Positions 1 through 64,000 of a stretch of 64,000 nucleotides of DNA are shown here, piece after piece. The notes below the pieces were generated by a model. It was not told the DNA's origin and did not search any database. It worked only from the letters and a program-made list of their open reading frames with translations. Source of the DNA: Xanthomonas fragariae (GTDB taxonomy: Bacteria > Pseudomonadota > Gammaproteobacteria > Xanthomonadales > Xanthomonadaceae). Numbering within the stretch: the stretch's first letter is position 1; each line of letters begins with the position of its first letter. The position numbers and the translations under genes are program-made. The stretch covers positions 1,791,501-1,855,500 of the forward strand of contig NZ_LT853882.1 of the NCBI RefSeq assembly GCF_900183975.1, written 5' to 3'.

Positions 1-428
1 AGCAGACCGCCGCTCCAACTGTGCCTGCACTGGCGGGCGTGCTTTTGCTGTCCGATCCGCGCCACCCAGACAGCGCGATGTATAACGGCGCGGTCAGCAA
101 GTTGGAAGCACTGGGCGAACGTGGCGGTTTCTCCAACCGGCAAGAGCTCCAGCAAGCGGCTGGACAGCTGGTGTTTGAAGCCAAGGTGGATGGTCTAAAA
201 CGCATCGACCACGTGACGCTCAGCAAGAGCGGTGATAGGTTTTTTGCCTTGCAGGGCGAAATGACCGACCCGGCGATGCGCCTGGTATTTGTGGATCGCG
301 ATCAGGTGCAAACTCGGCCGTTGGAGCACAGCAGCCGGCAAGTGGCCGAGGAAAATCAGCGGCAGGCGCAGCAAGCGCAGACACAGCCGCAGACGCCAGA
401 CCCCGGTACGCGCGGCCTAACGCTCTAG
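1..428 (+). CDS. 3' fragment of a T4SS effector (XVIPCD domain), 5' end outside window
   Basis: About 142 codons of an open frame run in from the left edge and stop at TAG 426-428. The translation has the DPRHPDSAMY motif, the conserved middle, and the glutamine-rich tail of the XVIPCD, the C-terminal signal by which Xanthomonas T4SS effectors are recognised by the VirD4 coupling protein. The segment is nearly identical (about eight mismatches in 428 bp) to the end of the complete effector at 4710-6053, so it is a duplicated 3' end. Whether a full catalytic part lies upstream cannot be seen. A truncated virB4 follows directly, so the copy probably arrived by recombination. Confidence 0.85.
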   Translation, partial: QTAAPTVPALAGVLLLSDPRHPDSAMYNGAVSKLEALGERGGFSNRQELQQAAGQLVFEAKVDGLKRIDHVTLSKSGDRFFALQGEMTDPAMRLVFVDRDQVQTRPLEHSSRQVAEENQRQAQQAQTQPQTPDPGTRGLTL

Positions 429-469
429 AACGTCGTTACGCCAAGTCGTAACGCTCAACTGACAACTGA

Positions 470-1495
470 TGGCCTTGGTATCTGCCAGGGCCATCGTGCT
501 TTTGGCGCTTTTATCTGGCACTGGAAAACGGCGCACCGACCGGCTTCAACCCATTCCAGTGCGAGCGCAACGAGGCCAACACGCAGTTTCTGTCCGAGCT
601 GATCAAGGTGCTGGGCGGCAAGGCCGATTACAGCTCGCGCGAGGAAGAAGACATCTACCGTGCAGTGGAAGGCATGCTGGACACGCCGATGCACTTGCGC
701 AGCATGAGCAACTTTCGCAAGAGCCTGCCCAACATGGGCGACGACGGGCTGTATGCACGGCTGCGTCGCTGGACCGCCGGCAACTCGCTGGGCTGGGTGT
801 TCGACAACCCGGTGGACACGATCGATCTGCAAAACGCCTCGATCATTGGTTTCGACTACACCGATGTGATCGACAACGCCGAAGTGCGGGTGCCGGTGAT
901 CAATTATCTGCTGCACCGGTTGGAAGCGCTGATCGACGGGCGTCCGCTGATCTATGTGATGGACGAATTCTGGAAGATCCTGGACGGCAAGGGCGGCTTG
1001 AAGGACTTTGCCAAGAACAAGCAGAAGACCATCCGTAAGCAAAACGGTCTGGGCATCTTTGCCACGCAAAGCCCGGAGGATGCGCTTGCCAGCGACATTG
1101 CCGCGGCGCTGATCGAGCAGACGGCCACGATGATCCTGTTGCCCAATCCGAGCGCCAGCCGCAGCGACTATATGGAAGGGCTCAAGCTGACCGATGCGGA
1201 GTATCGGGTGGTGGCGTCGTTGGACGAGCGCTCGCGCTGCTTTCTGGTCAAGCAGGGCCACGCCTCGGCGGTGTGCCAGCTCAACCTGCGCGGCATGGAC
1301 GATGCGCTGTCGGTGATTTCGTCGTCGACCGACAACATCGAGATTCTGCATCAGGTGCTGGCGCGCCAGGCTGGCCAGCTGGGGGTGAGCGTGGAGCAGC
1401 TGACCCCGGAGCAGTGGCTGGAGGCGTTCTACGCCAACCGCAAGGGCTCGGGCAAGCGCACCTCGGCCAAGGACAAGGAGGTCGAAGATGCGTAA
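470..1495 (+). pseudogene. virB4: virB4, N-terminally truncated T4SS ATPase
   Basis: From about 510 the frame reads as the C-terminal part of VirB4, the hexameric ATPase that powers T4SS assembly. A Walker B-like stretch (LIYVMDEFWKIL) and the motif FATQSPEDAL are present. Only about 330 residues remain against roughly 800 in the family, and the Walker A part is absent. No ATG is found in frame; the first possible start is GTG 608, inside the domain. The frame is closed by TGA at 467-469. The break lies just after the duplicated effector end at 428, so a recombination event replaced the virB4 5' half. The protein could not hydrolyse ATP. Confidence 0.85.
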
Positions 1496-1562
1496 TGCCC
1501 GCATCGATCGACAGGTTCACCCGGCAACCCATCCGTTAGTGTCACAGGAGGCGAAGAACACC

Positions 1563-2312
1563 ATGACAACCAGGTTCAGACAGTTTTCTCGAGTATGTGC
1601 GGGCCTGGTGCTGCTGTGCCTTGCGGGCGCGGCCAGTGCGCAGTGGGAGGTGGTCGACAAGGCGCTCAATGAAAAGGCCGACGCAATTCGCAAGAACCAG
1701 GCGATCAATCATGGCGATGGAGAGCAGTCCAGTGGCGAAGAAGTCGCAAAGCCCAAGGAGAAGCTGGGGAGGATTCCGGACGATCAAGGCGTTGCGGCCT
1801 GTGCTGCCACCACCACTGGTACGCCGGTGTCCGGTTCGCAGAAAGAGTCCTGCGAGTTGGTCCAGCGCACGCTCAATGCGCAGTACAACTATGTGGTGGC
1901 GATGTATGAGATCACGAATGAGCGGCTGAAGCGGCTGCGCAAGATCGAGAAAAACCGGCAGGAGATCGGCGGGCAGAATATCGGCTTGCTGGAAAGCAAC
2001 ACCAACCAGCTGCTGGCGTTGAAAGCGATGATGGAGATCGACCGGCAGCAGATGGAATCGGCGATGTTCGCCTACGACAAGCGGGTAGCGTATCTGACCG
2101 GTCAACAGACGGCCGCGGCCAAGGCGGCGATGGCCGGCAAGGAAGCGCCGAATACGAATAATCGCCCCTTCTGGATTCCAACGTGGGTGCCGGATAACCT
2201 GCTGAATCTTGGCCAGACGATCGTGGCGGGTGTGGCGATGGAGGTGGCATTCAAAGCGATCAAATCCAAAAAGCCAGATGGAATGCGAGAACTGGCGATC
2301 GACAAGGACTGA
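1563..2312 (+). CDS. virB5: VirB5-like T4SS pilus-tip protein
   Basis: 249 residues. The start at ATG 1563 is preferred over upstream in-frame codons because AGGAG lies at 1546-1550 and a clear signal peptide begins there (basic MTTRFRQ, hydrophobic core, cleavage after GAASA). The mature protein is rich in charged helices, as expected for the periplasmic VirB5 minor pilin. It sits between virB4 and virB6, the usual place in Xanthomonas vir loci, and the identification rests largely on that order. Two cysteines (CAATTT, SCELV) could form a disulphide. The gene looks intact although virB4 upstream is broken. Confidence 0.7.
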   Translation: MTTRFRQFSRVCAGLVLLCLAGAASAQWEVVDKALNEKADAIRKNQAINHGDGEQSSGEEVAKPKEKLGRIPDDQGVAACAATTTGTPVSGSQKESCELVQRTLNAQYNYVVAMYEITNERLKRLRKIEKNRQEIGGQNIGLLESNTNQLLALKAMMEIDRQQMESAMFAYDKRVAYLTGQQTAAAKAAMAGKEAPNTNNRPFWIPTWVPDNLLNLGQTIVAGVAMEVAFKAIKSKKPDGMRELAIDKD

Positions 2313-2407
2313 GGCGCCTTGACGATGGCGCAAGCGCGTATGCAATGGACTCAATTTCGGGCAGCAACTGCCCTACGGCGCAGCCGTCTTAGTGGATGTG
2401 GTGACTT

Positions 2408-3493
2408 ATGAGTATCACTGTTTCTGTGAGTATCACCGATTTTTTGACGAATATCGGCAATTACAAATTCTTTCGTCTGATCAACGATTACCTGCGCGAC
2501 GAGATTGCGATTTTCCAGTGGGAATTGTTGCAGCGCACGACCGCATGGGTGGGGGTGATGGCGCTGACGCTGCTGACGCTGTGCATTCTGATCCAGGGGT
2601 ATCGGATTGTGACGGGCCAGTCGCGTGAGGCGGCGATGGGGCTGGTGGTGACGGCCCTGCGTGCGGCGTTGATCATCGGTGTTGCCACGAGCATGGCCAA
2701 GGGCTCGCCGCAGCTATATTGGACGCTGACCGACGGGATCAGCGAGGCGATCACCCAGACGGTGACCGGCGACTCCGACAGCCCGTACGAAGCGATCGAC
2801 AAGAACCTGATGCTGATGCAGGTGGCGATGTCGGGTCTTGACCAGATCAAGACCGGCGGCGATGCCGAAAGCGATAGCGCCAAGGAGCGTGCGCGCTGGT
2901 TTACGGGCATCGGCATGGCGGGGCCTGGCGTGGTGGCGGGCTCGATGCTGCTGCTGAACAAGATAGCGATGGCGCTGGTGGTGGGGTTTGGTCCATTATT
3001 CATCCTGTGTCTGCTATTCCAAGCCACGAAGTCGCTTTTCAGCAAGTGGTTGTTGTACGGGGTCGGCACGATGTTCTCGTTGTCGGTGCTGACCTTTACG
3101 GTAAGCTTGGCGACGAAGGTAGTGGGTGCGGTAGGCGCGGCATTTTTGATGAAGTTTGCAATAAACGGCGGCACCGGCGAAGGCATCAGCAGCATGGCGC
3201 TGCAACAAGGAGGATTAGGCTTGGTACTGACGACGTTGATCATCACCGCACCGCCGATGGCTGCATCTTTCTTCCAGGGCACGCTGGGCCAGTTCACGGC
3301 GTACTCGGCGCTGGGGCAGCTGGATCGGGCGAGCCAGGATGGTAGTGGTGGGCGGTCGCAGATGGTGGCAGAGCCGGTTCTTAGAAATGAACCTAGGGCC
3401 AATGAAATAGATAAGCTTGGTTATCGAGTGTCTGGAAGTCCACAGCAAGAAGTTGCTCACAATCAAGGCCGCTTAGGAAAAGCTAATGTTTGA
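2408..3493 (+). CDS. virB6: VirB6 inner-membrane T4SS channel protein
   Basis: 361 residues with several hydrophobic segments: about 35-60, 70-90, 170-200, 205-230, and 255-290. This fits VirB6/TrbL, the polytopic inner-membrane part of the T4SS substrate path. The central segments contain the family-typical pattern of a long glycine- and alanine-rich membrane region followed by a hydrophilic C-terminus. No strong ribosome-binding site precedes ATG 2408. The last 8 bp overlap the next gene, so the two are probably translationally coupled. The gene is intact. Confidence 0.8.
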   Translation: MSITVSVSITDFLTNIGNYKFFRLINDYLRDEIAIFQWELLQRTTAWVGVMALTLLTLCILIQGYRIVTGQSREAAMGLVVTALRAALIIGVATSMAKGSPQLYWTLTDGISEAITQTVTGDSDSPYEAIDKNLMLMQVAMSGLDQIKTGGDAESDSAKERARWFTGIGMAGPGVVAGSMLLLNKIAMALVVGFGPLFILCLLFQATKSLFSKWLLYGVGTMFSLSVLTFTVSLATKVVGAVGAAFLMKFAINGGTGEGISSMALQQGGLGLVLTTLIITAPPMAASFFQGTLGQFTAYSALGQLDRASQDGSGGRSQMVAEPVLRNEPRANEIDKLGYRVSGSPQQEVAHNQGRLGKANV

Positions 3494-3995
3494 TTTAGGT
3501 ATAATGAGCAGGCGTGCTTGCTTCTTGCTAATACTGATTAGTCTCAGCTGTTGTTTCGGTGCGCAGGCGCAAACTGCTTGCCCAAACGGTGTTGCTCCAG
3601 GTAGTCCGCAATGCGGGCCTGATTCTGGAACATCTAGGGCTGATTCTCCTCCGCCTCAGCCGACTGGTAAATGGATTAAAACTTGGGGTGCCCTCGCAAA
3701 AAATGCTTCTGGCGACATGGGTTTTGCTAGCGGAAAAATTAGTAAGAGCGATGCCCAAGCTGAAGCTGCAGAGCGCTGCGAGTCATTTGAATCGGGAGAG
3801 TGTAAAGTATTTGAAATATTTTATAACGAATGTATTTCTACGGCGGTTTCAGCTTCTGGACACGCGGGAATCGGAGTTGCGGGTAGTAAAGAGCAAGCTT
3901 CAACCTTAGCGATCAAAGAGTGCGAGGGTGGATTTGGAGGAGTATGCAAGATAACTCTTGCTGAATGCAGTCGGCCAGTTTTTCAGAATTTCTAG
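3486..3995 (+). CDS. Secreted DUF4189 protein
   Basis: 169 residues. ATG 3486 has AGGA at 3475-3478 and overlaps virB6; ATG 3504 is an alternative start. An N-terminal signal sequence (hydrophobic LLILISLSCC, cleavage near AQAQ) is followed by a domain with WGALAKN, several cysteines and the ending GVCKITLAEC, typical of DUF4189. Members are small secreted proteins often found beside Xanthomonas T4SS genes; their function is not established. Base composition drops from this gene through the next, unlike the vir genes before it, suggesting a separately acquired effector/immunity cassette. Confidence 0.7.
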   Translation: MFDLGIMSRRACFLLILISLSCCFGAQAQTACPNGVAPGSPQCGPDSGTSRADSPPPQPTGKWIKTWGALAKNASGDMGFASGKISKSDAQAEAAERCESFESGECKVFEIFYNECISTAVSASGHAGIGVAGSKEQASTLAIKECEGGFGGVCKITLAECSRPVFQNF

Positions 3996-4008
3996 GGATG
4001 TGATGTAT

Positions 4009-4662
4009 ATGAGGCTTGGTGTCGCTAGTGACCGCCGTGCTAATTGGGTAGATTTTTTTCCCATCAATTTTTCTATGATGTTAATTGCTATATTATTAGC
4101 GGTTCTCATAAGTGGGTGTAATATCCAAAATCAGGGAAATATTGATGACGGGAATTTGAATCTAGAAAAATCTAGAATCGCCAATAAATTCGATGCTAAC
4201 GTAAAGGGTAATCGAAGGGCTGCTGAAATTGAAAAAAATTCTGCTGTTGAAGCGGAACAAAGACGTATTGTTCGGGAGCAAGATAAGTTATTAGAGAAGG
4301 CGCTCAACGGCGAGACGCAGCAGCAGCGTGGCGAGCTGGCGAAAAGCGTGCAACTGCGCTTCTCCTATCGGCAGTGCGTTAAGAATTCAGACGCAGTCAT
4401 GCCAGTATTGATGAACTGCAACAATGAAGAATATGAGTATCAGGATGCCCGTCTAAACAAGGTCTATCATCGCCTATTGAGTAAGTTGCCGGCGGACGAG
4501 AAAGTTGCACTCAAGCAGGAAGAGCGAGATTGGATCAAGCAGCGTGACGCGCTTTGCCAATCAAATGGATCACTTGGTGGTGGGCAGGCTGAAGAGTTGG
4601 AGGACAGGTCTTGCGAGTTGAACGCAACAGCGAAGCGTGCCGATGAGCTGGAGAGCCGTTAA
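4009..4662 (+). CDS. LprI-like (DUF1311) lipoprotein, candidate effector immunity protein
   Basis: 217 residues from ATG 4009; ATG 4003 is equally possible, with AGGGA at 3994-3998. A hydrophobic stretch ends in the lipobox LISGC, predicting an outer-membrane lipoprotein. A charged coiled-coil-like linker precedes a C-terminal domain with paired cysteines and the pattern QDARLNKVY...EERDWIKQRD, characteristic of LprI/DUF1311, a family of lysozyme inhibitors. The gene lies directly upstream of a lysozyme-like effector, as expected for an immunity gene protecting the periplasm. The pairing is inferred from domain logic and gene order. The AT-rich 5' half contrasts with the GC-rich 3' half. Confidence 0.75.
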   Translation: MRLGVASDRRANWVDFFPINFSMMLIAILLAVLISGCNIQNQGNIDDGNLNLEKSRIANKFDANVKGNRRAAEIEKNSAVEAEQRRIVREQDKLLEKALNGETQQQRGELAKSVQLRFSYRQCVKNSDAVMPVLMNCNNEEYEYQDARLNKVYHRLLSKLPADEKVALKQEERDWIKQRDALCQSNGSLGGGQAEELEDRSCELNATAKRADELESR

Positions 4663-4709
4663 ATCCACTTGATTTATATAGCAAATTGAAAAAATTTGAG
4701 GATTCAATA

Positions 4710-6053
4710 ATGGCGACTATGGATGGATGGCACTTGGGAATGACTTCTGCGCGGCGCGAAAGCGGCGGGTGCGGAGTCGAAGCAATTTCAACGGGTAAAG
4801 GTGATCACGGTGGCGTTTCTTATGGCGTTTACCAACTGGCCTCCAATTCTGGAACGTTGAGGGAGTATTTAGATCGGTCGCGTTATGGCAAGGATTTTTC
4901 CGGGTTGTCGCCTGCTACTGCCGCCTTCAATGAGAAGTGGACCCAGCTTGCACGTACCGACCCAGCGTTTGGGCAGGACCAGCATGATTTCATCAAAAGT
5001 ACGCACTACGACAAGCAGGTTGCGTCCCTGAAAGCGGGTGGGCTTGATCTGAGCGACCGTGGGCCTGCTGTTCAGGACGCAATCTGGAGTAGCTCAGTGC
5101 AGTACCGTGGCTTGACTCCGTCGTTATTTCGGGAGGGGCTGACAGAGAAATTTGGCAAAAACTATCAACTCGCTGATTTATCGGATAAGCAGATCGTCGA
5201 AGCAGTACAAGACTACAAGTACTCTCATACCGAAACGTTATTCAAGAGTTCGCCCACTCAATGGGACTCCCTGCGTCATCGTGCTCTTAATGAAAAGCAG
5301 GATTTAGTTGACCTAGCCGAAGGTCGGCTGCCAACTCAAGGCTCGTCAGCTAGGCATTACAGCGCTCCACAGTCGCACGACGAAAAGCTGGACAACGGCG
5401 AGCGCGGCCAGTCAATCAAGCAACTGCAAAGCCAGCTAGCCCAACTCGGCTATCGAGGCCGCGACGGCAGGCCGTTGCATGCCGATGGCGACTTCGGCGC
5501 CAACACCAAGCACGCCGTGGAGCAATTTCAGCGTGAGCACGGTCTGCATGTGGATGGTGTGGTGGGACGACAGACGCATGCTGCTTTAGGCCAAGCGCTG
5601 TCGCAGCACACCGCCAAACACGTCGAGCAGACCGCCGCTCCAACTGTGCCTGCACTGGCCGGCGTGCTTTTGCTTTCCGATCCGCGCCACCCAGATAGCG
5701 CGATGTATAACGGCGCGGTCAGCAAGTTGGAAGCACTGGGCGAACGTGGCGGTTTCTCCAATCGGCAAGAGCTCCAGCAAGCGGCTGGACAGCTGGTGTT
5801 TGAAGCCAAGGTGGATGGTCTAAAACGCATCGACCACGTGACGCTCAGCAAGAGCGGTGATAGGTTTTTTGCCTTGCAGGGCGAAATGACCGACCCGGCG
5901 ATGCGCCTGGTATTTGTGGATCGCGATCAAGCGCAGACTCGGCCGTTGGAGCACAGCAGCCGGCAAATGGCCGAGGAAAATCAGCGGCAGGCGCAGCAAG
6001 CGCAGACACAGCCGCAGACGCCAGACCCCGGTACGCGCGGCCTAACGCTCTAG
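4710..6053 (+). CDS. T4SS antibacterial effector: lysozyme-like domain, peptidoglycan-binding domain, XVIPCD
   Basis: 447 residues. ATG 4710 is chosen over TTG 4686 because GAGG sits 8 nt upstream (4698-4701). Residues 1-215 form a lysozyme-like domain with RRESGG (E17 the likely acid) and the GGVSYGVYQLAS motif seen in VgrG-related muramidases. Residues 230-300 are a PG_binding_1 domain (GERGQSIKQLQSQLAQLGY, GDFGANTKHAV). Residues 314-447 are the XVIPCD secretion signal with a Gln-rich tail. The predicted role is killing of rival Gram-negative cells by cell-wall cleavage after T4SS delivery. The adjacent LprI-like lipoprotein is the likely immunity partner. An IS5-family element begins at the base after the stop codon. 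Confidence 0.85.
   Translation: MATMDGWHLGMTSARRESGGCGVEAISTGKGDHGGVSYGVYQLASNSGTLREYLDRSRYGKDFSGLSPATAAFNEKWTQLARTDPAFGQDQHDFIKSTHYDKQVASLKAGGLDLSDRGPAVQDAIWSSSVQYRGLTPSLFREGLTEKFGKNYQLADLSDKQIVEAVQDYKYSHTETLFKSSPTQWDSLRHRALNEKQDLVDLAEGRLPTQGSSARHYSAPQSHDEKLDNGERGQSIKQLQSQLAQLGYRGRDGRPLHADGDFGANTKHAVEQFQREHGLHVDGVVGRQTHAALGQALSQHTAKHVEQTAAPTVPALAGVLLLSDPRHPDSAMYNGAVSKLEALGERGGFSNRQELQQAAGQLVFEAKVDGLKRIDHVTLSKSGDRFFALQGEMTDPAMRLVFVDRDQAQTRPLEHSSRQMAEENQRQAQQAQTQPQTPDPGTRGLTL
5626..6053 (+). repeat. Direct repeat of positions 1-428 (effector 3' end)
   Basis: Positions 5626-6053 match 1-428 base for base apart from about eight substitutions, in the same orientation. The similarity stops at the TAG stop codon: beyond it the first copy runs into virB4 sequence and the second into the IS element. 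The repeat covers the XVIPCD and a little of the linker before it. Direct repeats 5.6 kb apart can recombine and delete or duplicate virB5, virB6 and the immunity gene. Confidence 0.95.
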
Positions 6054-7220
6054 GGAAGGTCTGAACAACGCACCAGACCTCTAAAATTCGAGCCTGCTGC
6101 GTGCCAATAGCGCACAGAGTTGATGCGTACGATACGATTTCTACGGTTTCTTGCGGCGTTGGCTGGCGCCAGACAGCATTATCCCCTGGCCGGCAGCAAC
6201 TGCCGGCGCACCATCCACAGATTGGATAGTGCGAACAGGGTCAGCACATGCGCGGTGTTCTTGGCCAAGCCGCGATAGCGGACCTTGGTGTAGCCAAACT
6301 GGCGTTTGATCACGCGGAATGGATGCTCCACCTTCGCACGCACACTTGCTTTGAAGTATTCCCAACGTTCTTCCTGGCGGCGCTCGCGTTTGTTGCCAAT
6401 GGCTTGAATCGTCGAACGCTTGGCGGCAATGAAAAAACCAGCCTTGCAGGTCTGCAGTTCTTCGCGTTTGTCCGCACCGGTGTAGCCGCTGTCGCCGAAC
6501 ACACTGTCTTCTTTGCCGTGCAGCAATGCGTGGGTCACCGCGACATCGGCCACATTGGCAGCCGTACAACGGACATGGTGCACCAGCCCGGAAAACTCAT
6601 CCACGCCGATGGGTGCCTTCATCCCGAAATACCACTGATTGCCTTTCTTGGTCTGATGCATTTCAGGGTCGTGCGCGCGGTCGGTGTTCTTGGTCGAACT
6701 GGGCGCAGCGATCAGGGTTGCATCGACGATCGTGCCGGACCGCAGGCTCTGACCCTTGCGCACCAGATCCGCGTTGACGGCCTCCAGCATCCGCGCTGCA
6801 AGGCCATGGGTTTCCAGCAAGCGGCGAAAGTTGAGAATCGTGGTCTCGTCGGGAACATTGTCCAAACCGCCGAGCTGGGCAAAACGGCGCAAGGTCGGGA
6901 TCTCGTGCAACGCTTCTTCCATCGCCGGATCGCTCAACGCATACCACTGCTGCAGCAAATGAATCCGCAACATCGTCGCCAGTGCGTACGGCTGTCGACC
7001 AGGCCGCCCCGACACCGGATAGTGCGGCGCGATCAGTCCGAGCAAATGCCTCCACGGAACCACCTGCTCCATCTCGGCCAGGAAGATCTCGCGGCGAGTC
7101 TGCTTGCGCTTGCCCAAACCTTCAGCGTCACCGAACGTCAGTTGCATGGATGACTCCTCAACGTAGGTGTGTAGTGTCGCGCATTTGAAGTGCGTTTGAA
7201 GTGCGTTGTTCAGAGGTTCC
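6054..7220 (-). mobile_element. IS5-family insertion sequence (IS1478-like), copy 1
   Basis: A 1167 bp element with terminal inverted repeats: GGAAGGTCTGAACAACGCAC at the left and, on the opposite strand, GGAACCTCTGAACAACGCAC at the right. It is flanked on both sides by CTAG (6050-6053 and 7221-7224), the 4-bp target duplication of IS5-group elements. One transposase gene is read leftwards. The right end has an 11-bp tandem duplication (TTTGAAGTGCG) that copy 2 lacks. The IS1478 name is from memory of Xanthomonas elements, not from a database match. Confidence 0.9.
6179..7147 (-). CDS. IS5-family DDE transposase
   Basis: 322 residues from ATG 7147, preceded by GAGGAG; an upstream extension to 7237 would run past the element end. 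DUF772-type N-terminus (GRPGRQPYALATMLRI), then the DDE residues in IVDATLIAA, VFGDSGYTGAD and KVEHPFRVIKRQFGY. It catalyses cut-and-paste transposition at CTAG-type sites. The frame is intact, so this copy may still be active and could mobilise the interrupted copy at 60888-63280. Confidence 0.93.
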   Translation of the reverse strand: MQLTFGDAEGLGKRKQTRREIFLAEMEQVVPWRHLLGLIAPHYPVSGRPGRQPYALATMLRIHLLQQWYALSDPAMEEALHEIPTLRRFAQLGGLDNVPDETTILNFRRLLETHGLAARMLEAVNADLVRKGQSLRSGTIVDATLIAAPSSTKNTDRAHDPEMHQTKKGNQWYFGMKAPIGVDEFSGLVHHVRCTAANVADVAVTHALLHGKEDSVFGDSGYTGADKREELQTCKAGFFIAAKRSTIQAIGNKRERRQEERWEYFKASVRAKVEHPFRVIKRQFGYTKVRYRGLAKNTAHVLTLFALSNLWMVRRQLLPARG

Positions 7221-7223
7221 CTA

Positions 7224-7421
7224 GATGCGCAAGCCAAGCTCTATGAGCAAGAATACGATCCCGATACGAAAGTGGTGGCCAGAGCACAGCGGCGCTTGGC
7301 GCGAACGAAGAGGCATGTCTCCCCGCGCATCCAAGCGATCCAGCAGGGACGGATCAAGCGGGCTCGAAAAGCGATGGTGGAGGCGGGCGGAGCCTGTAAA
7401 CGCCCTCAGACAACCCCTTGA
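7224..7421 (+). other. Possible 3' remnant of an unknown gene between IS5 and the island
   Basis: Beginning at the right target duplication, one frame reads about 65 codons of a basic, helix-like protein (YDPDTKVVARAQRRLARTKR, then QQGRIKRARKAMVEA) and stops at 7421. It has no plausible start, so it could be the tail of a gene cut by the IS insertion. The left att core of the island (7373-7391) lies inside it. I do not recognise the family, and chance coding is possible. Confidence 0.3.
7373..7391 (+). repeat. Left attachment core of the island
   Basis: The sequence GATGGTGGAGGCGGGCGGA matches 24687-24705 at 18 of 19 positions (C/T at position 12). The right copy is the ssrA acceptor/T-arm end on the opposite strand. 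Here the match ends abruptly on both sides, as expected for an att site left by integration into the 3' end of ssrA. Confidence 0.8.
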
Positions 7422-7456
7422 ACCTAAAGAAATTTGGGTCCAACAGATGTGCCTGC

Positions 7457-7480
7457 TTTGATACCTCGAATGATACCTCG
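7457..7480 (+). repeat. Left pair of arm-type repeats (TGATACCTCG, 12-bp period)
   Basis: TGATACCTCG occurs at 7459-7468 and again at 7471-7480. The same pair, same strand and same 12-bp period, occurs at 24586-24609 just inside the other end. Position inside both att cores and spacing of about 70 bp fit integrase arm-binding sites. No binding is shown. Confidence 0.55.
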
Positions 7481-7642
7481 AAATGGGGGGAGAAGATGCG
7501 CCCAGATGCCGCGAGGTGAGTAGACAATTCGACCGGCTCAGCAGACATCAGGTTTTTCCTACGACCCAACCGGCCAAATTGGTGGCACACTCGGGTGAAC
7601 TGCCAAGGCGGAGCCTTGGGACACGGAGTCTGTGGCGTCATC

Positions 7643-7676
7643 CAGGGGGGAGAGACGTTCAGGGGGGAGAGACGTT
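7643..7676 (+). repeat. 17-bp tandem duplication carrying the ribosome-binding site of the TIGR04141 gene
   Basis: The unit CAGGGGGGAGAGACGTT is repeated exactly at 7643-7659 and 7660-7676. The second copy supplies a very strong Shine-Dalgarno run (AGGGGGGAG) at the right distance from TTG 7675, which begins in its last two bases. The first copy ends in TTC rather than TTG, so only one start is made. Confidence 0.85.
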
Positions 7677-9330
7677 GGCTACATTTACGATCTATTTGCT
7701 GCGTGAGTCTGTCAAAACGGCACGAGATGCTGTCATCGATGGTGCCAAAGAACATCCCATTGAAGATGGGCTTTCAAAATATGGACAGCTGTTCGTCAAA
7801 GACACAAAGCCTAAGCCACCCAAATGGGCTGAGCTGTTCGAAAGCTACATCGATAAAAAGCTTCTTGGGACCGTCCAGTCCTCTTCGGCAGCTTTTATAA
7901 TTCCAGTCGATCAGCGTCTTTTTGCCCTAACTTTTGGACAAGGGCGTTTCTTGCTTCATCCGGATGCCTATGAAGAACGGTTCGGATTGATCGTAACGCT
8001 CAATTCAATTAATTCCGATGCGCTGCGAAGCATTGATAAGCGGGCATTTGTCGAAGACCAAAATAGCAGAGTCCAAACAGCACAAGCCGCGTCAGCGTTA
8101 AGTTTTGGAGTTGATATCGAACGCGATTTAGTTCGCGGCATTGTGGGTCGCCCAGTGGATTTCAGACTTGGGAGAAGGTTGGCCGGTGCTGATGCTTTAA
8201 CCGTCACCTCTGACGTCAGAGTTCCTGGCCTCAGAGCTTTATTGCGGCGTTATCTCAAAAAATTCGAGTCCAAAGACTACCAAGCCAATTTCCCGTGGAT
8301 TGACCAAGTCCGCCAGCTGATCCCCAAAGGAACAATTGCCACCAAGTTAGATGCCATGCTTGTCGATAAAGTAAAAGAAGCTTGGCACAACAACGGTGTT
8401 GTTGATGGTTGCTGGCTGGCAGTTCCCGATATTGTGGATTGGGAAAAGGTCGATGGGTTTAAATTCACAAGCGCAAAGGGAGAGGGTGTGTGGAGTGATC
8501 TACGTTTTCGGGCTCTGATTGCTGCGCATCCTGGCGAAGAGCCTAGTCTTTCTTTTCTCCGTAAACATTATGCGATGTCTGTTGATGAAGACGAAAAAAC
8601 AGTGGACAGATGGGCGCTTTATCGCTGCATTCATTGTGAAATTGATGATGATGGGAAGTCTTACATTCTTTCAGCTGGGCGCTGGTTTGAAGTTGACAAA
8701 GACTTTGTAAGCGCAGTAGAGAGTTCCTTTAAAGACATCGCGAAATATCCCGGCTCTCTACCTGTCTATAATCATGAAGACGAAGGGCAATACAACGAGT
8801 CCGCAGTGGCTGGAAGTGGTGGCCGCTGGTGTCTGATGGATAAAAAGATGCTCCGCGTCGGAGGAATTCACGACAAGGTCGAGTTTTGCGATCTCTATGG
8901 CAGTGGAGAAATCATCCATGTCAAGCATTACGGAAGTTCTGCTGTCCTAGCCCATTTGTTCAATCAGGGCCTTGTATCTGGTGAACTACTTCGTTCGCAT
9001 GAGCCGTATGTTTCCCTCGCCAACAAAGAGCTTTTAATGACTCACCAGCTTTCGCTAGATCCTGCTGGTGAGAAGTTCTCTGTTCGGGATGTAGCACCAT
9101 ACACCATTGTTTTTGCAATCATTAGCCAGTCGAATAAGCCAGACCTCCACCTACCTTTTTTTGCAAAGGTGATCCTAAAAAGCGTTCATGCAAGGCTAGT
9201 TGAGCTGGGATATGCAAATGTGATGTTAGCCAAGGTGGATTGCAGCACTGGTGTTTCCAGTGCAAAGGTCAAGCCTACTCCAATAAGAAAGAGGCGTGCC
9301 AAGCGATCCAGTCTACGTCGTGCAGGATAA
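7675..9330 (+). CDS. TIGR04141/DUF6119-family sporadically distributed protein
   Basis: 551 residues from TTG 7675, chosen because the strong purine run at 7661-7669 precedes it and the family begins with a TFTIYLLRE-like strand. Recognisable family parts are the FALTFGQGRFLL block, RFGLIVTLNSI, DIERDLVRGIVG and later GRWCLMDKKM. The function of the family is not established; members are patchily distributed and often near phage-defence or restriction genes. The C-terminus is very basic (KRRAKRSSLRR). It lies just inside the island's left end and reads inward. A nucleic-acid or defence role is only an inference from context. Confidence 0.75.
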   Translation: MATFTIYLLRESVKTARDAVIDGAKEHPIEDGLSKYGQLFVKDTKPKPPKWAELFESYIDKKLLGTVQSSSAAFIIPVDQRLFALTFGQGRFLLHPDAYEERFGLIVTLNSINSDALRSIDKRAFVEDQNSRVQTAQAASALSFGVDIERDLVRGIVGRPVDFRLGRRLAGADALTVTSDVRVPGLRALLRRYLKKFESKDYQANFPWIDQVRQLIPKGTIATKLDAMLVDKVKEAWHNNGVVDGCWLAVPDIVDWEKVDGFKFTSAKGEGVWSDLRFRALIAAHPGEEPSLSFLRKHYAMSVDEDEKTVDRWALYRCIHCEIDDDGKSYILSAGRWFEVDKDFVSAVESSFKDIAKYPGSLPVYNHEDEGQYNESAVAGSGGRWCLMDKKMLRVGGIHDKVEFCDLYGSGEIIHVKHYGSSAVLAHLFNQGLVSGELLRSHEPYVSLANKELLMTHQLSLDPAGEKFSVRDVAPYTIVFAIISQSNKPDLHLPFFAKVILKSVHARLVELGYANVMLAKVDCSTGVSSAKVKPTPIRKRRAKRSSLRRAG

Positions 9331-9378
9331 TGCTGTGAAAGAAGTAATCACTTGTGAGTTATTACGCTCGGGTTTAAT

Positions 9379-10452
9379 TTATTTTCTACTTTCAGCCCTA
9401 TCCAAAAACGACGCCATTCCATCCGCAAGGCTCTTTCGACCAGGAGCGGCGGAGGCACTTTTAGATATTTTAGCCTGAGCAGCAGTGACGTTTACAATAA
9501 TTTTAGGTAAATTACTCTCAGAGAGGGCTATTTTAAAATCGTCCATTGAAGCGTAGCCCATTTTAGCAGCAAGAAAGTCTGTTGTTGCGCCCGCTACTAA
9601 GTCAGCGAGTTGAAGCCCTGGATGGTTCTTAGAGTCCTCAAATGAGAGGCTTGATACTCTAAGAGGAAGATCCATTTCTCGGCCGGGATAGCCAAAATTC
9701 GTTGGCGTTGCATCCGAATCCATTAGTAAACGAAGCATGTCCTCCTGTTTCCTAAGTGGTTTTGAAACATCATGGATAACGCTGAACCGATTAGGAGTTC
9801 GCATCATCAGATGGGAAACAAGCAAAACAAAGCTATCGACCGCAGGATCAAAGGCTGTATTGCTCTCGAACACTTGAAGACGTTCTTCAAGTGTTCCGAG
9901 GCCGGCAAGTAAAAATTTCTTGATGCTGAATCTTGGATTCTCGAACTGAACTATATCTAACAAGACTCTGTAAAATTTGTCATAGTATTCGGTGGAGTGA
10001 TGAAGTAATGCATTGCCGAAAGCCCGAAGAAATTCATCCCATCTACTATCAGGGAATGCGTGGGGGCCAGCATAATGGAGCATCGCGGCTAAATTTGCGG
10101 CCATATCGTTGGCATACATGTCAATGCCATCTTTATGAAGCGAGGGTTCGATTATTTTATCTACGAACTGAGCGACAATAGTGAATCTTTTGTCCGCTGC
10201 TGATACCAAAAAATTTTCTTGTGAGATAATATCCAGGTTTAGAAAGTCGATAACGGATTTTCTTCCGGATGCAGAATGTTTGAGTTTTGAATATTTTACT
10301 TATGCCTGACTTTGCCTAAGCAAAGGCGGTGTCAGAGCTTTTGCACTGTCGGGACTAAGGGTTGTGCAGGCTAGCGCAAATATAGGCTGAGCTTGGTGTA
10401 AGAAATCCGCACCTGTGTTGCCAGATTCATCGAAAAAAGCGGTATTAATCAT
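9379..10452 (-). pseudogene. DUF3800 protein gene interrupted by a nonsense codon
   Basis: Read from ATG 10452, the frame gives 50 residues with the DUF3800 signature FFDESGNTG, then TAA at 10302-10300. It continues in the same frame with KYSKLKHSASGRKS, the middle of the family, and the C-terminal LQLADLVAG motif, ending at 9379. The full protein would be 357 residues. A Glu codon is usual at this place (E-x-K-F/Y-S), so GAA to TAA is the simplest change. DUF3800 proteins have an RNase H-like fold with a DE motif and occur in mobile elements and defence regions. The 3' part lacks a good start and is probably not made. Confidence 0.8.
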
Positions 10453-10726
10453 GGGCTCCACTAAATATTCAGAAATTAAAATTTCGATTTAGTATAATCA
10501 GGTCAAATCTTTAATGAATTTGGGTTCTACATAGACAGTATGGCAGCGTTTTTGGTAAGCCGGCCTGCCGATTTGGGCAACAACGCTCCAAACGGAATTG
10601 GCAGGTAGACCTGACTTACAGTATCATTTTTGAAATTGCTATGGACGAAATTTTTTGCCTTACCGCTGTTAAAATGAGTGGTGCAATCAATTTTGAATAC
10701 TTTTTAATCACACTGGATATCAGCAA
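10453..10726. promoter_or_regulatory. AT-rich intergenic region upstream of the H-NS-like gene, with imperfect hairpin
   Basis: The 274 bp contain no gene. CCTGCCGATT (10564-10573) pairs with AATTGGCAGG (10596-10605), nine Watson-Crick pairs and one G-T, with a 22-nt loop. The rest is AT-rich, with TTTT/AAAA runs. This is the only promoter space for the H-NS-like gene and for the DUF3800 gene. Whether the hairpin is an operator or an RNA structure cannot be told. Confidence 0.35.
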
Positions 10727-11131
10727 ATGATTAAGCAAACCCTCGATTCAATTGCCTCAGCCAAAGCCAAGCTTGCGGAAGAGCTAAGAAAGTTGGAAGA
10801 GCAAGAGGCCAATCTGCTGCAAGAAGAAGCAGCGAACGCTTTTCAGGAAGTGTCAGATCTGCTGAGCCGCTTCGGCCAGCACTTTACCGCCAAGCAGAAA
10901 GCAGATCTCGCAGCTCAGCTTGGAGCTTCTGCTGGCGGACCTGGCCGTCCGAAGAAAGCAGCCGGCACTCGTAAGGAAGTGGCTCCCAAGTATTGGCTTC
11001 CCCACACGCAAGAAACTTGGTCTGGTCGTGGTAGGACCCCACGTGCTTTTGCAGCTTACGAAGGATCGGCGGCTTATAAAGAATGGAAGGCAAAGCATCC
11101 GGACGAAAAATTCCCGAAGTTTCCGGGATAA
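10727..11131 (+). CDS. H-NS-family nucleoid protein
   Basis: 134 residues. The N-terminal 55 residues are a charged coiled coil for oligomerisation (KAKLAEELRKLEEQEA), followed by a Gly/Ala/Pro linker (GGPGRPKK, AT-hook-like). The C-terminal DNA-binding domain has KYWLPHTQETWSGRGRTP, the H-NS core (TWSGRGR-P). The family binds AT-rich DNA and silences foreign genes. On this element it may silence the AT-rich cargo or modulate host genes. A strong terminator follows at once. The product is distinct from Fis or HU. Confidence 0.88.
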   Translation: MIKQTLDSIASAKAKLAEELRKLEEQEANLLQEEAANAFQEVSDLLSRFGQHFTAKQKADLAAQLGASAGGPGRPKKAAGTRKEVAPKYWLPHTQETWSGRGRTPRAFAAYEGSAAYKEWKAKHPDEKFPKFPG

Positions 11132-11136
11132 CGAAG

Positions 11137-11162
11137 AGCCCCGCATCGCGGGGCTATTTTTT
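11137..11162 (+). terminator. Intrinsic terminator after the H-NS-like gene
   Basis: The stem AGCCCCGC / GCGGGGCT has a 3-nt loop and is followed by ATTTTTTG. It starts 6 bp after the H-NS stop and overlaps the last codon of the convergent integrase gene. Confidence 0.9.
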
Positions 11163-12488
11163 GAAGCATTTTCTGTCGGATAGCGCTTTTGCAAATTGCC
11201 CTGGCGTATAGATCGGGATCTCAATGCCGGGATTGAACTTGGCAAGTGTCTCCGCACACGCGCGTAACTCGGGCGGGCATTCGTTCCGATCAATATACGA
11301 CTGCAAGCCCGGAACCAGAACACTTTCTGACGCAGAACCGATCACCTTGTGTCCGGTCAACGCCGCGATTTGAACTGCTCCGACTTTCTCACGAGTCAAA
11401 TTTGTGGCGAAGGTGTGTCGGAAAATATGAGATCCGATGCCCGTCTTAAACCCTCGTTTTTTCAGATATCGGCCAAACTGTTGAACCATCGCGCTCCCGT
11501 AACCCTTCATGTATGCCTCGCCATCGTAGACTGAAATTGTAAGCGGCAGATGCGGGAATAAGCGGTCTTGCCCCGTGGATTTGACCTCATTGACGTAAGT
11601 AAGAATGCCGGCGTCGAGAAGCGGTTGAGCAATAGGGATGACTCGAATTGACGAAGCGTTTTTAATGCGCTGATCTTTGGTCGTCACGCGGAAACAAAAA
11701 CAAGAAATGCCGTCGATGGTGACAATGTCTGAGATTTTAAGCTGTGCAATTTCGCCTGCTCTGGCACCGCTATAAAGCGCGATCATCGGTGCCCACCATC
11801 GGTGGGGCATATCCTTGCTCCATTGGGCGTAGGGTTCTAATTCGAAAATGCGGGCTAGGTCATCTCTGCTGAGAGGTCGGCGAGTTTTGACCAATGTCGA
11901 GGTATCCACCTCAACAGCAATGCCTTTCGCGGGTGAGCGTTCAATGTGTTCGGCATCAAGCTGCATATTGAAAAAGGCATTAATCCGCTTAACGTGATTG
12001 TTGTAGGTTGCAGCGTTTATGGATGAATGCTTTTCCTTTCTGCCTATTTCCAGAATTTCCTGGAAGCTTAAATATTTGTAGGCTTTTTTTCGCCTGGCAT
12101 TTTTGGGCCAAAACTTATAGCTGTCCAACGCGGCACGAATATCGGTGTCTGTGACTGACGCTATTTGTTTATCGCCAATGGCCGCAAGCATGACACCAAG
12201 CGTTTGCTCATTGGATTGAATGTGTGTGAGCGTCATTTTTGTCCGTTTCAGATCGGAGATATATCCCGTGATCTCATCCGAAAGCATGCGCACTTTGAGA
12301 GTTGGCTTTTCTTCGCTGTAATCAGACTTCTTGCGCCTAGCTCTTCGCGTGAGCGTTTTCAGCACTTTGTCAAAGCACTCGGCTGCATCTACCCCCTCAA
12401 CAATAATCTCACCGATGACGGTATTTCCGAGGGGCAAATTTCTAATGATGCATCTGCAAGATGTGCTTTGTTTTGTATGATCGGGCAT
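11154..12488 (-). CDS. Tyrosine recombinase/integrase (first of two)
   Basis: 444 residues. ATG 12488 is preferred because AAGGA lies 7 nt upstream. An N-terminal SAM-like core-binding region (HIQSNEQTLGVML) is followed by the catalytic domain with Arg in SGARAGEIAQL, the HIFRH box, GHK, and the Tyr in LQSYIDR. All catalytic residues are present, so it looks active. It belongs to the group of long phage-type integrases. It is not next to either att site, so it may be a leftover of another element or may help excision. It converges with the H-NS-like gene and shares its terminator. Confidence 0.88.
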   Translation of the reverse strand: MPDHTKQSTSCRCIIRNLPLGNTVIGEIIVEGVDAAECFDKVLKTLTRRARRKKSDYSEEKPTLKVRMLSDEITGYISDLKRTKMTLTHIQSNEQTLGVMLAAIGDKQIASVTDTDIRAALDSYKFWPKNARRKKAYKYLSFQEILEIGRKEKHSSINAATYNNHVKRINAFFNMQLDAEHIERSPAKGIAVEVDTSTLVKTRRPLSRDDLARIFELEPYAQWSKDMPHRWWAPMIALYSGARAGEIAQLKISDIVTIDGISCFCFRVTTKDQRIKNASSIRVIPIAQPLLDAGILTYVNEVKSTGQDRLFPHLPLTISVYDGEAYMKGYGSAMVQQFGRYLKKRGFKTGIGSHIFRHTFATNLTREKVGAVQIAALTGHKVIGSASESVLVPGLQSYIDRNECPPELRACAETLAKFNPGIEIPIYTPGQFAKALSDRKCFKK

Positions 12489-12660
12489 GGAGTTTCCTTC
12501 TGCACCCGACACTAACGTCGAGCAGATGGCTGTCAATACCCATGTCGAAAACACTATTTTTGATGCAGTTTGTTTTGTTGCGCTAAATTTAAAATCCCCA
12601 GCAGTGTAAGGAGTCGCGAACAATGTTATATAAGTGGGTTAGATTTGTTGCGCTGTTCAA

Positions 12661-12885
12661 TCACTTTGAAGTGAGAGCGTTCAAGAGCACGCTTAGCTCT
12701 TTATCGCTAATCAGGCCATCGACATAAAGCTGGGAGAGGTGCTTCACGCGCTTAGGCGGGCGGACCTTATTGGCTTTGAGGACTTGATAAGTTGTTTCTA
12801 CCATTTTAGTGCGGAACGCGCGCTCTTCTTCGTCAAGAAGAGGCTCGGCGAGGTGATAATCAGTCGATGTTGTTTTTTTACCCAT
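12661..12885 (-). CDS. Small protein of unknown function
   Basis: 74 residues from ATG 12885; an in-frame upstream start at 12909 is possible. It is charged and helical (LDEEERAFRTKMVETTYQVL), ending in YVDGLISDKELSVLLNAL. The last part faintly resembles antitoxins of the VbhA type, but no Fic partner is seen nearby. It lies directly upstream of the integrase on the same strand, where small regulators or excisionases are common. No firm family can be given. Confidence 0.5.
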   Translation of the reverse strand: MGKKTTSTDYHLAEPLLDEEERAFRTKMVETTYQVLKANKVRPPKRVKHLSQLYVDGLISDKELSVLLNALTSK

Positions 12886-13021
12886 GCCACATTTATAATC
12901 GGGGATCAACTTCAGTCAAGGTGATTCCTGAGCCAGTATAAGAATCGCGGGGGAGCAGCACGCCCAACCTGATTCTTATGGATTAGGTATCATCTACGGC
13001 CCTCTACGGAGCTTTCATATC

Positions 13022-13744
13022 TTGGATACCCCGTGCTCCCTTTATCAATTTCTTGAAGCTGCTTCCGATTGCGCAAAAGACGCAATTCAATCGAATGCAA
13101 GCGCGGTAAGGCGATGCGCTGAGCTGGACGCCTTCATCGAGAAGTCAGCAGCAGCTCGTTTGCAAGTGCCCGTTGCGGCCCTTCTGCGGTTGAGTGCCAG
13201 AGGCATGTTTTGTGCATCGGTCAACACTGCTCTCATTGGATACCGTGCAGCGATCTTTCCGACTCTCAGAGCGTGTCTTGAAGCGGCTTGCTACGCACAA
13301 CTCATCGAACAGAAGCCAGAGCTTGGCGACGTATGGGTTAAACGGCATCGAGACCAGGATGCTCGAAAAAGGTGCCGAGTTGAGTTTAACGATGCAGTCA
13401 AGAAAACATGCAAGCGTTTCAGTAAGTTGATGCCAGAAAATGCGGGTCTCATCACTGCCATGTATGACTCAATGATCGATGACGGTGCTCATCCTAATGT
13501 CAGGTCGATCGTTCCTTCCATCAAAATGGAGGAAACAGACACACATTTTGAAGTAGGGCTTGGCTTAGTTTTGCCTAGTAGAGTTGAGACTTCTCTCTTC
13601 TGCTGCTTTGAGATTGGCCTGTTTACATCATGGCTTATGACCGACTTGAACGCGGTAGATGAGAATTTTTGGATTGAGGCTGCAAATTTGAACGACATGA
13701 AGAACGAGTGGGAGAAAGAAATACTAGGCGGCCGTGCGGGTTGA
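13022..13744 (+). CDS. Helical protein of unknown function (DUF5677-like)
   Basis: 240 residues from TTG 13022 (GGAG 10 nt upstream; no in-frame ATG before ATG 13204). It is mostly alpha-helical, with the pattern ARGMFCASVNTALIGYRAAIFPTLRACLEAACYAQLI, which resembles the RxxxE-type helices of DUF5677 proteins. There is no signal peptide. It is a single gene followed by a strong terminator. The function is unknown. Confidence 0.6.
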   Translation: MDTPCSLYQFLEAASDCAKDAIQSNASAVRRCAELDAFIEKSAAARLQVPVAALLRLSARGMFCASVNTALIGYRAAIFPTLRACLEAACYAQLIEQKPELGDVWVKRHRDQDARKRCRVEFNDAVKKTCKRFSKLMPENAGLITAMYDSMIDDGAHPNVRSIVPSIKMEETDTHFEVGLGLVLPSRVETSLFCCFEIGLFTSWLMTDLNAVDENFWIEAANLNDMKNEWEKEILGGRAG

Positions 13745-13768
13745 CGACCTTGTTCAAATTAAAAGAAA

Positions 13769-13792
13769 GGCCCCGACTGGGGCCCACTTTTT
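13769..13792 (+). terminator. Intrinsic terminator after the DUF5677-like gene
   Basis: GGCCCC and GGGGCC pair across a GACT loop, then CACTTTTTA. It lies between the convergent genes ending at 13744 and 13809. Confidence 0.8.
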
Positions 13793-13808
13793 AATGCGTC
13801 AATTTAAA

Positions 13809-14201
13809 TTAAAGCTTCAAGCCCTCATTAACGGCTTGTCGAATAAGCTCATACCACTTATCCATCTCGCGTTCATTTCCAAAACTGATCGTCCAACTCG
13901 GGTGGTCAATGTCTCGAACACTCACGCTGATCGTTCCCTCGTGCTTCGAACGATGCCAATGCTTATCCCAGGAGCGAATGTCTGAGAATTGATAGGACTT
14001 AATGGTGCTACCCATTTTAAATTTAATGGAAGAGCGAGTAGTTGAAATGGCAATCGCAGTGCGCTTGTTGAAATGGGTCCGCTGATAATTTTCTTTGAAG
14101 GCCGCACGCTCACCATGCAGCTTCAAGGCCACCACAGATCCAATCATAATAAAAAGCGCACCACCAACCAACAGGAGAAGGAGGAAAGTCCAGATCGTCA
14201 T
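13809..14201 (-). CDS. DUF4755-like small membrane protein
   Basis: 130 residues with one N-terminal transmembrane segment (residues 4-26) followed by a soluble domain. The block SYQFSDIRSWDKHW, then SVRDIDHPSWTISF and an ending MDKWYELIRQAVNEG match my memory of DUF4755 proteins, which have a PH-like fold and unknown function. It follows the lipoprotein gene on the same strand 42 bp away and may be co-transcribed with it from the CGTA-operator region. Confidence 0.6.
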   Translation of the reverse strand: MTIWTFLLLLLVGGALFIMIGSVVALKLHGERAAFKENYQRTHFNKRTAIAISTTRSSIKFKMGSTIKSYQFSDIRSWDKHWHRSKHEGTISVSVRDIDHPSWTISFGNEREMDKWYELIRQAVNEGLKL

Positions 14202-14243
14202 CGAAGTTCCAAGGCGGGGGAGGGCATACCAATGAGAAGAGGA

Positions 14244-14552
14244 TTACTGGATGCGACCGGTGACCTTCCAAACTCCGCCAATTTCGGAAAAGGTGTAGAC
14301 ACCATCCATCTCATGGCCAAACTTTCGGCCCATGGCTGTGACTTCTGCACTTACGTCACAGACATAGCTCGGAGCGCCTTCTGCCTTCGTGCATTTGCCA
14401 CTCTTGAAGTCTTCAATCCGGGCGTCGTCACTGCCGTTGTCTTTCACATATTGCAAGAACGCATGCTCTCTCTCCGTCTCTGCTGGGCCGCCTGAGCAGG
14501 CCGTCAGACCGGCAATGAGCAGGATGATGAGTGCGACACGAAGCTTCGACAT
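14244..14552 (-). CDS. Small lipoprotein
   Basis: 102 residues from ATG 14552, preceded by AAAGGA; the longer frame to 14666 would run through the operator repeats. The signal ends with the lipobox GLTAC, predicting a lipid-anchored cell-envelope protein. The mature part has two cysteines and the ending GVYTFSEIGGVWKVTGRI, a short beta-rich module. It is divergent from the XRE regulator. The partner and function are unknown. Confidence 0.75.
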   Translation of the reverse strand: MSKLRVALIILLIAGLTACSGGPAETEREHAFLQYVKDNGSDDARIEDFKSGKCTKAEGAPSYVCDVSAEVTAMGRKFGHEMDGVYTFSEIGGVWKVTGRIQ

Positions 14553-14602
14553 GGTTGGGTCCTTTGCCTTGGGTGGGTGCAACCACAAGGGTTGCAACGA
14601 AG

Positions 14603-14661
14603 CAAAAGATACGCTAAACGTAACATACGGGCAACGTAATTTACGAGCAACGTAGCTTACG
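14603..14661. promoter_or_regulatory. Phased operator array CGTA-N3-TACG
   Basis: Three 11-bp palindromes lie exactly 16 bp apart: CGTAACATACG (14619-14629), CGTAATTTACG (14635-14645) and CGTAGCTTACG (14651-14661). A fourth position at the same phase (14603-14613) keeps only the right half TACG. They fill the gap between the divergent lipoprotein and XRE genes, and the last one is 15 bp before the XRE start. The layout suggests cooperative binding by the XRE protein with autoregulation. Confidence 0.75.
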
Positions 14662-14675
14662 TTCATCCTTGGGGT

Positions 14676-15020
14676 ATGACTTCTCCCAACGCCCGCAGTG
14701 TTCGTGTCGTCTTCGCCGCCCGCATGAAGAAGCGGAGGAAGACACTTCGGCTTAGCCAGAAGGCGTTAGGAGTGCTCATGGGACTACCAGAAGATGTTGC
14801 AGCCGTTCGAATCAATCGATACGAGCGGGCAGTGCACGAGTGCGACAGCGAGACCGCCCAGAAGATGGCTGATGCGCTGGGCGTCTCTCTTGCCTACCTC
14901 TATGCAGAGACGGAAGAACTAGCAGAACTCATCCAGGAGTTCATGCAGCTTCCCACCAAAGATCAGCACGCGCTTTTGGCTGACATCAAGTCACGCTCGC
15001 AACTGTCGCGGAAAAAATAG
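14676..15020 (+). CDS. XRE-family transcriptional regulator
   Basis: 114 residues. Residues 12-75 are a helix-turn-helix of the XRE/Cro-CI type (RKTLRLSQKALGVLMGL, INRYERAVHECDSETAQKMADALGVSLAYLYA). The remaining 40 residues form a helical tail (EELAELIQEFMQLP). The ATG lies 15 bp after the last CGTA-N3-TACG palindrome, so the protein likely represses its own gene and the divergent lipoprotein/DUF4755 pair. Whether it also controls excision or the amidase is not visible. Confidence 0.88.
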   Translation: MTSPNARSVRVVFAARMKKRRKTLRLSQKALGVLMGLPEDVAAVRINRYERAVHECDSETAQKMADALGVSLAYLYAETEELAELIQEFMQLPTKDQHALLADIKSRSQLSRKK

Positions 15021-15174
15021 TCCAGGGACGGCTGGCGCATCGTTGGGTAGGGGAATTCTGATAATCGATAGGATTTTGGATCAAACGTGAAGATGGTCAC
15101 GTTACCCTCGATTGCAGACTTGTGGGACATCACCATACATTTTGTTAAGCCGACGGTGATTGCGCGGTCTTATG

Positions 15175-15202
15175 GTGACACCGCTCGGAACTTCACTATA
15201 CT
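15175..15202 (+). promoter_or_regulatory. Sigma-70-type promoter of the amidase gene
   Basis: GTGACA (15175-15180) and TATACT (15197-15202) are 16 bp apart, each with one mismatch to consensus. They lie 74 bp before the amidase start codon, and no better candidate lies in the gap. Confidence 0.45.
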
Positions 15203-15275
15203 GACGACGGGCGCAGCGTCAGGACAATAGCGCGACCCATCCCCCGAAATCGTAGTCCACTGGAAGGATATCGAA

Positions 15276-16862
15276 ATGAAAGTTGGTCTTACAAAAGCCT
15301 CGCTGCATAGCATTGCCGTTGTTTTCATGCTTTCCCTGAGTGGCGGCGTTTTTGCTCAGGAAAAGGTGTTGCAAGAAAATATGACCACAGGACAGAAAAG
15401 GCAATTGGAGTCGGATCTGACTGGGTTGGTGCAAGACGTATTAAATGAAAATAATTTCAAGTATGGGCCTTCAAGAAAAACTAAATTTAAGCTGACTTAC
15501 GACCAGCTGAAAGATACGATCTATATCGATTTCGATAAATCTGCGATCCCTAAAGAACACACCCCTTCATTCGACGAAGATTTGCAACTCATTTTTCAAA
15601 CCGTCAGTGATGCCGTAGGCCAATCTGTTCCCGTGTCCGAGATTAAGTTTCTCTTCGGCGGTTTTGATATCTATCATTATTTTCCCGAAGATCGCATTCC
15701 GGTGGAAAATCCAGGCAAAGGCATGGCGGCTCGCTCACAGAAATCTGCCGCAAACCCAGTGATGCTCATTTCAGCAGGGCATGGGCTTGTGCTGGTCAAT
15801 GCCACCAATCCTGCCAAAGCCGCGTGGGCATACCAGCGGCCTACAATCAACAATCAGATTGAAGATCTGCAAACATCTGTTCTTGCATCAGCAGTTGCAA
15901 CGAGCGTTTCTGCACGCAGTAGCAACGTCACACAGTATCTTGCAAGATCTACTTCAAACGACGCTTATAACGAGGCATGCTCTGGGACCCCTGTGGTCTG
16001 CCCGCCTTTCAAAAATATGGCCGGCAGATACTATATCAAGAGTTTGCTGCCGGATAACCCGGAGATCTGGAACAGCTATTCTGCGGAAAACAAGCGGAAC
16101 TCCAAAGATCATGAATATGATGACATCCGTTCGCGAGGCTTGTATGCGAATCATGTTCAAGCTGACCAGATGATCACCATTCATACGAATGCAGCATCCA
16201 AGGAAGGCACTCCCCAGACCACTGCCTCAGGTAGTCGCTTATTTTATAATAGTAGTAAAGCCGGTGCTTCCACGTTGGCATCAAATCTTACTTGTGCCAT
16301 GAAAGAGATCATCAATTCGAATTCGACATATGCAAATTGGGCTGTTACGACTCAACAGCCGACGACTCTTTACGGTGAGAATAACTTCGCAAATCTTCCG
16401 GCAGTGGTCGTTGAGGTAGGCTTTAAAGATAATGTCAACGACGCAACTGCGATGGCCGACACAGTGTTTCAAGGGCTGATGGCTAAGGGTATTGAGAAAG
16501 GTGCGCGCCTTTCAAGAGAGTCAAAAGTCTGTAAGCCATTTAAGTTGCTCAGCGCTGCCAACATTAGTGGTCCCAATAGAACTCGTCCGCCGGTCGTAGT
16601 AAAGTTCGAAGGCTTTCCACAATATCCGATCAAAGTCCATGCCCATGTGGCCAGCTGTCCGACTGGCACTTGCAATGATGCAGACTTTACTATTAATTCA
16701 ACAACTGATAATACGTTCACTTGGAACTTCGGGTGTAACTCATCCGCGTCGGCTGCATCCATCACCTACGGCGTCGAAACAACAGCGGTGGATGCTGATG
16801 GCGTCAAGGTGGCTGCCGTTAAATCCAATGTCACGTGTCAAAAAGTTGTCGCTAGCAGCTAA
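15276..16862 (+). CDS. Secreted N-acetylmuramoyl-L-alanine amidase (amidase_3)
   Basis: 528 residues. A signal peptide (cleavage near GGVFAQ) is followed by about 130 residues of unknown domain and an amidase_3 catalytic domain at about 160-410. Zinc ligand H169 lies in LISAGHG; the RGLYAN motif and TIHTNAA (H303) follow, and the catalytic Glu E380 lies in VVVEVGF. The C-terminal 110 residues look beta-rich, with four cysteines (SCPTGTCNDA). It cleaves the amide bond between MurNAc and L-alanine in peptidoglycan. Single gene with its own promoter and terminator. Its role on the element (cell-wall remodelling for transfer, or attack) is open. Confidence 0.8.
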   Translation: MKVGLTKASLHSIAVVFMLSLSGGVFAQEKVLQENMTTGQKRQLESDLTGLVQDVLNENNFKYGPSRKTKFKLTYDQLKDTIYIDFDKSAIPKEHTPSFDEDLQLIFQTVSDAVGQSVPVSEIKFLFGGFDIYHYFPEDRIPVENPGKGMAARSQKSAANPVMLISAGHGLVLVNATNPAKAAWAYQRPTINNQIEDLQTSVLASAVATSVSARSSNVTQYLARSTSNDAYNEACSGTPVVCPPFKNMAGRYYIKSLLPDNPEIWNSYSAENKRNSKDHEYDDIRSRGLYANHVQADQMITIHTNAASKEGTPQTTASGSRLFYNSSKAGASTLASNLTCAMKEIINSNSTYANWAVTTQQPTTLYGENNFANLPAVVVEVGFKDNVNDATAMADTVFQGLMAKGIEKGARLSRESKVCKPFKLLSAANISGPNRTRPPVVVKFEGFPQYPIKVHAHVASCPTGTCNDADFTINSTTDNTFTWNFGCNSSASAASITYGVETTAVDADGVKVAAVKSNVTCQKVVASS

Positions 16863-16964
16863 CAAAAGATGTTGGGCTTGCAGCGCCTCGACTGACACCG
16901 CGTCTAAAAGCCGCATAGTTTGGACAGTGCTACGCCCTAAGCTGAATTAGAATCAGAAATATAA

Positions 16965-16995
16965 AATGAGGAGGCGAGGCCCTCCTCATTTTTTT
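16965..16995 (+). terminator. Intrinsic terminator after the amidase gene
   Basis: AATGAGGAGG pairs perfectly with CCTCCTCATT across a 6-nt loop and runs into seven T. It lies 100 bp after the amidase stop. Confidence 0.92.
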
Positions 16996-17020
16996 GCGCG
17001 GGTTTAAGCTAGATGCGATG

Positions 17021-17836
17021 CTATTGGCTTGTGCCCAGCTGACGCTCTTCTAGAAGATCTCTAAGTTTATTTGCAGAGATCAACTCTCTACATATGGTAT
17101 AGAAGAGCCAAGCGCACCATAGCAAGACCGGGAAGGCAAACAGTGACGCACGCTTTTGCTTAGGCACTTCTTTCGCTAAATGTGATTTGAGGACAGGGTC
17201 TTTCCACACCTCGCAAAGGATTTTAAGATCTCTCGGGTCGAATGTGGGCGGGATGACTTGTTTGTCGGCAGTGTTTTTGCACTGTTCGATAGTTAAAGTG
17301 TCGCTCCTGCTTGAAAAAAGCCCTGTCGTTTTTGCCTCAGTTTCTGAAATATATAAATCGGTCCCTGTCTCTTTCAAGCTAACCAATAAGCTATCTTTTG
17401 TTGCAATCACACCCAAGACGACAGCAAGAAAAATCGATGCTGCGAGAGGGATGAATGGAAGAATCACCCACCACTTAGAGTGAACTCGCTTCGGGTGGAT
17501 GACATGGCTTTTGAGATCAAATGCCCAGCCGGCATGCCCAATGAGTTTGAGCGGGATATTGTGCAAATCCGAAAAACCAATCAGGGCCTTGGCGTCTCTA
17601 AGCGTTTGGACGCGAATTTGATGTGCCATTCGAAATCCAGCAAGTGCGGAGTGATCCGCCAAATTCTTCCGAATGACTTCGTCTTCGATGTCGTCTTTAC
17701 TGATAAAAAGACGTAGCACACGGGTGTTGATAGGATGAAGAGAGCCCGAGCGCCAGGATGCAAATACAGCTGCCGAAAGAAGAGCAATGATGGAGCCAGC
17801 AGCGATCTCGCCTGTTAAAAATTTAAGCCATTCCAT
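17021..17836 (-). CDS. Polytopic membrane protein of unknown function (DUF6216-like)
   Basis: 271 residues from ATG 17836; AGAAGG lies further upstream than usual. Hydrophobic segments occur near residues 11-30, 125-147 and 235-255, with a soluble stretch between the second and third (ETGTDLYISETEAKTTG). The arrangement recalls DUF6216 membrane proteins of proteobacterial mobile elements, a low-confidence recollection. It is convergent with the amidase. No enzymatic motif is seen. Confidence 0.55.
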   Translation of the reverse strand: MEWLKFLTGEIAAGSIIALLSAAVFASWRSGSLHPINTRVLRLFISKDDIEDEVIRKNLADHSALAGFRMAHQIRVQTLRDAKALIGFSDLHNIPLKLIGHAGWAFDLKSHVIHPKRVHSKWWVILPFIPLAASIFLAVVLGVIATKDSLLVSLKETGTDLYISETEAKTTGLFSSRSDTLTIEQCKNTADKQVIPPTFDPRDLKILCEVWKDPVLKSHLAKEVPKQKRASLFAFPVLLWCAWLFYTICRELISANKLRDLLEERQLGTSQ

Positions 17837-18258
17837 TTTTTGTAGCTGCCTTCTGGTTGTGATTGGCGGTCTTTGTTTGCCGTTTGATTGCGGCAATTGG
17901 GATCACATTATACCCAGTCCGTACAGGTTTGGTTCATGTTCATTTCATCTTGGACGCTGGCCATCTGCGCCCTGTGAAATATGTTTTAAATTCACACCTA
18001 ATATTCCCTAGGACAAATACCTAAAAAAGAGAAGGTCAAGGGCCCACATATGGTTATTTGCTCCGCAAAAACCGTGGGCATCGCTTTCGCGATGAAAAGC
18101 CGCTGCTTGCGCATCGAGTTGGCCTAGAAGCTCTGCTTAGAAATGACCAAAACCCCGTGATTTATCTCTCAAAAACGGGTCGAGTGGTTTGATCTGGACA
18201 AAAGAAAGTTTAGCCATTTTGTTATTCCCACTATCAACCAACCTCAACCGGGAAATCA
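17837..18258. other. Intergenic region before the relaxase, candidate oriT
   Basis: 422 bp with no supported gene. A perfect hairpin CATCGC-TTTC-GCGATG lies at 18079-18094, and AT-rich sequence precedes the relaxase. In mobilizable elements the origin of transfer usually lies next to the relaxase gene and contains an inverted repeat, so this is the first place to look. No known nic consensus was recognised. Confidence 0.35.
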
Positions 18259-19869
18259 ATGGCAATTTATCATGTCAGCATCAAATCGTTTAGTCGTGGA
18301 AAAGGTCAATCGTCAGTCGCAGCGGCTGCTTATCGTGCAGGGATCAATCTGCGGGATACAGCTCACAAAACGACGCACAAATATGGGAAAAGATCGGGCG
18401 TTGTCTCACAACAAATGCTTGCTCCCGATGGAGCACCGAGATGGTGTTTCGATGTTCGAAGCTTCTGGGATATTAATGAGCAACAAGAAACGAGAGCAAA
18501 TGCTCGGGTGGCGAGGGAAGTCGAAGTTTCCTTACCCAACAGTCTAGATGCTCCACAGCGCAGAATGCTTGCCCTCGATCTTGGTCAGCTTCTTGTCGAT
18601 CGCTATCAAGCGGCTGTGCTGGTGGCTGTTCACTTACCAGGGAGAAGGGGAGACCAACGCAATCATCATGTGCATCTACTCATCTCCGCCAGGAAGGTCG
18701 ATGCCAACGGGTTAGGGGATCGAGCTTGTGCTGAGTTCGATGCAAGGCGGGGAGCAGGGGCAACGGAGATGAAAGTCCTGCGTGGGAAGATCGCATCAGT
18801 GATCAATGCGCATCTCATCATGGCCGGAGTTGAAGCACGAGTGGACCACCGAACACTGAGGGCCCAAGCGCAAGATGCGTTCAAACAAGGCGATTACGAG
18901 AGGGCCAGAGCGCTCACCAGAGCACCTAAAAAGCGCATCTCGCGGGGAGAGTTCTTCCAAGCCAAGCGCCATCAGAAAGCTGTGGCCTTGGGGGAAAAGG
19001 TCTCGCCAGCGGATCGGCGCTTTGCTCAAATTTTAAAAGAGTGCCAGTCTTCCCGGGAAAACCGTCTAGTCCATGATGTGCCTGCCAGCCACAATCATGA
19101 CGCAGCGCTCCGTGATCGAGCCAGAGAGAAAGGGCAGAGGAGCTTTGCCGAACAGGAGAATCGTCGCTTCGATGATCAACTCTATCCCAACGGCCAGAGG
19201 CCAAGTCAGCAGGTTCTAAACCGCATCCATACTCGATACAGCCCATTGACCAGACAAGCCAGTAAAGTCACACGACTGGCAAGAGCCACAGGCAAAGATG
19301 CAGAAATTTTAAATCAACAAGCGGAGCTGATTGAGCAGTGGTTAGAAGCTCAGCATGAAACCGCTCGGCAAGCGTTGGACATTCTCAACAGCCTTCCGGG
19401 CATCCAAATTGAAGATTGCTTTAACCAAGCCTATGAGGTCCTAATGTGTCGCAGAGTAGATCACTACGCGACAAAGCCATTTCTCTTCGAGGATACGGAG
19501 CTGTTGGGTAAATCCATGCTGCGCTATGCGCGTATGCTCGTGAGTCCATACCGTGCGCAATGTGACTACCTTGCCGCAAAGGCTAGGCTCTCGGAGTTCG
19601 ATGGTGAAGCGCCAACGGCTGAATCTGCGTTGGCCGCTCGACAAGCTCAAAGGGCAAAGCACCTGATCTCCAAGCGAGTGATGAAGTTAAGGGAGTGGCG
19701 GATTAAAAAAGCACGATGTGCCATGGATGAAGCGAGAAAAAGTTTCGAGAAAAACTTCAAAATTGATTTGCCAATCGCGCCGGGTCCTCAAGATCATTCA
19801 TCAAACAATACGTTAGATTCTAACGAGTCCGGCCAGTGGCAACTTAGGTTCAAGCCGCCGCGATTGTGA
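18259..19869 (+). CDS. MobA/MobL-family (MobQ) conjugative relaxase
   Basis: 536 residues. The N-terminal 220 residues are the relaxase: MAIYHVSIKSFSRGKG start, Tyr25 in AAAAYRAG as the probable nicking residue, and the metal-binding histidines H136, H137, H139 in NHHVHLLIS. The rest is a long charged helical region without helicase or primase motifs. It would nick one strand at oriT and pilot the DNA into a recipient through a helper T4SS. No coupling protein or mating-pair genes occur in the island, so transfer depends on a helper. Confidence 0.9.
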   Translation: MAIYHVSIKSFSRGKGQSSVAAAAYRAGINLRDTAHKTTHKYGKRSGVVSQQMLAPDGAPRWCFDVRSFWDINEQQETRANARVAREVEVSLPNSLDAPQRRMLALDLGQLLVDRYQAAVLVAVHLPGRRGDQRNHHVHLLISARKVDANGLGDRACAEFDARRGAGATEMKVLRGKIASVINAHLIMAGVEARVDHRTLRAQAQDAFKQGDYERARALTRAPKKRISRGEFFQAKRHQKAVALGEKVSPADRRFAQILKECQSSRENRLVHDVPASHNHDAALRDRAREKGQRSFAEQENRRFDDQLYPNGQRPSQQVLNRIHTRYSPLTRQASKVTRLARATGKDAEILNQQAELIEQWLEAQHETARQALDILNSLPGIQIEDCFNQAYEVLMCRRVDHYATKPFLFEDTELLGKSMLRYARMLVSPYRAQCDYLAAKARLSEFDGEAPTAESALAARQAQRAKHLISKRVMKLREWRIKKARCAMDEARKSFEKNFKIDLPIAPGPQDHSSNNTLDSNESGQWQLRFKPPRL

Positions 19870-19890
19870 TTTTTGTGATGGCGAATAACG

Positions 19891-19915
19891 GCGAGGCTCA
19901 ACGCCTCGCTTTTTT
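19891..19915 (+). terminator. Intrinsic terminator after the relaxase gene
   Basis: GCGAGGC pairs with GCCTCGC across a 5-nt loop, then six T. It lies 21 bp after the relaxase stop. Confidence 0.9.
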
Positions 19916-19981
19916 GCGATTGGCACTTGACCTTTCGAGCCAGCGGCTTACTGTATGCTCTTACTTGCACGGCGATATGAC

Positions 19982-20257
19982 ATGTCTAATAAAATGCTGC
20001 GTTGCGGTGATGATATCGATAAAAGCTGTCACGATATTTGGCTAGCGGTCTACATCAAAGAGGTCGCAAGCCAAGATCAACAGCGTGCGGAAGAACTGGC
20101 TCAAAGCGCGGTGGAAAATTATCTAAGTCGTTGGGTTCTTGATGTTCCATGTGGCGAGGACAAGCAGCTTTATTTAAATTCAATCTTGGCGATGGAATAT
20201 GCTAAAAATCGACACCCGGAGTGGCTGAGGGAACAGGCTGCCCGATCCGCGGAATAA
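19982..20257 (+). CDS. Small protein of unknown function
   Basis: 91 residues from ATG 19982; ATG 19955 in frame is an alternative. A promoter-like TTGACC-N16-TACTGT lies at 19927-19954 after the relaxase terminator, which would support the start at 19982. The protein is acidic and helical (SQDQQRAEELAQSAVENYLSR), with three cysteines near the N-terminus and middle. I do not recognise a family. It ends 1 bp before the convergent PD-(D/E)XK-like gene. Confidence 0.55.
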   Translation: MSNKMLRCGDDIDKSCHDIWLAVYIKEVASQDQQRAEELAQSAVENYLSRWVLDVPCGEDKQLYLNSILAMEYAKNRHPEWLREQAARSAE

Positions 20258-20258
20258 T

Positions 20259-21161
20259 TTATTTTAGTTCTGATTTTAATTTTGCATTAGGGTTGGGCTC
20301 GATTTCCTGGAAGGAAGCAACCAGCTTATGGAGGGAATTTGTTTTTCCTGAGAATGCTATTAGTTTCCCGCTCGTTGTTTTAATTAGCGTCTCAATTTCT
20401 TCAGTTTTGCCGTCACATAGAAAATCCACGTATATCTGAAATTGCTTCAAAGGGACGCCTAGGGAGATGATGGTATTGGGCGGGCTTACTTCGTGTATTT
20501 CAACGGTTTTTTGATAAAGTTGCTGTATCAGGAAACGACTGATTTTTTTGCTAAAAATGCAATCGAATAACTCAAATTTTTTAGATGCTCGCAGGCCACG
20601 GAGGAGTCTAAGCTTTTGCTGGTCCGTTCTTGTTACTCCATATTCTGCTCCTTCATTTTCTTCAAAACCACCTCTTATTTGAGTGGCTAGAGCATAGGGT
20701 TCCATGGCAAGTTCATGCTCCCCGGCCGCAAAGGAGTAGTAAAGAAAATGATGGGCTGCTAATGAAATATTAAAGAGATTGAGGTAATCTGGCGAGGATT
20801 TTCCTGGCAATCCCTCAATGATTTCGCGGACTTTCCTGTGTGCATGTTTCCTCGGAGTCGAGGAGCCCCTCTGCCATTCCTCCCATATTTCAACTGATGT
20901 AGACTTGGCCTCTATCAAATAAAATTTTTCATCTCTTGAAAATTTGACATCGCCAAGCTTCTTATCAGTGTTGCCTGATAACGATACAAATAGATCAGGT
21001 TTGCAGCCATGGGCTTGGGCTATATCCCATTGTGTGTCTCTGAGTGCAATAACAACGGAGCTTTCGGCAAGACGGGCCATTTTCATACTCGCGAGATTGG
21101 TAACGGGGTTTTGCTGAATCTCAGATATCCAGCAGCTTGAAGGGATGTGATTTAAATTCAA
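20259..21161 (-). CDS. PD-(D/E)XK nuclease-like protein
   Basis: 300 residues. A helix with Glu33 (MARLAESSVVIAL), then P55-D56 in GCKPDLFVS and E84-x-K86 in FYLIEAKS follow the order of a PD-(D/E)XK nuclease active site. The rest is helical and unrecognised (AHHFLYYSFAAGEHELAMEPYALA). The start codon overlaps the stop of the upstream DUF4209/HEPN-like gene by 4 bp (21158-21161), so both are almost certainly made together. No restriction-modification partner is near. The nuclease assignment comes from motif spacing alone. Confidence 0.55.
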   Translation of the reverse strand: MNLNHIPSSCWISEIQQNPVTNLASMKMARLAESSVVIALRDTQWDIAQAHGCKPDLFVSLSGNTDKKLGDVKFSRDEKFYLIEAKSTSVEIWEEWQRGSSTPRKHAHRKVREIIEGLPGKSSPDYLNLFNISLAAHHFLYYSFAAGEHELAMEPYALATQIRGGFEENEGAEYGVTRTDQQKLRLLRGLRASKKFELFDCIFSKKISRFLIQQLYQKTVEIHEVSPPNTIISLGVPLKQFQIYVDFLCDGKTEEIETLIKTTSGKLIAFSGKTNSLHKLVASFQEIEPNPNAKLKSELK

Positions 21162-23038
21162 TTTTTTTCAATAAGTTGTTGCCTATATGGCCACATGATT
21201 AGCCGCAGTAGTGCCCACCAAAGCACGATCGTTGCTGTTGATGCAAGGTGCTCATCTTTAATTAGCCCATGGCCATAGAGATTTCTTAAATTGTGACCCG
21301 ATCGGTGCGTGAGAATGGCTTTTAGCTCGATTACGATGTCTTCGTGGAACACCTGAGCAATGTCTTCATGGCCTAACAAATCACTCAAAGATTTCTCTTC
21401 CTCTATCCCATCTTTGACGGCAAGCGTGTTGATGTTTCTACGTTTAAACGCTGCACGCACAAAAGGCTCAGCTTGTGGGATAAGAAAGATGGCTGCTTCT
21501 TCCCAGTCGTGTTCCAGTCCCGCCAGAAGGCCTCTTGCCAAGGACCACTCGTGCCCCTCCGGAACCATAGGGGACGCATGAGTAAGGGCCAGCAGATCAT
21601 TGAGCGTGGGCTCACACCGATTGCGAACCAAGCTGGTGGCATGCATGACAGCAACATTTGCAAGCAGCGGATGATAATATCGGCAGATGTTTTCGATCAT
21701 GTGTTGCTCTAAATTAGCTGGATCTTTGGCATCGAACGCATCTCCTCGTTCGACTGGCACGCCTTCATCGTTGTAGACCACCCTCGCAAAAAGATGCTGG
21801 AAAACATATTTCTTGGACGTCTCGATGACTTCCGCTTTGATTTTCTCGACCGAGGTGAAGGTTGAGAATGCAAACGCGAGTTGGAAGAGTGCCGTAGGCA
21901 GTTCTGTGCTGGTGACTTGCTGCTCGATGAAAGCAATCAGACCTCTGGTGTCGATCTCGTGGCTGACTGAGTGCATCTCATCCGAGATCGTCCTTCGGAT
22001 CTCGGCTAACTCCGATTGCAGCTCTTTAATTTTGGTTCGGTCGCCTCTGTGCCGGCGAAGCAAAGCAATGCCTTCTGCCATCCAGTCCGCTCGCACCATG
22101 GCCTGTCGGTCGCCACGAGCTTTTTTTATCAGTGCATCGGCAGATTTGTGATAGCACGCCTCAGATCGAGCAGTGTTCTTGGCGGCATGCCACAGTCTTG
22201 CGGCTTTTTTATAGAAGCTTGGAATGTTATCGACCACTGCTTCTTGGTCATCGCCAAACCATGAATCGGCAGCTTTCTCCAACTTTTCAGCGATTGTTCC
22301 AGCTAGGGAATGTTGTCTTTGGATAATCTCTTCTGCAAGTGTTGAAATTATACCAAGCCGTTTTTTATTAATTGCATGGTCGATTGCGTTGGTGGCCGTC
22401 ATCCACACATCTTCTCGGAACGCGTCATCCTTTCGACGGTATTTCCAACCCAAATGCATCGCTCGTTGCAGACATTGCAAAGAGTCCATTGCTTTAATTG
22501 ACTCATTCCCAGCGAGAAATTCCTTCGCATGATCCAAGTATGCTTGGGCGGCGACTGCTCCCATTTCTCCCATTCCCCGGCCCTTTAAGCCAACCGATGG
22601 CCCTGCCACGCACGCCACATCCGCCAAGCGCGCTTTAAGCCAAGCATTTCTCGCGGACTTGGCCATGGCTTGAAGAAACTGCACATCCAGTTGTCCAAGG
22701 TGCTGCGGAGCGGGTGTGCAGCGATTACCATCCTGCCACATTGGTCCAAATGGCTCTGGCAAGTTTCCACGGAAGTGCATTGATATGACTGCACTAAGCA
22801 ACTTCAAAACCAATGCTTCTTCTTCATGGCCTTCCTCAGCCAAATTTTTAGATCTTTGATCCGTCAGCTGGGATGCACCCCAGCGGTGATTTGTCCAGTC
22901 GTGATCGGCGAGATGGGCCTCCCAATCCAGATCATCCAAGATTGTCAGCGGAACAGGCTTGTCGATGATTGATGGCAGTGTCTCGGATTCGCTTGCCGCT
23001 TCCTCTTTTGCCGCTTGATCTTGACCGTCCATGCGCAA
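21158..23038 (-). CDS. Large helical protein with C-terminal DUF4209/HEPN-like domain
   Basis: 626 residues, almost entirely alpha-helical with TPR-like stretches in the middle (KKAARLWHAAKNTARSEACYHK). The last 100 residues match DUF4209: IKDGIEEEK-like lead, then LTHRSGHNLRNLYGHGLIKDEH. R585-N-x3-H590 has the R-x4-H pattern of HEPN ribonucleases and toxins. It is the first gene of a two-gene unit, with 4 bp overlap to the nuclease-like gene, and lies 10 bp after the integrase on the same strand. Architecture suggests an abortive-infection effector with a sensor part; this is inference. Confidence 0.6.
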   Translation of the reverse strand: MRMDGQDQAAKEEAASESETLPSIIDKPVPLTILDDLDWEAHLADHDWTNHRWGASQLTDQRSKNLAEEGHEEEALVLKLLSAVISMHFRGNLPEPFGPMWQDGNRCTPAPQHLGQLDVQFLQAMAKSARNAWLKARLADVACVAGPSVGLKGRGMGEMGAVAAQAYLDHAKEFLAGNESIKAMDSLQCLQRAMHLGWKYRRKDDAFREDVWMTATNAIDHAINKKRLGIISTLAEEIIQRQHSLAGTIAEKLEKAADSWFGDDQEAVVDNIPSFYKKAARLWHAAKNTARSEACYHKSADALIKKARGDRQAMVRADWMAEGIALLRRHRGDRTKIKELQSELAEIRRTISDEMHSVSHEIDTRGLIAFIEQQVTSTELPTALFQLAFAFSTFTSVEKIKAEVIETSKKYVFQHLFARVVYNDEGVPVERGDAFDAKDPANLEQHMIENICRYYHPLLANVAVMHATSLVRNRCEPTLNDLLALTHASPMVPEGHEWSLARGLLAGLEHDWEEAAIFLIPQAEPFVRAAFKRRNINTLAVKDGIEEEKSLSDLLGHEDIAQVFHEDIVIELKAILTHRSGHNLRNLYGHGLIKDEHLASTATIVLWWALLRLIMWPYRQQLIEKN

Positions 23039-23048
23039 ATCCTCGTGT

Positions 23049-24581
23049 CTAATTTTTCCAACCAGTTTTATTTTTCACCGCAATAGCTTCTTGCTTTGCA
23101 GTCTGTCGTCGCCGTTCCATGTGGCGAACCTGTTTAAACGAAAGATCAAATTGCTTAGGCTGATAGGCTGGCAAATCAACGGGTGGACCAAACTTTTCCA
23201 AGGCTTGCAAACGGGCTGGGACCGTGGGCGGATCAACATAATGTTTAAGCCCCGGTGGGAGCGTCAGATCATGCCCTGTGATCTGCTGAGCTGTCATCAC
23301 CGAAACGCCATGCTCATTGATCAACGCATTGGAAAGGGTGTGGCGGAAGCAGTGGAAGCTTTTGAGCCGTTGTGTTAATCCGCATTTCTTGGCATACGTT
23401 CGGAATTGGTCGCCCAACGCATCCCCGTAACCATGTTCACTGTGATACGGCAGATGGGGAAACAGTCTGTCAAAGCCAGCTGCCTTGACCTCATCTCGAT
23501 AGACCAAAATTCCTGCTTCAATCAGTGCAGAGGGAAGTGGCACAAAGCGGGAAGAATGCGGATTTTTCAAGCGCTGATCGGCTCGTGCTGCACGAATGTG
23601 GATGCCCCAACATCCTCCCACTTGATCGAGATCATCCACATAAAGTTGCGCAACTTCATTGATGCGGGCACCTGTTGTTAATCCCAACAAGGTGCCAAAC
23701 CAGCGATGGGGATACTTCGAAGCCCACATTTTAAATTTTGAAGGCTCAAACAACGCGTTGAGTTCTTCTTTTGAAAATGGATTGCGACTTGGCTCATCGG
23801 TGGTTGCCTTCGACCGATTGAGGATTGCCTTATGAGGAGCTTTGCTGATCAGATCTTCGCTGGCCAACGCATTAAAAAATGCTGCCAAACGATCTCGATG
23901 CTTTTCCTTCGTGCGCATCCCAAGTTTGGCGTAGCTGCCTTTTTTGGCTTTCTTCAAGATGTCGGCAGGGGCCAGCTGCGCAAACTCTGCCTTCTTGCTC
24001 GCGTTGCTGGGGTAGTGCTCGATGGCTTCCAGGAAGCTCCGCACATCATCGGCTTTGTAGTCTTCAACAGGCTTGTCACCGACCAAAGCAACGAACAATC
24101 CGAGGCTGTATTCGGTGTCGAAGATGTTGGTCGCACTTCGACCGACTCTTTTCATCTCACGAACATGGATGGCTGCGCGTTCAGAAAACAACGGCCCGGC
24201 CTTCTTCCTCACTTCGGTGGAAGAGGGCAGCGGGAGATTTTTCAACGCTTCGAGCAGCCGAGCATGGTCTTCGGCTCCGTCAGCAGACAGTTCCATCCCA
24301 CCCACCTTGATGGTGTAGGGCTGAGCTTCGTTGCCTTGCAATGCGGCCAAAGCCTGGCTCAGCAAATCGTCCTTCATGCTGCTTGCCCCCCGCCGCATCC
24401 GATCGAATGCTTCCGAGAGTGCCACAGCAGTTCGAGCTACGGCCAGTCGGGCAGCATCACCCAGGGACAAGCGAACGGGACGGACAAGGTAGCGCGAGCC
24501 AATGATGGCTTGCAGGTCGGTCGGGACGAAGAAGCGCACGTAGAGCCCAGCAGGGCGGCGCAGAAAATAAGGCTTCGGCAC
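23049..24581 (-). CDS. ssrA-targeting tyrosine integrase (DUF6538 N-terminus)
   Basis: 510 residues from GTG 24581 with GAGG upstream. The N-terminus (MPKPYFLRRPAGLYVRFFVP) matches DUF6538, an arm-binding-type domain of island integrases. The catalytic domain has Arg in TTGARINEVAQL, the HCFRH box, GHD, and Tyr in LKHYVD. It is the gene next to the ssrA att site, transcribed away from it, so it is the best candidate for the enzyme that inserted this island. Its start region overlaps the arm-type repeats at 24586-24609, giving possible autoregulation. Confidence 0.92.
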   Translation of the reverse strand: MPKPYFLRRPAGLYVRFFVPTDLQAIIGSRYLVRPVRLSLGDAARLAVARTAVALSEAFDRMRRGASSMKDDLLSQALAALQGNEAQPYTIKVGGMELSADGAEDHARLLEALKNLPLPSSTEVRKKAGPLFSERAAIHVREMKRVGRSATNIFDTEYSLGLFVALVGDKPVEDYKADDVRSFLEAIEHYPSNASKKAEFAQLAPADILKKAKKGSYAKLGMRTKEKHRDRLAAFFNALASEDLISKAPHKAILNRSKATTDEPSRNPFSKEELNALFEPSKFKMWASKYPHRWFGTLLGLTTGARINEVAQLYVDDLDQVGGCWGIHIRAARADQRLKNPHSSRFVPLPSALIEAGILVYRDEVKAAGFDRLFPHLPYHSEHGYGDALGDQFRTYAKKCGLTQRLKSFHCFRHTLSNALINEHGVSVMTAQQITGHDLTLPPGLKHYVDPPTVPARLQALEKFGPPVDLPAYQPKQFDLSFKQVRHMERRRQTAKQEAIAVKNKTGWKN

Positions 24582-24585
24582 GGGG

Positions 24586-24609
24586 TTTGATACCTCGTTT
24601 GATACCTAA
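24586..24609 (+). repeat. Right pair of arm-type repeats (TTTGATACCTCG / TTTGATACCTAA)
   Basis: Two 12-bp units in tandem, in the same orientation as the pair at 7457-7480. They overlap the promoter and ribosome-binding region of the integrase gene and lie 77 bp from the right att core. Confidence 0.55.
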
Positions 24610-24686
24610 CGCAGGCTCAAACTGAACATCAAACCCCGGGCCGAACCTTCGCAGAATCAAGCACTTACTGCTCTCTTCCGCGTTCA

Positions 24687-24705
24687 GATGGTGGAGGTGG
24701 GCGGA
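24687..24705 (+). repeat. Right attachment core within the 3' end of ssrA
   Basis: GATGGTGGAGGTGGGCGGA contains the CCA end and acceptor strand of tmRNA on the opposite strand. It matches the left core at 18 of 19 bases, and the tmRNA is complete after insertion. Confidence 0.85.
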
Positions 24706-25085
24706 ATCGAACCGCCGTCCGGAAGCACTCCATCCCCAGCACTACATGCTTAGCCCTCCGTTAGATCTCATCTCCAGGCAGCACGGCTGGCAAAGCGCAC
24801 CTGGAGACCAGCCTGCTTTATCTAACCGGTAGCTGACAGGCAGCCACTACCGATGGTTCCGTGATAATGACCCTACACCTACGAGCACGGGCACAAGTAG
24901 GTTCGGGGGTTCGCCTTAGGCGGCTGTAGAACTACAACTAAAGCTGATTAAGCAGCGATAGCGAAGTCCGAACCGTAGTTGTCATCGTTGGCAACTAAAA
25001 GTTTGCTGCTGGATTAACGAGGAAAGCTGCCCCCTCGGCATGCGCCAAGCGACTTCGCGACCCCCGTCGAAACCAGTGCACCCCC
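24689..25085 (-). ncRNA. ssrA: Transfer-messenger RNA
   Basis: Read on the minus strand the 5' end GGGGGTGCACTGGTTTCGAC and the 3' end GGTTCGATTCC...CACCTCCACCA form the tRNA-like acceptor stem (GGGGGUG with CACCUCC). The tag reading frame at 24992-24948 encodes ANDDNYGSDFAIAA followed by TAA. tmRNA with SmpB frees ribosomes stalled on broken messages and tags the products for proteolysis. The length of 397 nt, with CCA encoded, is typical. Its 3' end is the integration site of the island to the left. Confidence 0.96.
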
Positions 25086-25143
25086 GGGGAAAGCATCAAA
25101 ACGCCGACAAGACCAGTGTAGGGAACGGCGCGCCCTGTCACAA

Positions 25144-26364
25144 GTGGCGAGATACGCAGCGCTTACAGTGGCTTCAGTGCCGTGCCGGGCGGCACAATCT
25201 ATAAATGAAGGAGCGAAGCGATGGCGACAGGCAAGCCCCCCCCGTCCACGGCCCGCGCGCGCTGCGCCGCGCAAGTCAGCAAAAAGCGCTGAAAAACCGG
25301 TGCGTCAGCGTGAAAAGCATCTACCGCAGCCGGGGGCGCAGGCGCCCGCGTTGACCCGGGTGCAGGGCAGGGCGCGCACCGTGATCTACATCCACGGCAT
25401 CGGCAACAAGCCGCCAGCCGAGGTGCTGCGCTGCCAATGGGACCAAGCGCTGTTCGGGCGGCCGATGGGCGAGCGTACGCGGCTGGCGTATTGGGTCAAT
25501 CGCGAGCGTTATCCGTTCGCCGAGCCGGGCAACTGCGATGCGCGCGACGTCGGGCCTGCGATCAACCAGAGCGTGCAACGCACCTTGAGTACGCTTGGGT
25601 TAGTGCCGGGCGAGCAGGATCTGCATCTGCTGGCCGATGCGTTGGCGCAGAACGAACAGGAACGCGCGGATCTGCATCGGCTGCTGGATGAGTTGGATGG
25701 CGCGCGTGCCCTCCGCAGCGTGCATGCCAAAGGATCCATCGATGCGATCAACCGGCTGCTGCTGCGGCTGATTTCCGCTGCGTTGCTGCAGGACGTGCAC
25801 GACCTGTTCTTCGTGCCGGAGCGCGCGGCGCTGATGCGCGAAAGCCTGGCACAACGGTTGCGCTCGGGCGGCGGGCCATTCGTGGTGGTCGCACACAGCC
25901 AGGGTTCGATGATCGCCTACGACGTGCTGCGCCAACTACAGGCCGCGGACTGCGAGGTCACCTTGTTCCTTACCCTGGGCTCGCCACTGGGCTTGCCGCA
26001 GATGCGCAGCATGTTCAAGCGCTGGACAGGTGCGCGCAAACTGCCGTTTCCCGACTGTGTGCAGCGCTGGTTCAATGTGGCCGAAACGCGCGACCCAGTC
26101 GCGCTTGATTCGGATCTCACCGGCGACATTGCCAATGCCAAGGGGCGCTTCGAGAATCTGTCCGGCGCACGCCTGAATCCGGATTGGCCGTACAACGCGC
26201 ATTCGGGTTCGGGCTATCTAACGATTCCGCAGGTGCGTGCCGCAGTGCGCGAGACGGTTGGTGTCGGCTTCGATCAGCCAGTCTCCAATGTGGTGTTGAT
26301 CAAGGATCTCAGCGAGCAACTCGAAGCGCACGGTCCAGAGTATCGGCATGAGGTATTGATCTAG
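25144..26364 (+). CDS. Alpha/beta-hydrolase family protein, start uncertain
   Basis: 406 residues if read from GTG 25144. The core has VIYIHGIGNKP and the nucleophile elbow VVVAHSQGSMIAYDVL (AHSQG), so a serine hydrolase or lipase-like protein is likely; the substrate is unknown. The natural start ATG 25221 has AAGGAG upstream but is in another frame, separated from the coding frame by a run of eight C (25236-25243). One C fewer would join them as MATGKPPRPRPARAAP. The run could be a sequencing error, a real frameshift, or a slippage switch. A subtilase gene follows 12 bp later. Confidence 0.75.
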   Translation: MARYAALTVASVPCRAAQSINEGAKRWRQASPPRPRPARAAPRKSAKSAEKPVRQREKHLPQPGAQAPALTRVQGRARTVIYIHGIGNKPPAEVLRCQWDQALFGRPMGERTRLAYWVNRERYPFAEPGNCDARDVGPAINQSVQRTLSTLGLVPGEQDLHLLADALAQNEQERADLHRLLDELDGARALRSVHAKGSIDAINRLLLRLISAALLQDVHDLFFVPERAALMRESLAQRLRSGGGPFVVVAHSQGSMIAYDVLRQLQAADCEVTLFLTLGSPLGLPQMRSMFKRWTGARKLPFPDCVQRWFNVAETRDPVALDSDLTGDIANAKGRFENLSGARLNPDWPYNAHSGSGYLTIPQVRAAVRETVGVGFDQPVSNVVLIKDLSEQLEAHGPEYRHEVLI

Positions 26365-26376
26365 CTGGATCGGCGG

Positions 26377-27678
26377 TTGCCGGGCAACGACCCGGCTGGT
26401 GTTCGCGTGCTGCTGTTGTCGGAGTTACGCGATACCGCAGCACGTAGCACCGGCCTGGGTGGCGACGCGTTGGATGAAGTGATCGAACTGGAAGACAGCT
26501 TGCAGCGCTTCGTGTCGGTGCGGCTGACGCGCTTCGAGATTGAATCGCTGCAGGATCGCTATCGCGCATTGGGGTTCCGGCGCGTGTGGCGCGATGCTGG
26601 CAAACGTGCGCTGATCCACGCCTCCGGCAACGTGTTGCATGCCGATGCCGCACGCACCGCGTATCACGCGCGTGGGCAGCAGATCGGTTGGGCGGTGCTG
26701 GATACAGGCATCGCGGCTGACCATCCGCACTTTTTCGTCAAGGGTGAACGCGACAACGTGGTGGCGCAATGGGATTGCACGCGACGTGGTGTGGCCAAGC
26801 GGCTTACGCGCGCGGATGGCGATGCGTTTGCCAAGCTCGATCGACATGGGCACGGCACGCATATCGCCGGAATCATTGCCGGCCAATGTCGTGCTGTGAT
26901 TCCTGATGCACAGAGCAATCCCGGCAGCCCGCTGGAGTTTGCCGGCATGGCGCCAGATACCCAGTTGTACGGCTTCAAAGTGCTCGACGATGCAGGAAAC
27001 GGCCGCGATTCGTGGATGATCAAGGCGGTGCAGCAAGTGGCCGCGATCAACGAGCGCGCCAGCCAGTTGATCATCCATGGCGTGAATCTTAGCCTGGGCG
27101 GCTACTTCGACCCGGAGAGTTGTGGCTGCGGCTTTACGCCGTTATGCAACGAATTGCGGCGGCTGTGGCGGCTGTGGCGGCAGGGCGTGTTGGTGGTCGT
27201 CGCCGCAGGCAACGAAGGCCTTGCCTGGTTGATGCGCAACGATGGCGATGCCCATCCGGTGAATATGGACCTCTCGATCAGCGACCCGGGCAATCTTGAA
27301 GACGCCATCGTGGTCGGCTCGGTGCACAAGAGCAGTCCGCACAACTACGGCGTGTCGTATTTTTCGTCGCGCGGGCCGACAGCCGATGGCCGTGGCAAGC
27401 TCGATGTGGTCGCGCCAGGCGAGAAGATCCTGTCGGCCTATTACGGCTTCGATCCAAAAGATCCGGCTAGCCTGATGGTGGAGATTAGCGGCACCAGCAT
27501 GGCTGCGCCGCACGTCTCCGGCGTACTGGCCGGCTTTTTGTCGGCACGCCGCGAGTTCATTGGTTTCCCGGATCGGGTCAAGCAGCTGCTGCTGGAAACC
27601 AGTATCGACCTGGAGCGCGATCGCTATGTGCAGGGCAGGGGGCTGCCGAATTTGATGCGGATGCTTGAAAAGACGTGA
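26377..27678 (+). CDS. S8 (subtilisin-like) serine peptidase
   Basis: 433 residues from TTG 26377. The catalytic triad is complete: D109 in AVLDTGI, H159 in RHGHGTHIAG and S374 in GTSMAAPHVSG; the oxyanion segment VVVAAGNEG is present. There is no signal peptide, so it is probably cytoplasmic, and no prodomain is recognised. It follows the alpha/beta-hydrolase gene by 12 bp and the two are likely an operon. Pairs of a hydrolase and a subtilase are sometimes seen in regulatory or defence contexts, but here function is open. Confidence 0.85.
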   Translation: MPGNDPAGVRVLLLSELRDTAARSTGLGGDALDEVIELEDSLQRFVSVRLTRFEIESLQDRYRALGFRRVWRDAGKRALIHASGNVLHADAARTAYHARGQQIGWAVLDTGIAADHPHFFVKGERDNVVAQWDCTRRGVAKRLTRADGDAFAKLDRHGHGTHIAGIIAGQCRAVIPDAQSNPGSPLEFAGMAPDTQLYGFKVLDDAGNGRDSWMIKAVQQVAAINERASQLIIHGVNLSLGGYFDPESCGCGFTPLCNELRRLWRLWRQGVLVVVAAGNEGLAWLMRNDGDAHPVNMDLSISDPGNLEDAIVVGSVHKSSPHNYGVSYFSSRGPTADGRGKLDVVAPGEKILSAYYGFDPKDPASLMVEISGTSMAAPHVSGVLAGFLSARREFIGFPDRVKQLLLETSIDLERDRYVQGRGLPNLMRMLEKT

Positions 27679-27811
27679 GGAATCGGCACTAGGGAATCGG
27701 AAATCGTAAAAGCACGGCGCCGCGCGCGGACCCAGTTCGTGCTCCGGCAGCAATATGAGCTAAGCACGAAGCAGGCAACGAACCCGGCTCTTGCGATTCC
27801 CCATTCCTGAT

Positions 27812-28315
27812 TCATGCATCGCGATTATGCCGGCGCATCACGCGCTGCTTGTCGCGCTGCCAGTCGCGGTCCTTGGCGGCGTCGCGCTTGTCGTGATTCT
27901 GCTTGCCCTTGGCCAGGGCGATTTCCAGCTTGATCTTGTTGTTGCTCCAGTACAGCGCGGTGGGCACTAGGGTGTAGCCGTCGCGTTCGACGCTGCTCAG
28001 CACCTTGTCGATTTCCCGGCGGTGCAGCAGCAGTTTGCGGGTGCGTCGCTCCTCGGGAATCGTGTGCGAGGAGGCCTGGATCAGCGGGGTGATCTGCGCA
28101 CCGATCAGGAAAATCTCGCCAGACCGCACGTACGCGTAGCCGTCGACGATATTGGCGCGGCCAGCGCGGATCGCCTTGACCTCCCAGCCCTGCAGGGCCA
28201 CGCCGGCTTCATAGCGCTCTTCCAGGTGGTATTCGTGACGCGCACGCTTGTTCAGCGCGATCGTTTTGGTGGCCGTCGCGCCGTTTGCTTTATCCTTGGA
28301 TGGTTTCTTGCTCAT
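27812..28315 (-). CDS. smpB: tmRNA-binding protein SmpB
   Basis: 167 residues. It contains the SmpB core (NKRARHEYHLEERYEAGVAL, GWEVKAIRAGRANI, DGYAYVRSGE, HDKRDAAKDRDWQRDKQR). It binds tmRNA and delivers it to stalled ribosomes; the basic C-terminal tail enters the empty mRNA channel. It lies 2.7 kb from ssrA, the usual pairing. The N-terminal 20 residues are lysine- and alanine-rich and less conserved. Confidence 0.97.
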   Translation of the reverse strand: MSKKPSKDKANGATATKTIALNKRARHEYHLEERYEAGVALQGWEVKAIRAGRANIVDGYAYVRSGEIFLIGAQITPLIQASSHTIPEERRTRKLLLHRREIDKVLSSVERDGYTLVPTALYWSNNKIKLEIALAKGKQNHDKRDAAKDRDWQRDKQRVMRRHNRDA

Positions 28316-28375
28316 GCCGCTATTGTCGCCGATTCGGTGTCGTCAAACGATCTTCTGTCTTTCACAAGTTAGAGA

Positions 28376-28807
28376 ATGCCTACCATCCGTCGCAGCGCCC
28401 TGGTCGAACACAGTACCTCCCGCATGTTCGATCTGGTCAATGATGTCGCCGCCTATCCGCGCCGCTTCGGCTGGTGCGACGCTGCCCATGTGCTCGAACA
28501 GGACCGGGCGCATATCGTGGCACGCCTGGATCTTGGGCTGGGGTCGTTCCGCACTTGGTTCACCACCGAGAACATCCTGGAGCGCCCCGGGCGCATCGTC
28601 ATGCATCTGCGCGACGGCCCGTTCAAGCGCTTGGAAGGGCTATGGGAATTTCAGTCGTTGGGCGAGAATGCCTGCAAGGTCAGTCTGACGATGGAAGTGG
28701 AGACCAGCTCGCGGCTGTTGGGACCGGCGCTCGCACTGGGTTTCCAGGGTTTGGCGGATCGCATGGTCAACGATTTTGTGCGGGTCGCCGATCGCGGCGA
28801 CGTTTAG
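28376..28807 (+). CDS. ratA: RatA/COQ10-family START-domain protein
   Basis: 143 residues forming a single START/coenzyme Q-binding domain (MPTIRRSALVEHSTSRMFDLVNDV, then YPRRFGWCDAA). The E. coli homologue was described as a ribosome-association toxin and the family as a CoQ-binding chaperone; which applies here is unknown. It is divergent from smpB and is followed 14 bp later by rnfH, the standard order in gammaproteobacteria. Confidence 0.9.
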   Translation: MPTIRRSALVEHSTSRMFDLVNDVAAYPRRFGWCDAAHVLEQDRAHIVARLDLGLGSFRTWFTTENILERPGRIVMHLRDGPFKRLEGLWEFQSLGENACKVSLTMEVETSSRLLGPALALGFQGLADRMVNDFVRVADRGDV

Positions 28808-28821
28808 GGCGCGCCTGAGTC

Positions 28822-29097
28822 ATGCGCGTTGAAGTTGTGCTGGCCTGGCCGGACCGTTGTCATTCGGTGCTGCTCGATCTGCCCAAAGGCGCCACGGTTG
28901 CCGAGGCGGTTGCAGCGTCTGGCTTGGCGATTGAGCAGGCGCCTGCAGCGCATGCGATCTACGGCTTGGTCGCTAGACCAGAGCAGGTATTAGGCGAAGG
29001 AGACCGGGTCGAGTTGCTCAGGCCGCTATTGCTGGATCCAAAAGAGGCGCGTCGCCGACGTGCTGGGCCCGGTAACAAAGCCGGCCGCGACGTTTAG
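28822..29097 (+). CDS. rnfH: RnfH-family ubiquitin-like protein
   Basis: 91 residues with a ubiquitin-like beta-grasp fold (MRVEVVLAWPDRCHSVLLDLPKG, GEGDRVELLRPLLLDPKEAR). Formerly called UPF0125 or RatB. Function is not well established; it is nearly always beside ratA and smpB. The basic tail RRRRAGPGNKAG is typical. Confidence 0.92.
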   Translation: MRVEVVLAWPDRCHSVLLDLPKGATVAEAVAASGLAIEQAPAAHAIYGLVARPEQVLGEGDRVELLRPLLLDPKEARRRRAGPGNKAGRDV

Positions 29098-29430
29098 CGA
29101 TCTTGGGTAGTTGCAGCATTGGTGCACGTCAATGAGCGGACTCTTTCAGCAGCGGCGCTGAAAAAAAACTTCTGTTTTCTAGCGGGCTCAAGCAACAAGC
29201 AAGGCGCTGTTCGCGTAGAGTGAAGTGCAGTCTTGCGCAGGTCGTGCACGCACAGCAGATCATGCACATCCAAGCTGCCGCCGAGCGGAGACAATCGCAC
29301 GCGCATTTGCTCAACAACATTATCGACGTAAAAGCCTGACCCACCAGCACTATTGGCGTAAGCAAAAGCAATGGTCTATAGATCAGGCCTCAGCAACAGC
29401 CAGCTGATCGCAGGCGACTGACCGCATGCA
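29098..29430. other. Intergenic region, no gene seen
   Basis: 333 bp between the convergent rnfH and bamE genes. No supported frame, RNA gene or clear intrinsic terminator was found. A small TCAGC/GCTGA inverted repeat next to an A-run lies near 29150, without the T-run needed for a terminator. Confidence 0.6.
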
Positions 29431-29826
29431 TCAACGGCCGCGCTGCTTCTTTTTGTCGCGTGTCAGATTGCGGCCGAACTGCTTGGGGGCCGATTTGGCC
29501 AACTGCTCGTCCTGGGACGGGAAATAATCGCCTTCCCAGCGCGCAACCTGCTCATTCTCGAAGAACACGGTGAAGTTCTTGACCTCAGTGTGCGCCAGAC
29601 GGTCCACGCGCTGGGTGGACGTATAGTCCCAACGCTGCGCATGGAACGGATCGGGGATCGAGGGGGTACCCAGCAACGCGCTGACCTGCTGCTTGCTCTG
29701 GCCTACCTGCAGTTGCTCCACGGCGTTCTGTTTGATCAGATTGCCCTGGTAGATCGGCTGCTTGTAGATGATGCCGCAGCCAGCGGTGGAGAGAGCAACG
29801 GCGGCGACCAGCAGGAGATTGCGCAT
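29431..29826 (-). CDS. bamE: Outer-membrane assembly lipoprotein BamE (SmpA)
   Basis: 131 residues from ATG 29826. The signal peptide ends with the lipobox LSTAGC. The mature domain has the conserved QNAVEQLQVGQSKQQVSALLGTPSIPDPFHAQRWDY block of BamE. It is an accessory lipoprotein of the BAM complex that inserts outer-membrane beta-barrels. Divergent from fur, as in many Xanthomonadaceae. Confidence 0.95.
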   Translation of the reverse strand: MRNLLLVAAVALSTAGCGIIYKQPIYQGNLIKQNAVEQLQVGQSKQQVSALLGTPSIPDPFHAQRWDYTSTQRVDRLAHTEVKNFTVFFENEQVARWEGDYFPSQDEQLAKSAPKQFGRNLTRDKKKQRGR

Positions 29827-29930
29827 CGGGGAGTAAGTGCTGAGGAAATCATGCCGATGATACACTCCCGCCGGTCGCCGCGACCCGTTTGAAGGCAGCT
29901 GGCGCTAAATCGCCAATGAACGGAGAACGT

Positions 29931-30341
29931 ATGGAAACCCACGACCTGCGCAAAGTCGGGCTCAAGGTCACTCACCCGCGTATGCGGATCCTGGAACTGC
30001 TCGAGCAAAAGAGCAATCACCACCACCTCAGCGCAGAAGACATCTATCGCCAGCTACTCGATCACGGCGACGAAATCGGTCTGGCCACGGTCTACCGGGT
30101 GCTGACCCAGTTCGAGGCCGCCGGCTTGGTGCTGAAGCACAATTTCGAAGGTGGCCAGGCTGTATACGAGCTGGATCGTGGCGGCCATCACGACCATATG
30201 GTCGATGTGGATACGGGTCACGTCATCGAGTTCGAGAGTGAAGAGATCGAAGCGCTGCAGCGTCAGATCGCGGCCAAGCACGGCTATGAGCTGGAAGAGC
30301 ATTCGCTGGTGCTGTACGTGCGCAAGAAGCGTCCACGCTAA
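29931..30341 (+). CDS. fur: Ferric uptake regulator Fur
   Basis: 136 residues from ATG 29931 with GGAGAA upstream; a longer frame to 29889 exists but lacks a ribosome site. An N-terminal winged helix (DLRKVGLKVTHPRMRILELL, LATVYRVLTQFEAAGLV) is followed by a dimerisation domain with the metal-binding HHDHMVD motif. It represses iron-uptake genes when loaded with Fe(II). A 7-bp hairpin follows the stop. Confidence 0.96.
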   Translation: METHDLRKVGLKVTHPRMRILELLEQKSNHHHLSAEDIYRQLLDHGDEIGLATVYRVLTQFEAAGLVLKHNFEGGQAVYELDRGGHHDHMVDVDTGHVIEFESEEIEALQRQIAAKHGYELEEHSLVLYVRKKRPR

Positions 30342-30369
30342 AGGCAACGCGTAGCAACTGCGACGACGA

Positions 30370-30391
30370 CAAGGCGGCTTCGGTCGCCTTG
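30370..30391 (+). terminator. Hairpin after fur
   Basis: CAAGGCG pairs with CGCCTTG across a GCTTCGGT loop, a stable UUCG-like loop. The tail TGCGTTTG is only weakly T-rich. The remaining bases to 30670, before the convergent recN end, hold no gene. Confidence 0.6.
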
Positions 30392-30670
30392 TGCGTTTGA
30401 GAAATCGCTTGTATTTACGCCGGCGGCAGCGGCCGTGCCGTTGTTGCACTGCTGTCATCGGTTTGGCAGCTGGCCGTTAGCAGTTAGCGCGTTCCACTAA
30501 ACTACGTGTCCCAAGTCGCCCACGATATCGCGCCTTTGGTGCCAGAATTTGCAAGCCGCCTCACGCGCAAATAGGCCACGGCTCAGTATCTGGTCACGCC
30601 AGCCGGTCACCTGAGCCAGCAAGGCCAACCGGGCGCCGGAACGCCGACCCTGGCCGACGAACCTTGCCGA

Positions 30671-32335
30671 TCAAGCGCTCTGCAATAGCTTGCGTGCTGC
30701 GGCGCGGGCCTGTTTGCTGACTTCCACGCCGCCCAGCATGCGTGCCAGCTCTTCTTGGCGGGCCTGCGGGCCGAGCAGTTCGACCGCGCTCTGCGTCATG
30801 CCGTCCACCGGCGCCTTGCTGACCCGGTAGTGGGCATGGCCCTTGGCAGCGACCTGCGGCAAATGGGTCACGCACAACACCTGGCGCTGTTCGCCCAGGG
30901 CGCGCAGCTTCTGCCCGACGATGTCGGCCACTGCGCCGCCGATGCCGGAATCGACCTCGTCGAACACCATGGTAGGCACGCTGTCCAAGCCGAGCGCGGC
31001 CACCTCGATCGCCAACGAAATCCGCGACAGCTCGCCACCGGAGGCGACTTTTCGCAATGCGCGCGGCGGCTGCCCTGCATTAGCGGCGACGAGGAATTCC
31101 ACCCGCTCGGCGCCGTGCGGGTCCGGCCGCAGTGTTTCCTGCGGCAGCAACTGGATCAGGAACTGCCCGCCGCCCATGCCTAGCTCGCCGATCAGCGTGG
31201 TAGTAGCGGCCGAGAGGGCTTCGGCAGCGGTCTTGCGGCTGTCACTGAGGACGTCGGCGGCGCTGCACCACACGCCGGTGGCGGTGTCGATGTGCTTGTC
31301 GAGTTGCTGCAAGCGTTCATCAGCGCCGCGCAGGCTCTCGACCTCGGCGCTCAGATGGTCGCGGTGCGAGGCCAGTTCGTGCGGAGCGACGCGGTGCTTG
31401 CGCGCCAAGTCGTGCAGGCGGCCGAGTCGGCGTTCCATGGCCTCGAACTGTGCCGGGTCGGCTTCCAAGTCGTCGCGCACGCGGTCGAGCAGGGCCAGCG
31501 CTTCTTCGATCTGGATCACGGCGCTGTCCAGCAGTGCCTCGACGTCGCCCAGCCGCGGTTCGTGCTCGGCAACGCGGGCCAGGTCGTGGCGGCTGTCTTG
31601 CAACAGGCCAAGCGCCGAGGCGCTGTCGTCGCCATTGAGTTGCTGGGCGACGCTGTCGCAGGCAGCGATCAGTGCGGTGGCATGCGCCTGACGACGATGG
31701 TTGACGTCCAGCGCGGCGATGGCGGCCGGGTCGAGGTCTTCGCGCTCCAGTTCGCCGAGCTGATGTTCCAGAAAACCGATGAGATCGGAAACATCGCCTT
31801 GCGCCGAAAGCGCATCGCGCTCGTCCAGCAACGCCTGCCAGCGTTGGCTGGCCTGACGCACCTGGTCGCGTTGTGCGCTGTTACGGGCGTAGGCGTCGAG
31901 CAGGGCGAGCTGGCTGTGACGCACCATCAATGCCTGGTGCTCGTGCTGACCGTGGATCTCCACCAGTCGCGATGCCAGTTCTGCCAATTGCGACGAGGTG
32001 ACCGGACGGCCGTTGATCCAGGCCCGCGAGCCGCCATCGGCGCGGATGATCCGGCGCAGCTGGCATTGCGCGTCGTCGTCCAGTTCGTTGTCAGCCAGCC
32101 AGCTCAGGCCTGGATGCGCGGCCGGCAACTGGAATTCGGCCGACAGCTCGGCGCGGTCGGCACCATGGCGGACCACGCCGCTATCGGCGCGCAGGCCGGA
32201 CAGAAAGCCAAGTGCGTCCACCATCAGCGACTTGCCGGCGCCGGTTTCGCCCGACACCACGGTCAAGCCTGGCCCGAATTCGAGTTCGCTGGCGCGAACA
32301 ACGGCGAAATCCTTGATCGAAAGATGTCTGAGCAT
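30671..32335 (-). CDS. recN: DNA repair ATPase RecN
   Basis: 554 residues from ATG 32335; the frame is open to 32362 but MLRHLSIKDFAVV is the family start. Walker A (SGETGAGKS), the coiled-coil arms with a central zone, the ABC signature (ASGGELSRISLAIE) and Walker B (MVFDEVDSGIGG) are present. RecN is an SMC-like protein holding broken DNA ends together during double-strand-break repair. It is transcribed divergently from hrcA; no LexA site was recognised in the gap. Confidence 0.96.
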   Translation of the reverse strand: MLRHLSIKDFAVVRASELEFGPGLTVVSGETGAGKSLMVDALGFLSGLRADSGVVRHGADRAELSAEFQLPAAHPGLSWLADNELDDDAQCQLRRIIRADGGSRAWINGRPVTSSQLAELASRLVEIHGQHEHQALMVRHSQLALLDAYARNSAQRDQVRQASQRWQALLDERDALSAQGDVSDLIGFLEHQLGELEREDLDPAAIAALDVNHRRQAHATALIAACDSVAQQLNGDDSASALGLLQDSRHDLARVAEHEPRLGDVEALLDSAVIQIEEALALLDRVRDDLEADPAQFEAMERRLGRLHDLARKHRVAPHELASHRDHLSAEVESLRGADERLQQLDKHIDTATGVWCSAADVLSDSRKTAAEALSAATTTLIGELGMGGGQFLIQLLPQETLRPDPHGAERVEFLVAANAGQPPRALRKVASGGELSRISLAIEVAALGLDSVPTMVFDEVDSGIGGAVADIVGQKLRALGEQRQVLCVTHLPQVAAKGHAHYRVSKAPVDGMTQSAVELLGPQARQEELARMLGGVEVSKQARAAARKLLQSA

Positions 32336-32453
32336 GGGGTCGAGTGTGAACGCTATAAGCAAGCTTTAGGGTGGGAGAGCGCAGGCGGGGAATTGGACGC
32401 TTGCCATCCCCGGGGCCAGACATTATCTATGCCCAGTCTCACCGGATGATCCC

Positions 32454-33506
32454 ATGCGCGCGTCCCAGTCCCCAATGCTCGACCCCCGCGCTCGCCAATT
32501 GCTGCGCACCTTGATCGCGCGCTACATCCGCGATGGCGAGCCGGTGGGCTCCAAAACGTTGGCCCAGCATGCGGGGTTGGACGTCAGCCCGGCGACCATC
32601 CGCAATATTCTTGCCGATTTGGAAGACGCGGGTCTGCTCAGCTCCCCGCATACCTCGGCCGGGCGGGTGCCCACCGCGCATGGCTACCGGGTGTTCGTCG
32701 ACAGCTTGGTGCAGATGCAGCCGCCGGGCGAAGAAGAAGTGCGCCGCCTGCGCGCGGAGCTGGCCAGCGGCAACGGCACGCAGTCGTTGCTGGGCAGTGC
32801 CTCGCAGATGTTGTCGGCGATGAGCCATTTCGTCGGCGTGGTCAGCGCGCCGCGGCGCGAGCAGTTCGCGTTTCGGCATATTGACTTCGTTTCACTGGAC
32901 GCACGGCGGGTGCTGGCGATCTTGGTGTTTGCCGACAACGAAGTGCAGAACCGGGTGATCGAGCCGCGCCGCGCGTACGAGCCGGCCGAATTGGAGCGGG
33001 TGGCCAATTATCTGAATGCGCAATTCGCCGGGCGCGCGCTGTCGGACATCCGCGCCTCGCTGCTGCGCGAGCTGCGCATGGCCAAGAACGAGATGGAACA
33101 GTTGCTTGCGCATAGCGTAGATCTGGCCAGCGAGGCGCTGGTGCCCGCCGAGGCCGACGACATGGTGATGGCCGGGCAGACCCGGCTGATGGGTGTGCAG
33201 GACTTGTCGGACCTGGACCGGCTGCGCGAGCTGTTCGAGGCCTTCGCCAGCAAGCGCGAGATTCTGCAGCTGCTCGAACGCACCATCCAGGCGCCGGGCG
33301 TGCGCATCTTCATCGGCGAGGAAACCGGCATGGTGTCGCTGGACGACGTCTCGCTGGTCACCGCGTCGTATACCGCCAATGGCCAAGTGCTGGGCGTGCT
33401 GGGGGTAATCGGACCCAAACGCATGGCCTACGACCGGGTGATTCCGCTGGTGGAGACCGCTGCGCAGGTGCTGGGCGCGGCTATGGATCCGCCCGGCACG
33501 CGATAA
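32454..33506 (+). CDS. hrcA: Heat-inducible transcription repressor HrcA
   Basis: 350 residues. The winged helix ([54 protein letters not shown]) is followed by the family's GAF-like domain. HrcA represses chaperonin genes through the CIRCE element. No CIRCE repeat is visible in the recN-hrcA gap. It is the first gene of the heat-shock cluster and is followed by grpE 117 bp later. Confidence 0.96.
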
Positions 33507-33517
33507 CCGGGATCGAT

Positions 33518-33550
33518 CGGCATGATCGTTTTGTCGGCGTGATCGTTTTG
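33518..33550 (+). repeat. Tandem 16-bp repeat upstream of the grpE promoter
   Basis: CGGCATGATCGTTTTG (33518-33533) and CGGCGTGATCGTTTTG (33535-33550) differ at one base, with one base between them. The second copy abuts the -35 box of the heat-shock promoter. Confidence 0.8.
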
Positions 33551-33577
33551 CTTGAAACGCGCGCGAGCGCCCATATA
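33551..33577 (+). promoter_or_regulatory. Sigma-32-type heat-shock promoter of grpE
   Basis: CTTGAA (33551-33556), 13 bp, then CCCATATA (33570-33577) is a near-consensus sigma-32 promoter. It lies 46 bp before the grpE start and within a short upstream frame, which supports ATG 33623 as the true start. Confidence 0.85.
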
Positions 33578-33622
33578 CGGGGTGACGTTGGGGCGGGCGT
33601 TCCGCTTGCCCGGGAACTGCAT

Positions 33623-34141
33623 ATGAACCAAGACCACCCGGAATTCGACTCCGAAGACCTGTCGAAGAACCCACCCGAGGCCGATCCGCTCAAGGCTGAG
33701 ATCGAGTCGCTGCGCAGCGAGATCGCGCTGGTCAAAGCCGAGGCCCTGCGCGAGCGCGCCGACCTGGAAAACCAGCGCAAGCGCATCGCGCGCGATGTCG
33801 ACAACGCGCGCAAGTTCGCCAACGAGAAGCTGCTAGGCGAGCTGCTGCCGGTGTTCGATAGCCTGGACGCGGGCCTGACTGCTGCTGGTACCCAGCCCAG
33901 TCCGCTGCGCGATGGCCTGGACATGACCTACAAGCAGTTGCTCAAGGTCGCTGCCGACAACGGCCTGACCCTGCTCGATCCGGTCGGCCAGCCGTTCAAC
34001 CCGGAGCAGCACCAGGCGATCAGCCAGGGCGAGGCCGAGGGCATTGCACCTGGCCACATCGTGCAGGTGTTCCAGAAAGGCTATCTGCTCAACGATCGAC
34101 TGCTGCGCCCGGCCCTGGTGGTCGTGGCTAGACACGACTGA
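33623..34141 (+). CDS. grpE: Nucleotide exchange factor GrpE
   Basis: 172 residues from ATG 33623. A long N-terminal coiled coil ([37 protein letters not shown]) is followed by the C-terminal beta domain ([22 protein letters not shown]). GrpE releases ADP from DnaK. The heat-shock promoter is directly upstream and dnaK follows 142 bp later. Confidence 0.96.
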
Positions 34142-34283
34142 GTGGCAGTGCCCGGCTGAACTGCCAGGCGCTCGCACGGAACCCAGATTCGCACAGGTGG
34201 CTTGAACACCTGCGCACCACCCCCACATCTCAGCCAGGCCCGGCGTTGCCGGACACAGCTAGAGAATCATCAGGAGCGTATCC

Positions 34284-36209
34284 ATGGGCAAGATCATTGG
34301 TATTGACCTCGGCACCACGAACTCGTGCGTGTCGATCATGGACGGCGGCAAAGCCCGCGTCATCGAAAACTCCGAAGGCGATCGCACCACGCCTTCGATC
34401 GTCGCCTACACCAAGGACGGCGAAGTGCTGGTCGGTGCCTCGGCCAAGCGCCAAGCGGTGACCAACCCGAAGAACACTTTCTACGCGGTGAAGCGCCTGA
34501 TCGGCCGCAAGTTCAACGACGCCGAAGTGCAGAAGGACATCTCGCACGTGCCGTACGGCATTCTGGCGCACGACAACGGCGATGCATGGGTGCAGACCAG
34601 CGATGCCAAGCGCATGGCGCCGCAGGAAATCTCTGCGCGCGTGCTGGAAAAGATGAAGAAGACCGCCGAGGATTTTCTGGGTGAGAAGGTCACCGAAGCG
34701 GTGATCACGGTGCCGGCGTACTTCAACGACAGCCAGCGTCAGGCCACCAAGGACGCCGGCCGCATCGCTGGTCTGGACGTCAAGCGCATCATCAATGAGC
34801 CGACTGCTGCGGCCCTGGCCTATGGCCTGGACAAGAACGGCGGCGACCGCAAGATTGCGGTGTACGACTTGGGAGGCGGCACCTTTGACGTGTCGATCAT
34901 CGAGATTGCCGAAGTCGACGGCGAGAAGCAGTTCGAAGTGCTGGCCACCAACGGCGACACCTTCCTGGGCGGCGAAGACTTCGACAACCGCGTCATCGAG
35001 TACCTGGTTGACGAATTCAACAAGGATCAGGGTATCGATCTGCGTAAGGATCCGTTGGCACTGCAGCGCCTGAAGGACGCTGCAGAGCGCGCCAAGATCG
35101 AGCTGTCGACCAGCCAGCAGACCGAAGTCAATCTGCCGTACGTCACCGCCGATGCGTCAGGCCCGAAGCACCTCAACATCAAGGTGACCCGTGCCAAGCT
35201 CGAAGCGCTGGTGGAAGATCTGGTCAAGAAGTCGATCGATCCGTGCCGCACCGCGTTGAACGATGCCGGCCTGCGTGCCAGCGACATCAACGAAGTGATC
35301 CTGGTCGGTGGTCAGACCCGCATGCCTAAGGTGCAGCAGGCGGTTGCCGATTTCTTCGGCAAGGAACCGCGTAAGGACGTCAACCCGGACGAAGCCGTGG
35401 CTGTCGGCGCTGCGATCCAGGGCGGCGTGCTGACCGGCGACGTCAAGGACGTGCTGCTGCTGGACGTGACCCCGCTGTCGCTGGGTATCGAGACCATGGG
35501 CGGCGTGTTCACCAAGATCATCGAAAAGAACACCACCATCCCGACTAAGGCGTCGCAGACCTTCTCCACTGCCGAGGACAACCAGTCGGCCGTGACCGTG
35601 CACGTGTTGCAGGGTGAGCGCGAGCAGGCCCGCTTCAACAAGTCGCTGGCTAAGTTCGATCTGTCCGGCATCGAGCCGGCACCGCGTGGCATGCCGCAGG
35701 TAGAGGTGTCCTTCGACATCGACGCCAACGGCATCCTGCATGTGTCGGCCAAAGACAAGAAGACCAACAAGGAACAGAAGGTCGAGATCAAGGCAGGTTC
35801 GGGTCTGTCGGATCAAGAGATCCAGCGCATGGTCGCCGACGCGGAGGCTAATCGCGAAGAAGACAAGAAGTTCCAGGAGCTGGTGCAGACCCGCAACCAG
35901 GCCGATGGCCTGATCCACTCCACCCGCACCGCGATCACCGAGCATGGCAGCAAGGTCGGCGGCGATGTGATCGGCAAGGTGGAAGCGGCGTTGTCGGATC
36001 TGGAAACCGCCATGAAGGGCGACGACAAGGCGCAGATCGAAGCCCGCAGCAAGACTCTGGAAGAAGCCGGTCAGGCGTTGTACGCAGCGGCTGCGGCAGC
36101 AGAACAGGGCGGCGCTGCAGATACAGCGAGCGGCAATGCGCAGGCCTCCAAGGCAGCCGATGACGTGGTGGACGCCGAGTTCACCGAGGTCAAGGACGAC
36201 AAGAAGTAA
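34284..36209 (+). CDS. dnaK: Hsp70 chaperone DnaK
   Basis: 641 residues. ATPase domain motifs [34 protein letters not shown] and [10 protein letters not shown] are present. The substrate-binding domain ([16 protein letters not shown]) and helical lid follow, with the charged C-terminus [10 protein letters not shown]. It folds and protects proteins with DnaJ and GrpE. Strong codon bias fits high expression. AGGAG precedes the start. Confidence 0.98.
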
Positions 36210-36363
36210 GCCGTGATTTGGGAGTCGTGAGTGGGGATTCGCACGCCGTTGTGCGTGTGGGTCCCCGCCCGATGTCCTCTACGCGTCGCGTCGCCAAGGC
36301 GGATCAGCGCACGCTGTCCGCTTTCGCGTTTTAAACGAATCACGAAACCCAAAATCCCCGCTT

Positions 36364-37497
36364 ATGAGCAAACGCGATTACTACGAAGTGCTGGGCGTGG
36401 CCCGTGGCGCCAGCGACGATGAGCTGAAGAAGGCGTATCGGCGCTGTGCGATGAAGCATCACCCGGACCGCAATCCGGGCGACGCTGCTTCCGAGGCGAT
36501 GTTCAAGGAGTGCAAACAAGCCTATGAAGTATTGTCGGACGGCCACAAGCGCCGCGCCTACGATACGCATGGTCACGCTGCGTTCGAGCACGGCATGGGA
36601 GGCGGTGGTGGCGGTGGGCCGGGTGGCCCGGATATGGGAGATATCTTCGGCGATATCTTCGGCAATATTTTCGGCGGTGGTGCCGCCGGTCCGCGCGCCG
36701 CGCGCCGTGGCGCCGACGTCGGCTACGTGTTGGAGCTGGATCTGGAAGAAGCCGTCGCCGGCATCGAGCGACGCATCGAGATTCCGACTCTGATCGAGTG
36801 CGAACCCTGCCACGGTAGCGGTTCGGAAGACGGCAATGTCGACGTGTGTGGCACTTGCCATGGACGCGGCCAAGTACGTATTCAACGCGGCATCTTTGCG
36901 ATGCAGCAGAGCTGCCCGCATTGCGATGGGCGCGGCACGTTGCTCCAGAATTCTTGCAAGACGTGCCATGGTGCCGGTCGCGTGGAAGAACACAAGGTGC
37001 TGTCGATCAAGGTGCCCGCCGGTGTGGATACCGGCGACCGCATCCGCCTGGCGGGCGAAGGTGAGGCCGGCCCGGCCGGCACGCCGCCAGGCGATCTGTA
37101 TGTGGAAGTGCGCGTGCGTGAGCATGCAATCTTCCAGCGCGATGGCGACGATCTGCATTGCGAAGTGCCGATCCGCATTTCGCAGGCGGCACTTGGCGAC
37201 ACCGTGCGCGTGGCGACCTTGGGCGGCGAAGCGGAAATCCGCATTCCGGCCGAGACGCAGACCGGCAAGTTGTTCCGTCTGCGCGGCAAGGGCGTGCGTT
37301 CGGTGCGTAGCCGTGGCGAAGGCGATCTGTATTGCCGCGTCGTGGTCGAAACGCCGGTGAATCTGACTGCCGATCAGCGAGAGCTGCTGCAGCAGTTCGA
37401 GGCGACGTTCACCGGTGAGGATGCACGCAAGCATTCGCCCAAGTCGGCCACGTTTATCGATGGCGTCAAGGGGTTCTGGGATCGGATGACGTCTTGA
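36364..37497 (+). CDS. dnaJ: Hsp40 co-chaperone DnaJ
   Basis: 377 residues. J domain with the HPD motif ([10 protein letters not shown]), then a Gly/Phe-rich linker ([20 protein letters not shown]), four zinc-finger repeats ([32 protein letters not shown]), and the C-terminal substrate domain. It stimulates DnaK ATP hydrolysis and delivers clients. It is the last gene of the cluster, ended by a hairpin. Confidence 0.97.
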
Positions 37498-37517
37498 TCC
37501 AGGCGTCCTGATCCAAC

Positions 37518-37558
37518 AATGGCCCGGCATGCAGCAAGCTGCGCACCGGGCCATTTCA
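37518..37558 (+). terminator. Long hairpin after dnaJ
   Basis: AATGGCCCGG and CCGGGCCATT form a 10-bp stem, with an inner GCAGC-AA-GCTGC stem in the loop. The tail is TTCATG, weakly T-rich. Position after dnaJ suggests the cluster terminator or an mRNA stabiliser. Confidence 0.65.
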
Positions 37559-37764
37559 TGTTGAGCTGCGTGCTGGCATTGCGCCTGGCAATGCAGCGAT
37601 GTGCTGCTTTGGCATGGCACTGTTTCGACGTCGTGCCGTTTTCCTCCGTGCCGCCTTCCGCCATTCTGTTCTAGTGCGTAGGGTTTTTATGGTGCGTTGT
37701 GTTTACAGCATGCTTTCGGCGTTGCGCGGATAATGGCGCCATCTCTTCCAACACGACCGCCACC

Positions 37765-38673
37765 ATGAGCGATGCAACCGATAGCCACCTTGTCCACGGT
37801 CGCCGTCAGCGTCCGGATGGTCCTTCGCCGATCGATGTGATTTCGGTGCAGTCGCAATTGGTTTATGGCCATGCCGGCAACAGCGCTGCCGTGCCACCGC
37901 TACGTGCGCTCGGGCTACGCGTGGCGGAAGTGCCGACAACGCTACTGAGCAATGCGCCGTTCTATGCGACCTTGCGCGGCCGCGTCCTGCCTGCCGACTG
38001 GTTGGCTGATCTGTTGCTCGGCGTTACCGAACGCGGCCTCCCACAGCGTGCGCGCATGCTGGTGTCCGGCTACTTCGGCAGTCTGGCCAATGGCGAAGTC
38101 TTCGCCGATTGGCTCGAACAGACCTTGCCGCAGACGCCGCAGCTACGTTATTGCCTGGATCCGGTGATCGGCGATACGCACACCGGCCCGTATGTCGAAT
38201 CCGGACTGGAGCGCGTCTTCGCCGAGCGACTGTTGCCGCATGCCTGGCTGGTCACGCCCAATGCTTTCGAACTCGGGCGATTGACCGGATTGCCGAGTCT
38301 GGAGCAGCACGATGCCATCGTCGCTGCACGCGCTTTGCTGGCGCGCGCCCCGCAGTGGGTACTCGCGCACAGCGTCGCCGGTGCGCCGGGGGAGTTGGTG
38401 ACCTTGGCGGTCAGCAATGATGCGGTGTATCGCTGGGCCACGCCGCATTTGCCGGTGGATGTCGCCGGTACCGGCGATGTGTTGATGGCGCTGCTGATCG
38501 GTTTCCTGCTGCGCGATATGCCGTTCGATCAGGCGGTGGGTTACGCGCTCAGTGGCGTGCATAGCGCATTGGAAGCAACATTGGCTGCCGGTTTCGAGGA
38601 GTTCGATGTGCTGGCTGCTGCGCCGGCCGCGCTCGCAGGTGCACCACATTTTGCAGTCGAGCGCTTGGCATGA
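37765..38673 (+). CDS. pdxY: Pyridoxal kinase PdxY
   Basis: 302 residues from ATG 37765. The family motifs IDVISVQSQLVYGHAGNSAAV, YCLDPVIGD, LVTPNAFELGRLTG and DVAGTGDVL (catalytic Asp near the end) are present. It phosphorylates pyridoxal in vitamin B6 salvage. The stop overlaps the start of the prephenate dehydrogenase gene by 4 bp. Confidence 0.95.
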   Translation: MSDATDSHLVHGRRQRPDGPSPIDVISVQSQLVYGHAGNSAAVPPLRALGLRVAEVPTTLLSNAPFYATLRGRVLPADWLADLLLGVTERGLPQRARMLVSGYFGSLANGEVFADWLEQTLPQTPQLRYCLDPVIGDTHTGPYVESGLERVFAERLLPHAWLVTPNAFELGRLTGLPSLEQHDAIVAARALLARAPQWVLAHSVAGAPGELVTLAVSNDAVYRWATPHLPVDVAGTGDVLMALLIGFLLRDMPFDQAVGYALSGVHSALEATLAAGFEEFDVLAAAPAALAGAPHFAVERLA

Positions 38674-39797
38674 TGGCGCAGCCGGTGGTCGGTATTGTCG
38701 GCATTGCCGGCGCTTACGGACGTTGGTTGGCGCAGTTTCTGCGCACACACATGCAGCTGGAAGTGATCGGTTTTGATCCGACCGATGGCGGGGGCATGGA
38801 CGAGGCCACGCTGGCGCAGCGTGCGGATGTGCTGATTTTTTCTGCGCCGATTCGGCATACCGCAACGTTGATCGAGCGCTATGTCGAACTCGCCGGCCCA
38901 CGCGCGGCATCGCAGTTGTGGATGGATGTCACCTCGATCAAACAGGCGCCGGTCGCTGCAATGCTGGCATCTCAGGCAGAGGTCGTCGGTTTGCACCCGA
39001 TGACCGCACCGCCCAAATCACCGACCTTGAAGGGGCGGATGATGGTAGTCTGCGAAGCGCGCTTACGGCACTGGTCAGAATGGGTGCAAACGCTGTGCGC
39101 CGCGTTGCAAGCCGAATGCGTGTACGCCACTCCCGAGCACCACGACCGCGTCATGGCCTTGGTGCAGGCGATGGTGCATGCCACCCATCTGGTGCAGGCC
39201 GGCACCTTGCGCGATTACGCGCCGCTGCTCGGCGAACTGCGCGCGCTGATGCCGTATCGCTCGGCATCGTTCGAGCTGGATAATGCGGTGATCGCGCGCA
39301 TCCTCTCGCTCAATCCGTCGATCTACGAAGACATCCAGTTCGGCAACCCGTATGTCGGCGAGATGCTCGATCAGATGCTGCTGCAATTGCAGCAGCTGCG
39401 CGCACTGGTCGCACAAGGCGACGACGCGGCGCGCGCGCAGTTTCGCAGCCAGTTCCTGGATGACAACGCACAGGCGCTGCAACGCGAGTCGCTCACTGCG
39501 GGCAACTACACCTATGAGCGTGTGGGCTACCTGCTGGCCGATCTCACCGAGCCGCTGGCGCTAAGCGTGTATCTGCCGGAAGATCAGCCCGGTTCGCTAC
39601 GCGCGCTGCTGCATGTGTTCGAGCAGCACGGGGTCAATCTGTCGTCGATCCATTCCTCGCGTACGCCAGCGGGCGAGCTGCACTTCCGCATCGGCTTTGA
39701 GTCCAAGAGCAATCGCGCGGCAGTGGCGAAGGCGGCAAATGAGATCGACCGCAGCGGCATCGGGCGGGTGCTGGAACGTTCTGGCCAGGTTGATTGA
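38670..39797 (+). CDS. tyrA: Prephenate dehydrogenase with C-terminal ACT-like domain
   Basis: 375 residues. A Rossmann N-terminus with a variant glycine loop (VGIVGIAGAYGRW), VTSIK and GLHPMTAPP, then the helical dimerisation domain. A C-terminal ACT-like domain (DQPGSLRALLHVFEQHGVNLSSI) is likely to bind an amino acid such as tyrosine for feedback control. It oxidises prephenate to 4-hydroxyphenylpyruvate in tyrosine synthesis. It overlaps pdxY by 4 bp, an operon that appears typical of this group. Confidence 0.88.
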   Translation: MMAQPVVGIVGIAGAYGRWLAQFLRTHMQLEVIGFDPTDGGGMDEATLAQRADVLIFSAPIRHTATLIERYVELAGPRAASQLWMDVTSIKQAPVAAMLASQAEVVGLHPMTAPPKSPTLKGRMMVVCEARLRHWSEWVQTLCAALQAECVYATPEHHDRVMALVQAMVHATHLVQAGTLRDYAPLLGELRALMPYRSASFELDNAVIARILSLNPSIYEDIQFGNPYVGEMLDQMLLQLQQLRALVAQGDDAARAQFRSQFLDDNAQALQRESLTAGNYTYERVGYLLADLTEPLALSVYLPEDQPGSLRALLHVFEQHGVNLSSIHSSRTPAGELHFRIGFESKSNRAAVAKAANEIDRSGIGRVLERSGQVD

Positions 39798-40030
39798 CGG
39801 TGTCAAAGAGTGTGCGGCGGAGTGGACCACTCAGGGCTGTGGGCACACGCGCGTGCGGTGAAGCTGTGCAGTCACGCACCGGCAAGCGGGCGCTGCCAGC
39901 TCAGATCGATCGACTATCGTGCCGTGCCGCACCTTGACGAATTCATCCACACCCGATGTGGATGAAAGTTGCACGAGCAGGTGGATAACCGAGCACAGTC
40001 CTTGCAGTGCAAGGGCTGTGCTTTGAGTGG

Positions 40031-40052
40031 TTAAAAATGACGAATGTCATTT
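40031..40052 (-). terminator. Intrinsic terminator overlapping the stop of the 64-residue gene
   Basis: On the minus strand AAATGAC-ATTC-GTCATTT is followed by TTAA, giving a 5-T run. The first bases overlap the TGA stop at 40052-40054. Confidence 0.8.
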
Positions 40053-40246
40053 CAGGGCGTGGAAAGGCGCAGTTCCCCACCTTCGGTAACAAAGCGCTGG
40101 CCTTGCCGTCGCAGGTAGCGGCCATCTGGAAGTTCGTAACGTGGCGCGGCCTGCGCGTGCAAATGGGGTTGCTGTTCGTCGCGAAATTCGATGATGACGT
40201 AAGGCTCGCCATCTGCATCGATCGCGGGAAATTGCCGGAAAGACAT
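40052..40246 (-). CDS. Small conserved protein of unknown function
   Basis: 64 residues from ATG 40246, chosen for the excellent GGAGGT seven bases upstream. It begins MSFRQFPAIDADGEPYVIIEF and contains PHLHAQAAPRYELPDGRYLR, a compact beta-rich protein. The strong ribosome site and terminator show it is a real single-gene unit. I do not recognise a family with a known role. Confidence 0.8.
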   Translation of the reverse strand: MSFRQFPAIDADGEPYVIIEFRDEQQPHLHAQAAPRYELPDGRYLRRQGQRFVTEGGELRLSTP

Positions 40247-40727
40247 AGGCACCTCCGAATGATCCAAGGTTGCAGTGCGGATCGCTAGGGATCCCACCAC
40301 CGGCGCCGGGCCGGTGAGGCGAGCATGTGCGCGCAGGTGTTACCCAGGCGTCATTGCGGGATGGACTGCAATTCGGGCGGTTCAAGTCGAACTCGTCAGC
40401 ATGCAGTGCGTCTTCGGCAGTAGTTGCGCGCGTGTTCGATGCGTCATGTGCCATTGAGAATCGGAGCGTGCTGCACCGGATGAGAGCGGGTCTAGCATGC
40501 TCAAACAGACAAACTAGGTTCACCAACCCAGTGCAGCCGGTATCGCGCTTGGCAATACCGGCCTTAAGCAATTTTGCGCAGTGATACCTGCTTGTCGCGA
40601 TAACAACAGCTCGCTTGGAGCGAGGATCGGAGTTAGGCGTCGCTGATAACCAGAGTAACCAACCACGCTCAGTTAACAACACTCAGCTAACCAGCATCTA
40701 CTGCTCTGCAAGGCAGTCACTGACCAC
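40247..40727. other. Intergenic region, no gene seen
   Basis: 481 bp between two minus-strand genes. A CACCGG/CCGGTG hairpin lies at about 40298-40316. Short direct repeats (CTCAGTTAACA, CTCAGCTAACC) lie near 40670-40697, downstream of the TolC-like gene. No gene is supported. Confidence 0.5.
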
Positions 40728-42131
40728 TCAGCGACTCAGCTGCAGCGCATCCCTGTCGGCGGTTGCCGCTGCCAGTTCGGCGCGTGCCGAGGCAATGCGC
40801 GCCTGCGCATCGATCAGGCGCAGGCGGGCGTCGTTGGCGGTTTCTTCGCGTTGGTTGACCAGAAAAAAGTCGCCAGATCCCAGTTCGAAGCGGCGTCGTT
40901 CGGCCGCAGCAAGACGGTCTGCCAAGCTGCGTTCTTCGTCGGCGATCTTCGCCAGCCGCTCGGCTGCGTTGAGCGAGATCACGACCGACTCGACCTCTAC
41001 CGAGATCTGGTCGCGCAAGAAACGGCTGCGTTGATCCAGTGCTTCGATCTCGGCGCGCGCTTCGGCAACGCGACCTTTGGCGGCACGGTTTTCCAGCGGC
41101 ACGCTGAAACGGAAGCCGATGACGGCATCGGTTGGCGAGCGGTTCGGGCCGCCGACGCCGGGTGCGCCCAGATCCTTGCTGACTTCGACACTCACATCCA
41201 GCCGTGGTTTCAGATCGTTCTGCGCCAACATCAGCCGCGCGGTGGCCTGGTCGATTCGGGTCAGCACGGCACGGTAATCGGGGCGTTCTACCGGCGCGGT
41301 GATCTTGCTGGCGCCGGCTAGGCCCTCCAATGACGAGGTGTCGGCCGGAAGGCGCTCGGCGGAGACGATCAGCGGCATACCGGCTTCGTCGCGCAAATAT
41401 AGCGACAAGGCATTGGCTGCAGTGGCGAACTCCTGTTCCGAACGCACCACCAACGCGCGTCGACGCACCAAGTTCTGGTCGTTTTCGGTCAGCAGGATGG
41501 TGGGCCGCGCGCCCAGCGTCACCTGCCGGGATATGGCGTTGCGGCGTTGCTCGGCCAATTGCAGCAGGTCGTTGTATGCGTGCAGCTTCAGGCCCGCTGC
41601 AACCCAGCTCTGGTAGGCGTCCACCGCGCGCCGCTGCACGCCGATGGCAACCATCTCCGCTTCGTATTGGGCGACATTGATATCGGAGCTGGCGACGCTG
41701 CGGCGGCTGCGGCGTTCGTCGACCACGCGGTCGCGCAGTAGCGCGTACAGCGCGCCCACTTTTACTTCGCCGCCGCGGTCGGTGTAGGACTTGTCTTCGT
41801 AGACCGGGAATGCGCCACGCGAGGACCGATAACCACCGTAGTAATAGCCACCGTTGTTATCGAACGGTCGCTTGATGCTGCTTTCGATCGCTGCGCCGTC
41901 ATAGTAGCCAGCCTCGCGCGAGCGAGCGTCGATGTCGAACACGGTGTCGAATGCGCCATTGGCCGACATCCCTTTGCCTTGGGCCTGACGGACCTTCGCC
42001 AGCGATTCGACAATCTGCGGCGCGGTGCGGGCCGAGGACTGCAGCACCTCGGCTAGGGTCAGCGGAGTGGTGTGGGCGAGCGCCACGCCTGGCGCGAGCG
42101 CGATCAGCAAGACGACAAGACGGCGAATCAT
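40728..42131 (-). CDS. TolC-family outer-membrane efflux protein
   Basis: 467 residues. A signal peptide (MIRRLVVLLIALAPGVALAH) is followed by two TolC-type helical repeats: the first contains GALYALLRDR and the second RFSVPLENRAAKGRVAEARAEIEAL. It would form the trimeric outer-membrane tunnel of the export system. Its start overlaps the end of the hlyD-like gene by 4 bp, so it is the last gene of a three-gene operon. Confidence 0.88.
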   Translation of the reverse strand: MIRRLVVLLIALAPGVALAHTTPLTLAEVLQSSARTAPQIVESLAKVRQAQGKGMSANGAFDTVFDIDARSREAGYYDGAAIESSIKRPFDNNGGYYYGGYRSSRGAFPVYEDKSYTDRGGEVKVGALYALLRDRVVDERRSRRSVASSDINVAQYEAEMVAIGVQRRAVDAYQSWVAAGLKLHAYNDLLQLAEQRRNAISRQVTLGARPTILLTENDQNLVRRRALVVRSEQEFATAANALSLYLRDEAGMPLIVSAERLPADTSSLEGLAGASKITAPVERPDYRAVLTRIDQATARLMLAQNDLKPRLDVSVEVSKDLGAPGVGGPNRSPTDAVIGFRFSVPLENRAAKGRVAEARAEIEALDQRSRFLRDQISVEVESVVISLNAAERLAKIADEERSLADRLAAAERRRFELGSGDFFLVNQREETANDARLRLIDAQARIASARAELAAATADRDALQLSR

Positions 42132-43213
42132 TTCTTGCCCGTCGCGTCGTCTTCGGCCTTGGACGCTGCCGGTTTGGCCTTGCCCTCATCCTGCGTGGTC
42201 GCGGTGGGGCGCCGGCCGAATTCGAGCGGGAAGTTGTTGAGCTGGCGCCATAGTTCGTAGCCGACCCGTACCGTCTCGCCCTGCACCCAGCCGCGCACCC
42301 TGCCGCCCTGGCGGGCGAACTCTTGCGCTGGCCAAGCCGGCTTGCCCGGTGCAGGCTCGACCAGAATGCGGAACAGGCCATCGTGCGCGGCATTGGGGTC
42401 GATCGCGCGCACGCGGCCGTCGAACATGCCGTGCGCCACCGACGGCCAGCCGCTGAACTGGATTGCTGGCCAGCCTTCGAACTCCAGCCGCACTGGGTGG
42501 CCAGGGCGGATCAGCGGCACGTCACGGCCGTCGATATACAGCTCTACCGCGCGCTCCACCCGTTCCGGGGCGATGACTGCGAGCACAGTGCCGGGCGAGA
42601 CCATCGCGCTGCCGCTGGCGGCGTTGAGCTGCTGCACGCGGCCGTCGCGCGGTGCACGCACCAGCTGTGCGGATTGGCGGTTCAATTGGATGTCGATGCG
42701 GGTCAGTTTGGCGCGCGACTCGGCCAATTTCGCATCGGTTTCGGCGACCTTGATCTGGGTCAGCTCGTAGTCGCGGCGGCCGGCCAGCCCTTCGGCAAGC
42801 AATTGCCTGCTGCGTGCCACGTCGATGCTGGCGATCGCGCGCGATTGCTGGATGGCGGCGATTTCGGCCTGTACCTGCGCACGTTCGCTGGCCAGGCGGG
42901 TGAGCAGGTCCGGATCCAGATCGCCGACGCGCGCGATCGGGTCGCCGCGCGAGACATGCTGACCATCGTGCACGTACCAGGCCTCGACACGGCCGGGAAC
43001 GAAGGCGGTGACTTGCTGCTGCCGATCGCCCGGGTCGAGCGACACCACTTGGCCCTTGCCGCTGGCGGTCTGCACCCACGGCGCCAGCGCCAGAATCGCA
43101 CCGGCGATGCCGATACCGATCAACAACATCCACGCCACTGCCTTGGCGATGCTAGGCGGTCGCATTGCGGCCAGGGTGGGGAAGTGCGCGATCCGATCAG
43201 GGGCCTGCCGCAT
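42128..43213 (-). CDS. HlyD-family periplasmic adaptor
   Basis: 361 residues. One N-terminal membrane anchor (AVAWMLLIGIGIAGAILALAPW), a split biotinyl-lipoyl domain (VPGRVEAWYVHDGQHVSRGDPI and RDGRVQQLNAASGSAMVSPG), a coiled-coil hairpin between the two halves, and a beta-barrel (EGWPAIQFSG). It links the inner-membrane ABC-like protein to the TolC-like channel. The gene overlaps the ABC gene by 17 bp. Confidence 0.9.
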   Translation of the reverse strand: MRQAPDRIAHFPTLAAMRPPSIAKAVAWMLLIGIGIAGAILALAPWVQTASGKGQVVSLDPGDRQQQVTAFVPGRVEAWYVHDGQHVSRGDPIARVGDLDPDLLTRLASERAQVQAEIAAIQQSRAIASIDVARSRQLLAEGLAGRRDYELTQIKVAETDAKLAESRAKLTRIDIQLNRQSAQLVRAPRDGRVQQLNAASGSAMVSPGTVLAVIAPERVERAVELYIDGRDVPLIRPGHPVRLEFEGWPAIQFSGWPSVAHGMFDGRVRAIDPNAAHDGLFRILVEPAPGKPAWPAQEFARQGGRVRGWVQGETVRVGYELWRQLNNFPLEFGRRPTATTQDEGKAKPAASKAEDDATGKK

Positions 43214-44885
43214 CGTTGGCCTCCTGTGTCGACGCGATCAGTTCGGCACGCGTGGCATAGCGCTGCTGCCGCTCGGGCTCCAGGCGGAACCAACCATCCA
43301 GGGTGATGTCTTCTGGTCTGCCGGTGCACAGCAGCGCGGTGGTTCCGGTCTCCTTCAAACGGCGCAGCACCCTGGTCAGGCGCTCGGCCGGAATTAGGTC
43401 GTACAGCTGCGACAGCATCAGCACGCGCGGGCGCACCAGCAGCGCATTGGCCAGCTTCAACGCCATGACTTCGCCGATCCACAGTGGATAGCCCGACGCC
43501 GCCAACCGCGTATCTAGACCGTGCGCAAGCGCAGCGATGCGGCTGCGCAGCCCGACCGCATCGATCGCCTCCAGCATCGCCTCGGAGCTCACGTCGGCCG
43601 AGGCCATTGACAGATATTCGCGAATGGTGACCTCGACTATAGTCGGTCGGTCCAGCACCGTCACTTCCGAGCGCAACAAGTACATGTCAAAGGTCGCCAT
43701 GTCCGCGCCGCCCACCATCACCAAGCCGCGATCGGGTACCACGTGGCGCTTCAGCACCATCGCCAGCAGTCGCTCCGCGCCGCCGTCGGCCAGCATGACC
43801 AACTGTTCGCCGGCAGCCAGCGAAAAGTCGAAACGCGCACCGTCGATCACCACGCCATCCAGCCGCACCGCACTGTTGCCCGGCGTCTTTCCCGACGCCA
43901 CCACAGCGCGTTCCTGCGGGATAGCGAACAGCAGCGACAGCTCTTCGGAACTTGCCACCAGGTCGTAGAACGCGTCCAGATACCCGCCAAGTTGTGAGAT
44001 GCCGTAGAAGACCGCGCTCAGGATCAGCTCAGCCGCCACCAGCTGGCCGATCGATAGTTCGCCGCGAAGGATCAGGTTGCCACCCAGCGCCAGTAACGCG
44101 GCGCTGGCGATCGCATAGACCAGCAGAAATGCCGCCGTCTGGGTGAAGCTGTAGCGGAAATGGCGCCGATGCCGATCCACATACGCGGCAGTGACGGCCT
44201 CGGAGCGATCCATCGCGAAATCGAGATGACGGCTGGATTTGTAGAAACCATTCGAGCCGCCAACACTTTCCAGCCAATGCGCGGCCTCGTGTTTGGCATG
44301 GCTCAGATCGACTGCGGTGCGAATCGAGCCCCGCGACCAGATCATCCAGATGCCAAGGATAACCAGCAGCAGCAGCGCGTTGAAGCCAAGAAAGAACGGG
44401 TGGTAGAAGCTGGTGACGATTAACCCGACCGCCGATTGCAGCACGATGGTGAAGGCACCAATCGCCAGGCTGGGCACGGCTTTCTGCACCACCACCAGAT
44501 CGAAGTAGCGGTTGAACATGTCGCCGCGGTTCTGGTCGGCGAAGAACGGGTTTTGCGCATGCACCGCGCGCACCGTGATCTCGGCCACCACGCGCGAAAA
44601 CAGCCGGCGCTCGAACAGCGCCATGATCCACACCCGCGTCGCGCTCAGGCCGGCGACCAGCAGCAGCAGGCCCAGCAACAGGCCCGATAGCGTCCACAGC
44701 GGCGTTGGCAGTGCGGTGTTGGCAACGCTGTTGATCAGCAGCTGCACCGAGATCGGTGTGGCCAGTGACAGCAGGCTGATCGCCACGCCATACACCATGG
44801 CCAGGCGCACATAGGGCATGTCCGGCCCGACGATTTCCGCCAGCCAGCTTCCCGCTTCCCGCCATCCGATCCGCTTCGCTGCCAT
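43197..44885 (-). CDS. ABC exporter-like protein with degenerate ATPase domain
   Basis: 562 residues. Residues 1-310 are an exporter-type membrane domain with about six helices. The ATPase region (about 330-540) keeps its length but has lost its motifs: the Walker A site reads ADGGAERLL with no GKS/T, and the signature site reads WIGEVMALKLANALL in place of LSGGQ. A hydrophobic Walker B-like strand (VLMLSQLYDL) lacks the usual DE. ATP hydrolysis is therefore unlikely. It is the first gene of the operon with HlyD and TolC partners. The frame is intact, so the loss may be functional rather than decay. Confidence 0.85.
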   Translation of the reverse strand: MAAKRIGWREAGSWLAEIVGPDMPYVRLAMVYGVAISLLSLATPISVQLLINSVANTALPTPLWTLSGLLLGLLLLVAGLSATRVWIMALFERRLFSRVVAEITVRAVHAQNPFFADQNRGDMFNRYFDLVVVQKAVPSLAIGAFTIVLQSAVGLIVTSFYHPFFLGFNALLLLVILGIWMIWSRGSIRTAVDLSHAKHEAAHWLESVGGSNGFYKSSRHLDFAMDRSEAVTAAYVDRHRRHFRYSFTQTAAFLLVYAIASAALLALGGNLILRGELSIGQLVAAELILSAVFYGISQLGGYLDAFYDLVASSEELSLLFAIPQERAVVASGKTPGNSAVRLDGVVIDGARFDFSLAAGEQLVMLADGGAERLLAMVLKRHVVPDRGLVMVGGADMATFDMYLLRSEVTVLDRPTIVEVTIREYLSMASADVSSEAMLEAIDAVGLRSRIAALAHGLDTRLAASGYPLWIGEVMALKLANALLVRPRVLMLSQLYDLIPAERLTRVLRRLKETGTTALLCTGRPEDITLDGWFRLEPERQQRYATRAELIASTQEANDAAGP

Positions 44886-44904
44886 TCGACTTCCGTTGAT
44901 GAGT

Positions 44905-45567
44905 TCAGTTAAGCATTGACCAGTTGCAGGTATTGAACAAGGCCGGAGCGCTTATTCGACGCATAGGATTTTCCTGTGTGGCGACCGCACGCAGTAGATT
45001 GGCGATCAAACCGGAGGCCGGCGCGCGTCCTGCGCCTTGCGGCCACAGCAGACCCATCTCCCTATAGTAGCGTCCGCCGTTGATGGGCCAGACGACCACA
45101 TCGTCGGCCTCGCGGATTTCCAGGCGCAGATGCAGGGCTGGCAATAATGCAAGGCCCATGCTCCTACCGGCCATTTTGACCGATCGCATCCAGACTGGTG
45201 CCTTCGTAATTGCGCAGGACGTTGGCGCCGACTTCCATGGCGATTGCGGCGACCTGTTTGGCCAACCGGTACTCGGGCGGCAAGGTGGGCAAATTGGCGC
45301 CGCGCAGATCGGCCAGGGTGATGAAGGCTTTGGTGCGCAGCGGGTGATCGGCGGCCATAGTGACATGCAGCGGTTCGCGGAACAGCCGTTCACTGTGCAG
45401 GCCGCGGCCGGCCACCGGCAGTTGCGCAAGGATCAGACCATGCATGCCGCTGGCCAGACCGCTGACGAGCGCGGTTGGCAAGCTTTCGCGCGCATGCACG
45501 CGCAATGCCGGATGTTCGCGGTGCGAACGCCACCATGCCAGGCATCAGGTAGGCACTGAGTGTGGGC
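44905..45567 (-). pseudogene. LysR-type regulator remnant (effector domain only)
   Basis: Three frames in succession give a LysR substrate-binding domain. The first reads PTLSAYLMPGMVAF, then a frameshift near 45525 leads to HREHPALRVHARESLPTAL and onward to DHPLRTKAFITLADLRG. A second shift near 45170 leads to GRSMGLALLPALHLRLEIREADDVVVWP. The helix-turn-helix part is missing; the upstream ABC gene ends 20 bp away. At least two frameshifts and an N-terminal deletion make it non-functional. Confidence 0.8.
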
Positions 45568-45589
45568 GGCGGCGGGTGTCAGCCGGGCG

Positions 45590-47359
45590 TCATTGATCGA
45601 TGAACTGCAAGCGCGCCAGTTCTGCATAAAGCCCTCCCTCGGCAACCAGTTGCGCGTGCGTGCCCTGCGCGACGATGCGGCCGGCATCCATCACCACGAT
45701 GCGGTCGGCCTTGAGCACGGTCGCCAGACGATGCGCGATGACCAGCGTGGTACGCCCCTCCATCAGTCGGTCCAGCGCCTGCTGCACAGCGCGCTCGCTC
45801 TGCGCGTCCAGCGCGCTGGTGGCCTCGTCCAGTAACAGGATCGGCGCGTCCTTCAGCAACGCCCGCGCAATCGCCACACGCTGCTGCTGGCCGCCGGACA
45901 AGCGGGTGCCGCGCTCGCCGAGTTCGCTGGCGTAGCCTTGGGGCAGGGCGCGGATAAAGATAGCGGCTTCGGCGGCTGCGGCTGCGGCTTCCACCTCGGC
46001 GTCGCTCGCTTCCAGCCGCCCGTAGCGGATGTTGTCGGCAGCGCTGGCGGCAAACAGCGCGGGTTGCTGCGGCACCAGTGCGATCCGTTCGCGTAGCAAT
46101 ACCGGGTCGGTGTCGCGCAGATCCACATTGTCGATGCGCACCTTGCCGCTGACCGGATCGTGGAAGCGCAGCAGCATCGACAACACCGTGCTCTTGCCGG
46201 CCCCCGATGGGCCAACCAGCGCCACGGTTTCGCCGGGGCGGACATGCAAGTCGAAGCCATCCAGCGCCGGCGCATCGGGACGCTGCGGATAATGGAACAC
46301 CACCTGATCGAATTGGATTGCACCGCGTAGCGGTTGCGGCAACGGCTGCGGTGTGGCTGGCGCCACGATCGCCGACTGCTCGTCGAGCAAGTCGCCGACC
46401 CGGCCCATGCCGCCGGCAGCACGCTGCAATTCATTCCACACCTCGGCCAACGCACCGACCGAGCCACCGCCGATCAAGGCATACAGCACGAACTGGCCCA
46501 GCGTGCCGGGCGTCATGCGCCCACCGATCACATCGTGTGCGCCCAGCCACAGCACAGCGACGATTGCGCCGAAGATCAGCATGATCGCCACTGCTGTCAC
46601 GGTGGCCTGGGTGCGGATACGCAGCTTCGCCGTATCGATCGCTGCGAACAGCGCCTTGTTGAAACGCTGGCTCTCGTAGCGCTCGCGCGCATGCGCCTGC
46701 ACCGTGCGCACTGCACCCAGTGTTTCGGCTGCCAGCGTATTGGCATCGGCTACGCGATCCTGGCTTGCGCGCGAAATCTTCTGCAGGCGCCGCGCGCCCA
46801 GCACGATCGGCAGCACCGCAAGCGGAATGCCGATCAGGGTGAATCCGGCCAGACGTGGACTGGTGACGAACAACATCACCATGCTGCCGATCACGGTCAC
46901 CGAACTGCGCAACGCCACCGACATGGTGGTACTGATCACCCCGCGCAGCAATTCGCTATCGGCCGACAGGCGCGAGACCAGCTCGCCGCTGCGGCTGCGA
47001 TCATGAAAGCCGGCATCCAGCCCGATCAGATGCGCATACAGGCGGCCGCGCAGATCGGCAACGACTTTTTCGCCCAGCAATGCGACAAAGTAAAAACGCG
47101 CGGCGGTGGCCAGTGCCAGTACCACGGCGACCGCAAACAAAAGTGCGAACGCCTGGTTGATCTGCGAGCCACCAGAGAAGCCGTGGTCGATCATCTGTTT
47201 GACCGCTGCCGGAAGGCTCAGCGTGGCGGCGGATGAAATCGCAAGCGCAATCAACCAGGCGGCGAACAGACCGCGCTGGCGTTGTACGAACGGCCAAAGG
47301 GTGCGCAGGCTGCCAAGCTTCCTCAACGGGTTGTGGCTAGCAGCGGCTGGCTGATTCAT
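45590..47359 (-). CDS. MsbA-like ABC exporter, fused membrane and ATPase domains
   Basis: 589 residues from ATG 47359. An exporter membrane domain with six helices is followed by a complete ATPase domain: Walker A GPSGAGKST, Q-loop VPQQPALF, signature LSGGQQQR, Walker B ILLLDEATSALD and the H-loop IAHRL. It is probably a lipid or multidrug exporter acting as a homodimer in the inner membrane. The start overlaps the end of the YigZ-family gene by 4 bp. Confidence 0.9.
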   Translation of the reverse strand: MNQPAAASHNPLRKLGSLRTLWPFVQRQRGLFAAWLIALAISSAATLSLPAAVKQMIDHGFSGGSQINQAFALLFAVAVVLALATAARFYFVALLGEKVVADLRGRLYAHLIGLDAGFHDRSRSGELVSRLSADSELLRGVISTTMSVALRSSVTVIGSMVMLFVTSPRLAGFTLIGIPLAVLPIVLGARRLQKISRASQDRVADANTLAAETLGAVRTVQAHARERYESQRFNKALFAAIDTAKLRIRTQATVTAVAIMLIFGAIVAVLWLGAHDVIGGRMTPGTLGQFVLYALIGGGSVGALAEVWNELQRAAGGMGRVGDLLDEQSAIVAPATPQPLPQPLRGAIQFDQVVFHYPQRPDAPALDGFDLHVRPGETVALVGPSGAGKSTVLSMLLRFHDPVSGKVRIDNVDLRDTDPVLLRERIALVPQQPALFAASAADNIRYGRLEASDAEVEAAAAAAEAAIFIRALPQGYASELGERGTRLSGGQQQRVAIARALLKDAPILLLDEATSALDAQSERAVQQALDRLMEGRTTLVIAHRLATVLKADRIVVMDAGRIVAQGTHAQLVAEGGLYAELARLQFIDQ

Positions 47360-47958
47360 GCAGCTTCCGGTGTTGAGATGTGTACACGATTGCCAGTGGC
47401 GTCGCACAGGCGGGTTTTAAAGCCGGCGAGCTGATCTGCAGGCAATTGCACTTGCAATGCAGCAGCGGTCGCGTCGAAATGTTCACCCAGTTTGTCGGCA
47501 TGGAAGGCAGCAAGCGCCGCGTGCACCAGGCTTAGGTTGTCGAACCGGCATTGCAGCTCGGTCAGCGACAAGGCGATCAATGGCTGCAGTGTTGCCAGCC
47601 GCAGCCATTCGGCTGCCGTGCCTGCGTAAGCACGCACCACGCCGCCGACACTGAGCTTGATTCCGCCGTCCCAGCGCGTATCAACCACGACCACACGGTC
47701 ATCGCCCTGGCCGTCGGCGGCCGCCAGGATCGGCCGGCAAGCGGTGCCGCTGTACTCGCCATCGTCGCTGGCGCGGTCGTCCTGACCAAACCGGGATGAC
47801 CGGCAATCGTGCGTGGCGCCCGGCACCGACACGCGCTGCACGGTCTCCCGCGTATGCGCGGGATCGTCCAGTGCAGCAGCGTGGGCCAGAAAGCGACTGT
47901 GCTTGATGTCCAGGCTATGGTGCGCGTCAGCGGCGAGGGTATCGAGCATCGCCGCCAT
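47356..47958 (-). CDS. yigZ: YigZ/IMPACT-family protein
   Basis: 200 residues. The IMPACT domain reads IKHSRFLAHAAAL, ATHDCRSSRFGQDDRASDDGEYSGTA, then a GGIKLSVGGVVRAYAG segment. Two conserved spots differ from the usual sequence (THDC for THNC/THYC; SGTACRPIL for SGTAG-PIL). A C-terminal DUF1949-like part follows. The bacterial family is of unclear function, related to eukaryotic translation regulator IMPACT. Operon with the ABC exporter (4-bp overlap). Confidence 0.85.
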   Translation of the reverse strand: MAAMLDTLAADAHHSLDIKHSRFLAHAAALDDPAHTRETVQRVSVPGATHDCRSSRFGQDDRASDDGEYSGTACRPILAAADGQGDDRVVVVDTRWDGGIKLSVGGVVRAYAGTAAEWLRLATLQPLIALSLTELQCRFDNLSLVHAALAAFHADKLGEHFDATAAALQVQLPADQLAGFKTRLCDATGNRVHISTPEAA

Positions 47959-48467
47959 TCTATGCGAGTCTACGCGAGGCGGTGATGCCGATTGCTGCGG
48001 TCACCGTGACTGCCGTTGCAAGCTGGCAGATCAGCGCTGTGTAGGCCGGCTAGATGGCGCGCTCTGCGGCGTGGTGAGTGCGCGATAGGCGCCATGCGCA
48101 AGTGCAGTCTGTCGCACAGTCGCAAGGTCGCGCTGTCGTCGGCATCGGTTCGTTGACTATCCAGCATCGCGCAGCCTGTCTGTGTCGTGACATGCCCCGC
48201 CGCACGCGGCATCTCAGTGCGGTGATCGTCTCTGAAGTGTGCAACGACTACCGCTTTCTCCGACCACGCCTCACATCGTGGAGTACGCACAGTGATGCAA
48301 TAGCCGGCATTGGCTGCTGAAAGCACACAACGCTTTAAGAAAGTAGCTGCACGACGCGAAGGTGAAGTCTTGCTGCAGCATCGATGTACGGCTGCTGGTA
48401 CGCGCCTTACAGGACGCGTGACCCCGCGTAACCCGCAGTGGGGCAGGTAAGCGTTATTCGCCCGGGA
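47959..48467. other. Intergenic region, no gene seen
   Basis: 509 bp between YigZ and LOG genes, both on the minus strand. Several short frames exist but none has a ribosome site or recognisable sequence. No clear terminator or repeat was identified. It holds the promoter of the yigZ-ABC operon. Confidence 0.5.
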
Positions 48468-49154
48468 TTACACCAAAGTGGAACGACGCTTTTCGTCGAT
48501 CCACTTCGAGGCCTGAGCCGGCGTGTAATGCTGCATCCACCTCAGCATCTGCTCGATATCGGCGCCGTACCACAGGTCGGTGCGCTGATCCGGATGCAGG
48601 AAGCGCTCCTCCACCATGCGATCGATCATGCCGATCAGCGGGGCGTAAAAGCGGTCGACATCCAGAAACGCACACGGTTTGTTGCCGATGCCTAGCTGAC
48701 GCCAGGTCAGCATCTCGAAGATCTCTTCCATCGTGCCGAAACCGCCGGTCAGGGCGACGAATGCATCGGACAGCTCGAACATGCGCATCTTGCGCTCGTG
48801 CATGGAGCCGACGATCTCCAGCGTGGTCAGCCCACGATGCGCTACTTCCCAATCGGCCAACTGCTGCGGAATCACTCCGGTGACTTCGCCACCTGCGGCG
48901 AGTACCGCATTGGCCACAGTGCCCATCAGCCCGACGTTGCCGCCGCCATAGACCAGCCGCAAGCCTTGCTCTGCGATGCGCTGCCCCAGCGCAGTGGCGC
49001 GTTGGGCATAGGCGGGTTTGTCGCCGGCATTGGAACCGCAGTAGACGCAGATGGATTTCTTGGGGGATGGGAATCTGGAGTGGGGGAATCGGGAATGGAT
49101 TAAAGCAGAAACGGAGGCCGGAACGCATGACGCCGGATCTAGGTACGGCGTCAT
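48468..49154 (-). CDS. LOG-family (TIGR00730) nucleotide 5'-monophosphate phosphoribohydrolase-like protein
   Basis: 228 residues. The core reads ICVYCGSNAGDKPAYAQ, LVYGGGNVGLMG, VTGVIPQQL and the motif region LTGGFGTMEEIFEMLTW. In the family the last motif is PGGxGTxxE; here the first Pro is Thr (ACC for CCC). The catalytic GT and EE are kept. Members cleave nucleotide monophosphates to free bases, including cytokinin precursors. The first 30 residues (HSRFPHSRFP) are coded by an intergenic GATTCCC-type repeat, so the natural start may lie further in. Confidence 0.88.
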   Translation of the reverse strand: MTPYLDPASCVPASVSALIHSRFPHSRFPSPKKSICVYCGSNAGDKPAYAQRATALGQRIAEQGLRLVYGGGNVGLMGTVANAVLAAGGEVTGVIPQQLADWEVAHRGLTTLEIVGSMHERKMRMFELSDAFVALTGGFGTMEEIFEMLTWRQLGIGNKPCAFLDVDRFYAPLIGMIDRMVEERFLHPDQRTDLWYGADIEQMLRWMQHYTPAQASKWIDEKRRSTLV

Positions 49155-49186
49155 GCATTGGGAGCTAAGTGATGGGAATGCTCTTA

Positions 49187-49210
49187 CGATTCCCGATTCC
49201 CGATTCCCGA

Positions 49211-49211
<1 letters not shown>
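49187..49211 (+). repeat. Tandem 7-bp repeat (CGATTCC x3) beside lpd
   Basis: CGATTCC is repeated three times exactly with a trailing CGAT, touching the last base of the lpd stop codon. Similar GATTCC/GGAATC runs occur near 27680-27810, within the LOG 5' end (49070-49100) and near 50660-50760, a scattered repeat habit of this genome. Confidence 0.85.
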
Positions 49212-50668
<1,457 letters not shown>

Positions 50669-50759
50669 TTAGGAATTGGGGATTCTTGAAAAGCAGGATG
50701 CCTCGGGACCGGGTCGCTCTCGCCAATCCGCAATCCCGAATCACCAATCCCGGCTTTCA

Positions 50760-51974
50760 TCACAGACCGAACAACATCCGGCCCGGGTTTTCCAGCTGAT
50801 TCTTGATGTCCACCAGGAACTGCACCGAATCCTTACCGTCGATGATGCGGTGGTCATAGGACAGCGCCAGATACATCATCGGTGCGATCACGACCTGGCC
50901 GTTCTCGGCGATCGGGCGCTCCTTGATGGCGTGCATGCCCAGGATGGCGCTTTGCGGCGGGTTGATGATCGGGGTGGACAGCAGCGAGCCGAAAGTGCCG
51001 CCGTTGGTCACGGTAAAGGTGCCGCCCTGCAGCTCTTCCAGGCTCAGCTTGCCGTCGCGCGCCTTCCTGGCGTAGTCGGCGATGCCTTGCTCGATCTCGG
51101 CGAACGACTGGCGCTCGACGTTACGCAGCACCGGCGTGACTAAGCCCTTCTCGGTCGATACGGCGATGGAGATGTCGCTGTAGCCGTGATATATGATGTC
51201 TTCGCCATCGATCGAAGCGTTGACCAGCGGAAAGCGCTGTAATGCATTGGCAGCAGCCTTGACGAAAAAGCTCATGAAGCCGAGCTTGATGCCGTGCGTC
51301 TTCTGGAACTCGTCCTGCAGTTCCTTGCGCGCAGCTGAAACCTTGGCAAGGTTGACCTCGTTGAAGGTGGTCAGCATTGCAGTCGAGTTCTTCGACTGCA
51401 TCAGACGCTCGGCGATGCGCTTGCGCACGCGGGTCATCGCCACGCGCTCTTCAGGACGTGCACCGCCGGCCCTGCCGACGCCGCCATTTTTGGCAAAGTT
51501 GACGATGTCTTCCTTGGTCACTGCGCCACGACGGCCGGTGCCTTCGACCTGCGATGGATCCACGCCCTGGGTGATCGCGGAGAAGCGCGCACCCGGGGGT
51601 AGGGCATCGGCCGACGACTTGGAAGCGGTCGGCGTAGCGGCAGCAGCTGGTGCTGAAGCCGCGGCTGGCGCAGCAGCGGCAGGCGCCGGTGCACCAGCCT
51701 TCTTCTCTTCTTCGGCAGGTGCAGCAGCAGCCACAGCGCCTTCTTCGATGATCGCCAGGATCTGGTTGCTGGTGACCGTGCTGCCGGCTTCGAACCTGAT
51801 TTCCTTCAGCACGCCGTCGACCGGCGAAGGAACTTCCAACACGACCTTGTCGGTTTCCAGGTCGACCAGATTCTCGTCGCGCTTGACCGCTTCACCAGCC
51901 TTCTTGTGCCAGCTGGCGATGGTGGCGTCGGAAACGGATTCGGGCAGTACCGGAACTTTGACTTCGGTGGCCAT
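50760..51974 (-). CDS. sucB: Dihydrolipoyl succinyltransferase (E2)
   Basis: 404 residues. One lipoyl domain with the modified Lys in ETDKVVLEV, an Ala/Pro-rich linker (about 80-120), a peripheral-subunit-binding domain ([15 protein letters not shown]), and the acyltransferase domain with the catalytic DHRIIDG. It transfers succinyl from lipoate to CoA in the TCA cycle. It follows sucA by 41 bp. Confidence 0.97.
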
Positions 51975-52015
51975 TCGGGGAGCGTCCTAGGGTGTTCGTT
52001 TTTTGGGAAGAGGAG

Positions 52016-54844
52016 TTATTCAGCGACTTGGTCGTTGAACGGATTGAGTAGCGCATCGGCGACCAGCTTCTGCTGTTCGGTGATGTGGTCGGCCATATGG
52101 CCGGCAGCAGGCGAGGGCGAACGGGCACGGCCGGCGTAGTGCAGGCTCTGACCGCTGGACAGGCAGGAGTTCAGATGGTGGCGGATCTGGTACCACGCGC
52201 CCTGATTCTGCGGCTCTTCCTGACACCACACCACGTCGGTGGCATTGGCATAAGCCTTGAGTTCGGCGGCCAACTGCGCACGCGGGAACGGATACAGCTG
52301 CTCCGCACGAAGAATGGCAACGTCGTCCTGGCCACGCTTGGTCTGGTCTTCGAGCAGGTCGTAATAGACCTTGCCCGAGCACAGCACCACCCGCCTGACC
52401 TTTCCGGCATCGGCCTTGGCATCTGGAATCAGATGCTGGAACTCACCGTCGGCCAGTTCTTCCAGGCTCGACACCGCCAGCTTGTGGCGCAACAGCGACT
52501 TCGGCGTCATCACCACCAGCGGCTTGCGGGTCGTCATGCGCATCTGACGACGGATCATGTGGAAGCACTGCGCCGGGGTGGTCGGCACGCACACCAGCAT
52601 GTTTTCCAGCGCGCACAGCTGCAGGAAGCGCTCCAGCCGCGCGGAGCTGTGCTCCGGACCCTGGCCTTCGTAGCCGTGCGGCAGGAACAGCGACAGGCCC
52701 GCGATGCGGCCCCACTTGGCTTCGCCAGCGGCGATGAACTGGTCTATCACCACCTGCGCACCATTGGCGAAGTCGCCGAACTGCGCTTCCCATATGCATA
52801 GCGCATTCGGGTCGGTGGTGGAGTAGCCGTATTCAAAGCCCACCACCGCTTCTTCGCTGAGCAGCGAATCGATCACGGTGGCGTCTTCCGGGTTCTGCAC
52901 CAGCTGGCGCAGCGGCAGGTAATAGCTGTCGGTCTTCTGATCGTGCAGGATCGCGTGACGGTGGAAGAACGTGCCACGACCGGCGTCCTGACCAACCAGA
53001 CGCAGCTTGTGGCCTTCGGCAAGCAAGGTGGCGTAGGCCAGGTTTTCGGCAAAGCCCCAGTCGCCTAGCTGATTGCCGGCGGCCATCTTGACGCGGTCCT
53101 CGTAGATCTTGGACACGCGTGCATGCAGCTCGACGCCTTCCGGGATTGTGGTGATCAGCTTGGCCAGACGGTCCAGCTGATCGCGCTTGACGCGCGTGTC
53201 TACCGGATTGGCAGGGGTGCCGACCAGATACCTGGACCAATCGATGGCGAATTCGTCCGGCTTGCGCTTGGCTAATTCGGTGGTGTATTCGCCCGAATCG
53301 AGCTTGTTGCGGTAGCCGTCGACCAGCGCCCTAGCCTCATCAGCACTCAGCACGCCGTCGCTTTCCAGCTTGGCGGCATAGAGCTCGCGGGTGGTCTTGT
53401 GTTTGCGGATGGTCTGATACATCACTGGTTGGGTCGCTGCCGGTTCATCGGCCTCGTTATGGCCCCAACGGCGGTAGCAGACCAGGTCGATGACCACATC
53501 TTTCTTGAACTTCTGGCGGAATTCGTACGCCAGCTTGGACACGAACATCACCGCATCCGGGTCGTCGCCGTTCACGTGGAAAACCGGCGCGCCGATCATC
53601 TTGGCAACGTCAGTGCAGTACAGCGTGGAACGGGCGTCGTCGCGGGCGCTGGTGGTGAAGCCGATCTGGTTGTTCACCACGATGTGCACGGTGCCGCCAA
53701 CCGCGAAACCACGTGCCTGCGACATCTGGAACAGCTCCATCACCACGCCCTGGCCAGCGAATGCGGCATCGCCGTGGATCAGGATCGGCAGCACGGTCTT
53801 GCGCTCTGCATCCCCGAAACGTTCCTGACGTGAACGCACGCTGCCGACCACGACCGGGTCGACGATTTCCAGGTGCGACGGGTTGAACGCCAGCGCCAGG
53901 TGCACCTGCGTGTCGCTACCGACGGCGATGTCGGCCGAGAAGCCCATGTGGTACTTGACGTCGCCGGTGTGCGCGCGGTCGTCGTGGGCGTGCTCGAACT
54001 TGCCTTCGAACTCGTCGAACAGCTTGCGCGGGTTCTTGCCCAAGGTATTGACCAGCACGTTGAGGCGGCCGCGGTGGGCCATGCCGATCACGATGTCCTT
54101 GACCTGATCGTTGCCGGACTGGCGAATGATCTCGTCCATCATCGGGATCAACGCATCGCCGCCTTCCAGCGAGAAGCGTTTTTGACCGACGTACTTGGTA
54201 TGCAGGTAGCGCTCCAGGCCTTCGGCGGCGGTGAGCCGCTCTAGCGTGCGCTTGCGGCTGGCAGCGTCGCTGGCGATCTTGCCGCCGGCATCTTCCAGGC
54301 GCTTGTAGATCCATTGGCGCTGGTCGAATTCCTGAATATGCATGAACTCTGCGCCGATGGTGCTGGCGTAGGTCGCTTTCAGGCGAGCCAGCAGATCCTT
54401 TAGCTTCATCCGCGGCTGACCACCGACACCGCCGGTACTGAACTCGCTGTCCAGATCCGCCTGCGACAGGCTGTGGAACGGTAGATCCAGATCGGGCGGA
54501 TTGACCGGCGGAGTCAGACCGAGCGGGTCGAGCTGCGCGCCGAGATGACCGCGTGCGCGATAGGCAGTGATCAGACGGCCGACATTGCGCTCGCGCTCGT
54601 CACTGGCGCCAGTGCCGGTCCCCGCATTGGTTGCTTGCCTGGAAGCAGTGAGGATGTGGGCAATAGCCGCCGAATGCGGTACATCACCAGCATCGCGACC
54701 TTTGAAGCCATCGAAATAGCTCTTCCACTTCGGATCGACACTGTCTGGGGCGACGAGGTACTGCTCGTACAGATCCTCGATATAGGCGGCGTTGCCGCCG
54801 GCGAGCTGCGATGACTGCGCGAACTGCTTTAGGAGATTATCCAC
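52016..54844 (-). CDS. sucA: 2-oxoglutarate dehydrogenase (E1)
   Basis: 942 residues, full length for the family. It starts MDNLLKQFAQSSQLAGG and contains GMAHRGRLNVLVNTLGK, the thiamine diphosphate-binding region (GDAAFAGQGVVME), and the C-terminal transketolase-like part (LFLPHGYEGQGPEHSSARLER). It decarboxylates 2-oxoglutarate in the TCA cycle. First gene of the sucA-sucB-lpd operon. Confidence 0.98.
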   Translation of the reverse strand: MDNLLKQFAQSSQLAGGNAAYIEDLYEQYLVAPDSVDPKWKSYFDGFKGRDAGDVPHSAAIAHILTASRQATNAGTGTGASDERERNVGRLITAYRARGHLGAQLDPLGLTPPVNPPDLDLPFHSLSQADLDSEFSTGGVGGQPRMKLKDLLARLKATYASTIGAEFMHIQEFDQRQWIYKRLEDAGGKIASDAASRKRTLERLTAAEGLERYLHTKYVGQKRFSLEGGDALIPMMDEIIRQSGNDQVKDIVIGMAHRGRLNVLVNTLGKNPRKLFDEFEGKFEHAHDDRAHTGDVKYHMGFSADIAVGSDTQVHLALAFNPSHLEIVDPVVVGSVRSRQERFGDAERKTVLPILIHGDAAFAGQGVVMELFQMSQARGFAVGGTVHIVVNNQIGFTTSARDDARSTLYCTDVAKMIGAPVFHVNGDDPDAVMFVSKLAYEFRQKFKKDVVIDLVCYRRWGHNEADEPAATQPVMYQTIRKHKTTRELYAAKLESDGVLSADEARALVDGYRNKLDSGEYTTELAKRKPDEFAIDWSRYLVGTPANPVDTRVKRDQLDRLAKLITTIPEGVELHARVSKIYEDRVKMAAGNQLGDWGFAENLAYATLLAEGHKLRLVGQDAGRGTFFHRHAILHDQKTDSYYLPLRQLVQNPEDATVIDSLLSEEAVVGFEYGYSTTDPNALCIWEAQFGDFANGAQVVIDQFIAAGEAKWGRIAGLSLFLPHGYEGQGPEHSSARLERFLQLCALENMLVCVPTTPAQCFHMIRRQMRMTTRKPLVVMTPKSLLRHKLAVSSLEELADGEFQHLIPDAKADAGKVRRVVLCSGKVYYDLLEDQTKRGQDDVAILRAEQLYPFPRAQLAAELKAYANATDVVWCQEEPQNQGAWYQIRHHLNSCLSSGQSLHYAGRARSPSPAAGHMADHITEQQKLVADALLNPFNDQVAE

Positions 54845-55024
54845 GATGGTAAGTCGGGTCTGCTGTGGGGATCATTGTGCGGAAGCGGCAGGGCGAGACG
54901 CCCTATCGGTCGGTATCAAATCTCGAAAAAGTATACCCCCTTGCGCCAGTTAGCGGGCGTCTGCGAGCTGACCGGCGGAGTAGACCAATTGGCGTCACGC
55001 CAATGTGCGAAGGGAGCTGCGGTG

Positions 55025-55951
55025 TCAGATACCGAGTGCGCGCGGTTCGCTCCAAAGCGCGCTGCGCTCCCATATCTGAGCGAATTCGCGCTCCAGCTGG
55101 CGACTGCGCGCCGCGCCGGACAGCCAGGTTTCACCACCGTCAAAGCGATGACCTATTGGACGAAAATAGTAGGCGTCATCGCCCACGACATAGGCCGACG
55201 CATGGCTGGTATCGACCGGATCGCTGACCGCACGGAAGCGAAACACGCTGGGTAAACGCTGCGCTAGGCGCAGCATCGCGCTGCTATTGGCGCTCGCGCC
55301 TGCGGTGTCCTGCACCAGTACACGCAAGCGTTTGTCGTGGCGGTCGGTGGCGAAGCGGCGCAACGCATCGAGCACTGCGGCGCTGTCGAACAACGGCGGA
55401 TCCAGTGTGCGGGTATAGATCAGCACCTGGCGACGTGTGGCGCACAGCAGCGCGGTGGTGGCGGCCACGGCCGCGCTCAGGTCGTCTACCGCCATTGGGC
55501 CGTCGAGGCGACGGTGCAGGGGGTTCCCAAGTGGATTGCCCGCATCGCGCTCAGTGTGAAATTCGGAAGCGGTATCCGGCAAGAAACCGAGGCGTGCGAA
55601 CACGGCCTCTGCGTTTGCGTTGACCCGGGCCTGCAGGCTGGGCCAGCCGCGTTGTCGGGCGTTGTCGACGGCAGCTGCAACCAGTTGGTCGGCCAGGCCG
55701 CGGCGGCGCCAGTTGGGCAGGACGCCGAGTTTGTCGATGCGGCGATCTGGGGTCAGCCGCACCGAGGCGATCAGCTGGCCGTCCTCGCAGCACGCGGCCA
55801 ATTGCAAGCTGAGCGGGTCCAGTGCATCCCACTCGGCATCGCCGGTGTTCCCAGCGGTGTCGGTGGTGCAGGCCAGGCGCAGCGCACGCAGAACCTCAGC
55901 GTCGGAGGCCGGGTGCAGCGAGACGATCTGCGTCCTGGCTTGGGGGGTCAT
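55025..55951 (-). CDS. GNAT acetyltransferase fused to an uncharacterised domain
   Basis: 308 residues. Residues 1-150 are a GNAT fold with the acetyl-CoA loop in LGVLPNWRRRGLADQLV and ARLGFLPD. Residues 160-308 form a second domain (RQVLIYTRTLDPPLFDS, LRVLVQDTAGASANSSAM, HASAYVVGDDAYYFRPIG) of a type found with GNAT in gammaproteobacteria (possibly DUF7931). The substrate is unknown. The start overlaps the stop of roxA by 4 bp, so the two are co-translated. Confidence 0.8.
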   Translation of the reverse strand: MTPQARTQIVSLHPASDAEVLRALRLACTTDTAGNTGDAEWDALDPLSLQLAACCEDGQLIASVRLTPDRRIDKLGVLPNWRRRGLADQLVAAAVDNARQRGWPSLQARVNANAEAVFARLGFLPDTASEFHTERDAGNPLGNPLHRRLDGPMAVDDLSAAVAATTALLCATRRQVLIYTRTLDPPLFDSAAVLDALRRFATDRHDKRLRVLVQDTAGASANSSAMLRLAQRLPSVFRFRAVSDPVDTSHASAYVVGDDAYYFRPIGHRFDGGETWLSGAARSRQLEREFAQIWERSALWSEPRALGI

Positions 55952-57429
55952 ACGCGTTTGGGAGCCTCGTCGCTGTCGTCTGATGCCTCGTCGTCGGCGA
56001 TGTCGCTGTCATCGTCCTGCTCTGCGTCGACTGCTTCGGCCGGGCTGTCTGCCGTGTCCGGCACCTCCTCGACGTTGGCCTCGGCGTCGATCTCCTCGTC
56101 CGTATCCGGTGTGTCGGTCTCGGCATCGTCGTGGCTTGTCGACAGCCTCAGCGCATGTGCCTGGTCGTCCTCGATGTGCTCGATGTCGTCGTCCGCCTCC
56201 TCGTGGGCGCGCTGGTAGTGGCCTTGCGCCAGCAACTCCAGCACGGCCTCGCGGCCGCGCGTAGACAACTGGGCGTATAACGCGCCGTCGACCTCTTCGG
56301 CCGCTGCCAGGCGGGCCGCGTCCTTGGTCGATAACGCAAATTCCAGGCCGCTGCAGAACAACGTGGCACCTCGCTTGGCACGACGCCAAGCCAGTCGCGA
56401 CCACGGATGACGATGCAGCAGCACGCCTTCTTCAAGTGCTTGTTCGACCGCTTCGCGCGGAATCGGCTCCGCTGCCGGCACCACGTCGCCGGAGGCGCGG
56501 TAGGTGGTTATGAAGCGGCCGAACCAGTCGCCCAGGCGATCCGGGTCGTTCATGCGCAGCGCGTTGAGCGCTTCGACCACGCGGTTCATCGCGGTAACGT
56601 CGATCTCGTACGGATCGGCCGGCACTTTGAGGTCTTCGTCGTGGTAGCGCACGGCCTCGTCGGCGTCGGCGATCAAGGTGTCCAGATAGTCGCCGATCAA
56701 CTCGGCCGATGACGGCGCGCGGGTGCCGATCGAGAAGGCCAGGCAGGCGTCTTCGGCCACGCCGTGGTGCGGCACCAGCGGCGGCAAATACAGCATGTCA
56801 CCCGGGCCCAGTACCCAATCGTGGGTGGGCTTGAACTCGCGCAGCAGCTTGAGCTCGACATCGTCGCGGAATGCCAGCGGCGCGGCCTTGCGGCCCAATT
56901 GCGCACGCGCATCGACCTGCCAGCGGCGGTGGCCCTGGCCCTGCAGCAGGAACACGTCGTAATGATCGACATGCGCGCCGACCGAGCCGCCGGTCGCGGC
57001 GAAGCTGATCATGATGTCGTCGAGGCGCCAGCGCGGCAGGAAGTGGAACCGCTCCAGCAATGCGCGCACATCTGCATCCCATTTGTCCACGTCCTGTACC
57101 AATAAGGTCCAATCATGGTCGGGCAGGTCGGGGAAATCGGTTTCCTGGAACGGGCCGGTGCGCACGTTCCAGTTGTCTTTGGCGCGGTCGTGGCTGATCA
57201 GTCGCGCCAGCACACCATCTTCGCAAGCCAGGCCGGCCAGGTCTTCGGGCTGCAGCGGCGACTGGAAATCGGGGAACGCATTGCGTATCAGCAGCGGGTA
57301 CTTGTGCCAGTAATTGCGTAGGAAGCGCTCCACCGGCATGCCCAGCGGCTGGTCGCGCGTGGCATGGATCTCGAAGGGCAGGTGCGCGCGCTTTGGGGCG
57401 ACAATCTTTTTTGCGGTGGTTTTTTTCAT
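55948..57429 (-). CDS. roxA: Ribosomal oxygenase RoxA-like (JmjC cupin) with acidic tail
   Basis: 493 residues. JmjC core with iron ligands in GAHVDHYD (HxD) and a later His in PPLVPHHGVA, plus the winged-helix part with YLDTLIADADEAV. It matches E. coli YcfD/RoxA, a 2-oxoglutarate oxygenase hydroxylating an Arg of ribosomal protein L16. About 75 residues at the C-terminus (EEIDAEANVEEVPDTADS, EQDDDSDIADDEASDD) form an acidic low-complexity tail not found in the 373-residue E. coli protein. It forms an operon with the GNAT gene. Confidence 0.88.
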   Translation of the reverse strand: MKKTTAKKIVAPKRAHLPFEIHATRDQPLGMPVERFLRNYWHKYPLLIRNAFPDFQSPLQPEDLAGLACEDGVLARLISHDRAKDNWNVRTGPFQETDFPDLPDHDWTLLVQDVDKWDADVRALLERFHFLPRWRLDDIMISFAATGGSVGAHVDHYDVFLLQGQGHRRWQVDARAQLGRKAAPLAFRDDVELKLLREFKPTHDWVLGPGDMLYLPPLVPHHGVAEDACLAFSIGTRAPSSAELIGDYLDTLIADADEAVRYHDEDLKVPADPYEIDVTAMNRVVEALNALRMNDPDRLGDWFGRFITTYRASGDVVPAAEPIPREAVEQALEEGVLLHRHPWSRLAWRRAKRGATLFCSGLEFALSTKDAARLAAAEEVDGALYAQLSTRGREAVLELLAQGHYQRAHEEADDDIEHIEDDQAHALRLSTSHDDAETDTPDTDEEIDAEANVEEVPDTADSPAEAVDAEQDDDSDIADDEASDDSDEAPKRV

Positions 57430-57633
57430 TGCGTCACGGTTCCGACCAGGAAAGCCGGCGCTGCGCGTCCGGCGAAGTGATTGAGGCTAACAATGGAGTG
57501 AGCAGGTGTCAGGCGGTTGCAGATGGTGCGCTCAGGATCGCAGCGTACGAGTGATGCAGTGGGCGCAACGCCAAGCCAATCTCCGGACAGTTGGATACAG
57601 CACAGTGGTGTGGTTTGCAGTGATGCGGGCCGA

Positions 57634-59232
<1,599 letters not shown>

Positions 59233-59398
59233 TCATCGCAGCGTGGTACCTCATATGGATCGAGTGTGAATCTAGCCCACGGCTTGCAACGACATGGTTG
59301 CAACGCCGCGAGCGAGTATCGTAGGTGTCCTCGCCAGCGTGGGTACGCCCGTTGCCAGCCACCCATCGCCACGGATCAACAATGTGCGGAGAGTGCAG

Positions 59399-60808
59399 AT
59401 GAGCGAACGTTTCAGGACCGAACACGACAGCATGGGCGAATTGCAGGTGCCTGCCGACGCGTTGTGGGGCGCGCAGACCCAGCGTGCCGTGCAGAATTTC
59501 CCGGTGTCCGGCCAACCGATGCCGCGTGGGTTTATCTGCGCGCTGGGGTTGATCAAGGCGGCTGCGGCCGGCGTCAACGCCGAGCTTGGGTTGTTGCCGA
59601 AATCGATCAGCAAGACGGTGCAGGATGCCGCATTGCAGGTGGCTGACGGTACGCACGATGCGCAGTTTCCGGTCGATGTCTATCAGACCGGTTCGGGCAC
59701 CTCGTCCAACATGAATGCCAACGAGGTGATCGCAACGCTGGCCACGCGCGCCGGCAAGGATGCAGTGCATCCAAATGATCACGTCAATCTCGGGCAGAGT
59801 TCCAACGATGTGGTGCCGACTGCCATCCGCGTGTCTGCATTGCTCGCGGTGCAGGAACAGTTGCAACCGGCGCTCAAGCATCTGCGCAAGACCATCGACA
59901 AGCGTGTCAAGAGCCTGGACAAGGTGGTTAAGACAGGTCGCACCCATCTGATGGATGCGATGCCGCTGACATTTGGGCAGGAGTTCGGTACGTGGTCGGC
60001 GCAGCTGAGTTCGGCGCAGGATCGCATCGACGATGCGCTCAAGCGCTTGCGGCGGCTGCCACTGGGCGGCACTGCGATCGGTACCGGCATCAATGCCGAT
60101 CCACGCTTCGGCGGCAAGGTGGCAAAGGCTTTGTCGAGCTTGAGCGGGGGCAAGTTCGAGAGTGCAGAAAACAAGTTCGAAGGCTTGGCCGCTCAGGACG
60201 ATGCAGTGGAATTGTCCGGCCAACTCAATGCGCTGGCAGTTGCGCTGATCAAAATCGCAAATGACCTGCGCTGGATGAATGCCGGTCCGTTGGCGGGCTT
60301 GGGCGAGATCGAATTGCCGGCGTTGCAGCCGGGCAGTTCGATTATGCCAGGCAAGGTCAACCCGGTAATTCCAGAAGCCACCGTGATGGCGTGCGCGCAG
60401 GTGATTGGCCACCACACCGCAATCACTGTGGCCGGGCAGACCGGTAACTTTCAGTTGAACGTGACGCTGCCGCTGATTGCCTACAACCTGCTGGATTCGA
60501 TCACGCTGCTGAGCAATGTCTCGCGCCTGTTGGCAGATACCGCAATTGCCGGCTTGAGGGTGCGTCAGGAGCGCGTACGCGAGGCATTGGATCGCAATCC
60601 CATTCTGGTCACCGCGCTGAACCCGATCATCGGCTACGAAAAGGCTGCTGCAATCGCCAAGCGTGCCTACAAAGAGCAGCGCCCGGTGCTGGATGTGGCC
60701 ATGGAGGACAGCGGGCTCAGCGAAGCCGATCTGCGGCGGTTGCTAGATCCGGCCGCGTTGACCCGTGGTGGGATCCAGGCGGGCGGCGGCGGTGGAGGCG
60801 GTGGCTGA
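59399..60808 (+). CDS. fumC: Fumarate hydratase class II
   Basis: 469 residues from ATG 59399, with GGAGAG upstream; an in-frame open stretch to 59294 is not needed. GSSIMPGKVNP is the superfamily signature; TGSGTSSNMNANEV and KTGRTHLMDAMPL are the substrate-site segments. It interconverts fumarate and malate in the TCA cycle. The C-terminus ends in an unusual run of eight glycines. Divergent from purB, another enzyme of the same superfamily. Confidence 0.97.
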   Translation: MSERFRTEHDSMGELQVPADALWGAQTQRAVQNFPVSGQPMPRGFICALGLIKAAAAGVNAELGLLPKSISKTVQDAALQVADGTHDAQFPVDVYQTGSGTSSNMNANEVIATLATRAGKDAVHPNDHVNLGQSSNDVVPTAIRVSALLAVQEQLQPALKHLRKTIDKRVKSLDKVVKTGRTHLMDAMPLTFGQEFGTWSAQLSSAQDRIDDALKRLRRLPLGGTAIGTGINADPRFGGKVAKALSSLSGGKFESAENKFEGLAAQDDAVELSGQLNALAVALIKIANDLRWMNAGPLAGLGEIELPALQPGSSIMPGKVNPVIPEATVMACAQVIGHHTAITVAGQTGNFQLNVTLPLIAYNLLDSITLLSNVSRLLADTAIAGLRVRQERVREALDRNPILVTALNPIIGYEKAAAIAKRAYKEQRPVLDVAMEDSGLSEADLRRLLDPAALTRGGIQAGGGGGGGG

Positions 60809-60820
60809 TCACTGCTTTTG

Positions 60821-60886
60821 TAGGAGCGCACTGGTGCGCGATGGGCCGTTATTAATCCCGCTTCATCGCGTACAGGCGTACTCCTA
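60821..60886. repeat. Palindromic intergenic repeat after fumC
   Basis: TAGGAG (60821-60826) with CTCCTA (60881-60886) and CGCGATG (60837-60843) with CATCGCG (60864-60870) form an imperfect cruciform. TGTAGGAGCGC-type units are common between genes in Xanthomonas. Its right edge overlaps the CTAG target of the second IS5 copy. It may serve as the fumC terminator. Confidence 0.65.
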
Positions 60887-61624
60887 GGGAACCTCTGAAC
60901 AACGCACTTCAAATGCGCGACACTACACACCTACGTTGAGGAGTCATCCATGCAACTGACGTTCGGTGACGCTGAAGGTTTGGGCAAGCGCAAGCAGACT
61001 CGCTGCGAGATCTTCCTGGCCGAGATGGAGCAGGTGGTTCCGTGGAGGCATTTGCTCGGACTGATCGCGCCGCACTATCCGGTGTCGGGGCGGCCTGGTC
61101 GACAGCCGTACGCACTGGCGACGATGTTGCGGATTCATTTGCTGCAGCAGTGGTATGCGTTGAGCGATCCGGCGATGGAAGAAGCGTTGCACGAGATCCC
61201 GACCTTGCGCCGTTTTGCCCAGCTCGGCGGTTTGGACAATGTTCCCGACGAGACCACGATTCTCAACTTTCGCCGCTTGCTGGAAACCCATGGCCTTGCA
61301 GCGCGGATGCTGGAGGCCGTCAACGCGGATCTGGTGCGCAAGGGTCAGAGCCTGCGGTCCGGCACGATCGTCGATGCAACCCTGATCGCTGCGCCCAGTT
61401 CGACCAAGAACACCGACCGCGCGCACGACCCTGAAATGCATCAGACCAAGAAAGGCAATCAGTGGTATTTCGGGATGAAGGCACCCATCGGCGTGGATGA
61501 GTTTTCCGGGCTGGTGCACCATGTCCGTTGTACGGCTGCCAATGTGGCCGATGTCACGGTGTGATACGCCCAGGGTTTCCTAGACATCTCAAGGCCATGG
61601 AACATGGTCAATTCGGAGGTGTCT

Positions 61625-61897
61625 ATGAGCAGCAAGCGGTATACGGATGAATTCAAGATCGAGGCGGTCCGGCAAGTGACCGATCGTGGTTTCAAGGTGG
61701 CAGAAGTCGCGGAGCGACTGGGTGTCACCACGCACAGCCTCTACGCCTGGCTGCGCAAGTTCGGCAAGCCTGGCGTGGTGCAGCGCGCCGAGGTGGACCA
61801 GAGCGCCGAGGTTCGGCGGCTGAAGGCAGAGTTGCGTCGAGTGACCGAGGAGCGCGACATCCTAAAAAAGGCCGCCGCGTACTTTGCCAAGGGGTAA
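61625..61897 (+). CDS. IS3-family OrfA (helix-turn-helix subunit)
   Basis: 90 residues from ATG 61625 with GGAGGT upstream. The helix-turn-helix (KIEAVRQVTDRGFKVAEVA, GVTTHSLYAWLRKF) is followed by a leucine-zipper-like end (EVRRLKAELRRVTEERDILK). It binds the element ends. The frame runs through AAAAAAG (61864-61870), a classic slippage site for OrfAB fusion. Confidence 0.9.
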   Translation: MSSKRYTDEFKIEAVRQVTDRGFKVAEVAERLGVTTHSLYAWLRKFGKPGVVQRAEVDQSAEVRRLKAELRRVTEERDILKKAAAYFAKG

Positions 61898-61914
61898 GGG
61901 CAAAGTACGCCTTC

Positions 61915-62769
61915 ATGCAAGCCCACTGTGGGGAATTCAGGGTGTGTGCGATGTGCCGGGTATTGCGGGTCAACCGGTCGGGCTATTACGCCTGGTTGTG
62001 CTCGCCCAACAGTGAGCGCGCCAAGGAAGATGAGCGCTTGCTTGGACTGATCAAGCACCACTGACTGGCCAATGGCAGTGTCTATGGGCATCGCAAGATC
62101 ACCAGGGATCTGCGCGATCTGGGTGAGCGTTGCAGTCGCCATCGGGTGCATCGGCTGATGCGCACCGAGGGACTGCGTGCCCAGGTGGGCTATGGTCGCA
62201 AACCGCGCCTCCATGGAGGAATGCAGTGCAAGGCGGCGGCCAACCTGCTTGACCGACAGTTCGACGTGACTGAGCCGGACACGGCCTGGGCGAGCGATTT
62301 CACCTTCATCCGCACGCATGAAGGCTGGATGTACCTGGCTGTTGTGATCGATCTGTTTTCCCGGCAGGTCGTCGGCTGGGCGATGCGCGATCGGGCCGAC
62401 ACCGAGTTGGTCGTGCAGGCCTTGTTGTCTGCGGTGTGGCGGCGCAAACCCAACGCTGGTTGCTTGGTTCATTCGGACCAAGGGTCTGTCTACACCAGCG
62501 ATGACTGGCGCAGTTTCCTGGCGTCCCATGGCGTGGTGTGCAGCATGAGTCGTCGTGGCAACTGCCACGACAACGCACCCGTGGAGAGCTTCTTCGGCCT
62601 GCTCAAACGCGAGCGGATCAGGCGGCGGACCTATTCCACCAAGGACGCCGCTCGCGCCGAGGTATTCGACTACATCGAGATGTTCTACAACCCCAACCGC
62701 CGCCACGGTTCAACTGGCGACCTGTCCCCTGTAGAGTTTGAACGGCGCTACGCGCAACGAGGGTCTTGA
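61915..62769 (+). pseudogene. IS3-family OrfB (DDE integrase subunit) with a nonsense codon
   Basis: The frame reads FMQAHCGEFRVCAMCRVLRV, YYAWLCSPNSERAKED and then KHH-stop-LANGSVYGHRKITR. The stop is TGA at 62062-62064 where Trp (TGG) is expected. After it the DDE domain is complete (WASDFTFIRTHEGWMYLAVV, HSDQGSVYTSDDW, NAPVESFFGLLKRE) to the normal end. A single base change has made this element unable to move on its own. Confidence 0.85.
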
Positions 62770-63330
62770 GTGTCTACGGAACCCTGGGCGTATCAGTGAC
62801 CCACGCATTGCTGCACGGCAAAGAAGACAGTGTGTTCGGCGACAGCGGCTACACCGGTGCGGACAAACGCGAAGAACTGCAGACCTGCAAGGCTGGTTTT
62901 TTCATTGCCGCCAAGCGTTCGACGATTCAAGCCATTGGCAACAAACGCGAGCGCCGCCAGGAAGAACGTTGGGAATACTTCAAAGCAAGTGTGCGTGCGA
63001 AGGTGGAGCATCCATTCCGCGTGATCAAACGCCAGTTTGGCTACACCAAGGTCCGCTATCGCGGCTTGGCCAAGAACACCGCGCATGTGCTGACCCTGTT
63101 CGCACTATCCAATCTGTGGATGGTGCGCCGGCAGTTGCTGCCGGCCAGGGGATAATGCTGTCTGGCGCCAGCCAACGCCGCAAGAAACCGTAGAAATCGT
63201 ATCGTACGCATCAACTCTGTGCGCTATTGGCACGCAGCAGGCTCGAATTTTAGAGGTCTGGTGCGTTGTTCAGACCTTCCCTAGCTGGTTTTGCACGAAG
63301 CTGGGGTTTCCGCGCAGCTTCGCTTGCTGA

Positions 63331-63753
63331 TCAATGCCGCTCGCCCTGCACGTTGCTGAAGCTCTCGCGATACGGTTGCAACGATGGGATTTCATCCAGC
63401 AATTCGCCGCTGAGCTTCTGAATCTCAGGCGTGGCTATCAGCTTGATCGACTTGTATTCGGGGTCCGGGTCAGCCTCGTTGACCGCCTGCTGACGCAGTA
63501 TCTGCAGATGCCCGAACAGCAACTGCAACTTGGCGCGCGTCGGCTCTTTCTGCGGCAACGCGATATCGTCGATTTTGAGCGTGCCGTCCGGAGTGATTTC
63601 CGCATTGGCAGCCGGTGGGCGGCGGATCATCACCGCTTGGGTGGTGATCGCAACGCGTGGCTTGCCGCGTTCGGCGCGCCGGGACGACTGGTCGCCGCAG
63701 GCGGCAAGGGTGCACAGCACTAGCGCCATGCAGAGCATCACGAACTTGTTCAT
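63331..63753 (-). CDS. Lipoprotein of unknown function
   Basis: 140 residues from ATG 63753. The signal sequence MNKFVMLCMALVLCTLAAC ends in the lipobox LAAC, so an outer- or inner-membrane lipoprotein. The mature part has GTLKIDDIALPQKEPTRAKL and a helical stretch LLFGHLQILRQQAVNEAD, with no cysteine. Not recognised as a family of known function. It lies after the IS on the minus strand. Confidence 0.75.
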   Translation of the reverse strand: MNKFVMLCMALVLCTLAACGDQSSRRAERGKPRVAITTQAVMIRRPPAANAEITPDGTLKIDDIALPQKEPTRAKLQLLFGHLQILRQQAVNEADPDPEYKSIKLIATPEIQKLSGELLDEIPSLQPYRESFSNVQGERH

Positions 63754-63780
63754 GGGGTCGACGGGTCGAGTGGAGCGCAT

Positions 63781-64000
63781 TAGTGTAATCCCGCCCCGGT
63801 CTAGTGGCCGGGGCGGGCGGTATGTGAAATCGCAAGCGTGTGTCGCACGCCAGCCTCAGGTGCGTGATGGGGCGCCGAAACCATCGTGATCATGCGATCC
63901 ATCCAATAGCGATCAGCGGCTGCGCAATTGCGATAACGACCGTGCTTATTTACGGCAATCGTCGACGTCGTGCTCCGTGAGGATTGAGTGCGGTACAAAT
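63781..64000. other. Window edge, no gene seen
   Basis: 220 bp upstream of the lipoprotein gene. No supported frame, RNA gene or clear promoter was identified; a gene could begin beyond the edge. Confidence 0.5.

What the first reader, a model, noticed from the sequence alone, without database searches (positions are those of the whole stretch)
20259..23038. Two-gene HEPN/DUF4209-like plus PD-(D/E)XK-like unit, candidate undescribed defence system
The large first protein has a C-terminal R-N-x3-H pattern (R585-H590) after a long helical body, and the second has P55-D56 and E84-x-K86 in nuclease order. The genes overlap by 4 bp and sit next to the integrase, where cargo of mobile elements usually lies. 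A helical sensor with an RNase-type end plus a DNase-like partner is an architecture I cannot name. Motif recognition is by eye.
Basis: partly seen in the sequence, partly recalled or inferred. Interest (0 to 1): 0.7.

Follow-up and report, generated by a model that had tools for sequence, protein, structure and literature searches.

The report
HEPN and nuclease cargo beside integrase
Two neighbouring genes on a mobile DNA element in a Xanthomonas-type bacterium look like an RNA-cutting and a DNA-cutting defence protein; the first belongs to an already catalogued candidate family, the second to an unnamed one, and relatives of the two were not found side by side, so they look like separate cargo rather than one new system.

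Summary
Both reading frames exist and both predicted enzymes hold up; one motif and the 'unit' do not. Gene A (21158-23038, -) is a DUF7380-DUF4209 protein with a helical body and a C-terminal HEPN domain; E524, R528, R585 and H590 are invariant in 35 of 35 aligned sequences. DUF4209 was named a HEPN family in 2013, and PADLOC lists this protein type as candidate PDC-S39. Gene B (20259-21161, -) has no hit above cut-off in Pfam, PADLOC, NCBIfam or PHROGs. Its site is E33/D71/E84-x-K86 (23 of 23), not P55-D56 (D56 in 7 of 23); its best structural neighbours are PD-(D/E)XK nucleases. B probably starts 75 bases downstream, so the 4-bp overlap is doubtful. B is adjacent in 0 of 18 other A loci read, A in 0 of 14 other B places; two Xanthomonas strains may hold both. 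The genes lie between an ssrA integrase and a MobA/MobL relaxase, where cargo is swapped: a collinear element in another genus holds only a B relative; others hold TerY-P or GajA genes. Best reading: two independent defence-type genes in a mobile-element cargo slot; B is an unnamed family of a known fold.

The parts
24689..25085 (-). tmRNA gene (ssrA), the integration site; tag ANDDNYGSDFAIAA
   Evidence: ARAGORN; 13 of 16 loci with a related integrase have a tmRNA beside it
23049..24581 (-). tyrosine integrase, 510 aa (Phage_integrase PF00589; sub-threshold DUF6538)
   Evidence: 95% identical integrase in G261
21158..23038 (-). gene A, DUF7380-DUF4209 protein, PADLOC PDC-S39; probable ATG start at 23032
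22424..22939 (-). gene A residues 34-205, DUF7380 domain
   Evidence: PF24098 E 1.5e-29
21203..21457 (-). gene A residues 528-612, DUF4209 (HEPN) domain
   Evidence: PF13910 E 3.3e-15
21269..21286 (-). HEPN motif R585-N586-x3-H590
   Evidence: R585 and H590 35 of 35; position 586 N in 25, H in 10
21455..21469 (-). second HEPN motif E524-x3-R528
   Evidence: both 35 of 35; Ex3[KR] motif described in PMC3710099 (passage)
20259..21161 (-). gene B ORF from TTG, PD-(D/E)XK-type protein; probable true start ATG 21086 or 21080
21063..21065 (-). gene B E33, helix Glu of the predicted active site
   Evidence: 23 of 23
20949..20951 (-). gene B D71, predicted metal-binding Asp (not D56)
   Evidence: 23 of 23
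20904..20912 (-). gene B E84-x-K86
   Evidence: both 23 of 23
19897..23106 (.). variable cargo block: gene A, gene B and a 100-aa ORF; replaced by about 1.3 kb with only a B relative in the collinear element of G261
   Evidence: blastn window vs L053
19955..20257 (+). 100-aa ORF convergent with gene B, no family hit above cut-off
18259..19869 (+). MobA/MobL (MobQ-type) relaxase, other edge of the cargo slot
   Evidence: PF03389 6e-36; MobQ model 172.2 bits, below its cut-off of 200

Best explanation
Two independent defence-type genes that share the cargo slot of an ssrA-integrated mobilisable element. Gene A is a single-gene abortive-infection-type protein: a helical-repeat body (DUF7380 plus a TPR-like solenoid) senses an infection cue or holds the protein inactive, and the C-terminal HEPN domain (E524, R528, R585, H590) then cuts RNA, metal-independently, stopping host translation or growth. 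Gene B is a stand-alone metal-dependent PD-(D/E)XK DNA nuclease (E33, D71, E84, K86) that attacks incoming or competing DNA. Shown: sequences, conserved residues, predicted folds, element context, cargo exchange. Inferred: catalysis, substrate, trigger, defence role.
Confidence: 0.62

Rival explanations
1. A and B are one two-component system, at least in Xanthomonas: A senses and cuts RNA, B cuts DNA, and B evolves faster than A under an arms race.
For: Co-directional, 71-77 bp apart if B starts at 21086 or 21080. Equal 'longest contig' values suggest that P0005 (B, 53%) and P0011 (A, 89%) of X. arboricola share a contig, and likewise P0003 (B, 53%) and P0022 (A, 86%) of X. axonopodis. No terminator-like site on the minus strand between A and B. 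Co-occurrence counting the window's own genome is 2, p = 0.065.
Against: 0 of 18 other A loci and 0 of 14 other B places have the partner adjacent; a collinear element in G261 carries a B relative directly after the integrase without A. PADLOC files A as a candidate of its own (that 'S' means single gene is recalled). Contig lengths do not show adjacency, and P0022 is only 470 aa with no DUF4209 listed.
Confidence: 0.2
2. B is not a defence gene but an accessory of integrative elements, for example a resolvase-like nuclease that helps the integrase or processes the element's DNA.
For: Integrase within 700 bp of B in 11 of 14 other places (L054), of two integrase groups, c0 and c6; structural neighbours include Holliday-junction resolvases Hjc and RecU.
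Against: None of the 14 other loci fetched for the related integrase (L091-L104, several of them short) has a B relative. Placement varies: same strand or convergent. Known defence genes occupy the same slot, so integrase proximity may mark the slot rather than a function.
Confidence: 0.18
3. A is an addiction or stress-response RNase of the mobile element (toxin kept in check in cis) rather than an anti-phage protein.
For: HEPN domains are described as toxin and RNase domains of conflict and stress systems in general (PMC3710099, start of abstract, passages); A follows the integrase by 16 bp and could be expressed with it.
Against: No antitoxin-like partner recurs: within four genes of 11 other A loci only an integrase group (3 loci) is shared by more than 2 loci. 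Relatives lie in a P2-like prophage and near defence-type genes.
Confidence: 0.12

Closest known systems
DUF4209 / C6orf70 (ERMARD) HEPN family, PF13910 (PMC3710099, passages; the name ERMARD is recalled)
   Same: Gene A scores above the Pfam cut-off (56.4 against 22.3 bits) and has the R-N-x3-H and E-x3-R motifs; the family is described as fused to TPR
   Different: Bacterial, with the extra DUF7380 domain; the eukaryotic members are predicted there to sit at the ER membrane
PADLOC candidate PDC-S39
   Same: Near full-length match of gene A, E 1.8e-98 over residues 32-621
   Different: No second gene is part of the match; no experimental proof found
PD-(D/E)XK nucleases of the Hjc/RecU/VRR_NUC type
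   Same: Gene B: Glu on the first helix, Asp 13 residues before E-x-K, alpha-beta-beta-beta-alpha order; top VIA rows
   Different: No sequence match found to PDB chains or, above cut-off, to Pfam; eight other invariant positions of its own in 23 sequences, among them W45, H137, P155-Y156 and G235
P4-type hotspot between psu and the integrase (PMC9122126, passages)
   Same: Variable defence cargo next to the integrase of a small mobile element
   Different: Here the other edge is a MobA/MobL relaxase and the site is ssrA in the Xanthomonas family

Membership tests
HEPN superfamily, DUF4209 branch (gene A) | Profile match above the curated cut-off | tested here: met
   PF13910 56.4 bits against 22.3
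HEPN superfamily, DUF4209 branch (gene A) | Rx4-6H motif with polar residue after R | tested here: met
   R585, H590 35 of 35; 586 N 25, H 10; the P2-EC46 relative also keeps R and H
HEPN superfamily, DUF4209 branch (gene A) | Upstream acidic Ex3[KR] motif | tested here: met
   E524, R528 35 of 35
HEPN superfamily, DUF4209 branch (gene A) | HEPN helical fold | tested here: inconclusive
   Mostly helical C-terminus, motif at a helix end, but the fold-search rows mainly span residues 25-356
HEPN superfamily, DUF4209 branch (gene A) | RNase activity | not testable with these tools
   needs a bench assay
PADLOC PDC-S39 (gene A) | Full-length match to its profile | tested here: met
   328.8 bits, residues 32-621 on profile 11-603 of 615
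PADLOC PDC-S39 (gene A) | Proven anti-phage activity | not testable with these tools
   a candidate label; the one held paper found with PDC-S39 (PMC11878078, one passage) lists it in P. aeruginosa PAO1 without a test in that passage
PD-(D/E)XK nucleases (gene B) | Asp followed by (D/E)-x-K at nuclease spacing | tested here: met
   D71, E84, K86 23 of 23
PD-(D/E)XK nucleases (gene B) | alpha-beta-beta-beta-alpha core fold | tested here: met
PD-(D/E)XK nucleases (gene B) | Metal-dependent nuclease activity | not testable with these tools
   needs a bench assay
Two-gene A-B defence system (as proposed) | Conserved adjacency across relatives | tested here: not met
   0 of 18 other A loci, 0 of 14 other B places; close Xanthomonas strains could not be read
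Integrase-proximal defence hotspot | Same integrase and site, different cargo, some of it known defence | tested here: met
   Collinear swap with L053; TerY-P in L094, GajA in L097; tmRNA in 13 of 16

The most novel reading that the evidence does not exclude
Gene B founds an undescribed family of PD-(D/E)XK defence nucleases that travel beside tyrosine integrases in the Xanthomonas family and, in Xanthomonas itself, team up with a HEPN DUF4209 sensor as a dual RNA/DNA-cutting system whose nuclease half diversifies much faster (53% against 86-89% identity in the two strains that seem to hold both).
Probability: 0.18. Interest if true: 0.6.

Novelty: new member of a known kind. Interest (0 to 1): 0.34.

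Why it matters
If right, it turns an apparent new two-gene system into two simpler testable claims: that DUF7380-DUF4209 (PDC-S39) proteins are single-gene HEPN RNases, and that gene B is an unnamed nuclease family worth a profile of its own. It also marks ssrA in the Xanthomonas family as a cargo site between an integrase and a relaxase, a place where further defence genes can be looked for.

Tried and rejected
P55-D56 as the nuclease Asp: rejected, D in 7 of 23. 4-bp overlap as evidence of an operon: rejected as doubtful. Obligate pair: rejected for the loci read. Distal att copy of the tmRNA 3' end: only an 18-base match with 2 mismatches at 7375-7392, so the element's far end is not settled. 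PDB sequence searches: A2 none, A1 two irrelevant weak rows. Viral-contig scans with A2 and A3: none; genome contigs with A3: none, with A2: 2 loci. These scans use short exact patterns and can miss relatives: one search found A relatives in whole genomes that one search did not. B in plasmids and phages by tblastn: none. DNA of the cargo block in plasmids: none. The 100-aa ORF in plasmids: none. Foldseek for B: no E <= 0.001; first row DhaK (0.046), then HincII around 0.2. The HEPN part of A was not found by fold search. Paper searches: DUF4209 with 'defence' was swamped by the second word, DUF4209 alone gave 1 paper, PDC-S39 or DUF7380 gave 1, ssrA plus integrase plus defense island plus Xanthomonas gave 1 unrelated review, P2-EC46 gave 0; so 'no test found' means in this open-access library only.

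Rows dropped before counts: of A, one weak partial match (G124) and a second short piece in G394 were not fetched with flanks; of B, a weak partial match in G237, weak ones in G583 and G587 and a fragment on a small contig of G170; none of these is in an adjacency count. 7 of 27 plasmid records with an A match were opened. Three of the 11 A genome loci (L043, L044, L046) and one of the 14 B places (L037) are broken or fragmentary and were counted. The integrase count leaves out hits weaker than E 1e-150.

Full report
What is there. The window is G000:C1:1791501-1855500 of a 4.33 Mb genome. On the minus strand, reading away from ssrA (tmRNA 24689-25085), lie a tyrosine integrase (24581-23049), gene A (ORF 23038-21158, 626 aa) and gene B (ORF 21161-20259, 300 aa); on the other side, facing them, is a MobA/MobL relaxase (18259-19869).

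Starts and expression. Gene A probably starts at ATG 23032, with GAGGA at 23044-23040, 16 bp after the integrase stop (by eye). The 9 relatives of B start at residue 26 or 28, so B likely starts at 21086 or 21080 and does not overlap A. No minus-strand terminator-like site lies between integrase and B (such scans are weak). G+C falls from 63.0% in a flanking stretch (25144-27678) to 52.9% (integrase), 50.2% (A) and 42.2% (B); the B relative in L053 has 44.5%.

Do the two genes belong together? A relatives occur in 13 of 395 family genomes (3 of 35 in the genus), B relatives in 13 of 390 or 12 of 395 with the narrower profile. Only the window's genome and G310 have both; without the window's genome that is 1 against 0.37 expected, p = 0.32 (with it p = 0.065). 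I read the surroundings of 11 other A loci from genomes, 7 A loci from plasmids (of 27 records) and 14 other B places in 13 fetched stretches: no adjacent A-B pair in any; in L040 (G310) the two are 4.1 kb apart on opposite strands. Against this, equal longest-contig values suggest that an X. arboricola and an X. axonopodis strain each hold both; there A is 86-89% and B only 53% identical to the window's, so the two genes differ in rate or in history. I could not read those contigs.

The slot. A collinear element at ssrA of G261 (another genus of the family) matches the window at 11506-14941 (89%), 17021-19896 (82%) and 23107-25176 (88%); between relaxase and integrase the block 19897-23106 is replaced by about 1.3 kb with a B relative (27% identical) and no A; the stretch 14942-17020 also differs. 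Among 16 integrase loci (14 fetched, plus window and L053) 13 have a tmRNA beside the integrase and 8 show a relaxase relative on the same stretch (several stretches end at contig ends). Of 10 cargo proteins from 5 loci that I scanned, STK_OB, PP2C and TerY of L094 and GajA of L097 match PADLOC over nearly their full length; a 309-aa protein of L094 passes the Pfam HEPN cut-off and a 530-aa protein of L096 the PLDc_2 cut-off; one of L097 is a transposase; L092, L095 and the 735-aa protein of L096 have no hit above cut-off. So the slot is a variable cargo site with some known defence-type genes, like the hotspot between psu and the integrase of P4-like satellites (PMC9122126, passages).

Wider occurrence. 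Gene A relatives lie on plasmids of Xanthomonas, Natrinema, Aeromonas, Klebsiella and others, within about 5 kb of cyclase, TIR and cyclic-nucleotide-binding genes and next to a Tn3 transposase on pLMG930.1, and as ORF612 of the P2-like prophage P2-EC46, a 2,192-base record with that one CDS, which keeps the E-x3-R and R-x4-H residues. Gene B relatives are near an integrase (within 700 bp) in 11 of 14 places (L054 by the ORF end), once beside an ABC-3C set (CTD7, MC3, DUF3732). Within four genes of 11 other A loci, only an integrase group (3 loci) is shared by more than 2 loci.

Conclusion. Gene A is a known candidate (PDC-S39, HEPN DUF4209). Gene B is an unnamed family of a known fold. The 'undescribed two-gene system' is not supported by the loci that can be read; most likely the two are separate cargo genes in a mobile-element hotspot. 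Anti-phage function is inferred for both.

Noticed in passing
window 14942-17020: A second variable stretch of the same element: an Amidase_3 gene (15276-16862) here, a 341-aa ORF in the collinear element L053.
   Followed up: no
window 11154-12623: A second tyrosine integrase on the minus strand, suggesting tandem elements at ssrA; G261 also has an integrase match at the corresponding side.
   Followed up: no
window 7483-9330: TIGR04141/DUF6119 'sporadically distributed' protein, strong match, next to a weak 18-base copy of the tmRNA end at 7375-7392.
   Followed up: no
L094 5755-10062: TerY-P triad (STK_OB, PP2C, TerY) with a separate HEPN-domain gene in the same integrase slot.
   Followed up: partly
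L052 8618-12718: 1366-aa protein that by eye looks NTPase-like with a nuclease-like end; no Pfam hit at E 0.01 and no PADLOC hit at E 0.001; directly upstream of a gene B relative.
   Followed up: partly
L116 1-7776 (pLMG930.1): Gene A relative near adenylate/guanylate cyclase, cyclic-nucleotide-binding and TIR genes and a Tn3 transposase.
   Followed up: no
L123 220-2058 (P2-EC46 ORF612): Relative of A in a P2-like prophage, HEPN residues kept; the short record shows no neighbours.
   Followed up: partly
window 19955-20257 and L053 7618-7854: Small ORFs convergent with the B genes look alike by eye but BLASTP finds no match.
   Followed up: partly
L091 11120-12646 (G000:C1:701122-702645): The window's genome has a second, 76% identical integrase with no tmRNA in the fetched stretch.
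   Followed up: no
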